Positions 1 through 64,000 of a DNA stretch of 64,000 bases are shown piece after piece. The notes below the pieces were generated by a model, which saw nothing but the letters and a program-made list of their open reading frames with translations, searched no databases and had not been told where the DNA came from. Every line of letters begins with the position of its first letter. Position 1 is the stretch's first letter. This stretch comes from Endocalyx cinctus (lineage: Eukaryota; Ascomycota; Sordariomycetes; Amphisphaeriales; Apiosporaceae), in the NCBI GenBank assembly GCA_001600455.1, contig BCKC01000009.1:2170001-2234000 (forward strand), read 5' to 3'. The position numbers and the translations under genes are program-made.

Positions 1-359
1 TACATTATTTCTATACAATATATGATACAGTCTAACTTTTCCTTATCCTCGAGCGCCTTACGCAAAATGTATCTAAATGCTATGTGTGTACACGTGTATG
101 ACTTTGTAAGCTACGTGTATGATCCTGACCAAGGATCTAACATGTTGAATAATTCAACAAAGAACCCTTCCACTCTTCGAGTTACCCCTTCCCTCTTCTG
201 GTAATAGACCTCTATTTCATCGATACCTTTTCATTTTGTGTGTCACGTTAATACATCAATGCCGAAATGTCCTCCATTGTCCGGCGTAACTCGGCAAAGG
301 TCTATGCGCGTGCTCATCCGATCATTTAATCTCGGGGAACAAAAAATTTTTTTTTTTGA
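1..359. other. Intergenic, left edge of window
   Basis: This is the 3' flank of the minus-strand ATP11 gene, which ends at 360. Only short uninformative reading frames are present and no domain is recognisable. A T-rich run of about 14 bases sits immediately beyond the ATP11 stop codon. I see no other gene signal. Confidence 0.6.
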
Positions 360-1436
360 TCAACCCAACTTCTCACTCTCCTCCAGCAACTTCTCAACGC
401 TAAACTTCCCATCCCCGCGACCAAACTCCTCCAAGAGCCGCCTCTTAGCCGCAGCATCGGCCGCGCTGGTAGCGCCCTGCCCCTCCGCGCCGTAAAAGCG
501 CTGCAGCAGCATAACGAGGAACCTCGCGTCATCCACCGTCGCGCCCCGACCGTCGACCACGTTTCCGGCCATGAGGACCACCCCTTGCGCCCTCTCGTCC
601 GATAAGCCGACGACCTGTCCCCCTCCTTCCTTCTTATTCTCGCCGTAATCGGCGTAGTGCGTGATGCTGGTGTGAGGCTGCGCCCACTCCCCCCTGGCCT
701 TGAACTCGGCCAGCTGCGTGAACAGCACCGTGGCCGTGCCGGACTCGGCGTCGAACACCCACTGTAAGAAATGGATCTCGGCCCCGGCGCCCTCGCGCGG
801 GACCGGTAGCACGAACGTCGGGTGTCGGCGCGCGGTCGCCTCTAGGGCCTTGTACGTCGACGTCGGGATCACGGCGCATAGCGAGTTGGGGGACGAGGCG
901 TGGCGCAGGCGCCAGATCGCCGAGAGCTCTTTTACGGGCAGGTCGCGCGCTTTCGATAGGTCGAGGATGGCCGAGAGGGGTTTTATAGAAGAGGAGGGAG
1001 AAGTGGAGTTTCGTGTTTGCGTTTGTGTCGTGCCCGAATCGGACGTAGTAGAGGTATTATTATTCGTAGGCGGCGTAGGTTCTTCGTCGTTGAGGATAGC
1101 GTCGAGGCCCGGCACCGTAGCGGCGTCCTTCTTCTTCAAGTCTCTTATGCGGTCGGCGTAGGCGGCCTTGAGCTCGCCGATATCTCGCAAGCCCTCCTCG
1201 CGCGCTTTCCGGTCCAGCTTTTCCCTGTACTTCTCCGTCACGTTCCGCGGAGCCTGCGTCGTGGCCAGGAACCGCACGTCGTGAACCTGCGCCCACCGTC
1301 GCTGCTGGGGCTGGGATTGGGCTCGGCAGCATCGTAGCAGCGTAGGCGCCCTCGACGAGATTCCGTGCGTGCCCCGCTGGCCGAGACCTGCGCGGAACGC
1401 CGTCGGGAGGCCACGGACTGCCGCCGTTGTTGACAT
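360..1436 (-). CDS. ATP11: ATP11, mitochondrial F1-ATPase assembly chaperone
   Basis: A single uninterrupted reading frame of 358 residues. The first 60 or so residues are rich in Arg, Ser and Ala and almost free of acidic residues, as expected for a mitochondrial presequence. The mature part starts with a helical segment (NVTEKYREKLDRKAREEG, about residue 65) followed by a low-complexity Thr/Ser linker. The C-terminal half carries the ATP11 family core, including the segment around ELSAIWRLRHAS, HPTFVLPVPREG and HFLQWVFD, and the HTSITHYADYGENK block. In yeast and animals Atp11 binds the beta subunit of F1 in the matrix and prevents its aggregation before assembly with alpha. The ATG at 1436 is the only one that includes the presequence. 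Seen directly: frame, presequence composition and family blocks. Known: the family's role. The assignment is firm. Confidence 0.9.
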   Translation of the reverse strand: MSTTAAVRGLPTAFRAGLGQRGTHGISSRAPTLLRCCRAQSQPQQRRWAQVHDVRFLATTQAPRNVTEKYREKLDRKAREEGLRDIGELKAAYADRIRDLKKKDAATVPGLDAILNDEEPTPPTNNNTSTTSDSGTTQTQTRNSTSPSSSIKPLSAILDLSKARDLPVKELSAIWRLRHASSPNSLCAVIPTSTYKALEATARRHPTFVLPVPREGAGAEIHFLQWVFDAESGTATVLFTQLAEFKARGEWAQPHTSITHYADYGENKKEGGGQVVGLSDERAQGVVLMAGNVVDGRGATVDDARFLVMLLQRFYGAEGQGATSAADAAAKRRLLEEFGRGDGKFSVEKLLEESEKLG

Positions 1437-2440
1437 GGCTAGAAACTATTCGTGAGATCCGATAAAAAATGTTGGACTTAGGCCGTATCGGTCATGAGCG
1501 TTGTTAATTATAGCTGACAGCTGTGGAAGGTTCGTTAACTCAATTGATGAATAGGCTAAGATTTTGATGTCATTCATAAAGCTATGGGCCTTATCAATTA
1601 GTATCTATATCGTTATCAGTTCTGATTGGATATTTTCATATACCTGTCAAATTAAATAAGTATCACTCATATATAAAAGACTTCAATAAAACAATAATTA
1701 CAATTGCAGGCCTTCTACCGATTGGATATCTTGCGAGTGGGTATAAAACTATACAAGACGCGATCATGGATGTTCGAAATATGTGAATTCCATCGAGCCA
1801 GACGGCAGGTTGAGCTTATGATCTTCCTGAGCTATTATAGGAAGACGAGTTCATAAGGTTATGATATAACGTGCCTCATCTTCTATCACGAGATGTTAAC
1901 CTAAAAAGACTAATAGTTTGTATACTGCTTTTCAATGGTTCATAATTATATTTTAAAATATATCGTAATAATTGGGAAGAATGAAAAAAACGATGCTGTC
2001 AAAGATCGCATTCTATATCGGTGGTTTCTCATCCTCCTCTATGACCACTAAACTCCCAACCAAGAACCCTACATCGTGAAAACAGTCATCTAACGTTACA
2101 TAGAATAGGTTGAGTCCAAATAGTCAAACTCGTGCCACAGCCCATACTCTTACACGTCTCTCATGAGATTTTCCTATATCGAATCTCGTGGGTTGGAAGA
2201 AAATTGGTAACAATGCGCCGGAGAAAATGCCAAATCAAGTAGGAGGATGTGATTAATGAGTTCCAAATATTGGTAAACATCCTTCTCAGGTATAATGCAA
2301 AACAGAAATTGGGTGGTGTATAATGCAAGAGAGAAAGGGAGCCGAAGTTGGCGCAATTGCGTGTCTGAATATCAAGAATATAAAAATCGCCTGTGGTCTT
2401 GACCCAGGCCGAGGTGGTGAGATGGGCGTCGGTGGCCTGA
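1437..2440. other. Intergenic between ATP11 start and MNN10 3' end
   Basis: About 1 kb of AT-rich DNA holding the ATP11 promoter side (next to 1436) and the 3' flank of the mannosyltransferase gene (next to 2441). Both genes read on the minus strand. No reading frame here shows a recognisable domain. Confidence 0.6.
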
Positions 2441-3925
2441 TTATAGCTTGAGCTTCTTTCCGGTCAACTTGTAGATGATGACGGCCACTAGGTCCTCCTT
2501 GAAACGTTCCCACGGGTTTCGGTTGAGATAGTAACTGAGTTCTCGGAAGTTGTACATCTCACCCCAACAGTCTCGTCCCCATTCGCAGCCTGCCATGTTG
2601 ACGACAAAATCTCGATCGTTCTGGTCGTAATGGAAGCGCGCATCTTTGCCATCTCCAGAACAAGCACCATCCGGGAAACTGTTGATAAGCCTTTGAGGGA
2701 CAAAGCCCGTATGTTTTCGAATCCAAGGCTCCGCCGTATATAGTTGCTCCAATGCATCTTGTTCTTTGTGCTCCCATTGCATGTGCTTCTGCTCATAAAG
2801 TACCGGATCCCACCAGCTATCCAACAATCGGTCAAGCCATGCACCGCGCTTGACGAAGAAAGAACCAAGATTGAAGCCTGAACAATCCTGCGATAATATC
2901 AGATTTACCGAGTCATCATTCCCGTCTCCTACGGGGCTACGTGATTCCGGGTCGAGATAGCTGGCTGTCAAGGGGTGCGAAATATTTAACGGGTTGTACT
3001 GGTTGATGTCGCGGTACACGTGTTTCCCCACGTTGTTGAAGATATGGTGTTGAAGCGAGTAGGACGGTTCCATCACAAAGGTATTGAGATCTAACCACCA
3101 TACCCTGCAAGGTGTTAGTCGGTCAGACAGCTTAAATATATATATGAGACGTACCATTCAGCCTTAGGATATTTCTGTAAAGTATTCCTGATACTGTCGA
3201 CCTTTTCCCAGCTCTCTCGCCACTCGTGTGCGTAGCGTTTTTTCGTGCTCATGTCGACAATTTCGAGGTCATAACCCCAACGCTCGGCATATCTTCGTTT
3301 ATTCCTGACACTGTCTCTCTCGATAGCCCATTCTCGGGCGCCTTTCCACTCCATGACGCCGCCTCCTACGTTCGCAGCTAGTATGATAACGAATTTTTGA
3401 CCACCACCTAGCCAGGGGGCTCTTCTCCAGTAGTAGTGTAGAGCTGCGATAGGGTCAGCGCGCGTGAAGAAAATCGAAAATAAAACGCAACGACTTACGT
3501 GTAACGTAGAACAAAATATAGCAAGCTAATAAAATAGCAAACAATAGAGCGCGTATTTTCCATTTTCGGCTTGTTCTCGACATAATAGTTTGTATTCTGT
3601 TCAGATATGGAATGTTCCACCGACCACGATATAACTTCTCTTTACCAGCATATCGGTCATCTGTCGGGGTAGTGAAGGAGGGTAAACTGCTGGATATGCG
3701 ACGCATATGACGAGTGAAGAATCCCTGATTGTGTGTCGAAAACGAGGGATAGCCCGTGACTCCCTGAGTCTTTAGTCGGGCAGATTCCCATGTTACGTGC
3801 CCCCCATTCTGTCCGGAAGGAAACGTTGACCTCGCAGGACTCGATCGACCGCTCGTACTTATATTCAGACCTGGAGATGACCAGCCCCCGCCAGGGATGG
3901 GAGAAGGGCTTCTACTAAGCGACAT
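2441..3925 (-). CDS. MNN10: MNN10-type alpha-1,6-mannosyltransferase (GT34), Golgi
   Basis: Three exons: 3925-3499, 3443-3155 and 3104-2441, with introns of 55 and 50 bases. The joins are in phase and give 459 residues. Protein order: a Ser/Pro-rich cytosolic tail beginning MSLSRSPSPIPGGG, one hydrophobic segment at about residues 120-142 (IRALLFAILLACYILFYVT), then a lumenal GT34 catalytic domain. That domain contains FVIILAANVGGGVMEW, the AEWVWWLDLNTFVMEPS block spanning the second splice, and QDCSGFNLGSFFVKRGAWLD. This is a type II Golgi membrane topology. Family members in yeast (Mnn10, Mnn11) are subunits of the complex that extends the alpha-1,6 mannose backbone of N-glycans. The acidic metal-binding motif reads Asp-Leu-Asn rather than Asp-X-Asp. 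Start chosen because the Ser/Pro-rich N-terminus looks typical of the family; a spliced upstream extension is possible and is listed separately. Mnn10 versus Mnn11 is not fully settled by eye. Confidence 0.85.
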
Positions 3926-3942
3926 TTCCTCCCTCGGTGTGC

Positions 3943-4187
3943 CTAACGTACGTAGAGAGTGGTTAGAACTCGCGAAGCTACAATACCACGACAAAATAAT
4001 ACGTCAAGAGGGGGGATGAAAAACAGGAGAGTTTTATATAATTACCTGGAATGGGACTCAGAGGGGGCTGCAAGGACTGGGCTTGCGGCCCCAGACGCAT
4101 GGGAGAAGCACGTTGGCGATTCGCAGAGTTATCGGTAGCGGATGAGCGTCTTCGGTGATGCGTTTGCGAAGAATGATCGCTAGTCAA
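3943..4187 (-). other. Possible alternative 5' exon and intron of the MNN10 gene
   Basis: An upstream frame opens at 4187 (MTSDHSSQTHHRRRSS) and reaches a donor-like site at 4045. Splicing from 4045 to an acceptor ending at 3943 would join it in phase to the codons just before the ATG at 3925. That would add about 53 residues to the cytosolic tail. Its Ser/Pro/Gln/Arg-rich composition resembles the tail it would join. It could equally be 5' untranslated leader. Inference from splice signals only. Confidence 0.3.
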
Positions 4188-6196
4188 GGAGGCGTTCGTT
4201 CCCGTATTGGAATTGACGGGAGCCAGGATTATGGAGATGTAAATGAAGGATTAATGTCTTTCGTGTTGAAGATATCCCGGCCTTTATCGCAAACCTTCAA
4301 TAAGCTTGCTGATAGTGGCGGATTATATTTAGTTACGAGATTTAGAAGGTGGATTCAAAAGATCGACTTGTGGCTGAAAAGAAGAAAAAGAAGAAGAAAA
4401 AAAGGTGTTTTAAGTACAAAGAATTGAATTATTTTTCATGAGATTAAGAATTGAAGACATAGAGAATATAATTGATACGTGAAAATTAAAATTTCTGAAA
4501 GAAGTAAGAAGCATGGAAATCGTGTAAAATTAATACTAATATCAGAAGTGTCTTCAATGAATTCTAAGGGAAGGGATCATGTGGATATACCAAGGTCATA
4601 GTACCGCTATAATAACACTATTAAATAAAAAAATCAGTAACTCTTTTTTGACCTCTTAAAGCTGAAGGAGCTTCTGATAAAGTCGGGTTTTGCTCGTGTT
4701 ACCATTGACACGATACTAATTGGGTTTAGACTCCTTGCTACTTTTACCTAGACTAAGCTTACCTTCTTTTATTCACTGTACAAAGTTATGTATATGAAAA
4801 AAAGGTTCCCGAAAACGGTAGAATACTACAGTAAATACCAACCGTATACTTCCTAGGTTAGTAAAGTCCGTAATTGAACATGATAGACTCGTCTCCAGAT
4901 ATCATACCAGCATAGATCATATATAGTACGTATTCATAAACATAATTATATAATCTATGGATATATATATATATTAAATTTATAGAGCAATGACTATGAG
5001 TGTATGGAAGAAGTAGATTTAATAACGAAAAACTGAAATAATGGCCGATTAAATATGGGATCTAACACATTGATTCCGTTGTAGACTCCGTACTAAAGTA
5101 CATATCATAGATACCCATTGTCGGGGCCGACGGTTACAACGATAGGCGCAATGGTAAACCGAATGAGATTCTGAAGATGGTGACGATACTGTGTTATCTT
5201 TACTGTCAATGAACAGCGTACTTCTAGCTATATCTCCATGAATTACAGATCTTTATCTTAATACAGCCTTGGATCGAATAGTAAATAGTAGTCCCTCGAG
5301 AAGTTCTCGGTGAGACTTGATGTTGTGAGACCTTCTTATTTCAACTGAAACGTTGTCTCTCAAAGTGTGTTTCTTGAGCTTGTCTATCGCGTTATATGTA
5401 AATACCCGTTCAGTTCTGCGGCTGTCGGCCAATGCTAAGAACGCAGCGATAGGGTATATGATTAGGTTATTATGAAAGGACTTCAAGACGCTGTCTTGAG
5501 AAGGGTGGCATTTCAGCTACACCGGTAGTAAAATATATATAGATAATTAGGACATGTCTGCGAGGTGGTTGGTTAAATATGCGGGATTGGAACATTATAA
5601 GATGGTATAAAGACGAGCAAGGTTATTATCAACGGGAACAATGATACTCGGCTGGTTTAGTTAAAGGGTGCGGCTTGATATAACAATGAGCAGAGGAAGA
5701 TCTAACTAACATGGAAAGAACCAGATAAGCGAGAAAATCAATATCATAATAAAATTATTAGATATCGAAGTAGATCATTAAGCGGAAGATCTCCCGGTAG
5801 GTAGGCTACTAGACTACGAAGAGACCTACGGAGTACTCATATCATACATAGAGGTATAGTATGGCTATATATAGAACGATCAGCTGAAGAGAAATCCAAC
5901 TTGGGCCGGGACTGCCACAGTTTCAAACCACGGAACTGTATGTATGAAGCTTGATATAACCTAGATTGAGATCATCGGATCGGTGCGGATTAGAACATGC
6001 AGCTAGTGCGGTGACAGATGGTGGTAGGCCATTGAGACTTTATGAGTAAGGTTTCCCTTCTAATTATGTGTAATTATTTATATCGCCCTACCTAGTATAT
6101 TAATCTGTAGAGCCTACATATGACATGCTCAGTTAATAAGCGCCAGCCTCGTCACCTGGTCATACTTTGACACGATAGGTATTGTTTGATCCTAAG

Positions 6197-6218
6197 AGCG
6201 ACTTCTTAAGAAGTCGCT
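6197..6218. repeat. 22-bp perfect palindrome
   Basis: Two 11-base arms, AGCGACTTCTT followed directly by its exact reverse complement, with no spacer. It lies in AT-rich DNA with no gene nearby. It could be a dimeric protein-binding site, a cruciform-prone element or chance. Function unknown. Confidence 0.75.
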
Positions 6219-7189
6219 TAACGTTACTTTTCATATTCAAAACGGTTGCGCCTTTTCTCCCTGTTTATTACGGTATTAATCCGCTATGGCGTATATTCCT
6301 TTTGAGCATTGTGCAGAAGCTGATACAACTAATGCTAAAAGCGGCAAGACTTTCTGCTTCACATAGCCTGAGTGCCTAGACTTAAGGTGCTCTTATTATA
6401 TTAGAGGAGGATGGATACCTAGCGTCCTTGGGACAGATGTGTAGGAAATATTGATAGTGCGACCTTGGCGATGGATAATATAGCCTCTCGGAAAATACGA
6501 AATTAATAAGATCCACTTGGCACGACTCCCTGGAACTAGGCATGTAATAAAAAAATGAGTACGCAGTACTACATAGTATGTAGGTAGTCCAATTCTCGTC
6601 TTGCATTACCCTTATCGAAATAGTGATGTCTGGAACACATTCCTTTGTGGACATGTCCCACGTATATGCGTAAGATAAGGTGCCCTCAGATTTGATATTT
6701 AAAGCTTTTAAGCCTACTTAAGTACGACAATAACTCTGAATGCTAGTCTTATTTTGACCCATTAGTTTGTTGTCGCTTCTCCTCCGTCTCGTCATTCGTA
6801 TCTCAAGAACTGTACAGTTTTAATACAGAAACAAAAAAGAATATTGGTATTTAACCGAACCATTTACTCGCTCTTTTTTTTTTTTTGCCGTCTACATTAT
6901 GCGATCTAACCTTGATATATTAAATCCAGGTTCTCGGATACAGTCCACGAGTGATCCCTTTGGGACGGCACGGAGCTCGAAGATCTAGGGCACATCATTC
7001 ATGATAGATTGGGTCAGGATACATCATACCACAAGATAGATAAGCGACTGAAAAAGATCGCGCAGATCTAAACACCATGAAAATCCTCAAACTTACATAG
7101 ATTAAATTCACACTCTAAATAATTACTGGGTGTTCATATCCGGGTTATTTACTACAAACCGTGATTCCCAGACCCAAAGACAGCAAAAA

Positions 7190-8262
7190 TGGACGTACTA
7201 CCCTCTCTGCCTCTGCTGCTTTGGCGGCTGTTTAGGGGCTTCCTTTAAAAATTTAAAATAAGGTGGACTCTCTAAATAGGAGACCAAAATCGTGAATTCG
7301 TTGTCCGTAACGGGTACCCCGGCCCCGCACGAAATGCGTATATGGTCGAGTTGAGGTAAATGCGTAATCGATTCTGACCTAGGAGTAATAATACATGAAG
7401 TCAGGTAAACGACCATAGCTCGTTATTGTTGACCATTCGGCTTTGTCGCACGAGCCATATTTTTTGTGACGTCACGTCACCCCCCGCTGTTTGCAAATGC
7501 TTTACATGCATGATTTGAGGATAGTCCGATAATGGTTATAGGCGATAGGCCGTGAGCGGTCGATTTAGGTCGCTGAAGCTTCTCGGCGAACCGGGGCTTC
7601 TGCTCGACAAAGCTGTCGCGAGGGCCATGATAATCTACTGATACCGATTGGATGTACTTACATGGTTTGTTGGCATCAATAGCAGTACCGACCTGGGGAC
7701 CACAAACTCCATAGCCCTCGTCCTCTCCAACACTTTCGAATTCTCTAGCGTGGGTGCTCGTGGTTTGGTTGTTGTAGAAGAGAGACATCTATCTTTATCA
7801 CATAGGTGACCCGCTGGCTATCTATGCCGAAGCTCTCGGTTTCCTCAAGCGCCCCCGGTATGCCAAACAGAGGTTGGTTGATAGTGCAGCAGTGTCAAAT
7901 TGTCGGGATCGGCGGTAAATACAGTGGAATATAGGACGGTAGATCACGCTCACAATCGCTGAGTGGTTATCGTGGCACGAGAGGCTCGCCAGTCGTGGGG
8001 CTTACATCGAAATTTGGCTTGGCGTAGATGTAGGTTCTGATTGCTATGGCTCGATTCAGCACAGTTCCAAGCAGCGCTGTCGGGGTTAAGCAGATTCTCG
8101 CACATCGATAGGTATGCCCGTCCCAAAGCCCATCAAAAATCTGATTATCTCAAATTCTCGCTTACGAAAGGCGAGGTGCATTTGAAAGGAGCAACTTCAA
8201 ACTTCAGGGTTTCGGTTCGTTACGACACGACGAAATTTAATACCTCGACGCCCCATTCTTAA
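7190..8262. other. Less AT-rich islet with weak reading frames; possible relic or orphan gene
   Basis: Base composition rises in GC compared with both sides. Three short frames fall here: minus 7788-7477 (103 codons, starts MSLFYNNQTTSTHARE, contains GVCGPQVGTAIDANKPC), minus 7416-7198 (72 codons) and plus 8041-8262. A GTAAGT donor-like site lies inside the first, near the PC residues. An in-frame stop directly precedes its ATG, and there is no signal peptide. I recognise no family. It may be a spliced orphan gene, a decayed gene, or noise. Confidence 0.25.
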
Positions 8263-9308
8263 GTATTAATCTGCCTAGGCTGTTAGGTAGCTGCTTCCTG
8301 AGTACCTATTGTGTTAGATATATATTAGACAGATTCATAGGTACTATATTAGCTGTAATTAAAGACTAATAAGTATATAACAAAATTTCAATAGTAAAAT
8401 ATTACTTGTAACAGTCAGATATAATTCTACAAGTCATTTCATCGCGCGCATGTATTGAATTTGACTCATTAAGATATAAGAAAGACCTATAACCTCTAGA
8501 ATGAGTATCTAATTATTTCTAGATACGGAGTATATGGCATCACATGAGGGGCTTGAATCCATGGATGTCCACTGGTAGATATTGTTTTAAGGAATATCCA
8601 TTACTTGTCTGCTTGTACACTAGGGTTAAGTACCTAGGTAATTTCATTATTTTGTCTACTATAGTGCTTAAGTAGTTGCTTTTAAGAGGTAATCTTGGAA
8701 ATTAGCAAATTAAATCGTGCGAATGGACGATAGCTACCAACTTTTTCTTTGGGCGATCTCGCTTTATGTATGGTGCAACTGGATCCTAGTGGGTAGAGAA
8801 ACAAGGTAAAAAAGTAAAGACGCATAATTTAGTTGGCGGGAAGAAGTGGCAACAAAAGAAAGTAATGTAGCCTTCGGATGTAGGCTCGTATTGACGTGGC
8901 AGCGCATATGTCTATTCATTCATCAGCTGAAAGGGAAAAAAAAAAGGATGATATGAGGGAATGAATACAAAGTACAAGTAGATGTAAAAACCAGCCACTC
9001 ATTTTTACAAGTACATATAACTTTATCAAAGGGAGGGGCCCGGTAACCTAGTGCCAAGTAACTAACCATAATATACTGAAGCAGTGATAAAACCCCCCGC
9101 CAAAACCCGCCAAAACCCCTGCTGGGCTGAGATAGATACAACTGAGATTACGCTATCTAACCAAATTTATCGTTTTAACTTAAACCTAGGATCCACTTCC
9201 GTTTAAACGGATATCTAAACAAAAACAATAATAACTTCTTACTTCGAATCCCATTCTGGAAATTTTATCCAAGACATATACCATACTGCGTATACTACCT
9301 TAATAATT

Positions 9309-9325
9309 TACCACCTTTGGTGGTA
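9309..9325. repeat. Short inverted repeat upstream of the leashin-like gene
   Basis: TACCACC and its reverse complement GGTGGTA separated by TTT, about 110 bases upstream of the ATG at 9434. It could be a dimer-type transcription factor site or a hairpin in the leader. No factor is assigned. Confidence 0.4.
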
Positions 9326-9433
9326 TAATCTTTTTAATCGAAGTAATATATTATTGTTAATTTCTTATAGTATCACTCGACAATCAACCTCGTATATGGA
9401 TTGAAATAGTAGTGATAGGTTTATATCGTCAAG

Positions 9434-12400
9434 ATGATGACGAGAGAACATCATCGCCGGCGGAGTCCAGAAAGCTCTCGCCGCCGGCGCAAAGAGAGGA
9501 GGGATTCTAGAGAGCAGCTTCAACTTCAAAACCAACAAGTACTAACCCCCGCACCGTCTTATTACCAAGAACCTGCCGAATCTGCCTACGCACGAGATCG
9601 CGCCTTGTCTTCCACCTCCTCGTCTTCTTCTACTTCGTCTTCGCTCTTGAATATCTCGAGACCTGTTAAGAAATTCGGCTTCGGGTCCTTCTTTTCAGGC
9701 GGTGAACGAAAACATCGTCGTCGCGTAAAAAAGAGACGGAGTCGCTTCTTGCGGTTCGGGAACTCCTCTTCTTCCTCCGTAGGTTCAGATCTTGCCTTCG
9801 GAAAAGGTTATATCGAACGCAGCAGAAGTCGCGAGTTTAGCCCTCCGAATAATGTCAGACCGAGGAGGAGTGGTGACTTGGAAAGACCAGGCCCTCCGAA
9901 ACGCGCACAGACGGACGAGGAAATCATCGAGTTAGGCCGTAAGTTCGCAGAGATCGCCAGGCAACAGAATACCGAAGATCTTAGAGCTGTGGGCAGATCT
10001 CGTCCGTCGACACTTGTCGGGGCTGCCGCTGCACTTCATCAGTTTCGTCGTACGAATAGCGGTCACCATGACCGTGGCGTCGGAAGTTCTAAACCCCACC
10101 ATCAATCTTCTTCCGACGACTCTGAATGGGAATCGGCTTCGGAAGACGAGTCTTCAAGTTCAGATGACTTTGACGCCGGGCTCGCTTATGGCTCGTCGCA
10201 TTATCTTCCAAATGTCTCCGTAAATAACTCGGTTCATATCCAGAACTCCGTACACTCGAGCCATACCGTCACGAGCCACGCTAGTCAGGATAATGCGCGC
10301 CTTTACCAGAATCCTTCTGTTGTTGACCCAAAGCTGTTTGGGCCGGTGAACTCACTCCGGGGTTATGTTCAGACCCCTTGTGGATTCGAGAAGATAGATA
10401 GGGAGACTGTTGTTGCGGAATCCTCGCGCCGGCAATACGAACCCTCTATTGCCCCTAGTGAGACAGTTTCGTCTGAAGTCCGCCCACTCCAACAACTATA
10501 CCCAGTCCCAACTTCTGATCCTGCTCGCTTTGACGCTGATCGAAGCTCCATTGTCTCGTCTCAGGCGGATTTGACAACACGGTCTCGGCCAGCCCCGGTG
10601 CCACTCCAGCAGCCTAGGCCTATAGCACCGGTCTCTGCTAAAGTATTTGAGTCGGTTGATGTTGACCCAAAGTACTCTCAGAAACATTCGTCTGAGAGTA
10701 CTTTCGTGAAAGCTGCCGCGGCCGGCGTTGTAGGTGCCGCGATCGGTGCCGCCTTATCTTCAGATTCTCGCGACCGTAAGTTTGACCATGAAAAATACGA
10801 TGAGCGCCGAGATCGCGACAGCAAATACCGCTCAAAGTACTCGGACGTTCGGGTGGTCGACGAGAGAGCTGAGAAGCGTAAGAGTCGAGACGACCTTCGC
10901 GACGATCGGTCTGAACGATCTGAACGCTCCGAACGCCGTAGAGAGAAAGAGCCCGAGACCAACCGTGAGTATGAGAGAGTACAACGTCGCCAGGAAAAGA
11001 AAGAATCCAAATCCGACCGTGATTATGAAAGAGAAAACCGCCACCGCGAGAAAAACCGCAACTACGTTGACGACGACCGAAGACGCGAACTGGTAAAGGA
11101 TGACCGTAAGAGCGATAGGAAAGATAGGGAGGACCGTAGCGAGGCAAACTTACCCAGCCGCTCGTCTGCGCTCGACGGATATAAACTTGTGGAGAGATCA
11201 CCGAGCCAGCCTGGGAATATCGTCGTCGACCCTTTCCAGTTCCAAGTTGCTGACGATGCCTTCCAAACACCGAAATTCGCAACACCAATACGGCCTTTGA
11301 CGCCCAACGTAGTAACTGTGGAGCGGGCGCCTGATTTCTCCAGTATGGAAACGTCACGCGACGATAGCTCCCACCCCCCTGAGCGATTAAGCCGTAAAGA
11401 CTCGTATGAGAAAGAACTTCGTGATGCACGCCGTGTATATGATGCCGCAGAGCACGCGACGGCCCCTGTGAGCGCGGCAGCATTTGCAGCAGCAGCCGCA
11501 ACGGTCATGGCAGAAGATCGCCGTGGCCGTAGTCGCAGTCGAGGTGGTGATGAGACTTCGAAGAGGAGGTCCAAGGAGGATGACCTTCCACCTCGTGTGC
11601 GAGACCCCATCCAAGAGCGGGCAGATCAGATATATCGGGAAGAAAATCTTGCTCGTAAGCTCCAAGAGGTGGAGAGGAGATCCCGAAGCAACTCCCCCGA
11701 ACCTTCGGTTGTCGATAAGTACAAGGAAGAAACTCCTACAGTCGTTGAAATTGTATCACCGCCAGATATGGATCGTCCGAAAAAGAAGGGTCGATATGAT
11801 GGGCCTAACGCAGATGTTCGGATTGATAATATATTGAATCACCCCGACGAAATATCCCGCTTCCAAGTTAAAACTACTCGTGGCCGGTCATTCAACTTCC
11901 CTATATACAGTGCTAGAGACCCTTCTGCGGAGAGAGACCGTCCGATGCTCAATCTTGTGCGGCCTACACCGGTAGTTTCGCCAGTGCCTACGCCAAAACC
12001 AGAAAAACAGGAATCGAAGCAGGCTTCAGCACCCAAACCCAAACCATCCAAGCCTGTTTCTGACGAGGTGACGGGGTCGCGGAGTGAAGTAACGTCGACA
12101 ACGTCAGTACCGGCTTCCAAAGCCGTAAGCTGGGGCGAAAACCAGACTAAACACTATGTAGTGGAGAGTCCCGAGAGGGAGGATGATCCCTATTCTGGAA
12201 CCAAGATCATAACGCCAGCCCAAACTCCCAAGTCTCGACCAGTCAAGAAGAGTAGTGGATGGGGTATCATCGCCTCTGCCGTTTCAGGTGCCGTAGCGGG
12301 AGCTGCTGCTTCAAGCGTCCCCGACTCTACTGTTGATACGGAGAAGAATCGGCAGGTTGCTGAATCAAAAGAGCAAGAGAGGCCATCTAGGCGCAGAACA

Positions 12401-15400
12401 TCCATCCAATACGATGACGACTTGTACGACACCGCACCCATATCTGGGCCAAAACCTCCTAGCCCCAAAGATTCCAAGATGCCGGGAGCGTTTGCTGAAG
12501 ATCCTTCTTTTATGGCAAATATAGCTGCCGGCCTTGAGGGCAGTGGGTTCGATCCCAATATCGTCATAAACAACGCTACCTTCCATCGGCGCGATTCACC
12601 GCCTGGATCAAATGAACCTTTTGGACAGTCCGTAAGTGATTTCGGATTGGGTGATAAAACTCGTTCATCTGGATCACAAAGCAGTCAGAAAACCGGATTT
12701 GTTATTGGTGAAATCCCCGATACGCCAGCAGACGAGAAGAGCGCTCCTCTTGACGACTCGGAAAGTTCCTCGAAGTTGACCAAGAAAGAGCGACGAAAGC
12801 TAGAGAAGGCGGCCAAGAGGGACAGTGTCGACAAATCCTCAATCGTTGTTATTGAAGATCCTCCAGAAGAAGAGTCCCGTACAGCTGAAGATGACTGGTC
12901 TGCTACCTCCGGTAAGCTTAGCAAAAAGGAGCAGAAGAAGCGCGCCAAAGCCGCGAAGTCCTTAGATGGGCTGGATGATGATGGCGGAAACGAGAAGCCT
13001 ATCCCACCACCTGAGCCGGAGATCGTCGAGCCTGCTGCGTTAGACGACTGGGACACCACTGCATCCACGAAGAAGAAATCAAAGAAGGGGAAGAAGGCTA
13101 TCGTTATCCAAGACGAGCCACGTGAATCTAACGAGCCTTCAGGTCCCAAGATTTCGGGACCCAACGTGCCAGATGAAGATTTCGGGAAGACTGCTCGAGA
13201 GGAGGCTGTGTTAAGCCGTGATGATAGTTGGTACGTAACTGAGAAACAGGATATGTCGAAAGATATCTCAATTTACGACGAACCTTCATCATTTGCTGCC
13301 ACATCGGAGCTTTCTAGAGAAAGCTCCTACAGAGTAGTGGATGATTCCGGTCCTAACCCAGAGGATGAGTGGACCGTCAGGCCAAAGAAGCTCAATAAAT
13401 CCAAGAAGGAGTTGGAAACCCATGATTCACCGTCCAGGTCGATTGTGGCGTCAGAAGTCTCCTTCGATCTTCCTGCGAAACCTTCCGATTCCGAGCCGGT
13501 ATCAGTACAAGATGATGACTGGGAACCTCAAAAGAAGAGCAAGAAGAAGAAGAAGCGCAGCTCTCTTGCAGAGAGCTCCCTGCCACAATCTCCTTCATTT
13601 CCAGAAGAACCGGAACCGCTAAGGAGACGTCATACCGACGACGAAATCCCGCCCACTAGTAGCTTCGATAACATCGACGAATGGAATGTCCCTGAAAAGT
13701 CCAAGAAGAAGAAAAAGAAGAAGTCGACCGTCGAATCCGAAAACTGGGATTCCCCTGTAGATCCTAAATTAGTCAACGATGATGTGGTTGAAAGCCCCAG
13801 GGAAATGACGGAATCGTTCAGTGATCTGCGTAGTGAGAAAACAGATATTGTAGAAGATCAGTGGGATGAGTTGAAGAAGTCGAAGAAGAAATCGAAACGA
13901 AGCTCAGGTGTTTACGAAGACTCTCCATCGCGTCCCGCTTCACGATCTGCACCGTCGTCGGAGGTCTCTTTCGGAAGTTCCCAGAAGAAATCAAAACGAG
14001 ACTCGTACACGGACTCACCTTCCAGGTCGGCTCCAGCCTCTGAAATTGGCATCGAGGATTCCGGTTCTAGCAGGAAGAGCAAGAAGGAGAAGCGGAGAAG
14101 CGAATCCGGCGGATTTCCTGATGATGGCGACTACCGAAACGAACCGGAGCCCCCGGATAGAGGGAGGGATTCGTTTCAGTTCCAGGACAACGATGTGAGC
14201 TCCGTGGTGTCCGACCCCACCCGCTATAACGAACACAGATCTAGTAGGAGTCGTAGCCGAGTGGATGAATTCGATGATGCCAAGTCAGTCGCCTCGGCTC
14301 CGGGAGGCCGGGATCAAAAGGAACGTAAGAGCTCAAAGTCAGACAAGGATAAGAGGAGCAGTGGAAGCTTAAGTTTCTTCGATCGATTTAAATCATCAAT
14401 CGGAATAGCTGAAGAGAAGGAAAAGCCGCGAAAGTCCGAAGACGGCCAGAATTCTTTTTTAGCTAGTGCCGACGCCCTTGGCGCAGGTGTCGGCTTAACA
14501 GGCGCTGCGATTGCTCTAGCATCTCAGGAGTCCCGTTCGAATGCCACCGATGCTCCTTCGGAAAAGGAAGCCCATTTTATTTCTACCACCCCTGAACGAC
14601 GATTTAGCCCTCCCCCATATATGGATCTTGATCCAGAAATCGTCGAAAGGGAGATCCGACCAGCCATTGACCCTCGTCATGGCGACCTATTACCCTTACC
14701 TCCAAGTACGCCTGGGTCTCCACTTCCTAAGCTTGGTGACGATCTTCCACCCTTGCCGGAGAGCCGGCCTGGGACACCAGAAGATGAAAGGGAACGCTTG
14801 TTGTTAAGCGATATACATACTCATGTGCGCCGTCGTAGCGACACACCCCTCAGGCTGAAAACGCCTAGTCAAAGTGCTATTCCTATTCAGTTCCGCCTCG
14901 GACAAAGGAATACGCCTTCATCCCCTAGTCCATCCTATTCCTCCCCCGTGGCCTCACCAGTCACGGCGACTCCAGAACACGCAAGTACTCCTAAGAGACG
15001 TTCTCGTCCAACTTCATGGGACAGCACAAAATCTTTCAAGCCTCTGCTTCTTCTCCAGCGGGCGTCTAGAGAATTTGGATTTTCACCGCAAACGCCGGAA
15101 CAACCTACTAATGCATTTAATGATTCTCCGTATCACACGCGCGAGTTCCACGACGTAGGGTCTCCTAGTCGTTCACCTCGCCCCTCTACCATTACTGAGC
15201 AGCCCCCTCTAGCTGAGACAGATGAATCTCTTCCTAGGAATCAACTGGATGAATCTGAGCTGTCAAAAGAGGACGTATTATCTATTCCACTTCAACATAC
15301 AACCGACTCGTCATTACGGACAGAAGAACAGTCTACGAATTTGGAACAGCAGGATACTGTAGCTAGCTTGAAAGAATCTCCTTATATTTCATCAGCTTCA

Positions 15401-18400
15401 GATGTGGATGTTAAAACATCGTCACCAAAAGCTGAACCAGTTAATATCATATCAGAAGCCCAAACCTCGCGGGATTTTCAAGCAAGCCCCTTACCGGATC
15501 AAAACATCGAAGACCTTATCCTTTCTTCAACTTTGACTCCTTCTCCTATCCCAGCAGAGAAAGATTTAGAACTGGATGATGCGACAAAAGACCTGGCGAT
15601 CGGTGATCTGAAGGAGCATCCTTCTTCCACTGAGATTCCTGTCGCCGCAGAAATTATCACGGCTGGCGCGGCATTGTTAGAAGACCAGACGACTAGCAGC
15701 AAACTATTTGGCGATAGTGAAGCCGCAGATGCTGTGACTGAAAGCAAAAACATGCAAACTCTGGAACCTGAACCTGAATCTGATACCAAATTGCCCATCC
15801 TCCAGGAACTTACCGAGCCTGCCGATAACATGAGCAAAGAAGATGACTCAATTGAGCCCACTTTCATTCCAGGAAAGAAATCGAAGAAAAGTAAGAAAGG
15901 GAAGGGCAAGGGGAAACAGATTGAGACCGAAGCCGAGGCCGAAACCCAAGAATTCCTTGATGCACCGGAAATTGCTGAGGCCACCCCCGAGACAGACGTT
16001 CCTAGTGTGGAAGATCACAAATCATTATCAACCACTATAGAGAAAGAAGAGGAGTCTGCTCCTGCCAAGCCGTCAAAGAAAGACAAAAAGAAGAAAAAGA
16101 AGAAGACCGCGGAAAGCTGGGAGCCTGATATGGACGAGGCCAAACCTACTGAACCAGCCCCAGAAATCTCTTCTCATGTCGAGGTCCAGGGTGATGATTT
16201 CTTCAATGCCCCAGCCGAACAGCTGCCAACGCAGAAGGAAGCGGAGCCCGAAGCAATTCTGCCTGGTGCGGAATCAGTTACCAACATAGTTTCCGAAAAG
16301 AGCCAAGGGGAGTCTCCAACATCACAACCCCAGGAACCTCAGCTAGAGACGGAACCGAGCATATCGGTTCCTCAAATTGTAGCTTTGGACGAAGCTCCTA
16401 TAGTTCCAGCAGATGAGAAAGCAATTTCCGATAAGAACATGCCTGTCTTGGAGGCTGAAGAGGAAAAGCCTGCTGCCAGCGCCGTGACCGTTGAGCCTTC
16501 TACAAGCAAAGGTAAGAAAGGTAAGAAGAAGAAGGGCAAGAAGCTGTCGTCGTGGGAAGATATATTGAGACAAGCGTCCACATCCACCCGTACCCCCGAG
16601 CCGACTTCTTCTAGCGAGCCCGGTTTGGCAGAAAGCAGCAAGGCTATAGTCCCCGAAACCGCTCTGGAGGTATCCGCACCCATGCCCATACCCGAGCCGA
16701 CCTCTAGCGAACCCGCCCTGGCGGAAAGCGGCGAAATTATAGTGCCTGAAATCGTTGTGGAAGCTCCTACTCCTAAGCTTGAGTCAAGCCCTTCCATCGA
16801 GCCTATCCCTATCCCGGCGGAAAGTGTTGAGGCTATAACCCCCGAAGTCGTTATAGAAGCTCCTACTTCTATACCCGAGCCCACTTCTAGCGAACCCATT
16901 GCGGCGGAAAGCGACGAAGTACTAGTTCCTGAAATCGTTGTGGAAGCTCCTACTCCTAAGCTCGAATCGAGTCCTCCCAGCGAGCCTATCCCGGCGGAAA
17001 GCGTTGAAGCTATAATCCCTGAAATCGTTTTAGAAGCTCCCACTCTTATATCCGAGCCGACTTCTTCCAGCGAACCTATTCTGAAGGAAAGCGACGAAAA
17101 TATAGTTCCTGAAATCGTAGTAGAAGCTCCTACTCCAATGCTTGAATTGAGTCCATCCAGTACGCCTATCCCGGTGGAAAGCGTTAAAGCTATAGTTCCA
17201 GAGATGACTCTAGACGAGCCCATTCCCCTACCTGAGTCGACTTCTTCTAGCGAGCCTGTTCCAGTGGAAAACAGCGAAGCTATAGTTCCCGAAACGACTC
17301 TGGACGCGGCTATCCCCATACTTGAGTCGACTTCTCCCAAGGCCCTCGTTCCGGCGGAAAGCGTCGAAACCCTAATCCCCGAAACCGCTTTGAAAGCTGA
17401 ACCGGTCGTTCAAGACAAGACCGAAGTCATCACGCCGCAAGAGCAGCTCGCTGTTGATACTAAACCAGCGGAAGATATCAAACCGGCGGAAGATACTCAA
17501 CCACTGGAAGACCGGCCTGTCTCTTCAAGCAAGAAATCTAAAAAGAAGAAGGGGAAAAAAGTTGCAACTTGGCAATCCGAGGCTACCACCAGTACAGAAC
17601 AACCACAGTTGGAGTCTCAACCTGAAATCGCAACAAACCCTCAACCAGAATTTTCATCCGAGGTCCAGCCAGAAGTCCAGCCAGAAGTCCAGCCAGAAGT
17701 CCAGCCAGAAGTCCAGCCAGAAGTCCAGCCAGAAGTCGAGCCAGATTTCATTACAGCCGTCGAAGATGTTTCTTTAGATAGGGAACGATCGATAGACCTT
17801 CAAAGTGACTTATTTCCCACAGAGTCCACTCAACAAATCCCGTCAACGCTCCCCTCATCTCAACCCAACGAGTCTCCGATTCACGACACATCAAATATTA
17901 ATGATGACTTAAAGGATGACGGGATGATCAATGATCAAATACCTACCAAAGAACCAGACGATGATTCAGTTGAACCCAAGGAAGATTCACTGGCACCCTC
18001 GACTATTGAAGAGGGAGTACGTCAAGAAATCGAAGAATCGGTTGGGGCGGACACAAAAGACCTGGCCCTGAACGATTCTAAAATAATTGGGCTCGGTGAC
18101 GTGGAAAAAAATTTGCCGCAACCCACGGTGACTAGCAGCGGTGAACATCAAAATGACTTAGTTCCTGCAAATATAGATCCACTTAAGGACCCACTCTTCG
18201 AACCGACTCTGACTGGGACCCTGCAAGACAACTCAGTCCAAGAGGTTGGGGCGGTGGAGGATCCTATAAGTTCCAAAGACATCGCTGAACCGATTCCTTC
18301 TGATGTTAACGAACCATCTTCAATAAGCGGACCACTGGAAGATGTCCAATGGGAAGAAAAATCCAGCTCCAAAAAGAAGAACAAAAAGAACAAGAAAAAG

Positions 18401-21400
18401 CGACAAAGCACCTCAGAGCCTCCTAGCTCAGATCAACAGGTAGACATCACCTCAATTGTGGATACCACAGAAAACGATCTTGAGAAGACAGAAGTGGCAT
18501 CTCAGAGCTTTGAATCTCGAGAGATTAGTGATGATATCGATATGCCTTCTCGAACGCCAATAGAGCCAGTTAGTGATGATATCTGGCAAGAGCCAACGAG
18601 CTCTAGTAAGAAGTCCAAGAAGGGAAAGGAGAAAGCTCTTTTTATAAATGATGAAGAGGTATCACCTGTGCCCAATGAGGAAGCCCTTCCTGTTCTTCAA
18701 GAACCCCGCGACGCCATACCAACTGTATCTCAAGAGCCTCAAGAATCTATAGGCGAAGATATATGGTCGAGTCCTGTGAATACCGGGAAGAAATCTAAAA
18801 AGAAGAACAAGAAATCCCGTCAAATTTCCGAGACTTTCACCCCAGATGAAGAATTAGAACTCAAGCATCAGGAAGATTTGATAGCAGCGCCGAGCAGTGA
18901 AGATGTCAAACTAGAAGTGGATGCTCATGAGAGTGTTCCTTCCTCCCCTAAAACCATAACCATTACTGACACGCCACTTATTGATGAGCCACGAGAACTT
19001 GAGCTCGACTCAAAATCTAGTAAAAAGAAGTCCAAGAAAGACAAGAAAAATCGTGGATCCACTCAGGTTGACTCGCTCGTTACCGAGCCTTCTCAAGAAA
19101 ACTTGGAAATTCCTTCCGCGGAAGGGACAGCGAGTGCCAACCCACAATTCCCGTCAATTACAGAAGATGCAACTTCCTTAGAGTCAACGCAGCTTGAGAC
19201 TGAAGTCGAAACTACAGAAAAGCTCGCCGATGACGACGACGTTTGGTCATCATCTAAAAAGTCGAAAAGGAAGAACAAGAAGCAACAGAGTCAAATGAGT
19301 ACGGAAGACGATAGGAGCTCATCTTCTCAAGATGCTATCACACAGGGTGTTCCTGAATCTGCTAGCGTAGCTGAAGAAGCGCTGGAAGACAAACAACAAG
19401 ACATAGATCCCAGTGTCGCCTCTCCTAAGAAGTCCAAGAAGGAAAAGAAAAATAAGCGGCAAAGTGTTCAGTTCGCTAATCCTCTTGAAGAGACAGTGAC
19501 GATGGATACTTCAGCCACTACAGAATCCCCTTTAGAGCCACCGCAAAGCCAAATTGACAGTTCGATCTCATTACAAGAAAGCCAGCTCAGTGACTCGATG
19601 GTTAGCCAAAACGATTTTCCTACCACTCAAGACTCCAGCAAGACTGCATCCACGTGGGAGACAGACATTACACAACCTAGTGACATAGACAGTCTTGGTA
19701 CTAGCCAGATTCTCGACGAAAGCTCCCACGTGCAGCTTGAAAATAAACCTTTGGAAGAAAATTTACTCGCAGATGAGCCCGTTTCTACTGATCCATTACA
19801 ATCTGAAGACAAAAAGCCAAGCCAGGACTCTGGAGATCAAGAAAGGGTCGTCACAGACGAGTCGCAACATCTTGAGCCCTTGCAAGAACCGCATGATGCA
19901 CGCGAGCAGACCCACCCTGAATCTGGAGTCGTTTCGATCCCAACATTAGAATCCAATGAAGAGTTAGAGTCAGCCGTGCCAGCGAACATAGAGCTTGAGC
20001 AGGAACCCCAACAAATCGATCCTAATTTATCGATTGATCAACCAGAAAACCAATCCACGCCTAACATCCAAGATCCAGAACCTGTTGCTGACGAGGAGTT
20101 TCCCGTGATCACTAAGAAGGGTAAGAAGGACAAAAAGAAGCGCAAGAGTAAGGGTCAAGACAATGTCGAAGACTTTTCAGGCACCTCAACTCTGTTAGAA
20201 GATTCCGATGCCACTAAATCAACTGCAGAGCAACATGACCCTTCGTCGACCGCCCCAGAAACTCAAGAACTTGATCAAAATATACCCAGTGAATCAAAAA
20301 CCGAAAGTTCAGAACCGACAGCGACAGAGGGAAAGAATGTTGCGGATGCAGAGTTCCCCGATTTTAGCCCGAAAAAGTCCAAAAAGGACAAGAAAAAACG
20401 CAAGAGCAAAAGTCAAGACAATGTTGAGGCCTCTTCAGAAACCCAGGCACCAACGGAAACTACCGACATAAACATGGAAATACCGCTACATGCCGATGCG
20501 CCGCCCAACCCACTAGGTCAAATAAACCGGGATGAAAGCCTGGTAGAAAAATCCGAAACAGCTGCACCGGATACATTAGAAATAGAAGAGAAGACTGCAC
20601 AGGATGTCGAGTCCCCCGAAATCGCGACGAAGAAGAGTAAGAAGGACAAGAAGAACAAGCGCGGCAGCAAAGTTGAATATCTCGAACCTACTCTACCTTC
20701 TAGTGAAAGCGCGGGTAACAATCTGGATGATTTGTCTTCACCAACTGTTGAGAGTGAAAATTTAGTGCACTCTACAATACCTATTATTGGTGGTCAAGAG
20801 TCTGGATCTCGACAAGTTCAGGACGCGGAGGTCCCTACTGTTCAGTCTCTCGTATCTGGCGAGGAAGACAGCCATTTAGAGACAGCAGTCCCGAAAGAGC
20901 CCGCCACCTCTACCCACAAATCAGAGTCTCACCAGTCAGATCCTGTTAGCGTTGTCCAGGAAGAGGGTCAGCCACAACTTGAGAGCAGTATCACTAGTCA
21001 ACCGACCTCTTTCACCGAATCACGAGGACCGACGGAAGTCTCACGGAGTGAGAAAACCGAGGAGCCTGTTGTTAAATCAGGACTCGCCGAAGAGCCATTA
21101 ACAACGGAGGAAATGCCTTCAGATTTTACTGTCACCCGCAAGTCCAAGAAAGACAAGAAGAAGAAACGCGGTAGCAAGATAGTTACTCCTGAAGAACCAG
21201 TTCCAGGTCCAAGTCAAGATACAAAAGAAGACTCCATTGATGGCCCAATTAATGTCTCAGTTGATACCCCACTGGCAGGCACCCCAGCAGATAGCAGCAT
21301 TCCTACGGCAGATGAAGACACTCAACTACAGGAAACAGCACAACCAGCTATTAGTGATATCCCGACTACTCAAGAATTTCACAATGTTGAAACTGTTGAA

Positions 21401-24400
21401 GTCTCGCCATCGACTGCGCCAGAATCTCTACCCGACAACCCGACTACACTTGATGAATCTGGCAAGCCAAGTTCCAATATAACTGATCCGGAAGGGAGCA
21501 AGGGTGAAGATAAGAAGCTAGTTGATAGTATTCAGAATGTACCAGAGACAAATGTTGACCTGTCGCACGAACTGGAAAATGCAAGTGCATCTTTGGTTCC
21601 AGACCAGGTAGACGCCGATCTGGTTACTCCTGTGGATGATGCAAAGGATACCGAGATTCCTGACTTCACCCCAACCAAGAAGAGTAAAAAGGATAAAAAG
21701 AAAAAGAAGAAGACGGCTGATATACAGGAAGAGGAGGCAGCGACAGATCAACAAGACACCTCCGTACCAGCTGAAGCCGATGCTCCAAGTTTCCTAGAAA
21801 ACCCCAAAGAAGGCGAACCTGTAGAGTCGGCTCCTACCAAAAAGAGCAAGAAAGACAAGAAAAAGAAGCGACTTAGCGCCTGGGAAGACGATATAGCACA
21901 GGCTGAGCCGAACTTAGTGTTGGCGGGTGCTCCTCAAGATACTTCTTTAGACGCTTCCCAGAGTGTCCCGGCAGAAGCCCCTCAAGATCCCCTTACAGAA
22001 GCCCCCCAAAACGCTTCTGTAGATGCTCCTCAAGATATTGCTGTAGAAGCTCCCCAAGATGTCCCCATAGAAACTTCTCAAGAAACTTCTCAAGAAACTT
22101 CTCAAGAAACTTCTCAAGAAACTCCCCTAGAAACTTCTCAAGAAACTTCTCAAGAAACTCCCCTAGAAGCTCCTCCCCAAGAAGATCCTCAAGAAGCTCC
22201 CCAAGAAGCTCCCCAAGAAGCTCCCCAAGAAGCCTCTCAAGATACCGCCATAGAAACTTCTCAGGAGCCTTCTTTGGAAGCTCCTCAGGATGTTTCTTTA
22301 GACACCCTTCAAGATACGACTCAAGATGTTCCTCAAGATATCCGGGTAGAGACGGACACTACAGCATCTGAAATGGCGAGAGAAGTAGATCCTGTACATG
22401 ATTCATCTATTGAAGCCCCCGCACCTGACACTTTTAATACTGAGGACGTTATAGACCCAGTTCACATGAAGAAAGGGAAAAAAGACAAGAAGAAAAAAAA
22501 CAAGGGTTTGTCTTCGGAGGATAACCAGCCAAAAGAAGAGCCGAGCTCAGCGCCTAGTGGTGTAATGCAAGGGGAATCAGGCTCATTATCTAACGATGCT
22601 CCTGAGAGCAGTGAAGTACCGGCGGCTGACATACATGATCCTAACAACTCGACAAATAAAGCCACCCCAGTCGAGGGACTTAGTGAAGCAGTTGAAGTTC
22701 CTTTAGCTGGCAATTCACAAGTTGAAGACAAACTATCCACTACTGAACCCGAACCCCCCAAGACTAATGTTGAAGACTGGGCACCACCCAAGAAAAGTAA
22801 AAAAGACAAGAAAAAGAAGAAATCTACTTCTTGGGAAGATAGTTCATCCCAGCCTGAGCCACAGCCGGCTCCTCTAGATTCTCTCGACGTTCCCGATGCT
22901 CCCAAGGATAGCAACGTGCTAGATTCAGAGATCTCCATACCCGATACCCCCAAAGATGACACCAAAGACACCCAGACAACAACTGACACTCCTATTCTTG
23001 AAACTACCTCTACCGAGACCGCCATGCCTGAAACTTCCACTCCTGAGACTACATTGGCAGAGGATTCCATGAATCTCGGTATATCGAAGAAGAGCAAAAA
23101 GAAAAAGAAGAAGAGTACTTCTACCTCGTTGGAGGATACCATCCTCCAAGGTGGAGATACTTCTGCGCCTCCAGTGTCAATGGACAATACCGAAAGCAGC
23201 AGCGTGCCAGAGGTGAACGCATCCTTACCTGAGAGCCCCAAGGACGAAGACTCCATGGACTTCCCATCTACCAAGAAAACCAAGAAAGACAAGAAAAAGA
23301 AGGCTAACTTATGGGAAGCCGAATTTCCACAGGAAGAATCAAACCCAGTTGCTTTAGAGACGACAAATACCCCGGAAGTGAGCGAAACAATAGATCCCGA
23401 GGTCCCTATACCAGAGACTACGAAAGATGACGAGGCCGATTTTATCCCCACAAAGACGACAAAAAGGGACAAGAAGAAAAACAAACAAGTCAGCTCGTCG
23501 GAAGACGGTGTAGCGCCCGAGAAGCCGGAGGAACCATCGCAGCAAGCAGAGGAAATAATTCTGGAAGCCGGTGAACCAAGCTCACTACCCCCAAGCCAGA
23601 CAAGAGCAATGGATACGACTACTCCTTTAGAAGCCCCGAGAGACGAAGAGACGATCGATTTTTCTCCTAAGAAGAAGAAGAAGGATAAAAAGGACAAGAA
23701 AAAGCGGGCCAGCAACTCGGATTTTCAACTTGAAGCTGAGGCCTTGAACGAGGAAGAACAATCAAGAGTCGAGTCCACGAGAAAAAATACATCAGAATTG
23801 GTCGATCCCACAATATTAGATGCCCCAAGCCTCACTGAGGAAGACCCTTTGGCTAGCCAGGAGCTCCATTCGCGCACAGAAATGAGCATCGATGATGCAA
23901 TGAAGTCGGTTCCTTTAGATGCGACAACTGCCGCAGAGGAAGAACTGCCACTAGAACAACTTGAAGGCAATACAAAAGATAAAGCTTTTCCGGCACCCAT
24001 TCCTGATTCTACTGTGGAAGTGCCAGAAACAGTGAATCTGGAGAATACCATCCCTACGACTGAAGAAGCATTGCGGACAAGTTCGCCTGCACAAGAAATT
24101 GGCGATTCAGCTGTTCAAGACCGTGCAATGGAAGCTATTACCCAAGAAGGTATACCTAGTCAAATCCCCGAGGTCCTGACTGGCGAATCGAAGTCTGTCA
24201 AGCAAGATGAGCTCCCTACCAGTTCAGATGATATCGGCTTCGTCACTAGTAAAAAGTCCAAAAAAGACAAGAAAAAGAAGAAGGCAGCTACCCAACTCGA
24301 GTGGGAGCCTGAGATGCCCGAAGGACAGAGTACTGAACAGATCGATAATACTCAGGAGCAAGCCGAACAGCCGCCATCGTCGATTCATCAAGATTCAGAT

Positions 24401-27400
24401 CAAATCGTTGAAGTTCAAGCAAACGTCAAGGAGACAATACCAGCTGTGGAGTCTCCTGGAAATACTTTGATTGAGACCTCTGGAAGCAAAAAGTCGAAAA
24501 AGAAGAAGAAGCGAGTCGGTGAAGTTGAGTGGGAACAAGAACAAGAACCGACTCCAGAGCAAGAACCGACTCCAGAGCAAGAACCGACTCCAGAGCAAGA
24601 ACCGACTCCAGAGCAAGAACCGACTCCAGAGCAAGANNNNNNNNNNNNNNNNNNNNNNNNNNNNNNNNNNNNNNNNNNNNNNNNNNNNNNNNNNNNNNNN
24701 NNNNNNNNNNNNNNNNNNNNNNNNNNNNNNNNNNNNCAAGAACCGACTCCAGAGCAAGAACCGACTCCAGAGCAAGAACCGACTCCAGAGCAAGAACCGA
24801 CTCCAGAGCAAGAACCGACTCCAGAGCAAGAGCTAGCATCAGAGGTGACACCGACGCCAGCAGAACCTCTGGAAATTACGGAAAATTCAGATGACACTAC
24901 GATGCCCCAAGATCTTGAAGACAACCAACTCAACTCGGAAGATGTCCAGCCTGGCCTGGAGGAGATTTCTCACAAGCTTGAAGCGAGTGTTTCAATCCAG
25001 AAAGACACTCAGTCTAGTCTCGAAGAATCCCAGCCCGTTACGAAAATTGAAAACACTCCCATTGAGTCGATTCCCGAATTCACGACTACGAAGAAATCCA
25101 AGAAGAAAAAGCGTGCAAGCAAAAGCGAGGTAATGGCTGAGCCTTCGGCTGCAACATCAGAGCTTGAAACTCAACAGTCAATACTCTTGGATGAAACCCC
25201 TGTGCAAGAGCCCGTAGAACAACCTGCTCAACAACCCCCCGATGTTGACAAACGTCCCATGGCTTCAGAGACTGTCGAGACTTCAGAACATATCTTTCCC
25301 GAATTTATAACGAGCAAGAAGTCTAAAAAAGAAAAGAAGAAGGCAAAGAAAATGGCTGCTGCTGCTGCTAGTGTCGACACCGAAGAGCCTGCTCCTAACG
25401 AATCTACTCGTGAGCAGCCTGCTCTTGAAGAGCCAGCTCCTAAAGAACCTACTCCTGAGCAGCCAGAACCTACCTCTGAAGAAACTGCTCCCGAAAATCA
25501 TGTTCCTGAAGAACCTACTCTTGAGCATCCTGCTCCTGAAGAGCCTGCTTCTGCGGAGCCTGCTTCTACAGAGCATGCTCCTAAAGACCTCATTCCTGAA
25601 GAATCTGCTCCTGAAAATCCTGTTCCTGAAGAACCTACTTTTGAGCAGCCTAGTCCTGAAGAGTCTGCTCCTAAACAGCCAGAACCTACCTCTGAAGAAA
25701 CTGCTCCTGAAAATACTATTCCTAATGAACCTACTTTTGAGCAGCCTACTCCTGAAGAGCCTGCTTTTGCAGAGCCTGCTTCTAAAGAGCCTATTCCTGA
25801 AGAGCCTATTCCTGAAGAGCCTATTTTTGAACAGCCTGATCCTCAGCAACCTGCACAGACCTACGAAATCAGCAATGTCCCTACACCAAACGACACAGAG
25901 CAAGTCTTTGAACCAGCTTCTGAATTGGTCTCGGAACCGAAAGACACTGATATCAGCGTCTTGGAACAGCAAAGAACTGCCCCGCAATCTCATCCAGAAG
26001 ATCAAAGCACACAGTTAGAAACGTTGCAAGAAACAAGTACTCTCCCTTTAGAAACTCCGCCAGAAAATAGATCTCAGGAAGAAGATACCGCAACAGAGCC
26101 TGCAAGCCATACCACTCAAGAAGAGTCTTCTGTTATTGCTGCGACGAGAGATGTCGAACAGGTAGACCAGACTATTACGAAGATTGTGCAAGACCATCAG
26201 CCCAGCGATGGGGGTGAGAGCAAACGAGATCCCCCTTTAGAAGAGTCCACCGACCAGAGCGCTCAGGAGCCTCTTCAGGTCGAAGTTAATGATCTCCCCG
26301 AATTCTCCACCAAAAAGTCAAAGAAAGAGAAAAGGAAATCAAAGAAGGCACAAACTACACCATCTGAGGTCGAGTCGGAACCTAAAAGCAGCTTTGGTAG
26401 CAATTTACAGACCTGGGACTGGTCTAATATTGAAACCGAGACCCAATCAGAAGGGGCTGCAGATAAACTAGCTGCCGGTATCCCTTCGCAGTTAGAGCCG
26501 GGTGACACGACACAATTAATTGCTGAGCACGAGCCTCGAGATGGCCAAGAACAAGAACAACAACAGGCACAGCTGCCAACTGACAAGTTCGCTGACGAGA
26601 TGCCCGTGCCGAAGGAGCCCACCCTTGAATCTGAGCCTGTGCCCGAATCGGTAGCGTTTGGTGGAACTCGTAAAAAGTCGAAGAAAGAAAAAAAGAACAA
26701 GGGTATTGTGCAAGCTGAAAACGAGGCACCATTTGAGTCATCAACCCAAATTCGTGACGCAACTCTCGATTTTGATTCAAACGAGAGCATTTCTACGCAA
26801 CCAGCTATTCTAGAATCTAAGCCAACCGAATCGACAGAGGCTGAATGGCCCGAATCCTCTACAAAGAAGTCTAAGAAGGATAAGAAGAAACGCAAGGCAT
26901 CCGGGACGTCAACACCTCTGGATACTGTCCACGAACAATTACGCCTAGAAGAAACTTCACAGCCTACGGAAGCACCCGAGCAAGAATCCGCGACTAAAGA
27001 GTTGGAAGTCATCCCAGAAATCGTGGTTCCAGTCGATTCTGTTCCTCGAACTCCTTCGCCCGCTGGACCGCCCTCGATCAATGTTGACCTATCTCCAGCT
27101 CAACTGAGCAGTCACGTCGAACATGATCGTCCATTTGATCAATCCACCCAACCAGGGAAGAAGCTAAGAACTAGATTAGGCGACGATAGTACTATAGGCT
27201 CAGAAACTTTGCCAGCTACCCACGATGTATCAGTTATAGAGAGTGTCCAGATGGCCCGAGATGAAACGAAGCTCGCGGGTGAGAAGGAAGATGTCGTGCA
27301 AGCGATTACACCGCGACGAGAGGCAGCCGCCTCGTACTTTGAGGGGCACATGCCAAGTGAAACCCACCAGGAGTCACAATTCAAGTTAGGGGATGATGTT

Positions 27401-30400
27401 TCGGCGACCACTGGGCTTTTACCGACAACTCCCTCTCGAGATGTCGCCGTTTCTTACTTAGAAACTCAATATGACACAAAAGCAACTAGCGACAAGACTC
27501 GCCAGGACTTGGATAAGCAGGAAAGTCAGGAACTCTTGGAGGATACAGCAGCCCGAGAGGTTGCAGCATCACTGATGGAAACTTCGCCCACGAAATCAGA
27601 CAAAAACAAACCGAAGAGAAAAAACAAAGTAACCAGTGACGTTGAGACTGCTGTGGAGGCTGCTGCCACGGGTGGAGCTGCTCTTGCTGCAGAAACACTC
27701 GGTGGGTCTAAGAAGAGTAAAGGTAAAAAGAAGCAAAAACATGTCGACAAGAGAACAACAGACAGCGATGACATATTCGATGACCCTGCCCTTTGGGAAA
27801 GTTCGGAGCGTAAACCTTTCGAGGAAGGTAGTCGGCTAGACAACGATGCGGGCGAGTTCTGGGCAAGACCGTCTGAAGAAACCGAAACCCAGCTTGCACC
27901 ATCACTAATGGAACCCACGGACATACCTTCGTCCTTTGATGATCAACCAAAGCCACAAGCTTCAAAGGAAATTTCTACCTGTGATGGCACTGCGGAGAGT
28001 CCAGTAGTGGGAAGAGGAGAGCAGCCAGACTCGGTCTTATCTCACCACACGGGCAAAGATTCTAAAAAGAAGGAACAGCAGGCGACTTCAGAGGTTATCA
28101 AAACATTAGATGGTTTGGATACTTCAGAACATGTTGAAGAGCAACAGAGGGGATTGGAGGATAGCAGAGATCAGGCTCAATCAATTATCATGCCAGGACC
28201 TCACAACTTGGACGCGTTTAACCGAACACCGTCTCGCGGTCTTCCGCCAGTGGAAGAAGAAACGAACGAGCAACTAGAGAAAGAAGGGGGATTCCGCTTT
28301 CAGGATTCAGAAGCCAATCGAGATAGCGGCTTTATTCCGGATTCACCTAAGCCTCAAAGACGCAGCATGGAGGAAAGCTCGGGTCAGCGCGACAGCGGAG
28401 TACACATGACAGAAAGCGTGGGCCGTAAATCAGAAACGCTGTCTGATATAGATGAAGCGGGGGCTCGACTTTCATGGACAAGTACAGATGATGAGCGTAA
28501 AGGATCACGGACGCCCGGATCGGACGAACGACGATCTAGGAGATCTCCTTTACGACAAGAAGCAACAAGACTTGAAACACCGACTCGTTACGAGGTAGAT
28601 GATGATCGGAATAAAACAGACACGGATCCTCAAAAACGACGTTCATCTAAATATCCTACCGATCTTGGACCGACACCTAAACTAAGTACACCGATATCTA
28701 CACATACACCGACATCTTCACAAAACAAAGAACAACGAAGTGTTTCGGATAATGTATCAAGCCGAGCGGGAACGCCGAGATTGGAAAGCCCAATAAACAT
28801 GTATCCAAGCTTGACTAGAAGATCTACTTCTAATACAAGCATATCCCGACTTCGAACTCCTGAACCGCTTAGATATCGGCCTGATTCTCCAGGCAACCAA
28901 AGTATCCACAGCCTTCGATCAGGTAACAACACTCCACCACTAAGAAGAGTGGATAAGCGAATGAGTGGAGACTTAAGATCTCTGGGCCAACAAAGCAATC
29001 TAAGCCAATTAAGTCATCGATCTAATGCATCTAACGCATCTAACTCCAACCTCCTCCAAAAAGAATCTGACCGCCGAATACAACAAAATACAACACCCGT
29101 TGCTAACGAAGGCCGTGTCCGAGCCAAGGACATGACCGATGTATATGTAAGTTATTCATTATTATCGTCTTATTAAATTAAAAAGACAAAGAAAGAAAAA
29201 AGAAACTAACCGGTTTTAAATTCAATTAGGATGGCGTCGGCGAAGGCCGTATGGGATCTCCAAGATCGCCTACGAGACCTCATAGTATGCGACGACGACA
29301 AAGTATGCAAGTACTTGAATTAGAATCCAGAGTTGAACAACTTATTGCCGAAAATCGCGCACTTGCCGAAGCGCGAATTCAAGCTGAACAAAACCTAAAT
29401 CAACGAACGACGTCTGCCATCACCGATCGAGACGCCGAAATCGAAAGTCTAAAAGCCTCGTTGGAATGGCTGCGAAAAGAAGTTACAAGACTGACGGAAG
29501 TAAACGAGGGTCTTCACAGCGCCAATAATCTATTGGCTTTACAACATAGCGAAAAATATGGCAGGCTTGAAAGTCAACACGAGTCGACCGCGCGCGAGTT
29601 AGCAGAGCATCGAGACGCCAGAAGTCAATTCAATCGCACTCTGCAGGCGAAAGACGCCGAGATTGAGCAACTTCGTGCGCAACTCGAAGCAACAAAACAA
29701 CAAATCAGGGAGATGCAAAGACAGATACTCGCTACTAAGCCACCTGACGACGAGTTCCTCCGACTCAAGGACGAAGATCATTTCGATCGTCGTTGCCAAC
29801 AACTATGCTCCCACGTGCAGCAATGGGTGCTTCGTTTCTCCAAGTTCTCGGATATGCGCTCGTGCAGACTTGCGAGCGAAATCGACGACGAAAAGATTGT
29901 CGACAGACTCGAGGGTTGCATCCTGGATGGAACGGATGTGGACGACTATCTCAGCGACAGAGTTAGACGTCGGGATATCTTCATGTCACTGACCATGAAC
30001 ATGATTTGGGAGTTTGTCTTTACCCGATACCTCTTTGGTATGGATCGAGAACAACGTCAGAAGCTCAAGTCGCTCGAGAAGCTCCTGACCGAAGTTGGAC
30101 CTCCTCGGGCGGTTAGACAATGGCGGGCCGTCACGCTCACGCTATTATCCAAGCGACCGGCGTTTGGTGATCAGCGCAATCAAGATACGGAAGCAGTCGT
30201 TCAGGCGATCTTCCAGTCACTGTGCATGATCCTTCCGCCTCCTTCTAACCTGGAGGCGCAGATACAGTCGCAACTTCGCAGGGTGATGCGTGAGGCGGTC
30301 GATCTATCGATCGAAATGCGTACGCAGCGAGCCGAGTTCATGATGCTTCCTCCTCTTCAGCCAGAATACGACGCGAACGGGGATTTAGCGCAGACGGTGA

Positions 30401-30750
30401 CATTCAACGCCGCGCTTATGAACGAACGATCCGGCGATGCGGCTCCTAACGAGGAGCTAGAAGCGCAGGGGGCTACGGTTCGCTGCGTCTTATTCCCGCT
30501 TGTGGTCAAGAAAGGAGATGATAACGGAGTGGGAGATGACGAAATCGTGGTCTGTCCGGCTCAAGTGCTTATCGCTAGAGCACCTCGGCCAACCATCCGA
30601 ATGGTGACCCCATCATCGGAAGCGGGAGGCGTACCACTCTCAAGAGGGGCTACCCCACTATCCAGAGGGGCTACTCCATCGGTGCAAGCCAATAGCACCA
30701 TAAGCTTAAGCATGACGGACGCACCATTGACTCCCAAGTCTAACAGGTAA
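9434..30750 (+). CDS. lah: Giant leashin (LAH)-like Woronin body tether, about 7,077 residues
   Basis: Exon 1 is 9434-29146 (6,571 codons without interruption) and exon 2 is 29230-30750. The 83-base intron (GTAAGT...TTAG) is in phase. Protein order: a basic Arg/Ser-rich N-terminus; a more ordered segment near residues 155-210 (TDEEIIELGRKFAEIARQQN); charged disordered sequence; three Gly/Ala-rich hydrophobic stretches near residues 426, 943 and 1677; then some 5,000 residues of acidic Pro/Glu/Ser/Thr sequence with about 40 lysine-rich blocks (KKSKKDKKKK type); a coiled coil at about 6,600-6,740; and a compact C-terminal domain at about 6,747-6,960. Known: leashins are giant, repeat-rich ascomycete proteins, often annotated 'involucrin repeat protein'. 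One end binds the Woronin body and the C-terminal part binds the septal pore. In Neurospora the locus is split in two. Identification rests on size, architecture and remembered resemblance, so it is likely but not proven. A 100-N gap interrupts exon 1, so true length is uncertain. Confidence 0.75.
16598..17412 (+). repeat. Nine degenerate ~30-residue repeats (A/B alternating)
   Basis: About nine units of roughly 90 bases. Typical unit: EPTSSSEP.., then AES.E.IVPEIVVEAPTP. Neighbouring units alternate between EPTSS-type and ESSPS-type openings, which suggests growth in 180-base pairs. The first and last units are the most diverged. It lies within exon 1 of the leashin-like gene and keeps the frame. 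Confidence 0.85.
17663..17734 (+). repeat. 12-bp tandem repeat, six copies (Val-Gln-Pro-Glu)
   Basis: GTCCAGCCAGAA repeated six times with no base differences, followed by a diverged copy (Val-Glu-Pro-Asp). The near identity points to recent expansion. It is in frame inside exon 1 of the leashin-like gene. Confidence 0.9.
22070..22241 (+). repeat. 12-bp tandem repeats encoding QETS and QEAP
   Basis: GAAACTTCTCAA units (Glu-Thr-Ser-Gln) mixed with ETPL variants, then a run of Gln-Glu-Ala-Pro units. It sits in a wider field (about 21930-22350) of APQD/EAPQ-like repeats. It is in frame inside exon 1 of the leashin-like gene. Confidence 0.85.
24545..24829 (+). repeat. 18-bp tandem repeat (Glu-Pro-Thr-Pro-Glu-Gln), unresolved
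   Basis: Five identical copies of GAACCGACTCCAGAGCAA before the assembly gap and five identical copies after it. The assembly broke inside this array, so at least ten copies exist and the real number is unknown. It is in frame inside exon 1 of the leashin-like gene. Confidence 0.95.
24637..24736. other. Assembly gap of 100 N
   Basis: Exactly 100 N. To continue the 18-base array in register the missing length must be 13 + 18k (85, 103, 121 and so on), and 100 does not fit. It is therefore a placeholder size. The reading frame still appears open because 100 and 13 + 18k both leave remainder 1 on division by 3. Confidence 0.97.
25380..25860 (+). repeat. Degenerate Pro-Glu five-residue repeats with a larger duplication
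   Basis: Some 30 units of the (P/E)-E-P-x-P / x-E-x-P-x type. Within it a longer block recurs: QPEPTSEETAPEN followed by EPT-E-P and PEEPA-AEPAS, at about 25458-25570 and again at about 25680-25790. This indicates a segmental duplication of about 225 bases on top of the short repeat. In frame inside exon 1 of the leashin-like gene. Confidence 0.8.
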
Positions 30751-31699
30751 ACCAGTTCTCAATAACATATTGCAGAACAAGGATTACATTAAGGAAATCA
30801 AGGAAAGGGATGAAGGATGGTTGATATAGATTTGGAATTGGTTTTTTTTTAATTTCTTTTTATTTCTTTTGTCTTTTTTTTTTTCTCTCTACACGTTTGT
30901 TTTCATTGCTGGTGGCGTTTATGTGGTTCATGATGATACCTGACATTGTGATTTTCTTGAACTTTATTTATGGTTTGCACAAAAAAAAAACATAAAATAA
31001 GAGAAAAAAAAAAAAGGATTAAATATGGATAAAATCAAAGTATGCATGTAAGAATTTAATTTGAGGGGGGAAAAAAAGAAACCCGGATTGTTGGGGGAAG
31101 GAGGCATGGGAGGTATATACTTTTATTTAATGAGCCATGAAAGTTTCTTCCTTTCTTAGTCTAGTAATTTTCAGTCTCCTCTCACCCTCATCTCTTCTTC
31201 CTTTCTTATTCTCTCCATATACTTGTGTCGATAATGGATCAAGTCTTGAACGAACATGCATACTTATAAGTACGTATTAATAACTCGAATATCTAAGAAT
31301 AAGGTTTAACGCCATCCCGCTCCAATGAATTCGTTATCCACCCATCCATCCATCCATCCATCCATCCATCCACTCGACTTCGTCTGACCATATCCTTCCT
31401 ATTCCCTAAAGATTAAGACGAAAGAAGAAGAAGAAGAAGAAAAAAAAACAGTCCTTATCCAAAGACAAGTAAAATATACATAATAGTACCTCGCATAACA
31501 GTTCAAAGTACCAGAGGGGGAGATGAAAAGAGAGAGAGAGAAAAGCGAGGCTGTTTGATAAAATACAGGACGAGTTCCACCCAACTTTAATAAAAAAAAA
31601 AAAAAAAAAGAAATGATAAATTATCGGTGCACTCCTTATTCTTATTTCCTTTTGCTTACCTTTCCCTCGCATACTTATCCCGCCCCTTCTTTCTTTTCC
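30751..31699. other. Convergent 3' intergenic region
   Basis: Lies between the end of the leashin-like gene (plus) and the end of the Zn2Cys6 factor (minus). It holds several T and A runs, a (CATC)n tract and A-rich 3' flank sequence, and no supportable gene. Both genes must terminate transcription here. Confidence 0.6.
31343..31372. repeat. (CATC)n microsatellite
   Basis: About 7.5 copies of a four-base unit in the 3' intergenic region between two convergent genes. Confidence 0.95.
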
Positions 31700-31889
31700 T
31701 CAACAATTCCAGTCCAAGCCGTCTGGGTTGGAGTAATTATAAGCGTGAACTCTCAGCCCTCCCTGGGGATCGTTAGGGAATAGAGCATTGATGGTGTCCT
31801 GTAAAATTCAAAGGTATAAGAAAACTTATAGTTAAAAACTTTCAATCAATCAATCACTCCACAGCTTCTTTTCTTCTTCTCTCGATCAC

Positions 31890-31920
<31 letters not shown>

Positions 31921-34598
31921 TCCTCTCTCTTCCTCTATCCATCTAATGCTTTTTTAATAATTACTCACCCAGTCGATATTTTCCGTTATATTCCCGTTCA
32001 GCGCAGGAATTCCGCCCCCGGGAACGGCCATATTTCCTCCAGGTCCATGTCTACCCGGACCGCCATGGTGCTGCCCTCCAGCCATGGTGCCGGCACCATA
32101 TGACGACTCGCTACTGCTCGGACTCGCGTGGTTCGGAGGTAGACTCCAGAGAACGTGACCGTCCGATACGCCCGCGAAGACCACATGCGGCGTCGGTGGC
32201 GGCAGTTGCGTATAAGCCTGCGTCTGCGTTTTCGTATGAGGCTGAGGTTGAGGTTGGGGCTGGCGCTGCATCGGTAACGGCACGGGGGCGCTCGAGGTTC
32301 CGTCGGCAGAGAAACCCGGCTCGGACACGGTCGGGTGTCTCGCTCCGTAAACCGGTTGCGGCAGCGGCTGCTGAGGATGCGGAGCCGGCTGGATAGGGAC
32401 GCCCAAGGTCGAGAGCGGTGGTGGTGGCGCTGATGCTGCTATATTGTTACTCGTACCTCCTACTACGATATGTGCCGGCTGGGCGGTAGAAGTGGCGCTA
32501 GGACCGCGCACCTTACGCATCCGTAGGTATTGCTCCATCCGCTTTTGGATTTCGTGTAAAAGCTCCTTCAGTCTGATGTCCTGTGGTTGTTTCCGATCAA
32601 GATTAAATACGAAGTCGAGGCAGTCCCAGATGCGTTTGGCCTCGGTCGACGAGGGACGGAAGTAGAGCTCGGTAGCCAGCAGCAGAGCGATCTGGTACTG
32701 GAAGTAGGCGCCAAGGTACCAGACCCAGTCCTGAAAGGCCGTGTTCGTCTCGAGTTGCATCGCGAGCTCGACCACTAGGATTCCCGAAGTGATCAAGAGC
32801 TGATTCAGCCCGGGCGGCAAAGGGTTCGTGGCGTTGGAATGGTACGGGTGTAGCACCATGATGTGCAAGCGGTACGTCAGAAGGTACATGACCGTCTTGG
32901 CGTACCGCTGCAGCGGCTGCGACGCGTCCAGCATGTGGTCGTACTTCTCCGACAGCCGGCGACGGAAGCTTTCGATCTTGGCTAGAACGGCCGTAAGCGT
33001 CACCCGCCGGTTCTCGAGCTTCCGCCGGTCGACCCAGATGATGCGCATCATCTCGTTGATCTCGAACCGGATTATGGCCAGCGTATTCGAGGTCCAGCGG
33101 TTTGCGGCCTCTGGCGCCGCCACCGCGTTGGTTAGCTTATCCTCGTCGCAGTTCAGGGGCAGCCTCGTGTCGTAGTCCTCCCGTCGGATGACCGGCTTCG
33201 GCCCCTGCGCTTCGCACGTCCGTATGTCGAGGAAGCATAGTTGATGCCAGATCAGTCGCCGGACGTGAGTCTCGAGCGGGGTCAGCCCGTATGCTTCCCC
33301 GTCCCGGTGCAGGCCCATGCATTCCCCCATACGGACCGCCGCACCTACAAGGACGGAATGCGCTCGCGACACTTCGGCCCTGCAAAGGGGAAGCTACACG
33401 CGATGAGTGTCGGTAGTGGTTTTTTGAAGGGAATAAGAAAGAAGAAGAAAAAAAAAAAACTCACCATATACATGATAAAGGCCTGCATCGTCTCTACCTT
33501 TGTTGTGCGAAGAAAATTTGCCTTGCTCAGCGCAATCTCGGTGCCCATCTTCAAGCTGGTAGCCAAGTCGGACTCGAATACTCCTAATTCACGATGAATG
33601 ACGACTTCAGCCATGCTAGCGGCACCGCTGAACAAAGCCGCAAAGATCAGGGCTTGCAAAGAGATTCTAGGCTCGAAGCCGTTTGTAATCGCCTCCCAAA
33701 AGTCATTGTATGCTATTTCAAGAGACGGACGGTGAGAGCAAGGGGCTATAGGATGAACGGCGATAAAATACTGCGCCATTAATCGATCCGCCGTCGATTT
33801 GTACGGGAGGAAGTGGACGATAGCCGGCTGCTCGCTCATATGGCTCAACAAGAAGCCGCTACTGGGAACCATATACTCACGCCCAGGCTTCAGGTAATCA
33901 GGTAGGGTCTCCTCGGTTGGTTCTTCTCCGCCATCTTCGTAACCCGACATGTGAGTTCCCCCCCGAAACCCCTGAGCGAGAGGGGGGTGGTTTCCGGCGA
34001 GGCCGGTTGAAATCTATAGTTTTTTAATCAGTAAAAGTACTTTCATCTATACTCGAAGTTCTCGTATTATCTTTCGTACCTCCTCCGAGATTCTAGGCCT
34101 AGAAAGTCCACCTATTCTTTCGGTTATACGCATTTTCCCGATCTGGACGCCTAAATCTATCATCTCCTCAGCCCCGTCTATGCCGTCCTCGTGCGTGAGA
34201 TCCAAGGCGGCCAAGGGAGAAGCTTCGAGGTCTATGTCCTGGTCGTAATGATCCTCGACCTCGTCGGCCACAATCAGCTGCTGCGAAGCGTTCTTAGCGG
34301 TGGCCGACTTTGCGACGTCGCGCTCGAGCTGCCGCTCCAGGGTACCTTGCTTCTCTTTGATCTCGGCCAGACGCATCTGGCTCGCTTCGTCCAGCCGAGG
34401 CCCGAGATAGAAACATTGCCGGTTGGCCTTGTCGCAGTTCTCGCACGTCGGGGACGTCTTACTACATTTGAGCTTTCTTCGTCTGCACTCCAGGCAGCTG
34501 TGTATCATGCGATTCCGTCGACGAATTGGCTTGTGATGCAACCCAAGCCCCGGGGCCGTATCCGGGTCCGGATCAAGTATTGGAGCTGGCTGATCCAT
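31700..34598 (-). CDS. Zn2Cys6 fungal-specific transcription factor
   Basis: Four exons: 34598-34053, 33971-33465, 33393-31969 and 31798-31700. All joins are in phase and give 858 residues. Residues 35-62 form a zinc binuclear cluster with spacing C-x2-C-x6-C-x6-C-x2-C-x6-C (starts CLECRRRKLKC). A helical, acidic linker follows. The middle carries the fungal_trans regulatory domain: FIAVHPIAPCSHRPSL, then across intron 2 RAEVSRAHSVLVGAAVRMGE, then CMGLHRDGEAYGLTPLE. The C-terminus is Pro/Gln-rich and ends NYSNPDGLDWNC. The acceptor for intron 2 was chosen at 33394 because it joins to the GTGAGT donor in frame and restores the domain; a nearer acceptor would shift the frame. The protein acts in the nucleus as a DNA-binding regulator. 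Target genes cannot be read from sequence, and the neighbours give no pathway hint. Confidence 0.9.
31894..31920. repeat. (TC)n tract in the last intron of the Zn2Cys6 gene
   Basis: About 13 TC units on the plus strand, inside intron 3 (31799-31968). In the transcript this is a purine-rich GA run. Confidence 0.9.
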
Positions 34599-36920
34599 TT
34601 CCGAGATGCCCGGTCAACGTTTATGGCGTAGTGGCTTTTTGAAAAGATGTTCTTGTATAAGAGTCAGTTCTTTTTTACTTAAATTTTTTTCTCCTCGTAA
34701 GTGTTTGTTGAACGATAAGTTTTTGCACTCCCTAGTTGCGTTAGTTTCCCCCCTTATCTCTTTAATCTAGGAAGTGCCAGATCCTACGCCAGATTCCACA
34801 GAGTTTACCAGGAACGCGGTAACGAGAGATGAAGTGATTTTGTATTGCAGAATCCCGGGGCTTGCGGTTTTACGCGATTTGTTCTCCGTTCTCCGAGCCT
34901 TGAATACGAGAGTACGGGCGTAAATGAATTCGCGATCCGTTGTAACTAAAGATATGCCTTAAGATTTTCCAGCTTTGTAATCAAGGCGAAAGCTGATCGA
35001 CACGCTTTGACAGCGCTATCTGGAAGTTAAAGTGACAGACTTTAATAATGTTCGGAATATGCAGAAGTCAGTTGAAAGTACCTTACATATCGAGTCATAA
35101 ACTCGACATCCTTTATACAGGAGGAAAAGAAGAGAGAAGAATAAAAAAAAGGACCTTTTGTGTTTCGTCACAGAGTTAATAATGAATAATTTAAAGACAC
35201 ATGAGATGAAAAAAAACAGCAAGTGACGAACTAGAAACGAGGTTATTTATTTATGATATAAAGCCAGAAAGTAACAAGAGGGAAGATATAGAGGAGTAGT
35301 AACAGCTGGACGTCTGACTTTAGACCGGGGAGCAGTTGCAGAGATCTAAAGGGGAAAAAATAGGTTTTTTTTTTTTTTTTTTTACTTTCTCATGCAAACC
35401 AACGAAGAACATAAGGAAGTACCAGACTGAATAGGGCTACACAAACGTTTGGTTGGTTTCTTTTTCTTTTTTTTCATGTACCTCTCTCTCTCTCTCTTTC
35501 TCTCTCTCTGTCTCTCTTTTTTTCCCTTTCAAAGAAAAAAAGTCGGTTCAAAACTTACGTCCCCGGTGTCTGATAAAAAAAAAATGCTGGCATTAGCCTC
35601 TTTTTTGTGGCTGCCTACTTAAGTACCCAATCATATGTTAACTTTTTTTTCCAAGCCTTTCGGCTTCATTTACTCCTACTCCGACCGAAAGAGGCTTATA
35701 TAAAAAAAAGATATAAAAATAATAAAGCTTATGGGAAAATGGTTCAAGCCGGTCGGTCGTTCCGAGAGGAGGAGGGAGGGGGGAAAGGTCTGTTCTTTTT
35801 TTTTTTTTTTTGGTATGTAGTATAGGGGGGGATGGGAAAGAAATAAAACAGAACTAAAAATAAAACAAACAAACAAAAAGTCTAACCTGTCAAGACCGGT
35901 AATAAAGTTGAGTTTTCTCTTTTTTTCTCTTTCCTCTTTCTCTCTCTCGATCTCCCCGATATAAGCCCCCCGATTATTTTCTAAGATATTTTCAGCTGGT
36001 TATAGCGAGAGAAAAAACAAAGAAAGGTGGGTGCCTTCATCGAGATAAAGGGGTCTCTCTTTCGGGGCTACCTCCAAACCAGTCGAGACATCTAAACCTA
36101 AGAGGCTGGGTCAGGTCAGGGCTGGTTGTAGACCCTCCAAAAAAAAAAAAAAGACCTAAAGGGAAAAGGGCCCAAGAGGGTGAAAGGGTGGGAGGGAGGG
36201 GGGGGGGAGGGTTCCATCATGTTCGAGGGGATCCGTCATGTCGTGTAATGCTACACAAAAGAGAGTAATGGTATGTTATGTATAACATTGTCCCTCCTCA
36301 GATCCTAAGCGGTGATGGTAGACATTCAAGGAATACCAATCATACGTCTTCCCGGTGCTTGGCAAGCGAAACTTTGTCCAGGACTGGATCTTTCCCAATA
36401 TGATAATATAATGTTAATATAATACATATGTATATATTTATCATCCATGAGCAACCTCCCCCCCTTATAAAGGGGGGGGTAAAAAAAAAGGATTGACGTG
36501 GGGGGTGTGAAAGTATATATATATGTCCATATATAACTAGGTATATCTATTTTATTTGTTTATTTATTTATTTATTTTTTCAACCAGAATATATGTACAT
36601 GTCTTCTATCTATCTGGGAGAGAATAGTGACAAAGTTAATCGTAGTATGTTTTAAAAAAAAAAAAGAGATCTCAGCTCGGTATCTCGATCACTAAATTGG
36701 TAGTTATGGAAAAAGATTCCATTCCTTTTCTTTAAAGCTTCCACACTTCATAGAAAGGTTTATGCTACTTCAGACGTGGCATACCAAATTAGTCATTTTT
36801 TATTTTTGGTTTATTTCGTTGGTGTCAAAATAGCTTAGCTTCCCGTCTTATTCTTCTAAGCTCAAAAAAACAAACCACCGTACAGTAGTATCCAGTGGCC
36901 TTTTTTTTTTTTTTGCGAGT
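34599..36920. other. Intergenic, low-complexity
   Basis: About 2.3 kb between the Zn2Cys6 factor start and the 3' end of the next minus-strand gene. It holds the factor's promoter and leader. Long T, A and CT tracts are frequent (for example 35365-35383 and the CT-rich run near 35484-35530), with G runs near 36190-36210. A minus-strand GTAAGT donor-like site near 35560 could belong to a leader intron. No coding gene is supportable. Confidence 0.55.
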
Positions 36921-39017
36921 TTATCGTCTGCCTCTTCTCCGCCTATGATGACTCTTCTGGTATTCCCTCCAGCTTATCAAAGCGTCACGCGTTTTAAGCG
37001 CTTCCGAGACGCCAAATTTGTCTTGAATCATTTGCACTAACCAGTCAAATCTGGAACCTCTTCCCGGCATGCCCATCGCGAGATCCCTCGTAGCGCTGCG
37101 CAGTAGCGCGCGGATGATATCGGGATGGACCGGCACGTCGCGGCTGCAGACCGCCTTGAGGCAGCGTCCGAGCAGGCGGAAAGACGCGTCTTTCGAGATG
37201 CGAGGAGAGTTCGCGATGGCCGTCGCTAGTTTCGCCGCCTGGTAACCGTAAACCTGGCGGCCCTTCTCCCGCCAGAAGCAGTACGCGCGCCTTTTATAAT
37301 ACCGTATCCGATCTCTGCGATTGCGTCGATAAAATCCACTCAAAGGATTCATGCCGAAAGCGTTCAGAAATTTTACCGTGTTCAGGTTAAGGCTCGATAT
37401 CACCCCCTTGACGGCTTCGGTCGCGAAGGTGGACTTCCAGAAGTCGACTCCGTGCAGCCTGCTCTCCGCCGATAAATGTAGCATCTTGAGAGCGGCGGAA
37501 GGCTTCTTCATACCCAGGCAGATCCGTACGAGGGGTTCTACCTCCCTGACGTCTCTGCTCACTCTAAGAAGGTACCATAGCATGGACATAACCTCACGCT
37601 CTCGGCCAGCGTACAGGAGGAAATTGCATAATTTCATAAAACCATCGTATTCCCCGTGGTTCCATATCGTCCCGATCAGGGAATAGATGCTACCGTTAGT
37701 TCGCAGTGCACGAAATAACGCCTGATAATTTTTGAAACACCCTCGGTTATTGTTATAAAACAAGTTGAACTGACAAAGTTGATGGGCCGAGAACGGTTTG
37801 ACTCTACCACCGTCTCCTAGCAACCGGCAGGTTTGTGCCAGAAATATGTCGTCTATATTTTCTAGTCTCACTAAAACATTTATCCATATTATACGCATCT
37901 TGCTATACGACTCCGATTCCGTCTTGTCAGAGAAAGACGAGACGTACCGGGTTGCGAGGTTTAAAATGTCGTGGCAGACAGGTTGCCCGATCCTGTTTAA
38001 TATGTTGGCCGCTCTGTTAGCCTGCCGAGTTGTTCTCTCAAAGGACGTCGACCCTCGCGTCAAAACGTCCAATAGAACGTGGAGGTTAGCCACGATACCT
38101 GCTGATACCGTTTTCATATATTGATCCGGAACAGCGGCCACGGCTTTCTTAAGGAGCTGATGATTATTCATCCTCATCCCAAGTTTCGCCACGCCGTTGA
38201 AAAGAGCCAGCCACGCGACATGATCAAATAGCAAGGTATCCGTTGGTTTTCTCCGATCTAGGCCTTGGATCGTGGCGTCGAGCAAAGCGATGTGATCATT
38301 CGGTCTGGTGGCTTCCTCGATAATGCCGTCTAGGAGAAGCTGTATGTCGTCTCCCGTGAATTTGCCGCTTGATAAATCTTCCGTCCATTTGACACAGAAG
38401 GAAGTAAAATTCCATTGAAGGTGTGCACCGGATAGCGAAGGGTCGGCCACGTGTAATAAAGAATTGCCTAAATCAATCATATCGTTGATACGTTCGCTCT
38501 CCCAAATCAGGTTTGATAGTATGTCCACTTCTGGTTCTAAAATTTCTCTCTGCTCTGCTCTTTGTTCTTCCGCACTCGATATATTTTTATTTATGAGTTG
38601 TGCTTGAGTGGTTCCCTGGCCTAGGGAGGCTATTCTTTTCAGCCAGCCGGCATATTTGCTTTCCGAAGCCAATTCTTCCATCCGGGTCTCCTCGGGGGGT
38701 CGGCGACGGGTATCTGGCGGGGTAGGGGGCATCCACTGCCAGCGCCTCAGGTCGGGAAGATTCTCGAGGTTCCATAGCGGCGCGGCCGAGTGAGATTCGG
38801 GGAAGTTCAAGGCGCCCATGCCTCGCTTCCCGTTGCGCCTCCTGCTCTCCATCGGGCCGGGAACGGATGATCCATGACGAACCGTGCTCTTCGGATCTAC
38901 GCGATATCGGTCGGGCAGGTTGGACAGGGGGCTACCGGGTTGTTTGAGGATATCGCAACGCAAATATATTGGGGGATTGAGTGTTCGGCATGGGCGCAGG
39001 TAGGGCGGCAGAGACAT
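36921..39017 (-). CDS. Unrecognised 698-residue helical protein
   Basis: A single uninterrupted frame of 698 residues. I do not recognise the family. The first 130 residues are basic, rich in Arg and Pro and probably disordered, so mitochondrial import is conceivable. From about residue 165 onward the sequence is strongly alpha-helical, with repeating Leu/Ala-rich segments such as DHVAWLALFNGVAKLGMRMN, RAANILNRIGQPVCHDILNL and EPLVRICLGMKKPSAALKML. The spacing hints at a helical-repeat (PPR- or TPR-like) fold. The C-terminus is very basic and ends HHRRRRGRR, suggesting RNA or nucleic-acid contact. It is divergent from HEM12 with 497 bases between the starts. An internal ATG (for example residue 56) could be the real start. 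Coding status is well supported by length and composition; function is not. Confidence 0.75.
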   Translation of the reverse strand: MSLPPYLRPCRTLNPPIYLRCDILKQPGSPLSNLPDRYRVDPKSTVRHGSSVPGPMESRRRNGKRGMGALNFPESHSAAPLWNLENLPDLRRWQWMPPTPPDTRRRPPEETRMEELASESKYAGWLKRIASLGQGTTQAQLINKNISSAEEQRAEQREILEPEVDILSNLIWESERINDMIDLGNSLLHVADPSLSGAHLQWNFTSFCVKWTEDLSSGKFTGDDIQLLLDGIIEEATRPNDHIALLDATIQGLDRRKPTDTLLFDHVAWLALFNGVAKLGMRMNNHQLLKKAVAAVPDQYMKTVSAGIVANLHVLLDVLTRGSTSFERTTRQANRAANILNRIGQPVCHDILNLATRYVSSFSDKTESESYSKMRIIWINVLVRLENIDDIFLAQTCRLLGDGGRVKPFSAHQLCQFNLFYNNNRGCFKNYQALFRALRTNGSIYSLIGTIWNHGEYDGFMKLCNFLLYAGREREVMSMLWYLLRVSRDVREVEPLVRICLGMKKPSAALKMLHLSAESRLHGVDFWKSTFATEAVKGVISSLNLNTVKFLNAFGMNPLSGFYRRNRRDRIRYYKRRAYCFWREKGRQVYGYQAAKLATAIANSPRISKDASFRLLGRCLKAVCSRDVPVHPDIIRALLRSATRDLAMGMPGRGSRFDWLVQMIQDKFGVSEALKTRDALISWREYQKSHHRRRRGRR

Positions 39018-39514
39018 TTGATGGCCTTAGGAAGTGAATGGTATCAACTTCCAAAAATTAATCGATCGCTTGCGGCATTTTCTTTTCCATTTCTCGTAAT
39101 AATTATAATATAAAAAGTAATAAAAATTCTTTCTGTATATCTTTAACCCATGTATAGAAATTGGCACGAATTGACGTTTCTTATCTATTAATATTATTCT
39201 ATAAATGGCTGGATATATTATTTCTATACTGCGTGAAAACTATCCATATACCACCAAGCCAAATAGGTAGCGTAGATAATTTTCAGTGTTTAAGTGTGGC
39301 TTAATACATGTGGCGCTAGCTTTCCTAAAGAGGCTGAAAAGCTCCCATCTTAGTCATTTTTCAAAATGCCCCACGCCGACCAGATTTGTTACCCAGACTT
39401 TACTTGAACCAGCATTGGAGGGATGGTGGGGTAGCTTTTGTTGGAATTGACATTCTTCAACAATTCACCTCATACCTATTTTCTTGATTGTTCCATAATT
39501 GGGAGGGTTTAGCA
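39018..39514. promoter_or_regulatory. Shared divergent promoter region (orphan gene / HEM12)
   Basis: 497 bases separate two divergent start codons, so both promoters must lie here. The stretch is AT-rich. I see no clear TATA box and no motif I would name. Confidence 0.5.
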
Positions 39515-40853
39515 ATGTCTCATGAATTTGAACCACTCAAGAATGACTTGATCTTGAGAACAGCTTGGGGTATGTATGTATATGTGCATTAAATCTCCAG
39601 TAGATTATCTAATGTATGTATATCGCTAACAAGCCTTCCCTCCAAACAGGTCAAGATGTAGAGCGCGCGCCGGTATGGATTATGAGACAAGGTAAGATCA
39701 GATTCAATCGGGAATCTCTGGGTCGAGAAGGGTGATAGTTGACTGACAATCCGGGTCTCGTAGCCGGGAGGTACCTGCCTGAGTATCACGAAGCGAAGGG
39801 AGGGAGAGACTTCTTCGCATGTTGTCGAGATCCCGAGGTCGCCTCGACCCTCACCCTTCAGCCCATTGACCGATTCGATGGCCTCCTCGATGCCTCGATC
39901 ATATTCTCCGATATCCTGGTCATACCTCAAGCTATGGGGATGGTCGTGGAGATGCTGGACAAGAAAGGTCCTCATTTCCCGAACCCCTTGCGATCGCCCG
40001 ACGACGGGCAATACGCCCAGGTCCTAAGCCGGAGCGTCGACGTCGCATCCGAGCTGGATTACGTGTACAAAGCTATAACGCTAACGAGGAAGAAGTTGAA
40101 GGGTCGTGTACCCTTGATTGGATTTTGCGGTGCTCCCTGGACCCTGTTCTGTTACATGGTCGAGGGGGGTGGCACAAAACTCTTTGTTGAAAGCAAGAAG
40201 TGGATATATCGGTATCCGGAAGAATCCAAGGCCATGCTCCAGAAGATATCCGAGATATGTGTTGAATACCTCGCGTTGCAAGTCCAAGCCGGCGCCCAGG
40301 TAAGCGTTTCTGCTCTTTGCGTGTCTCACCCCGTAGACCGACGAATGCCGCTCATGCCTTTGTGCTAATAAACACGCCTCCCTCTTAGATAATCCAAGTC
40401 TTTGACTCATGGGCCGGGGAATTATCTCCGACCACCTTCAAGCAATTCAGCACGCCGTATTTGAGATACATTTCAGAACATCTTCCTATCAAACTAAAAG
40501 AGATGGGACTAGATGTCGTGCCCATGATCGTCTTCCCCAAAGGGGCCAATCACGCGCTGGATTCTATCTGCAACTTGGGTTACAACGTCGTCGGCTTAGA
40601 CTGGCTCATCGATCCTGCGGAGGCCGTCAAGATCCGTGGCGATCGCAAGATTGTGTTTCAGGGTAACGCCGACCCCGGCGTGTTGTACGGCTCTAGAACA
40701 TCCATCTCAGACACGGTGGCTGGCATGGTACAAGGATTTGGCGGGGGGAAGAAGGGTTGGATCGCGAATCTCGGTCACGGAGTCACGCCATTTGTCAAGC
40801 CAGACGATCTCGGTTTTTATCTACAGGAGATCAAGCGATTGACGGAGCAATGA
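39515..40853 (+). CDS. HEM12: Uroporphyrinogen decarboxylase (heme biosynthesis)
   Basis: Four exons: 39515-39569, 39650-39691, 39764-40299 and 40389-40853, all in phase, giving 365 residues, the usual length. The enzyme removes four carboxyl groups from uroporphyrinogen III to give coproporphyrinogen III in the cytosol. Signature 1, [14 protein letters not shown], contains the two substrate-binding arginines and is split by intron 2. The catalytic Asp is in [14 protein letters not shown]. Signature 2, [17 protein letters not shown], is complete. The C-terminal conserved blocks [11 protein letters not shown] and [10 protein letters not shown] are intact. Exon 2 is only 42 bases. The short N-terminus ([20 protein letters not shown]) aligns with the normal start of the family, and an ATG at 39515 fits. 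No key residue is missing, so the gene looks functional. Confidence 0.96.
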
Positions 40854-41068
40854 TATAGCGAATAGAGTAAGATTCTTTAGAGAATTATGTAGTAAATATC
40901 CACCACAGCCGCGTTGGGCTTATAGAAAGAAAGAAAAAATGACAAATGGGTTTCACGAATCAGGGAAACTCTGATTCAGATCAATTCTACTCCTGGTCAC
41001 TCAAGTTAATACTTTGCGAGACAAACAAAAAAGCGCCCTTTCCCCTTTCCCCCAGTTTTTTTTTTTAC
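40854..41068. other. Short convergent 3' region
   Basis: Separates the end of HEM12 (plus) from the end of the GNAT-like gene (minus). No gene is seen here unless the GNAT-like gene has one more small exon. Confidence 0.5.
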
Positions 41069-42784
41069 TTACCACGATATTGTCCAACCCACCTTACCGC
41101 GCAAACCCCTACAAACACCTTGGCTGCTCGTGTTATCCGGTGCCACGTCAGCCCAGCCGTAGCCCTCGTCATCGTAATCTTCGAGGCGCTCTCGAAAGAG
41201 CTTGACGGCCACCGCCTTCGCGAGTCCTCGTCCTCGGTATCCCGGCTCGCAGTGTAAGCTGCTAAGGGAAGAATCCGGTCCTTCTCATTGGATACGTTTT
41301 CATCAGTTTCTCTATCTCTTTCTCTTTTTTGTTTTTTTTTCCCCCTTTTCTGCGGTCATCTTGAAAAAATAAATAAGAAGAGACAACGCCACAGTAAGAC
41401 AACTCACCGAGAAAGCTCCACGCGACGGGCGTCCCGTCGTCGAGATAGATCGCCATACTCGGCAACATTACGATCGTTCTCCTGCACCGCGTCGTAAAAG
41501 GAAAGAGGGTTAGTGAGATTTTTTTTTTCCGATTTAAAAGAATTTCTTTTTTGTTCCTTGTTCCCTTTTTTGTATAACCTCACTTCCAAGAGGTTATCCT
41601 CGTATGTTGTACTTCCCCCCCCTTTCTCCTACCTACTTGCTACCTCTCTAGAAAATTATGTTGTCATATCATGCCATGTTCAAAAAATTTCTCACGTCGT
41701 TCCAGATCCCCCATTTTTCAATCGCTCACGCTTATCTGAGACATGCATTATATGTCATCGTAACCACACTTGTTTTGGTCGTCGAAGATTTCTCGGTGTG
41801 GCTAATTTTTTTTACCTACGTAGGTCCCAAAAAGAAAGAAAAGAAAAACGGTGGGTAGGGAGAGAGAGAGACTAAAATTAAAGGAGGCAAGAAGAAGCGA
41901 GAGGGGTAGAATAAACGAGAAACCGTAAACGCCAGAATCTAAAAGTGAAAAAAAAAGGAGGGAGGGGGGGAAGATGATGGCTCGTATCGGAAAATAACGA
42001 GACCCCCCCTCCAAAAAAAAAAAAAAAAAAAAAAGAGCACAACTCACTCTTTCCGAACGACGTGATTCTGAGACAGCATATACGCGATATCCCGCCTCCG
42101 GACCGTATCCCACCGCATCCCCTCGGCCGGCGGATCCGACGGCGGGTTCGGAAGATCGTCGACGCGGAACAGCCACTTATCGTAGAGGCCGAACTCGGGA
42201 AACGAGACGCCTCGCGCGGCGATCGCGCGGCGGGTCGTCTCGTTCAGGGCGCCCATCAGAATCGTGCCGTCCCCGAAGGCGCCGCGGGGATCGCCGTTCT
42301 CGCCGGATCGGTAATACTCGTTCCGTAGGTTTCGGACCGACCGGAGGAGCGCGACGCATTCGTCGACTTCTTCCGTCGTCATTATCGTCGTTTCTTCTTC
42401 TGCCTCTTCGTCACCGTCACCTCCTCGAAGCGGTTGATCTTCCCGCCCCGACGAAGATTCGGAACCGGAGAGGTAAGAACCTCGCGGACGTCTGTGCTCG
42501 GCCGAGGAGTACAGCCATAGCTCGGTCTCGGGCCCCCGCGAGAGGTCTAGATATCCGGCCGCGAAGCTTCCGATCGTCGATGGATCGACGACGGTCTCGA
42601 GAGAGGTTCCCGCGGTAGACGCCCAGAGGATCCTCGCGTGCGGCGTGATGGTGTCCCCGGGGAGGCGCGTGAACTCGAGCCGTCGCAGCAGCGGCAGAGA
42701 GTGGGGCACCTGGGTTTTCAGGAGCGCGATCAGCTGCTCGGGCGGCGATTTGAAGACCTCTACGCTTACTGGGTTCGATGTCAT
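41069..42784 (-). CDS. GNAT (FR47-like) N-acetyltransferase domain protein
   Basis: Three exons: 42784-42048, 41481-41408 and 41280-41069, all in phase, giving 340 residues. The N-terminal two thirds contain a divergent region (QLIALLKTQVPHSLPLLRRL; later a disordered Ser/Glu-rich insert; then FRVDDLPNPPSDPPAEGMRW). The C-terminal part is an acetyl-CoA binding GNAT fold: SMAIYLDDGTPVAWSFLG, LHCEPGYRGRGLAKAVAVKL containing the R-G-R-G-L motif A, and WADVAPDNTSSQGVCR. The substrate is unknown. Intron 1 is long for this organism (566 bases) and carries a 22-base A run on the plus strand, so an undetected small exon cannot be excluded. The ending at 41069 is a TAA that overlaps a GTAAGT-like donor, so one more exon is possible. 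Confidence 0.78.
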
Positions 42785-43032
42785 CTTTTCTTTGTCTTTT
42801 GCTGAAAGTTTAGATTATAGAATATTGAAAACTTATTATATGTATCCAATATATATGTGTGTGTATGTGATCTTCTTTAGTGTCATGTGCTTGCTCTTAA
42901 GAGAGAAAGAAAACTCTCGTTAGGTAGTGGGGATGGAAGGGAATTTAACGGAGTACCTATGAAATTAAAGCACCCATTACTATATACTTCTTTTTTTCTT
43001 CTTCTCCCCCTTCCCGCACCGCTGTCGAATTT

Positions 43033-43064
<32 letters not shown>

Positions 43065-43753
43065 CATTAAGAGTCCGATCCGGTGCCGTCGTGTCAATGA
43101 AGCGGTGAGTCATTGTAGAAAATAAATTTTTAATAATCAACTTGCGAAATTCGGCATTGATGTATGTGACTAGTGAATGAGCATCCTGCACTATGATTAC
43201 AACTAGGATATTTTAGCAGCCCGAATTTATCGTGAACTAAATTACTACGGCACTCAGCGCCGGCTTCGATGGGTGTTGAGTCAGCCAGCCTCGTAGATGC
43301 TCAATGCTCGATGCTCGAGTTTCTCAATGGATCATATCGATGATACTACACCATCTACGATCGTAGATATGCCTAATCGATAATAGATACGATATAAAAT
43401 TTATGATCCAGAGCTGGAACCCTGCTCACGGCAAGCAAGCACAGGGGGGCGCAATTCCCGAATCAATCATCAAAACTGTACATAGCTATCTATATCGTTA
43501 TAAGTTCTCTTATCCTCACAAAGAGAAATCGGATCATAAAATCGCCCGAGCCCCTGGCTTAGAGTGCACACACTTTTTTTCTTCCCTTTAATTCCGGCCT
43601 GAATATTTCCGGGAACACACCGATTTAGCCAAACTCCTTTCTTTTTCTTTTTATTGGAGTATCTTTTCCTTTTTTTTTTTTTTTTTAACTCAATCTATTC
43701 CCCCATTTCCCAAAATCTACGGGAGTGGGGGGTTAATCCACCCAACTCTTTTT
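42785..43753. other. Intergenic between GNAT-like gene start and HIS1 end
   Basis: Holds the promoter of the GNAT-like gene and the 3' flank of HIS1. It contains a (TTTTC)n-like run near 43036-43060, several T runs, and a TGAGTCA heptamer at 43277-43283. No supportable gene. Confidence 0.55.
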
Positions 43754-44932
43754 TCAAGCCCGAGAATTCGAAATATTCAGGACCAGGATATCGGTAGCGC
43801 CGACCTTGATCAGCTGATCCATGATCAACGCGATCTTCTTTTTCTCCACCATGACGCTCACGGCGACCCAGCCTTCCTCTTCTAGGGAGGTCACGGTCGG
43901 GGCGCGTCGTCCGGGCGCGATCTTCGTCGCGTCGTGCAGCTTCGTCCTCTCGACGTTGTACTGGCAGAGGAGGTACGACTGCGCCGTGATGACGCCGCGG
44001 ATGCGCGAGGCGATCAGCTCGACCAGTTCGGGGTTGGACGGCCTCCTGGACTTGATTAGGAGCGCGCTCGTCTCGACGACGGTGTCGATCGGTTTTAAAC
44101 CGGCGGCTTTCATGGTTTCGCCGGATTCTAAGACGAGTAAGTTTTTGAACGTCGGCTATAAGTGTTTTTTTTTTTTTTAAAAAAAAAAAAAAAGTTCATA
44201 TGTCAAAACTTACCAACAAGATCAACAATCCCATCCGCAACGCCAAGAGCGCAAGCCGCCTCCACGCTACCGCTCAGCTCGATAATCTTCGTCCGTATCT
44301 TCGGGCTAAAAGTGCCCGGGAGCGAGCCGTCCTCGCGCATCGACGCGTCCAGCTCGAGCTCCAGGGCGGCGAAGTACCTGTGAGCGAGGTGAACGAAGCT
44401 CGTGCCGATATTCTTGCCGATAAGGTCCTTGGGGCTAGAATACTCCCCCTTTTCCGGTACCTGAACCTGGAGCTTGCACCCGCCGAAGCCGAGATCCATG
44501 ACGGTCTCGCACCCGGACCCCCTGACGTGCTGGGCGAGCTCCTCCTCGGCCGTGATCTCGGCCGAGTACCGCCGGGCCCGGTACAGGGCCCGGACGGCGG
44601 CGTCGTGCTCCTGGACCTGATCCCATCCCGTGATGCCCAGGTCTACGCGGCCTTCGCCGACGAAGGTGGGTATGTCGGCCGCGGGCAGGAAGATGAGCGC
44701 GATGGGCAGGTTCTTCACCAGGGCGATGTCCAGCCGGTTTTCCCGTCTGAACTGGATATCGGCTCCCTCGAGAAGGTTGAGGGTGGCTTGATTTAAACGG
44801 CCCTCTTTGTGATACATATGTTAATTGGTAAACCCCTAAAAAAATATTAAAAAAAAAAAAAAAAAGACAAAACTTACTCTTAGGGACGGCAAACAAAAGT
44901 CTACCTTCTAAACTAAGCTTCATGTTAGGCAT
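43754..44932 (-). CDS. HIS1: ATP phosphoribosyltransferase (histidine biosynthesis, first step)
   Basis: Three exons: 44932-44878, 44804-44214 and 44127-43754, all in phase, giving 339 residues. The enzyme joins ATP and PRPP to make phosphoribosyl-ATP in the cytosol. The family start is clear: LEGRLLFAVPKKGRLNQATL, with the Lys-Lys-Gly spanning intron 1. Next come RDIALVKN-like sequence (RLDIALVKNLPIALIFLPAA), VDLGITGWDQV, and the PRPP loop region ELSGSVEAACALGVADGIVDLV, then ESGETMKAAGL across intron 2. The C-terminal part (TSLEEEGWVAVSVMVEKKK...LIKVGATDILVLNI) is the HisG_C regulatory domain typical of the long, histidine-inhibited form. The start at 44932 gives the standard N-terminus; a second in-frame ATG lies three codons later. 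The gene looks intact. Cross-pathway control through a CPC1/GCN4-type factor is expected from the family; candidate sites are listed. Confidence 0.95.
44165..44193. repeat. T14-A15 self-complementary tract in HIS1 intron 2
   Basis: Fourteen T followed directly by fifteen A inside intron 2 (44128-44213). The two halves can pair, so the intron RNA could form a long A-U hairpin. It may also simply be a replication-slippage product. Confidence 0.9.
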
Positions 44933-45027
44933 GACGTACGGAAAAATAGAGCGAACATTGTTCGACCGTGTAAAAGGAGAATTTAAGGGGTAACGAACTG
45001 GTTGACCAAATCCATGTCAATAAATGA

Positions 45028-45034
45028 TGAGTCG
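45028..45034. promoter_or_regulatory. Candidate CPC1/GCN4-like site, HIS1 promoter
   Basis: TGAGTCG differs by one base from the TGAGTCA/TGACTCA core and lies about 95 bases upstream of the HIS1 ATG, a typical distance. Histidine genes are classic targets of cross-pathway control. Match is imperfect. Confidence 0.3.
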
Positions 45035-46067
45035 AGAACCAACTCTGGATTGGATATTCCGAATATTTCAACTTTGTTACCAACTGTAACCAAAAAAAAA
45101 GAGTAGCGGTTGCACAAGATTGATAAATACGAGTCGATGATCCTCGTTTATAATATATAAAATATGTGGCTATCCCGATGATTAAATTATCCTCTCTATC
45201 TTCTGCTTTTTCTCTCTTTTGGTTTAAGAAAGTTAATAACGGGTTTTTTTTTTTTTTTTTTTTTGGTCTGTCGATAAATAGTTAGGCGAAAATAGACGTG
45301 CAAATAAAAACCCCACGTTCCTGGATCGGAGCTCTCATCTGGTTGGAATATTTTTACCGTAAAACGTCCTAACTTTAGCACACTAAGCGGATTGTTGTCG
45401 GCACTAAGTTAAGTACTGTAGATTTATTGAAACTTCGCCTACACCAATAATATCTCGACGTACCTGCATTACCTACCCGCTTAAAGAGCGAAGTAAATAC
45501 ACGTACAGGGCAGCAGAGCAGCAGCAGGGCTACCTACCTTTTACTTAACCGTTCACGTACTACCTGCTGAGAGTACCCGTGGACTTAATTAGTAGGTAGC
45601 TGGGTAGATACAGCTATGTCATCATTAATGATACCCTGAATCCGTAAGGATATGATTCTATAATAACAACATAATTAATTCTAAGGCAAGGCAATTCTCT
45701 TTTTCTTTTCTTTTTCTTCCCTAACTAATCGGATATGAAAGCTATACATATATAGTGACAGCCGTACCTAAAGGTAACATTGGAATTATTGGTTGACGGA
45801 ATCACGATCTAACAAAGATAGACTGCGAATTCGGCTATCCTTCTCTCTTTTTTTTTTTTTTTTTTTTTTTAATATTTAATATTTACGTAGATCTCGTCGT
45901 ACAACCTTTTAATTTTTTTGTTTACATACCACCAAGAAACCTTTCGTCTGTAAACAAAGCCGCTCTCCTTCACATAGCCATATAATCTACCCTTTCGAAT
46001 GTTTTTATCCACCCTGCCACTGCTACAATGTCGTGCAAGCAAGGGTACCCATCACTTAAAACATTTT

Positions 46068-46074
46068 TGAGTCA
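46068..46074. promoter_or_regulatory. TGAGTCA heptamer, distal HIS1 upstream region
   Basis: An exact bZIP (CPC1/GCN4-type) core, about 1.1 kb upstream of HIS1 and 0.4 kb beyond the end of the DUF3602 gene. The distance makes a role for HIS1 uncertain. Confidence 0.25.
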
Positions 46075-46480
46075 TGATCGGATATAAGCGAATCGAAAAA
46101 ATATTTTCATTATCGGACCTGACCGCGAAAAGATGAAAAACAAGCAAAAACTAGCTAAAGAAAAAAACAAACGCCCCGCAAGTATTTTTTTTCTTATGTG
46201 TTTGTCTTTTCGCCGCTATCGTCGTTAAACGTAATCGCAAATCTATTACCGCTATCTCGTGTGTTTGCGCTGGTGATAAGATTGTGACTGTGTATTGAGC
46301 CACAAAACATCGACGTCTCTTAAGCGAGCTGGGTCTTTTTACTCGAAGACCCTTCCGTCACCCGCAATTAGTATCTATCTCCTATCATGAAAACGTGATA
46401 TCATGAGTTTTTTTTTTTTTTTTTTTTTTTTTGGGTCACCATCGTTAGCCCCCTTTGCCTCTTTTTATCTTCAGCGACTC

Positions 46481-47036
46481 CTACGTCATCTTGAAGAACT
46501 CTTTAGCCTTGGCGGCGAATCTGGTATCCACTCCCTTGTGGCCGTTGGAAGTGGTAGTGTGCAAGCCCGATTTTTCGGCGTCATCGAAGTTTACGTCTGG
46601 TTTGGTGACGTTCGCGGCGCCCCCGCGGCCGTAATGCGTCGCTCCCTGACTCGGCCTCCGCTCGATTCTGTTGGAGAATTAGGATCAGCTTTGTTTACTC
46701 CATAAGGGGGAAAAGAGAAGATATGAGAGCAAGAGAAACGCAGAAAAAAGGAAGAAGGTAAAGTAAAACTAAATTTGACAACCCAAGAATCCAGGCCAGA
46801 CCAGTAGGAGGGAAGAGGACCAAAACTTACGGGCCGACGTCCTGGCGTGCGCGCGTCTCGACGGGATCGATGTTCGACGCCATGTTTCCAACGCCGCCTC
46901 GTCCGGTGGTGAAGACACTCGATTTCAGGCTGGGCGTCTCGAGATCTGAGGGCTGGAGCTTAGGGGATTTCGAGGCTTCCGCGATGTTACCGGCACCACC
47001 TCGGCCCGTCGAGATATTGTTACTGCTGGCGGTCAT
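46481..47036 (-). CDS. Small DUF3602 (Par32-like) protein with three GRGG motifs
   Basis: Two exons: 47036-46831 and 46667-46481, in phase, giving 130 residues. The sequence is disordered and carries three copies of a Gly-Arg-Gly-Gly motif: GRGGAGN (11-17), GRGGVGN (45-51) and GRGGAAN (82-88), the last reached only after splicing. It ends in a conserved-looking tail, RFAAKAKEFFKMT. This pattern defines the DUF3602 family. The yeast member Par32/Amu1 is a TORC1- and nitrogen-responsive regulator of ammonium transporters; whether the filamentous proteins share that job is inference. Start: 47036 gives a short N-terminus right before the first motif; an upstream in-frame ATG at 47135 would add 33 Pro/Thr-rich residues. 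Confidence 0.85.
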
Positions 47037-49254
47037 GGTGAAACGGGGTAGGTATGGCGTGCGTGTGAGACGAGGTGATGTGGTGGGTTTGGCGGGATCG
47101 GTTGGTTCGATTATATTTATATGGTCGATAGTCACAGTTATTTTGGTGTGATGTATCCGAGGTCGGTAAGAAGGTTGTTTATAGATGGTGAGTCAGTTTC
47201 CTTCTTGTTTTTTCCTTGATTTCTGCTACGTCACAGATAAGAGTAGTATAATGTAGTTGTATGCTATGATCTTTTAGAGCAAACCTGATGGAAAGGGAAT
47301 GAATAAAAAGAATGAACGGGGAAAAAGTAGAGGAGGTTTGGTCACGGAAGAAGGAGAGAGGCAAAAGGATGGGATTTAAATAAGTACGTCAAAGTTGGTA
47401 TAACGGGTGACTGGTCAAGGCCTAGTCCTAGTCTTTTGTTAGCAACTTATATCATCCATCTTGGCCATTTCTTCGGTATGTAAACCATTGAATGACTATG
47501 ATTACCTACTACGGAAGTACGTCAGGTAGTAAAAGTCACGTAAAAGAAACACCGAATCATTCTATTCGACGAAGTTCACGCCATCGATTTTATTTGCAAG
47601 GTCCATATACCCACCGGGGACCTGTCTCCGCCTCTCCAGTTTATTTATATGTACGTAAGTAAGTAATCCGGGGAAGAAGAGAAGACAAGGGGGGAAAAAA
47701 GAAGAGAGAGAGAGAGAGAAGGAAAAAAAAAAGAGCTCAAACGAACAAAAATAAAATAAACTACGCCATCATATTCGAGGTCAATAGCGTAATAAGGCCA
47801 ACTTATGGTTGGTCTTCGGTCTTTGAGGGACGAATCAGAGAATTTCAATCATCTAAGAGAAAGAGAGAAAATAAAGGGAGCGGGACGTATCGTCACATCA
47901 TTTTGGAAAAATGCAGCTAAAAATTTCCTTAATAAGTTTTTTTTTTTTTTTTAACTTCCTAAAATCGACCCGCCTGTCATCTTTTTCTGCCTCGTCCCAT
48001 GACTCTTTTCAAAAAACCTAAAACTTAAAATTTCGATTTCTCCGTGGGTTTTCTTTAGTTTTCTTTAGTTTGAGGCGTCAAAGAGACGAAAGAGGGGAGG
48101 CTTTTTTTTTTAAACCTTAGACCAAGGGGGGATTTCAAAATATTAGCTAAGTAAGACGTAATGAAAATGTTGCCAACCAACGTCGTTGTCACGAGATTTC
48201 TCCCGTAAGCCTTATTGGATCTTATTTTTATTTTTATTTTCTTTCTTTGACTGATTTCTCCTTTTTTTTTTTTTTCCTGTCCCTCTCCTCTTCTCCCTCT
48301 TTACCCTTGAATCATGACATGTCCTACCTATAAAGGATTCAAGACATCGAGTGATGCATTATTTCATGAAAGGCACCTTTGTGGGTTTTTATGCCCCAGC
48401 CCGTCGCGACAGGATCGACCTAATTGGTTATGGCTTATTCCCGGCTTGAAATCCTTCGGCTGAACCTAAATTCTTTTTTTATATTAATTTGAATAAAAAA
48501 GAAAAAAAAAATGATAAAGGGGGAGAGAAGAATCTGAGAATGCACTAATAAATCTTTGGAAAACTTATTTAATAGGTAGGAGAAGGGGTATACTGATTAA
48601 CATCTACATAAACATAATATCTTTATATCTTTTCTGTTCACCATCTGCGGAGCAAGAGAAGTAGTAATGATCAATATTTATCTACGTGAGGGGATTTTCT
48701 CTTTCCTCTCATCATTCTCTTTTCCCTTGTCTGTCCCAGATTTTCGGGTCTAACTTCACCAACGTCGATCAAACTTCGCGTCCCGGCCACGTAGATCGGA
48801 CGATGTAGACTTCCGGGCTATCCTGGCTCGGCATACTTTTATATAGACGGGGCAGTTGTTTATATAGATCTACGTCTTTTCATGAACCAACCAGGTACTG
48901 TCGCAAGAGCTCGGACGTTCTAATGCTTTGCGCGCACAGACAGGTTGACAATGCTTCCGTCCGAGAAAATGAAAGCCGACGTTGTTATACGTTCAAAAAG
49001 TTATTATTATTTTTTTTTTTTCAATTTTTGAAAGGGGGAGTTCAAAGGGACCTGTCTCTCTTTTATTTCGTCCCGCTTTTGTTATAGACGGAGGAACTTC
49101 GATTTTCTCATCCTAACCTATGATAGAAGGTCCTCTCGGTTTAGGCCCGGCGCTCGTAAGCTGAGGCGGCCTTGCATATAATGTCATAAGACGTGACTTA
49201 TGGCCAATTCATCGCAAAACATACGTGCTCGATATTCAATCCGTAATAACGTGT
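47037..49254. other. Intergenic: DUF3602 promoter and velB 3' flank
   Basis: About 2.2 kb with T, A and GA tracts and no supportable gene. The first 100 bases could be coding if the DUF3602 protein starts at 47135. The part next to 49255 is the velB 3' flank. Confidence 0.5.
47189..47195. promoter_or_regulatory. TGAGTCA heptamer upstream of the DUF3602 gene
   Basis: An exact bZIP (CPC1/GCN4-type) core 150 bases upstream of the preferred start and about 55 bases upstream of the alternative ATG. Position fits a promoter element for an amino-acid or nitrogen-responsive gene. Motif match only. Confidence 0.35.
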
Positions 49255-50946
49255 CTAATCATCCTCGTCGTCGGAACCACGTCCCTTACTACCCTTGCCC
49301 TCTTGGCCGTCCTTCCTAATCGGAATCTTTACTCCTTGCACAGCAAAACACTTGCTCAAGGCCGTACTCTCGCAAACACCGGGGAATTTCTTGGCTGAAT
49401 AGACTTGGAACTTGTCGCTGAAAACTTGCGCCAGTACGGGGGCTCGTCCCCTATTCAACACTTCGGCGTCGCTAACCCCGTTCGGAATCGCCCCCTGGCG
49501 CCGGAGGTTGATAAATGAAAATCGTAGTCTATAAATCATTTGTGTAAGTATGCTGAATTGCAACATTCCTATCTCTTGTCGATCAACGTACCTGAACCAT
49601 CCTTCGGTTCTTACACTCAGATCTTGGAGGATAAACCAGATGCCGATCTTATCTTTAGGGTCGGTAAGACGGGAAGCGCTCGCTGCTAAGCTTCCGATCA
49701 GGTTTCTCGTATACATGCCGTTGGGCGACTGTGTACCCAGCATACGGCTCGAGGCCATCGCGTGGGGCGACATATCCTGCGAATATCCGGGGCCAAACAT
49801 GGCCTGAGATGGCAGCTGAGGCACGGGCATGTTCTGCCTGTAATCGCCTATCGGGTAGCCGTACGATTGGACCGACTGGACTTGTTGAGGGTATCCATAC
49901 TGTCCTGTGAAATGTGAGAATATGAAATGGCGGGGATTTTTAGATGCGCTACTTACCCTGAGCGTACGTATCCTGTTGGTAGTGCGGCAGCTGGCGCGCA
50001 TAGCCTGCGCTAGGGGGCTGTGGATAATCACCGCGGGTAGATGGCATGATGGCCGGATAGCCGTAGGCAGCACCCATCTGACCGCCACCATCAACTACCT
50101 CACGGTAAGAAGAGGCTTGGGTCGAGGAGATGGAAGGGGACTGCTGTGAATGCTTTACAAGGTTTACCTCCTTGTCGCCATTCTCCGACCAGAGATCCAC
50201 ATGCAGAACGTAATGCTGGTGCTCGACCTCACTAGCGAACGGTTAGAACGCACGGTTAAGTGAAGGATGGAAAGGAAAAGAAAAGGAAAGAAAAGGGATG
50301 GATTCAGCACGTACTTGCAATCAACCTCTTTCCCGGTAGCTTTGTCCATAACAATAAGTCTAATGCAAGGAGGTGGCGTAATCGGCCTACGGTCCTGCAA
50401 AACACTGTTAGTCTTAAAAAAATCGTGCGGGACTGATTAAGAAAGTGGACAAAGCCGTCGTACCTTGTCACCAAAACCACACATTCTTGCTCTTAATGGC
50501 TGTTGAATACACTCGAGCCTAAAGTAGATATAGATAATTAATCAAAACTGCGACTTGGTATTCAACATAGCAGTACTCCAAAGATGAAAACAGTAGATTA
50601 TCTCTTCAACCTACCTATATTTCCTAGTATTATCGGTACCCTCAATGGGTGGCGGGGCTGGCTTGTCGGCCTCTTCTATGGTAGGTTTTGAAGCTAGAGA
50701 GTTAGGCGCAGGTGGTCCTATACCGTTATCCGGGGCGCCGACTTCGCTGATGCGGTCTCTAGAGCCAACTATACCGGGAGGTCCAGCACCGGCGCGCGGA
50801 GGCGGCATATTTCCTTGGTAATAGGAGCCCGAAGGCATCGGGGGAGGTAGGTGATTGTAAGTAGGGTGATGACCTTGAGGGCCGCCCATATCAGGCGGGA
50901 ACGCCTGCTGGTGATGTACAGGCCCAGATTGGTATCCTGAACTCAT
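49255..50946 (-). CDS. velB: VelB velvet-family developmental regulator
   Basis: Six exons: 50946-50615, 50518-50464, 50394-50315, 50231-49957, 49904-49592 and 49528-49255. All joins are in phase, giving 442 residues. The N-terminal 105 residues are Pro/Gly/Gln-rich. The velvet domain starts near residue 108 (RLECIQQPLRARMCGFGDKD, RRPITPPPCIRLIVMD, then HYVLHVDLWSENGDKEVNLV). It is interrupted at about 184-305 by a Gln/Tyr/Pro-rich disordered insert and resumes with NLIGSLAASASRLTD, IGIWFILQDLSVRTEGWFRL and AKKFPGVCESTALSKCF. An insert at this place is a hallmark of VelB compared with VeA and VosA. VelB pairs with VeA and VosA in the nucleus and controls sporulation, spore maturation and secondary metabolism. 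The last intron is 63 bases and free of stops, so it is easily missed. The C-terminus is acidic (GSDDEDD). Confidence 0.93.
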
Positions 50947-53900
50947 GGTTGGTTCTAATTTTTTTTTTTTTTTATATCTTTTATGTTTCGTCTTCTTATT
51001 TCACTTAATCAGTAGGATACTCCTTTCCGCGAAGAGGTAATGAATAGGCCCCAGTAAATAAAAAAGACGGAATAAAGGTCGCAGATGTCCAAGGCAATTC
51101 TAGTATGGCGCATTTAGCACATTGACAGATTGAAGATTGAAGGTCAGATGAAGATATGTCGTGCAAGTATAGCGTTCAATTATTTCCAGGCGGTCGGAGT
51201 AAGTTTTGCGTTGAACTAAGTTGGCGCGTGGTTCCCTCGGGTTAAGGTATTTTTCTTTATTGTAATTGTAATTGTCTTTTTTTTTTTTTTTTTTTTTTTT
51301 TTTGGAGGTTGTAAGGCGGGGAGGATTCTCGGAAATTATTTTCAGCTAGTGTAAAGGAGTCGATTTATCTCGAGGCTGCTTATGATATATTCAGATGTAA
51401 AACAAAATGAAATATACGTAAATGAAAATCTAACCAACTATATGTCAAATAAATCACGAAATTAATATTATAATGATAAAGCGAAAGAGGAACAACAGGC
51501 GAATATGGGAAGCCTTATCATTTAATAAAAAGAAAATCGAGGGTTTGGTAGTAAAGAGATAAAAGGAATAAAAAAAAATAAAAAATAAAAATAAAATAAA
51601 ATAAAAGTAAGACAATACACAATTAAGACATAAACATCTAATGTAAAGCTTACCGAATAAAATATGACGGGGGAAGAGGACGGCGCAAAGTTTAAGCAAG
51701 CGCCACTTACTACCCGTAGACTACTTAATTAGTGTATTTATAAGTATTATACTGCGTAAGTATTATAAGTACTTATATGTTATAGGTAATTTATGTATAT
51801 AAGTATGTATACTAATTACAGGATTATGTATATACGTACAACTTATACCGATACAATAGGAATCGTTCCAGAGTATCGCAGTTCGACTAGCGTTAACTAC
51901 GCAGGAAATAGCATTACGGGGTTGGGGTTGGTACTCTTAAAGCCTGCAATCAACTGCAAAGCCTTTTTTAGTCCCTTGTCTGCTTTAACCCTTGCAAGAC
52001 AGGGAAGAGAGAAAAAAAAAAACAAGCTGGGATGGGGAATGTACATAGTAGGAGGGATAAGCTAGATACTTAGTATATGGGTAGATGGGTAGGCTGGTAG
52101 GTAGATGGGCTGGCTGGCTGGATGAGTTAGATAATTCATTGGTTCTTTCATTTCGCCGGAGATTTTGTACTTAAAGTACATACCACTCTACCACCAAGTA
52201 AGAGGTATAACAACCGTATGATATACCCCCTACAGAACAACTAAAAGTGGTATACTAATATAAAAAGGATTGTTTTGTCTGCTACACTAACTACTTATTA
52301 TTACGACTAAATTACTGCACATATAAAGTACCGCTACGCTCACTATATACTGTACCTCCTATATCTACTGCGCAGTACGTGTAAGTAGGTATGAATTGAA
52401 AACTAGGTACGGAGTACTATGTAATATATTAAGCAACGATAAATACTATGTACTTCGCTTAAGTATACCACCTATCTAAGGTTGTACGGACATTTATCTA
52501 CCAAAGTAACAATCAGCTCTTTTTTGAGTATACATAGTAAGGATTTATATCTTCCCGAACCTCTTCAAAAAGGTAGTTGTAGCAGATGATAAATAACATG
52601 GCGCTTAAGCTCGCTAAGAAGTACCCTACGTATGCAATGCGGCGTCATTTCTTGTGCAGCCAGTTTGACACGTCAATACACCAGGCATCTGGTGTAACAA
52701 ACGTATACAAAGTACCGTGGGTGTGGGTGGTCTTCTGGTAGCATTGAACAATCTACACTACCAGACATCGTACGTATAATTTCTATGCTATGCCCTCTTT
52801 ACCATATACACTATATAATCCACTATACTACAACGTATATATAGTGTAATAGTAGTTTAATAATTGCAGAACCTCCTCCCCCCCCCACCTATCCTATACC
52901 ACGTCTATTATACGTAGTATCGGGCAACGAAATTCTCCTCCGTCATATAAATAAGGTCCGTCCATCATACACCAAGATTCAAGCAACGCGTGTGTAAATA
53001 AGTAAATAAATCTCCACGCATTATATACTCGACACATCGTACATATACACTACACGTACATGTCTAGGACCTACCTAAGAAAGGTACCGGTAAGAAGAAG
53101 GTTGCATTGCCCTTTCTCATGCGGTAATCCACATAGTAGTTTTACTACGTACAAGTAGATGCCATATATATAAGAAATATATATCTGCTATACCATGTAT
53201 ATCATCATATGTATATATATGCGCCTCCTATCATCCCATCGTACCACGGGATATGTAGTAACTCCGCCCCCTCCTCCCCGCCATCATGTTTTAATTTGGA
53301 CCTGCAGACGAAAAAGAAAGCCTTCGGTTGGGATGTTGACAAAGTGATTGAATCATAAAACGCCGAGCCCACTTCGTTGTCTTTCACTAATTCCAACAGT
53401 TCGAATAACGGCTATGCGTAAAGTATACCACAGTAGTATATACTACTATAGGACGCACATACACATAACTGCGAACGGTATGATGCATTGGTGTAATATG
53501 ATGTAGTATAAAAACTGAGCAGCTAACCTAGCCTAGGTAACTCTGAGTACCTATTCGACCCGATCCTTTGGGTCGTTCCGTGAGATTTCACCAAGTTTGA
53601 TTCGTTCTTGAAGATACACTATTGGCATTATACATGCGGTAACGTCGGTAAAAAAGCTACACATACATGAACTTCTGAGACCATGTGAGGTTAGACTTTT
53701 TTTTTTTTGGCGAGGAGTGACATTGATTCCTTTTTTTATTTATTTTTTTTTTTCTGAAAGGAAAAGTGGAGATATATATCCTACATAACAGCCAGATAAC
53801 TACTACACTACCTAGACAGCCTGATCCCTTCTTACTACCTAGAATGTATACATCGATGGATAGTACATACGGTAACGGGTACATTGAGCTAATAGCCAGC

Positions 53901-55460
53901 TACGACGACTAGGCGTTTTAGCTATCGCCTGCTCTCTCCACTTCCCGAGAGATCTCCATGGAAATCTACTTTGGTATCTACCTTAGCTTACAACACATGG
54001 ACTAGGTATAATATAATTGACAGGCATCACCCTCGTCGCTGATCTTCTAGGTGTACCCGTGGACAGTACTGTGTATACTTACCTACGGGTATTTATATAG
54101 TGTACTTTACATAGTAAATAATTTATACCTCTCGTTTGCCTCGATTGATTTTATTTTATTTATGATTATTTTATTTGCTTTCTATGTGTAACCATCTCAT
54201 CTCAATGATTCTTGGATTTTTGGATTTTTTGTGTCACCGAACTCTTTTTGACACCGCCGTCTCGTCCGTGCAAGCTTCGTTCGGGAAAAGGCAGATCTTT
54301 CCTCTCACCAACTGCAATCAAGTGGATGTATGTTCATGCTTTGCAAGTTTATGTACCATGAACAAATGGCTTCGGGGTATCCAATCGGTGGAGGCCGCGG
54401 AAAAAAAAGTCTTGGGAGTGTAGTAGTGACGAAAGGGGGAGAGGAAGGAAGGGTTCCTGGTCTGGTCTTCTTCCACCCGTAAAACTACCTACAAGTACTA
54501 TGTACTACGATAGGTAACGGTTTCTTCCTCCTTTGTACACTAAGTATACAATATTTTATTTTATTTTTATTCTTTTTTATGTACAATACAAGGGCAAGGC
54601 GACACACAGTCTTTTAAAAAAAAAGTGACCTCTTTTTCCTCCCTATTTTCAAATTGATATCCCTCGTCACAGTTTTTTTTTTTTTTTTTTTAAGAGCTAC
54701 TTATTTATTATTATTGTATATCACCCGTTCGCGCGCCCGACCCTTGCTTAACCAGATTTGTTGTGCGATTGTCATCTCATCACATTTATGCGCCCCTGTT
54801 CGAATACGTTAAACAAAAATAAAAAAAAATTGGAGGGTACATCAGGCACATGCGCAAGATTTGTATAAACGCGGGGCGACAAACCAAAAACAAATGATAT
54901 AATCATTCGACCTAGAGACATGCAGTCAATACATACAGATTTAACGCACTTTTAGTAATCCGATCATGTTCATTAGTCCTACGAACAATATGGCCTGAAG
55001 AGCGATAAAAAAAAAGTATCGATACCCCTAGTCTTTTAAACATTATTATACTACACATAATCTCGGTCTACGGAAAGGGAGATTTCAGTGTACTATGTAC
55101 GCAGTAAATTGAGGGGCAGATACAGAGTAAGTACCCTTGCTATCGGAAGGCAGAAACCGAAAGTTAGAACGAGGCATAACAAGGTAACTTCCGCCTCAAC
55201 ACATCCTGGATACCTCCTTCAACTTGTAAGCGATGACTTTCTTTCTCGCTCACTCTACGTCTTAGGTATTCCCATCACGAATCATTCTGGTATGACGAGG
55301 CAACAATAGCCAAAAAAAAAAAAAAAGTGTAATTATTATTTTATCGTTTGGGGATAAGTACGATTTAGAAACCATCCAGATCTTTCGGTAAGAGGCACCG
55401 AGGCACGCAAGCAACGACTTGACTTATCTATGTTTTTCTCCCTTTTGATGCCGTGAAACC

Positions 55461-55512
<52 letters not shown>

Positions 55513-56911
55513 GACGATAGACGTGGAACTTTTTTTGTGTTTAATCGACTATTAACGCTCGCCTTTCATCCCAAAAACAGTAATAACAAACGTCACCCTC
55601 CTCCTTACATATAGTTCTCGGGATAATATGAGACACAAAAGAAAATGATTTCTCTCTCTCTCTTTTTTTTTTTTTCCCTCTCCCTTGCCTCGAGGCGATG
55701 TTAACAGGTCCCCATCAAGGTGGGTATAATTGCTTCCTGACCACCGGAACCTCCTAAAGTATGGGAAACGGTCAATCTCTTTGACCGAATCGTCCTTGAT
55801 CCCGTTGCTTTCATCCTGACCCATCATACCGTAGACTTAACGTTGACTACCAGGTTCTACTATAATAATTCGTAATTCGTCGTGTGCTCGTAATGTAAGA
55901 CTTGGTGGAAGGCTGAAGCGATGATCTACAGGTTTTCTCCTTAAGTTTTGCTGGAGAGTAAAAGATACTACGTAGAGACGACATTTCCTTAATTACTGAT
56001 AGTCTGGTATCTCATTGATTGCCTATCGCTATAGCTTGTCATTATGGACTAGCTGGAATTATAATTCACATAGGTTCGTCCGTCAGTCTCGCTTTCTCTT
56101 CGCTGCTAATATTCACTCCGATCGTTCCCGCCACTAGAATAGGGCCCCAAAGTCTTTCGTCTTTCATCTTTCATCCCTCATCCCATAATGTCCCCTTATT
56201 ATCTTCGTTGGTGGTAGATATGATGAAAGGATAAAGAAAAGGAGGGAACGGGTACAAGTAGGTGGGATCAGTAGGTTCCATCCATCTCGTTCCACGTATA
56301 TCAATCGCCTCTTCTCCACTTTGCAAACGCCGACAAATGAAAAGAAGGAAGAAAAAAAAAGAGCTATTGCCCACGAGGCTGTGATGATCGAAAAGTAAAG
56401 GTCCCCAATACTTGGTTATCAAGTCACGGGTAAACGAAACCGAAATTAGGGAGAAAGGAGAGGGGAAAATAAGGGAAAATTGTTTTTTTAAAAAAAGAGA
56501 GAAAAAAAAAGGAAACGACTAAGAGAAGAAACCAAGTTCTGGATTACTTTTTTTTTTTTTCATGGCTGGCAATCCTTTGCCTCCTGCCAGTAGTAGTTGA
56601 TAGTATCGTATCCCATAGCGTCATATCAAAAAGTATACCCGCACAAACGCCGACCCGTACTCCTCGCCTTGCTAGTAGTGCGTTTCGAGCTGCTAAAATC
56701 TATTGGAATATTGTTTACACACGAGTTTTGAAAAAGATGAAAGGCCAGCCACAGAATGCGTTTGCTGCACCAGCCTATTCGTAGTTTGATTGAAATGATT
56801 AAGAAATCTTTGCATCTGGCAACCAGGGCAGAATCCTGCTAATCTGGATCTTGTACCATTTGATTAATTAGCTCGGTAAATGTTAGGGAGAAAGGAGTTG
56901 GTCGCTATGCT
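50947..56911. other. Six-kilobase region with no supportable gene
   Basis: Upstream of velB and beyond the 3' end of the exchange factor. The DNA is AT-rich and full of short TAC/GTA-rich palindromic words, T runs (for example 51278-51303 and 54673-54692) and a (AG)21 tract. Frames up to about 90 codons match nothing I know. It may hold the long velB promoter or leader, a non-coding transcript, or decayed repeats. Confidence 0.5.
55465..55506. repeat. (AG)21 microsatellite
   Basis: Twenty-one uninterrupted AG units in intergenic DNA. Likely polymorphic in length. Confidence 0.97.
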
Positions 56912-59900
56912 CTAATCATCCGCAAGTTTGGCGAAATGTTTAGACCAGAGCCAACCGACCAGGTTGTTGGGATCGTCCTGGTTTTTGGCGAGCCATAATT
57001 CGCCCTTTTCGCCAATAACATCGAAAATCTGAAAGTAGGTTAGCTGTAGTTCCGACAGGATAGCCCCCGATATATTGTAATAATAATAATAATAATAAAA
57101 TAAAAAGCAAAACAGCTTACCTCGCCTGCCTGGTACGTAAGATAGGGGTACCCAGCTTCGTGTTTAGTAGTTTCAATGTTGAACTCAAACAGAGAAGCTG
57201 CTAGCCAGAGAACATTATATCCATTAACGGGCTGACGTTCTCTAGAGGACGCCCGAGAAGATGAGTGCGCCGGTCGAGAATGACGTTCTGGACCTTCAGG
57301 TGGGGGCAGCGCGGATTGAAACAGACCCGAGTACCGCTGATTATCCATATTTTGGTGTTGAGATGAGTACGTTGAGTTGGAATATCGTCGGGATTGTCCC
57401 GTGGGATCCGTGCTTTGACGTGAAACACTGTTAGAATCATAGCTCTGGCCTGTGCTGGGCCTCGCAGAAGGACCAGCCAAAGCGTGGGAACTCGCAGTAA
57501 ACTCGGGAGTATTCGGTGTACTAGAGCTTGGGCGTCCTTGGGTATGAATACCACTGTAATAATCACGGTAATAAAACTGATGAGGACTTGTAGCCGAGGC
57601 AGCAGAGGGGGAGACGCTGAAGTGAGCACCGTGGCTCGTTGCGAAGTCAGGCGTGGGTAAGCTTGGTGCCACATCGCTGGCCATTGACTGTCCTCGGCTT
57701 CGCGGAGAGAGTTCGGGTCTTGGACGAAGTCGCAGATAATTCTCATCAATGCTCGTCGATTGAGAAGGTCGTCCTTTGGAAGCTGGATTCACGATTCCGA
57801 TCGCGTTTACTTGTTCGTCCTGGAACTTGTAGTCTCTTTGAAAGGCTGAGATTATGTCGGGGATTTCTGGAATCTCAGGATCCTCTAGAACAACCCGCAG
57901 TTTTTCTTTCCAAATATTGAACCACTGCGCCTGTATGTTAACAAAATTTCCTAGGCATATGTTACCAACTTTCTCGGTCAAGGCCGAGAGTTTGGGCAAT
58001 TCCTTCTTTAAAGCTTCATTCAAGGCTTCGTATTGTTCAACAAATTCGGCAAGTTGTTTGTCAACCTTCTTGTTGCTTTTCTTCAGTTGAACCGATTTTT
58101 CATAATCGAGTCTTCGTTTCGCTCGCTTTTTCATCGCGAGCGATGGGTTGCCGTAGGATTTGATGACGAATTCGAAAGGTTCGATGACCTGTTTTCGAAC
58201 TTGAGAGAGCTATGAAAAGAATTAGTCGGAAATTAAAACAAGGGGGGGTGAGACTTCATTTCACTAACGTGCTGCTCCAGAGCGACCTTCTCAATATCTC
58301 TCATAGATACATTGAAACGAACCCATTTGCTTTCAATCTCAGGATGAGGTGAAGGCTGAAATCGCATAACCAGCTCTACCGAAGAAAGATACTGCAAAAA
58401 CTCGTGAACGTATTCCGTTACTTGTCTGGTATAAAATTCGACGTCTCTGAGAACGACTTGCAGCCGAAGGTAGTCGTCGCCAAATCTCTCATGTAGTTTT
58501 AGAAAATCCGGATCTTCCGAGGGCTTGGAAACCTGCAGCCTATCTACTCTCTTACCAAAAGCTCTCGCAAAACCAGCTCTTACGTCCGACTCTTTTCGTT
58601 TTCTGCCGACGATCTGACCAACCAGTTCAAAATTTTTCTTCGTCTTGTTGATCTCATCGATGGCGATTTCGAGGGAGGCCTTGGCCGATTCTAGAAGCGG
58701 GCGATCTGGGTGATCAGGAGGTGTTTCGTGGAGCAGCTGAATGAGCAAATTCGGATATTTCGTTATTCGCTGCATCGGCTTGATAAGAAGAGAATCCAGA
58801 TTCCAAGCCTTCGTCAAATCCTTCGCCACTTCATTGCACTCATTAAGCCACAACTGAACTGTGTGGTCTTCTTGGATCTGAATCAAGCGTTTTGCGGCAT
58901 GATCACTATTCTTCAGGAATGTCTCGTGGACAGCTTTCATCTTCTCTATATTTCGGGAAAAAATTGGACCAAGTGATGTTTCGCGATCTCTATCGTCACT
59001 CAAATGTGCTGTAGCCGTGGTTGCAGTCGTGGCTATTGACGCTGATCTTACCGGAGTCCCTTCATTCAGAATTGAGCCTTCTCTCGGCAGCTCCGACTTA
59101 TGGCTCCTTGGCGTATAGACGCTAGCTACACCTTCTTTGAGTTCTGCGAAAAACCCGGAGTGAAATTTGATGATCTGATCAGTATTACGGAATATCAGCT
59201 TGATAGTCTTATCATCAAGTTTCGTGCAAGCTTCTGCGGTTCCTTTGTATATTTCTTCCACGATATTCATATCTCTAATGAAAAATGCTTCGGTATCAAT
59301 TAGCTCCTTAACAATTTCCAATCGGGTGAATAGCCGTTTTCGTTCTTTCGCAGATAATCCAATAGCTTCAGCCGATGGGTCGATCGAATCTGCTAGGGTT
59401 TGCTGGCTCGCAAGACGCGAAGAACTTGGTCGAATGCCTTCAGATGTATCGATTGAGCCTTGGCCAACTGAGTGAGATAGCGACTCAGAACGACTAAAGT
59501 CATCACTTGGTTTTCTCAAAGGGTCGGTGAAGTCTGGGCTCATGTCATTATCACCGGTGTGTGAGGACGCGTTCGGCATGGAATCATCCAAGTAATCAAC
59601 CGAAACCGTAGAACTTGGTACCTCACGTAATGAGGAATCTTCCGCCGCTGATGGCGGAGCCGGTGGTGGTGGTGAAGGAGGGGGGGGAGGGGCGTGATCA
59701 GGAAGAACTGGGATAGGAAACGCAGGGCTGTCGTTTTTATTCTCATAATCCACAACAAAGCCAGCTCCGGTATCAAGCTCAGGTAGCGTATGTTTCTGGT
59801 CATACGACGCTTGAGAGTCTCGGCAAGTCCCCGAGAGGGACAGCTCTTGACCATAAGACTGGTCTCTTAAGTCCTGGTCATATAAATACGACGTTGGGCG

Positions 59901-62900
59901 AGAATCGGACTCAGAAATGGCTTGGTCCTCTCGGTATCCAGAGTCGCGATATCGCAAAGATTCATCTTTAGGTTCGTATTCGGAATAGTCACCTTGACTA
60001 TTGACGGAAAAGTCAGTCCAAATACTAACTTGGCTGGTCCTGTTCGCTGAATCCGAAGTTCTAGGTACAATCAGACTTGAGCCGGTACCCATTGTCGGGC
60101 GAGAATCCGTAGAGAAACGTAAATCCTCGGTACTAGATTGGACAGTATTTGTTCCCCCAACTGATCCCATAGTTGTAGCCTCCGTAGGTCGAGGCACGGG
60201 AGCTGAATCCTTTATAATCGGTCCCACGAAGAACTCTTCTATCTCGCTAAGTCCAGTACTCGGGTCGGGTACATCATTATCGTTCAGTTTTACTTTATCG
60301 GCACGGTAAAACTCATGAACTGGATCCACCAGCGCTAATTGATTTTTATTAGGGCTCTGGCCAGGTGAAAAATCCGAATCGCGCCCTAGTATTGTGACCT
60401 TGGTCTGGTATGAATGTATTTTAGGTGGCCTAGGTTCATACTCATCGTCGTCATCAACTCTATAAGTGATTGGGATAATGGCATCTGCGCCAAGGTCGGA
60501 TGCGGCAGGTGGTTCCGGAGGTTGTACTGAATCGTCCGTGGCATCGTTTCTGGGTATCTCGGGGAGATCAACAACAACCGGAGACTCATCTTCAAATGGA
60601 GACCGATACTCCGTTCTCGCATACGTTGCTTGAGCGGAACTCTCATCTTCGTTCGCCGTAGTAGTAACAGTTTGGGCAGAGACTTCCTGAGACGGCGGCT
60701 CAGTCTGGGGTTCAGCTTCGAACTCTGTAGAATTAGAAACTGCAGAGCTTGGTACTTCTCCTAAATCCTCGCGGGCCCCCAACACCGGAAAGCTGCCCGG
60801 TATCACTAGAGGGGGCGATGCCTTCGGTATATTGTTACTATTTTGTTCTACTGCGCTTTGGTTATGGGATAAGATAGACTTTATCTCCATCTTGGTAAAG
60901 GGGGCGTTCTCAGAAGCCGGTATATCGGCATCTGCGGGGCTTTCTATTACAAGGCCAGTGGTTATTGTTCTCAGAGATATCGATTCTGCAGGGGACACGC
61001 CAGCATCAAGTGCGCTCTGCTTTACCACATCCTGGCTCTCTGTTTGGATATCCCCCTCTTGAACTTTTTCAGCAGCAGCTGCCGCCGCCGCCTCGGCTCT
61101 CGCCAGTTCTGCCTTTGCTTTCGCTTCGGCTTCAGCTTTTTTCCTCTTCTTCTCCTCTGCTAATCTCCTGGCGGCTACTCGTGCCTCGGTTTCTTTAATA
61201 GATTTAGAGTATGACAGCTTAATCTGCTCACGCCGTGACTCGAAGTCAATAGGTCCAATTGAAAGTTTCCGTCGTCGTGTCGGTTGGTCGTTGGAGTGTG
61301 TGGGTGTTCTTTGTTCAGACCTAGATGCAAGATTTCCCCTCTCCAGATTCCTCATCCTTGAACTCGTTGTAGTAGCAGATGATACAGGCTGGCGCGGCCG
61401 CGAACTTCGAAGAGGAGGGGAGAGTTTTGGCGGGGGTGTCGATATGTACGCATTGAGTCTTGCATTGCCATTCGGTGTCACTGCTCTAGATGTTTTCTTA
61501 GTTGTCGTTGGGGGGTTATACGTAGGTGTCTTCGCCCTGGGACCTGATACTCTAGTTGTCCTGCCCGATCCCGTAGGGCGTTTCCGAGAAGGCGAACTAG
61601 ACCGCGTAGACGCGGGACTCGGCGACGCTGATGGACTACCAAACTTTCGTACCGATACAGGTATCCTAGATGAAGAGGCTAGCGAGGTATCTATCGTTGG
61701 TCTGGGTCGCGGAGATTGCGGTGTCCTCGACGACTGCTGGGATGCTTTATTGCCTGCTAAATCACTCTGAGATCTCCCGTGACCTCCACCGAGTCGAGGA
61801 TGATTCGGACGGCGATCTTCAGGAGCAGCCCCGCCGTTAGTGTCACGATACCAATCACTCGGGGACGGAGGCTCGGCGTTAGTATATGATAAACTTCGTT
61901 GTCGGCCTGTTTGCAAATTTTCGATCCCGTATCCCGCCGTGCTGACATCGGACGCGCCAGGTACGATTTCTCCAAAAAGGAGACCCCGAGATTGAGAAGA
62001 TGGTTGAACAGGTTGAGGAGAGGCGCTGGGACTAAGACTTGTCGTAGACTTAGACGGTTGAGCTTGGGCGCCAACCGACGGTCGGGGTTTGGAGACTCGG
62101 CTCGCAAACGATTGGGAGTTATTAGACAACTGATCTTCCGTCACCGCTCGACTTCTCTGAGTTGGCCTGGAGGAGGAAGTCGTGGCAACCGCCGGAGGTA
62201 CGTCACGCGTCGAAGATCGCAAAGTCGTATATGGCGTCTGGCCATTTACGGGCGCAGGACTACTTACTTTCCGATATCTATTTCCAGACGAGGCGTCACG
62301 AGTTGGAATACGTGGCGAGCTCTTTGTGGGAGGACTATTATGCGAATCGTTTGCCTGTTGATCAAATCTCTTTTTCAAATCTTTGACGCTAGGTTGTTTC
62401 CCGCTGCGACTGGCGAGTGCGGCTGCGGCGGGTCTCGATCTCGCGACGGGTGATTTATCGTCAATGGGGGCCGACACAGATCGAAAAGCAGGTCTCAGAC
62501 CGGTTCTCGACGGGGTACCGGTAGGATTCCTTGGGGTCGAAGAGGCTGAGCTTCCGTTTGTTCGGGGCAAGGCATCTCTATTCTGCCTAGGGGCGGGAAT
62601 GCTGGACGCCATCGACTCGTCGTTCGATATATTAGATTGATGAGTTCTATAGAAGTGATCGGGTTCACCCAGGCCTATAGGCTCGTTCCCTATCGCGTTT
62701 GCGTGGGTGGCGTGAAAGTTACGGGCGGCATAGGACGCGTTGGCCGAAGACAAGAAATTTCGGTGGCTGCTTAAAGTATGAACAGGTGAAGATTGGTCAT
62801 CGGACGAATCTATTAAAATTGAATGATGTTGACGGTAATAAGGATCGTGTTCGAGAACTCGTGGATCAGACTGGGATAGAAAATTATGGTTTGCTAATGT

Positions 62901-62960
62901 TGCATTATTGAAGTAGTGGCCCTCCTCCTCGTCACGATTGCCGGTTTCCATAGTGCCCAT
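56912..62960 (-). CDS. DH-BAR-SH3 guanine nucleotide exchange factor (Tuba/DNMBP-like), Rho/Cdc42 class
   Basis: Three exons: 62960-58269, 58209-57121 and 57028-56912, all in phase, giving 1,965 residues. Residues 1-1,200 are largely disordered, Ser/Pro/Arg-rich, with a predicted helical coiled segment around 570-630 (Lys/Glu/Ala-rich). The DH catalytic domain spans about 1,205-1,440 (RLEIVKELIDTEAFFIRDM; WNLDSLLIKPMQRITKYPNL). No PH domain follows. A BAR-type helical region at about 1,465-1,700 comes instead (DDYLRLQVVLRDVEFYTRQV; KKRAKRRLDYEKSVQLKK). A disordered linker leads to an SH3 domain at about 1,895-1,965 (SLFEFN, YLTYQAGEIFDVIGEKGELW, NLVGWLWSKHF), split by the last intron. In this layout the DH domain activates a Rho-family GTPase, probably Cdc42, at curved membrane bound by the BAR domain. 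Role in polarity or septation is inferred from the family. Confidence 0.9.
57078..57098. repeat. (TAA)7 in intron 2 of the exchange-factor gene
   Basis: Seven TAA units within the 92-base intron 57029-57120; length variation here would change intron size only. Confidence 0.9.
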
Positions 62961-64000
62961 TCGGACATGGGCATGTCCAGTTCACCCAGTCATTAATACC
63001 AAGTACATTAGGGGGGGGAAAGAAAGACGGTATAGCGTAAAAGGGTACAATAGAATGCTGGCAAATCGTTTGGATAGGGTGAGTCCAAAGATGCAGGGTG
63101 CAGTGCAACCAAGGCTACGTTGTCAATTAACCTAACGTTGATAGCGGAGTGGATATACCCGAAATTTGGGAACGAAAACCTTTGGGCTTCAAGGCCTCTC
63201 GTTGGAAGAATGCAGGGCGTCTACGGTGTGTATGTGTTGTAGTGTAGTATAGTGTGTAGTGTATGTAGTAGTAGTGATGTATTGGTATGTATTAGGTGGG
63301 TGTGGCGTGGTCGCAGTGGATAATGGAATAGGGAATGAATGGATTAGGATTGGATTGTGGACAATCACTTTTTTTTTCCCTTTCTCTGTAAGTAAACACC
63401 AAAACTAAAAAAGTAGTTTATCTGATTTCCAAATGAGCTGGTGTTGTTATTAGTTTTTTTTTGGTGGGGGAAGCGAACGAATGGGTAAACGAATGTGAAG
63501 GCCAACAAAACAGGCCGAGTAGGAATAAGTTTACCGGGATGTTGAGACGGTGAGAAAAAGAAAATTTAAGACTAAAATAAATATGAAAAAAAAAAAAAAA
63601 AAAGGTATAGAGATTGTGTAGTGAAAATAATAATAATAATAATAATAACAATCAATAATCAATAATAACAATATGGCTAAGGAAATAATAATTAAAAAAA
63701 AGAACCAAAAGCCAATTCAATGCCACACTTTTTTTTTCTTCCCTACACACCCCTTTACGATCTCTGGAGAGAGTGTTTAAGAGAGAGATTAAAAAAAAAA
63801 AAAAAAATCAAAAAAATCTGATAAGCCAAACAAGCAGGTAGGCAGACAGGCATACAAGCAAGACAAAGCAGGCTATCAAAGTTATCTCGATTGTCTGTCA
63901 AAAGTTGATTTGATGCGTTGGCATGCAAGGTGATTTAGGGATTGACCAAATGGGTGGATTGACCCGATTGAAGATGTGGTATGAGTGGAAGGGAAATAAT
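62961..64000. other. Promoter and leader region of the exchange-factor gene, right edge
   Basis: About 1 kb with GT/AGT-rich stretches near 63225-63310, a (AAT)n tract near 63626-63650 and several A or T runs. The GTAGTGTAGTATAGTGTAG-like series is repetitive. No supportable gene. Confidence 0.5.

What the first reader, a model, noticed from the sequence alone, without database searches (positions are those of the whole stretch)
9434..30750. Unsplit giant leashin-like locus: one 19.7-kb exon, about 7,077 residues
A reading frame of 6,571 codons without an intron is exceptional for a fungus, and the product would be among the largest fungal proteins. It joins in phase to a second exon that carries the coiled coil and C-terminal domain. 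In Neurospora the leashin locus is split into two genes; here the two ends appear to be one protein. That would give a physically continuous tether between Woronin body and septal pore. Identification is by architecture and memory, not by a search.
Basis: partly seen in the sequence, partly recalled or inferred. Interest (0 to 1): 0.75.

Follow-up and report, generated by a model that had tools for sequence, protein, structure and literature searches.

The report
Ordinary one-piece fungal leashin gene

Summary
The locus is real. Exon 1 (9434-29146) is 6,571 codons and joins through an 83-base phase-0 intron to exon 2 (506 codons).

Protein searches identify an orthologue of the unsplit leashin (Lah); the nearest relatives are Xylariales (84% over exon 2). 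Of 164 listed relatives, all giant by the search's length filter, 133 carry both conserved ends on one predicted protein, and 22 of those are at least 7,077 residues long. HEX-1, the Woronin-body core protein, is in the same genome. Ng et al. 2009 (PMC2690989) report one-gene leashins of 5,936-7,480 residues across sequenced Pezizomycotina and infer that the Neurospora/Sordaria split is derived. 'Unsplit' is therefore ordinary.

Possibly new by-products: the non-alignable linker keeps 28 lysine-rich modules flanked by W/F, a pattern 121 of 164 relatives share at five or more modules; and the pore-anchor domain has paralogues here and a compact predicted fold that includes the helix I equate with the published transmembrane segment.

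The parts
9434..29146 (+). Exon 1, 6,571 codons (34 of them X because of the gap)
   Evidence: ORF, donor site, codon usage 64 of 64 windows
9434..15133 (+). Conserved N-terminal part, residues 1 to about 1,900; residues 1-344 of the Neurospora protein bind Woronin bodies in published work
   Evidence: Per-100-residue alignment coverage; residues 1-450 match the N-terminus of 156 of 164 relatives at E<=1e-5; PMC2690989
15134..26833 (+). Diverged acidic linker, residues 1901-5800, net charge -453
   Evidence: Almost no alignable relatives (low-complexity masking on); composition
13523..26902 (+). 28 lysine-rich modules (KKSKKDKKKK type), residues 1364-5823, median spacing 132
   Evidence: Fixed rule; 200 shuffles of residues 1901-5800 give at most 1, against 25 there
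24538..24831 (+). 18-base tandem array encoding EPTPEQ, interrupted by the gap
24637..24736 (.). Assembly gap, 100 N, true length unknown
26834..29146 (+). End of exon 1, increasingly conserved towards the splice site
29147..29229 (+). Intron, 83 bases, GT..AG, phase 0 (inferred from sequence)
   Evidence: both sides of the junction conserved among relatives as continuous protein (DMTDVY-DG..GEGR, consensus)
29230..30750 (+). Exon 2, 506 codons and stop
29278..29736 (+). Long helices of exon 2 (residues 17-169), coiled coil presumed
   Evidence: AlphaFold2 model of exon 2, low overall confidence (pTM 0.42)
29743..30597 (+). C-terminal anchor domain (corresponds to LahC of A. fumigatus by position)
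   Evidence: Many invariant columns in 30 sequences; AlphaFold2 pTM 0.85; paralogue in the genome
29977..30033 (+). Hydrophobic helix IFMSLTMNMIWEFVFTRYL that I equate, by counting from the C-terminus, with the published transmembrane segment
   Evidence: PMC5345055

Best explanation
This is the unsplit leashin (lah) gene of a xylarialean filamentous ascomycete; no second copy of its N-terminal 1,000 residues was found in the genome. One mRNA, spliced once, is inferred to make one protein of about 7,000 residues. Its conserved N-terminus is expected to bind Woronin bodies through the membrane protein WSC; a long acidic, probably disordered linker punctuated by lysine-rich modules spans to a coiled coil and a conserved C-terminal domain expected to sit at the septal pore rim. 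The organelle is thereby held beside the pore until wounding. Shown here: sequence anatomy, homology of both ends to giant single predicted proteins of Sordariomycetes and Leotiomycetes, coding continuity on both sides of the gap, HEX-1 in the genome. Taken from published work on relatives: partners, localisation, tethering. Inferred: a single transcript, and that the gap is filled by more of the same in-frame array.
For: Exon 2: 479 giant proteins at E<=1e-3 among 4,710 candidates, best 84% identity. Residues 1-500: 57 of 740 scored candidates, same two relatives on top. 133 of 164 listed relatives have both ends (26 N only, 5 C only), 4,303-7,919 residues, median 6,086. Conserved ends, diverged acidic middle as Ng et al. 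describe. Fusarium relatives of 7,425 and 7,438 residues fit the published 7,480 for Gibberella zeae. HEX-1 orthologue, PDB 8qlw E 1.8e-86. Frame best of six in 64 of 64 windows.
Against: No direct comparison with a protein named Lah, LAH-1 or LAH-2 (none among the listed hits). Database relatives are predicted gene models, many named 'Involucrin repeat protein'; 26 of 164 showed only the N-terminal end and 5 only the C-terminal end, which may be partial models or real splits. The gap and the lack of transcripts leave one exon and one mRNA unproven. Leucine, part of the published 'PELS' character, is not among the eight commonest residues of the linker.
Confidence: 0.92

Rival explanations
1. 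The locus is functionally split as in Neurospora: an internal promoter and terminator inside exon 1 give a LAH-1-like and a LAH-2-like protein although one frame runs through.
For: Precedent in N. crassa, where an annotated 10,821-residue gene proved to be two transcription units (PMC2690989).
Against: No non-coding stretch in exon 1 (64 of 64 windows coding); one open frame on both sides of the gap; the split is reported for the Neurospora/Sordaria clade and both ends sit on one model in 133 of 164 relatives. Promoters can lie in coding DNA, so this is not excluded.
Confidence: 0.06
2. The gap is a wrong scaffold join or hides a stop or an intron, so the ends belong to two genes or the exon is shorter than stated.
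For: 100 N of placeholder type inside exon 1.
Against: The same 18-base repeat in the same frame on both sides; nearest relatives have both ends on one protein in the same order. The linker next to the gap does not align with relatives, so they do not test the join itself.
Confidence: 0.05
3. The protein's main job is a polarity scaffold at the hyphal tip, as for Neurospora LAH-2, rather than Woronin-body tethering.
For: N. crassa LAH-2 is carried to the Spitzenkorper with SPZ-1 and MYO-5 and is needed there for COT-1 and GPI-1 (PMC7275032, passages).
Against: The Woronin-body-binding end is on the same protein and HEX-1 is present. The two jobs do not exclude each other.
Confidence: 0.05

Closest known systems
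Unsplit leashins of Pezizomycotina (5,936 aa A. nidulans to 7,480 aa Gibberella zeae, PMC2690989; A. fumigatus Lah, PMC5345055)
   Same: Giant size, conserved ends, coiled coil then conserved C-terminal domain, diverged acidic P/E/S-rich linker, in a fungus with HEX-1
   Different: Nothing found that sets it apart as a kind; whether its one long exon and lysine modules occur in Aspergillus was not tested
Predicted proteins of Xylariales such as those of Xylariaceae sp. FL0016 (6,606 aa) and Anthostomella pinea (6,299 aa), many relatives named 'Involucrin repeat protein'
   Same: 84% identity over exon 2, 55-59% over the N-terminal 1,900 residues
   Different: Linker sequence does not align; lengths differ
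Neurospora crassa LAH-1 and LAH-2
   Same: Same published end-domain plan when the two are joined
   Different: There two transcription units with an internal promoter and an alternative cortex-binding exon (PMC2690989); here one open frame

Membership tests
Leashin (Lah), unsplit type | Conserved N-terminal region shared with giant leashin-type proteins | tested here: met
   57 hits of 740 scored; residues 1-450 match 156 of 164 relatives at their N-terminus
Leashin (Lah), unsplit type | Conserved C-terminal domain after a coiled coil, on the same protein | tested here: met
   479 hits of 4,710 candidates; 133 of 164 relatives carry both ends; coiled coil presumed from long helices
Leashin (Lah), unsplit type | About 6,000-7,500 residues with a poorly conserved, acidic, P/E/L/S-rich middle | tested here: met
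   7,077 with the placeholder gap; charge -453 in residues 1901-5800, E 14.2%, S 11.7%, P 11.1%; L not among the top eight
Leashin (Lah), unsplit type | Organism makes Woronin bodies (hex gene present) | tested here: met
   HEX-1 on contig C8, ORF ends in SRL; the organelle itself not observed
Leashin (Lah), unsplit type | Direct sequence similarity to A. fumigatus Lah or N. crassa LAH-1/LAH-2 | tested here: inconclusive
   Not among the listed hits; only 120 of 479 and 120 of 464 hits are shown
Leashin (Lah), unsplit type | Transmembrane segment in the C-terminal 288 residues (PMC5345055) | tested here: inconclusive
   Hydropathy 1.0 by Kyte-Doolittle but favourable on the octanol scale; segment lies in a compact predicted domain
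Leashin (Lah), unsplit type | Binds Woronin bodies via WSC and the septal pore rim | not testable with these tools
   Needs cell biology
Split leashin of the Neurospora/Sordaria type | Internal promoter and terminator, alternative cortex-binding exon | tested here: inconclusive
   No non-coding stretch inside exon 1, but RNA data are needed to exclude it

The most novel reading that the evidence does not exclude
Leashin is a sticker-and-spacer tether with a soluble anchor. Its linker has lost alignable sequence between orders but in many lineages keeps a pattern: acidic, proline-rich spacers broken about every 130 residues by lysine-rich modules preceded by acidic residues and W/F, which could give electrostatic, kinase-tunable elasticity. 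The septal-pore anchor is a compact cytosolic domain of an undescribed fungal domain family with other members in the same genome, not a membrane-spanning protein with an extracellular part; the published truncations and VV-to-EE change would then act by breaking the fold.
Probability: 0.33. Interest if true: 0.5.

Novelty: new member of a known kind. Interest (0 to 1): 0.22.

Why it matters
As a finding it confirms the published picture that leashin is one giant tether outside the Neurospora/Sordaria lineage, now with 133 two-ended protein models among 164 examined. Two by-products could matter if they hold: a shared charge-and-aromatic pattern in a linker described as non-conserved, which bears on how the tether stretches and lets go, and a structural argument that the pore-rim anchor may be a folded cytosolic domain rather than a membrane-spanning one. 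It also shows that public databases carry many of these genes under the uninformative name 'Involucrin repeat protein'.

Tried and rejected
Rejected: that an unsplit leashin is exceptional (PMC2690989). Rejected: a chance open frame. Held unlikely, not excluded: a wrong join at the gap and an internal promoter.

Earlier, stricter counts of two-ended relatives: 86 of 147 (one long masked query, 6 with neither end), 117 of 147 (separate end queries); 133 of 164 uses the rule on all listed proteins and is the one quoted.

Full report
Observation. The window lies in a 44.76-Mb genome of 15 contigs. The ORF starts at 9434 and stops at 29176. A canonical intron, GTAAGT at 29147 to TAG at 29229 with CTAAC before it, joins codon 6,571 in phase 0 to a frame of 506 codons ending at 30747, stop to 30750. 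The left flank stops 5 bases into a unit and the right flank begins at base 1, so a pure array needs 13+18k missing bases; 100 does not fit and looks like a placeholder. As 100 and 13+18k agree modulo 3, the frame is the same on both sides. 34 of 7,077 residues are unknown and the true length is open.

Is it coding? In 64 of 64 windows of 600 bases, codon usage learned from five other ORFs of the window and exon 2 favours this frame over the other five. In 100 first-order Markov simulations of 64 kb the longest open run in three frames was 260 codons. No internal non-coding stretch suggests a promoter, though promoters can lie in coding DNA.

What is it? Exon 2 as query against giant proteins (the tool admits only 0.55-1.75 times the query's length, here about 3,900-12,400) gave 479 hits at E<=1e-3 among 4,710 candidates; the best of the 120 shown were Xylariaceae sp. 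FL0016 and Anthostomella pinea at 84% identity. This places the organism in or near Xylariales (inference). Residues 1-500 gave 57 hits among 740 scored candidates, the same two on top. A search from a Cercophora relative gave 464 of 641 scored, 120 shown. These searches list 164 distinct proteins. By the rule (E<=1e-10, ends in the right place) 133 have both ends, 26 the N-terminal end only, 5 the C-terminal end only. The 133 are 4,303-7,919 residues long, median 6,086, and 22 are at least 7,077. Alignment coverage of 147 relatives is high for residues 1 to about 1,900 and rises again from about 5,800 to the end; between them it is almost nil, with low-complexity masking on. Relatives in Sordariales other than Neurospora, such as Podospora comata (7,284) and Triangularia setosa (7,593), also carry both ends. 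No Neurospora, Sordaria or Aspergillus protein was among the rows shown.

What is known. In Ng et al. 2009 (PMC2690989; Results, Discussion and the list of supporting files read) lah homologues occur in all Pezizomycotina sequenced then, 5,936 residues in A. nidulans to 7,480 in Gibberella zeae, with conserved ends and a poorly conserved acidic middle. N. crassa residues 1-344 bind Woronin bodies through WSC. One ancestral gene is inferred to have been split in the Neurospora/Sordaria lineage, and fusing LAH-1 to LAH-2 restored a pore-linked pattern. Fusarium relatives here of 7,425 and 7,438 residues fit those sizes. In A. fumigatus the N-terminal domain binds Woronin bodies and the last 288 residues go to the pore rim (PMC5345055; sections 2, 8 and part 1 of section 3 read). 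That paper says LAH-1 has no homology to other Lah proteins, which differs from Ng et al.; I could not test it. The one-piece state is thus the normal one.

Surroundings. HEX-1 is encoded on contig C8 (PDB 8qlw, E 1.8e-86; ORF ends in SRL). Six loci of the Mpv17/PMP22 family exist, the family to which Wsc belongs (abstract of PMC7318627 in listing); which one is WSC was not determined. No second copy of the N-terminal 1,000 residues was found.

The linker. By a fixed rule (12 residues with at least 8 K/R, at least 6 of them K) the protein has 28 lysine-rich modules at a median spacing of 132, 25 of them in residues 1901-5800; 200 shuffles of that stretch gave a mean of 0.01 and at most 1. The usual form is acidic residues, then W or F, then KKSKKDKKKK. 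Within 12 residues of a module W is 10.7 times denser than in the rest of the linker (11 of 600 against 5 of 2,930 residues). Of 164 relatives 121 have at least 5 modules in the middle; pooled over them W is 6.6 times denser near modules, above 1 in 101 of 121; F/W lie upstream 1,549 times, downstream 673 times. Against a universal role: 43 of 164 have fewer than 5 in the middle, and Trichoderma, Cytospora and Monosporascus have 1-5 in the whole protein. Many relatives are close kin, so counts are not independent. Local charge is more segregated than in shuffles (variance 8.9 against 4.5, s.d. 0.3). That the modules act as stickers is my inference.

The anchor domain. Exon 2 has no Pfam match above cut-off. 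The same genome encodes a protein of 448 residues on C4 (two exons joined by me at an inferred intron) with a coiled-coil-like part and this domain (BLASTP 2e-20, 26% identity over 331 columns; genome search E 3e-12). The C4 protein in turn finds one on C1 (E 6.9e-5), and that one finds one on C13 (E 9e-26); C1 and C13 link to leashin only through C4. AlphaFold2 on the domain with 17 sequences gave pLDDT 86.2 and pTM 0.85 for the best of five models, the others 60.5-80.9. PDB comparison found no clear relative. The published transmembrane segment ends 219 residues from the C-terminus; the hydrophobic helix here ends 238 from it, so the match is by approximate position. It lies at model residues 79-97, mostly in helix 73-94. 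Its Kyte-Doolittle mean is 1.0, no higher than a second stretch at residues 323-341 (1.1), while the octanol scale favours insertion. It holds an acidic residue (E in 137, D in 1) and an arginine (138) in the 138 of 164 relatives that my pattern matched. I had no coordinates, so burial was not measured. Pelleting, the ER-like pattern of the isolated segment and the VV-to-EE result remain published evidence for the membrane model.

Verdict. A correct recognition of a leashin gene with accurate splice arithmetic; an ordinary member of a known family, a missed assembly gap, and a claim of exceptionality that the literature and 133 two-ended relatives contradict.

Noticed in passing
   Followed up: yes
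L003 (G000:C4:2865190-2866317, - strand): Small two-exon gene (about 448 residues, intron inferred) with a coiled-coil-like part and a domain paralogous to the leashin C-terminal domain; more distant members on C1 (L015) and C13 (L017).
   Followed up: partly
13523-26902: 28 lysine-rich modules with W/F concentrated beside them, a pattern shared with many relatives although the linker does not align.
   Followed up: partly
residues 423-441, 675-693, 944-962 of exon 1 (about 10700-12320): Short Ala/Gly-rich hydrophobic stretches in the conserved N-terminal part, the most hydrophobic 19-residue windows of the whole protein; possibly membrane-contacting.
   Followed up: no
57040-62960 (-): BAR-type ORF (just under Pfam's cut-off) next to a RhoGEF ORF on the same strand; perhaps one gene for a Rho-type exchange factor.
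   Followed up: no
36921-39017 (-): 698-codon ORF without a Pfam match at E<=0.01.
   Followed up: no
L011 (G000:C8, 1222-1767 -): HEX-1 orthologue ending in the peroxisomal signal SRL.
   Followed up: yes
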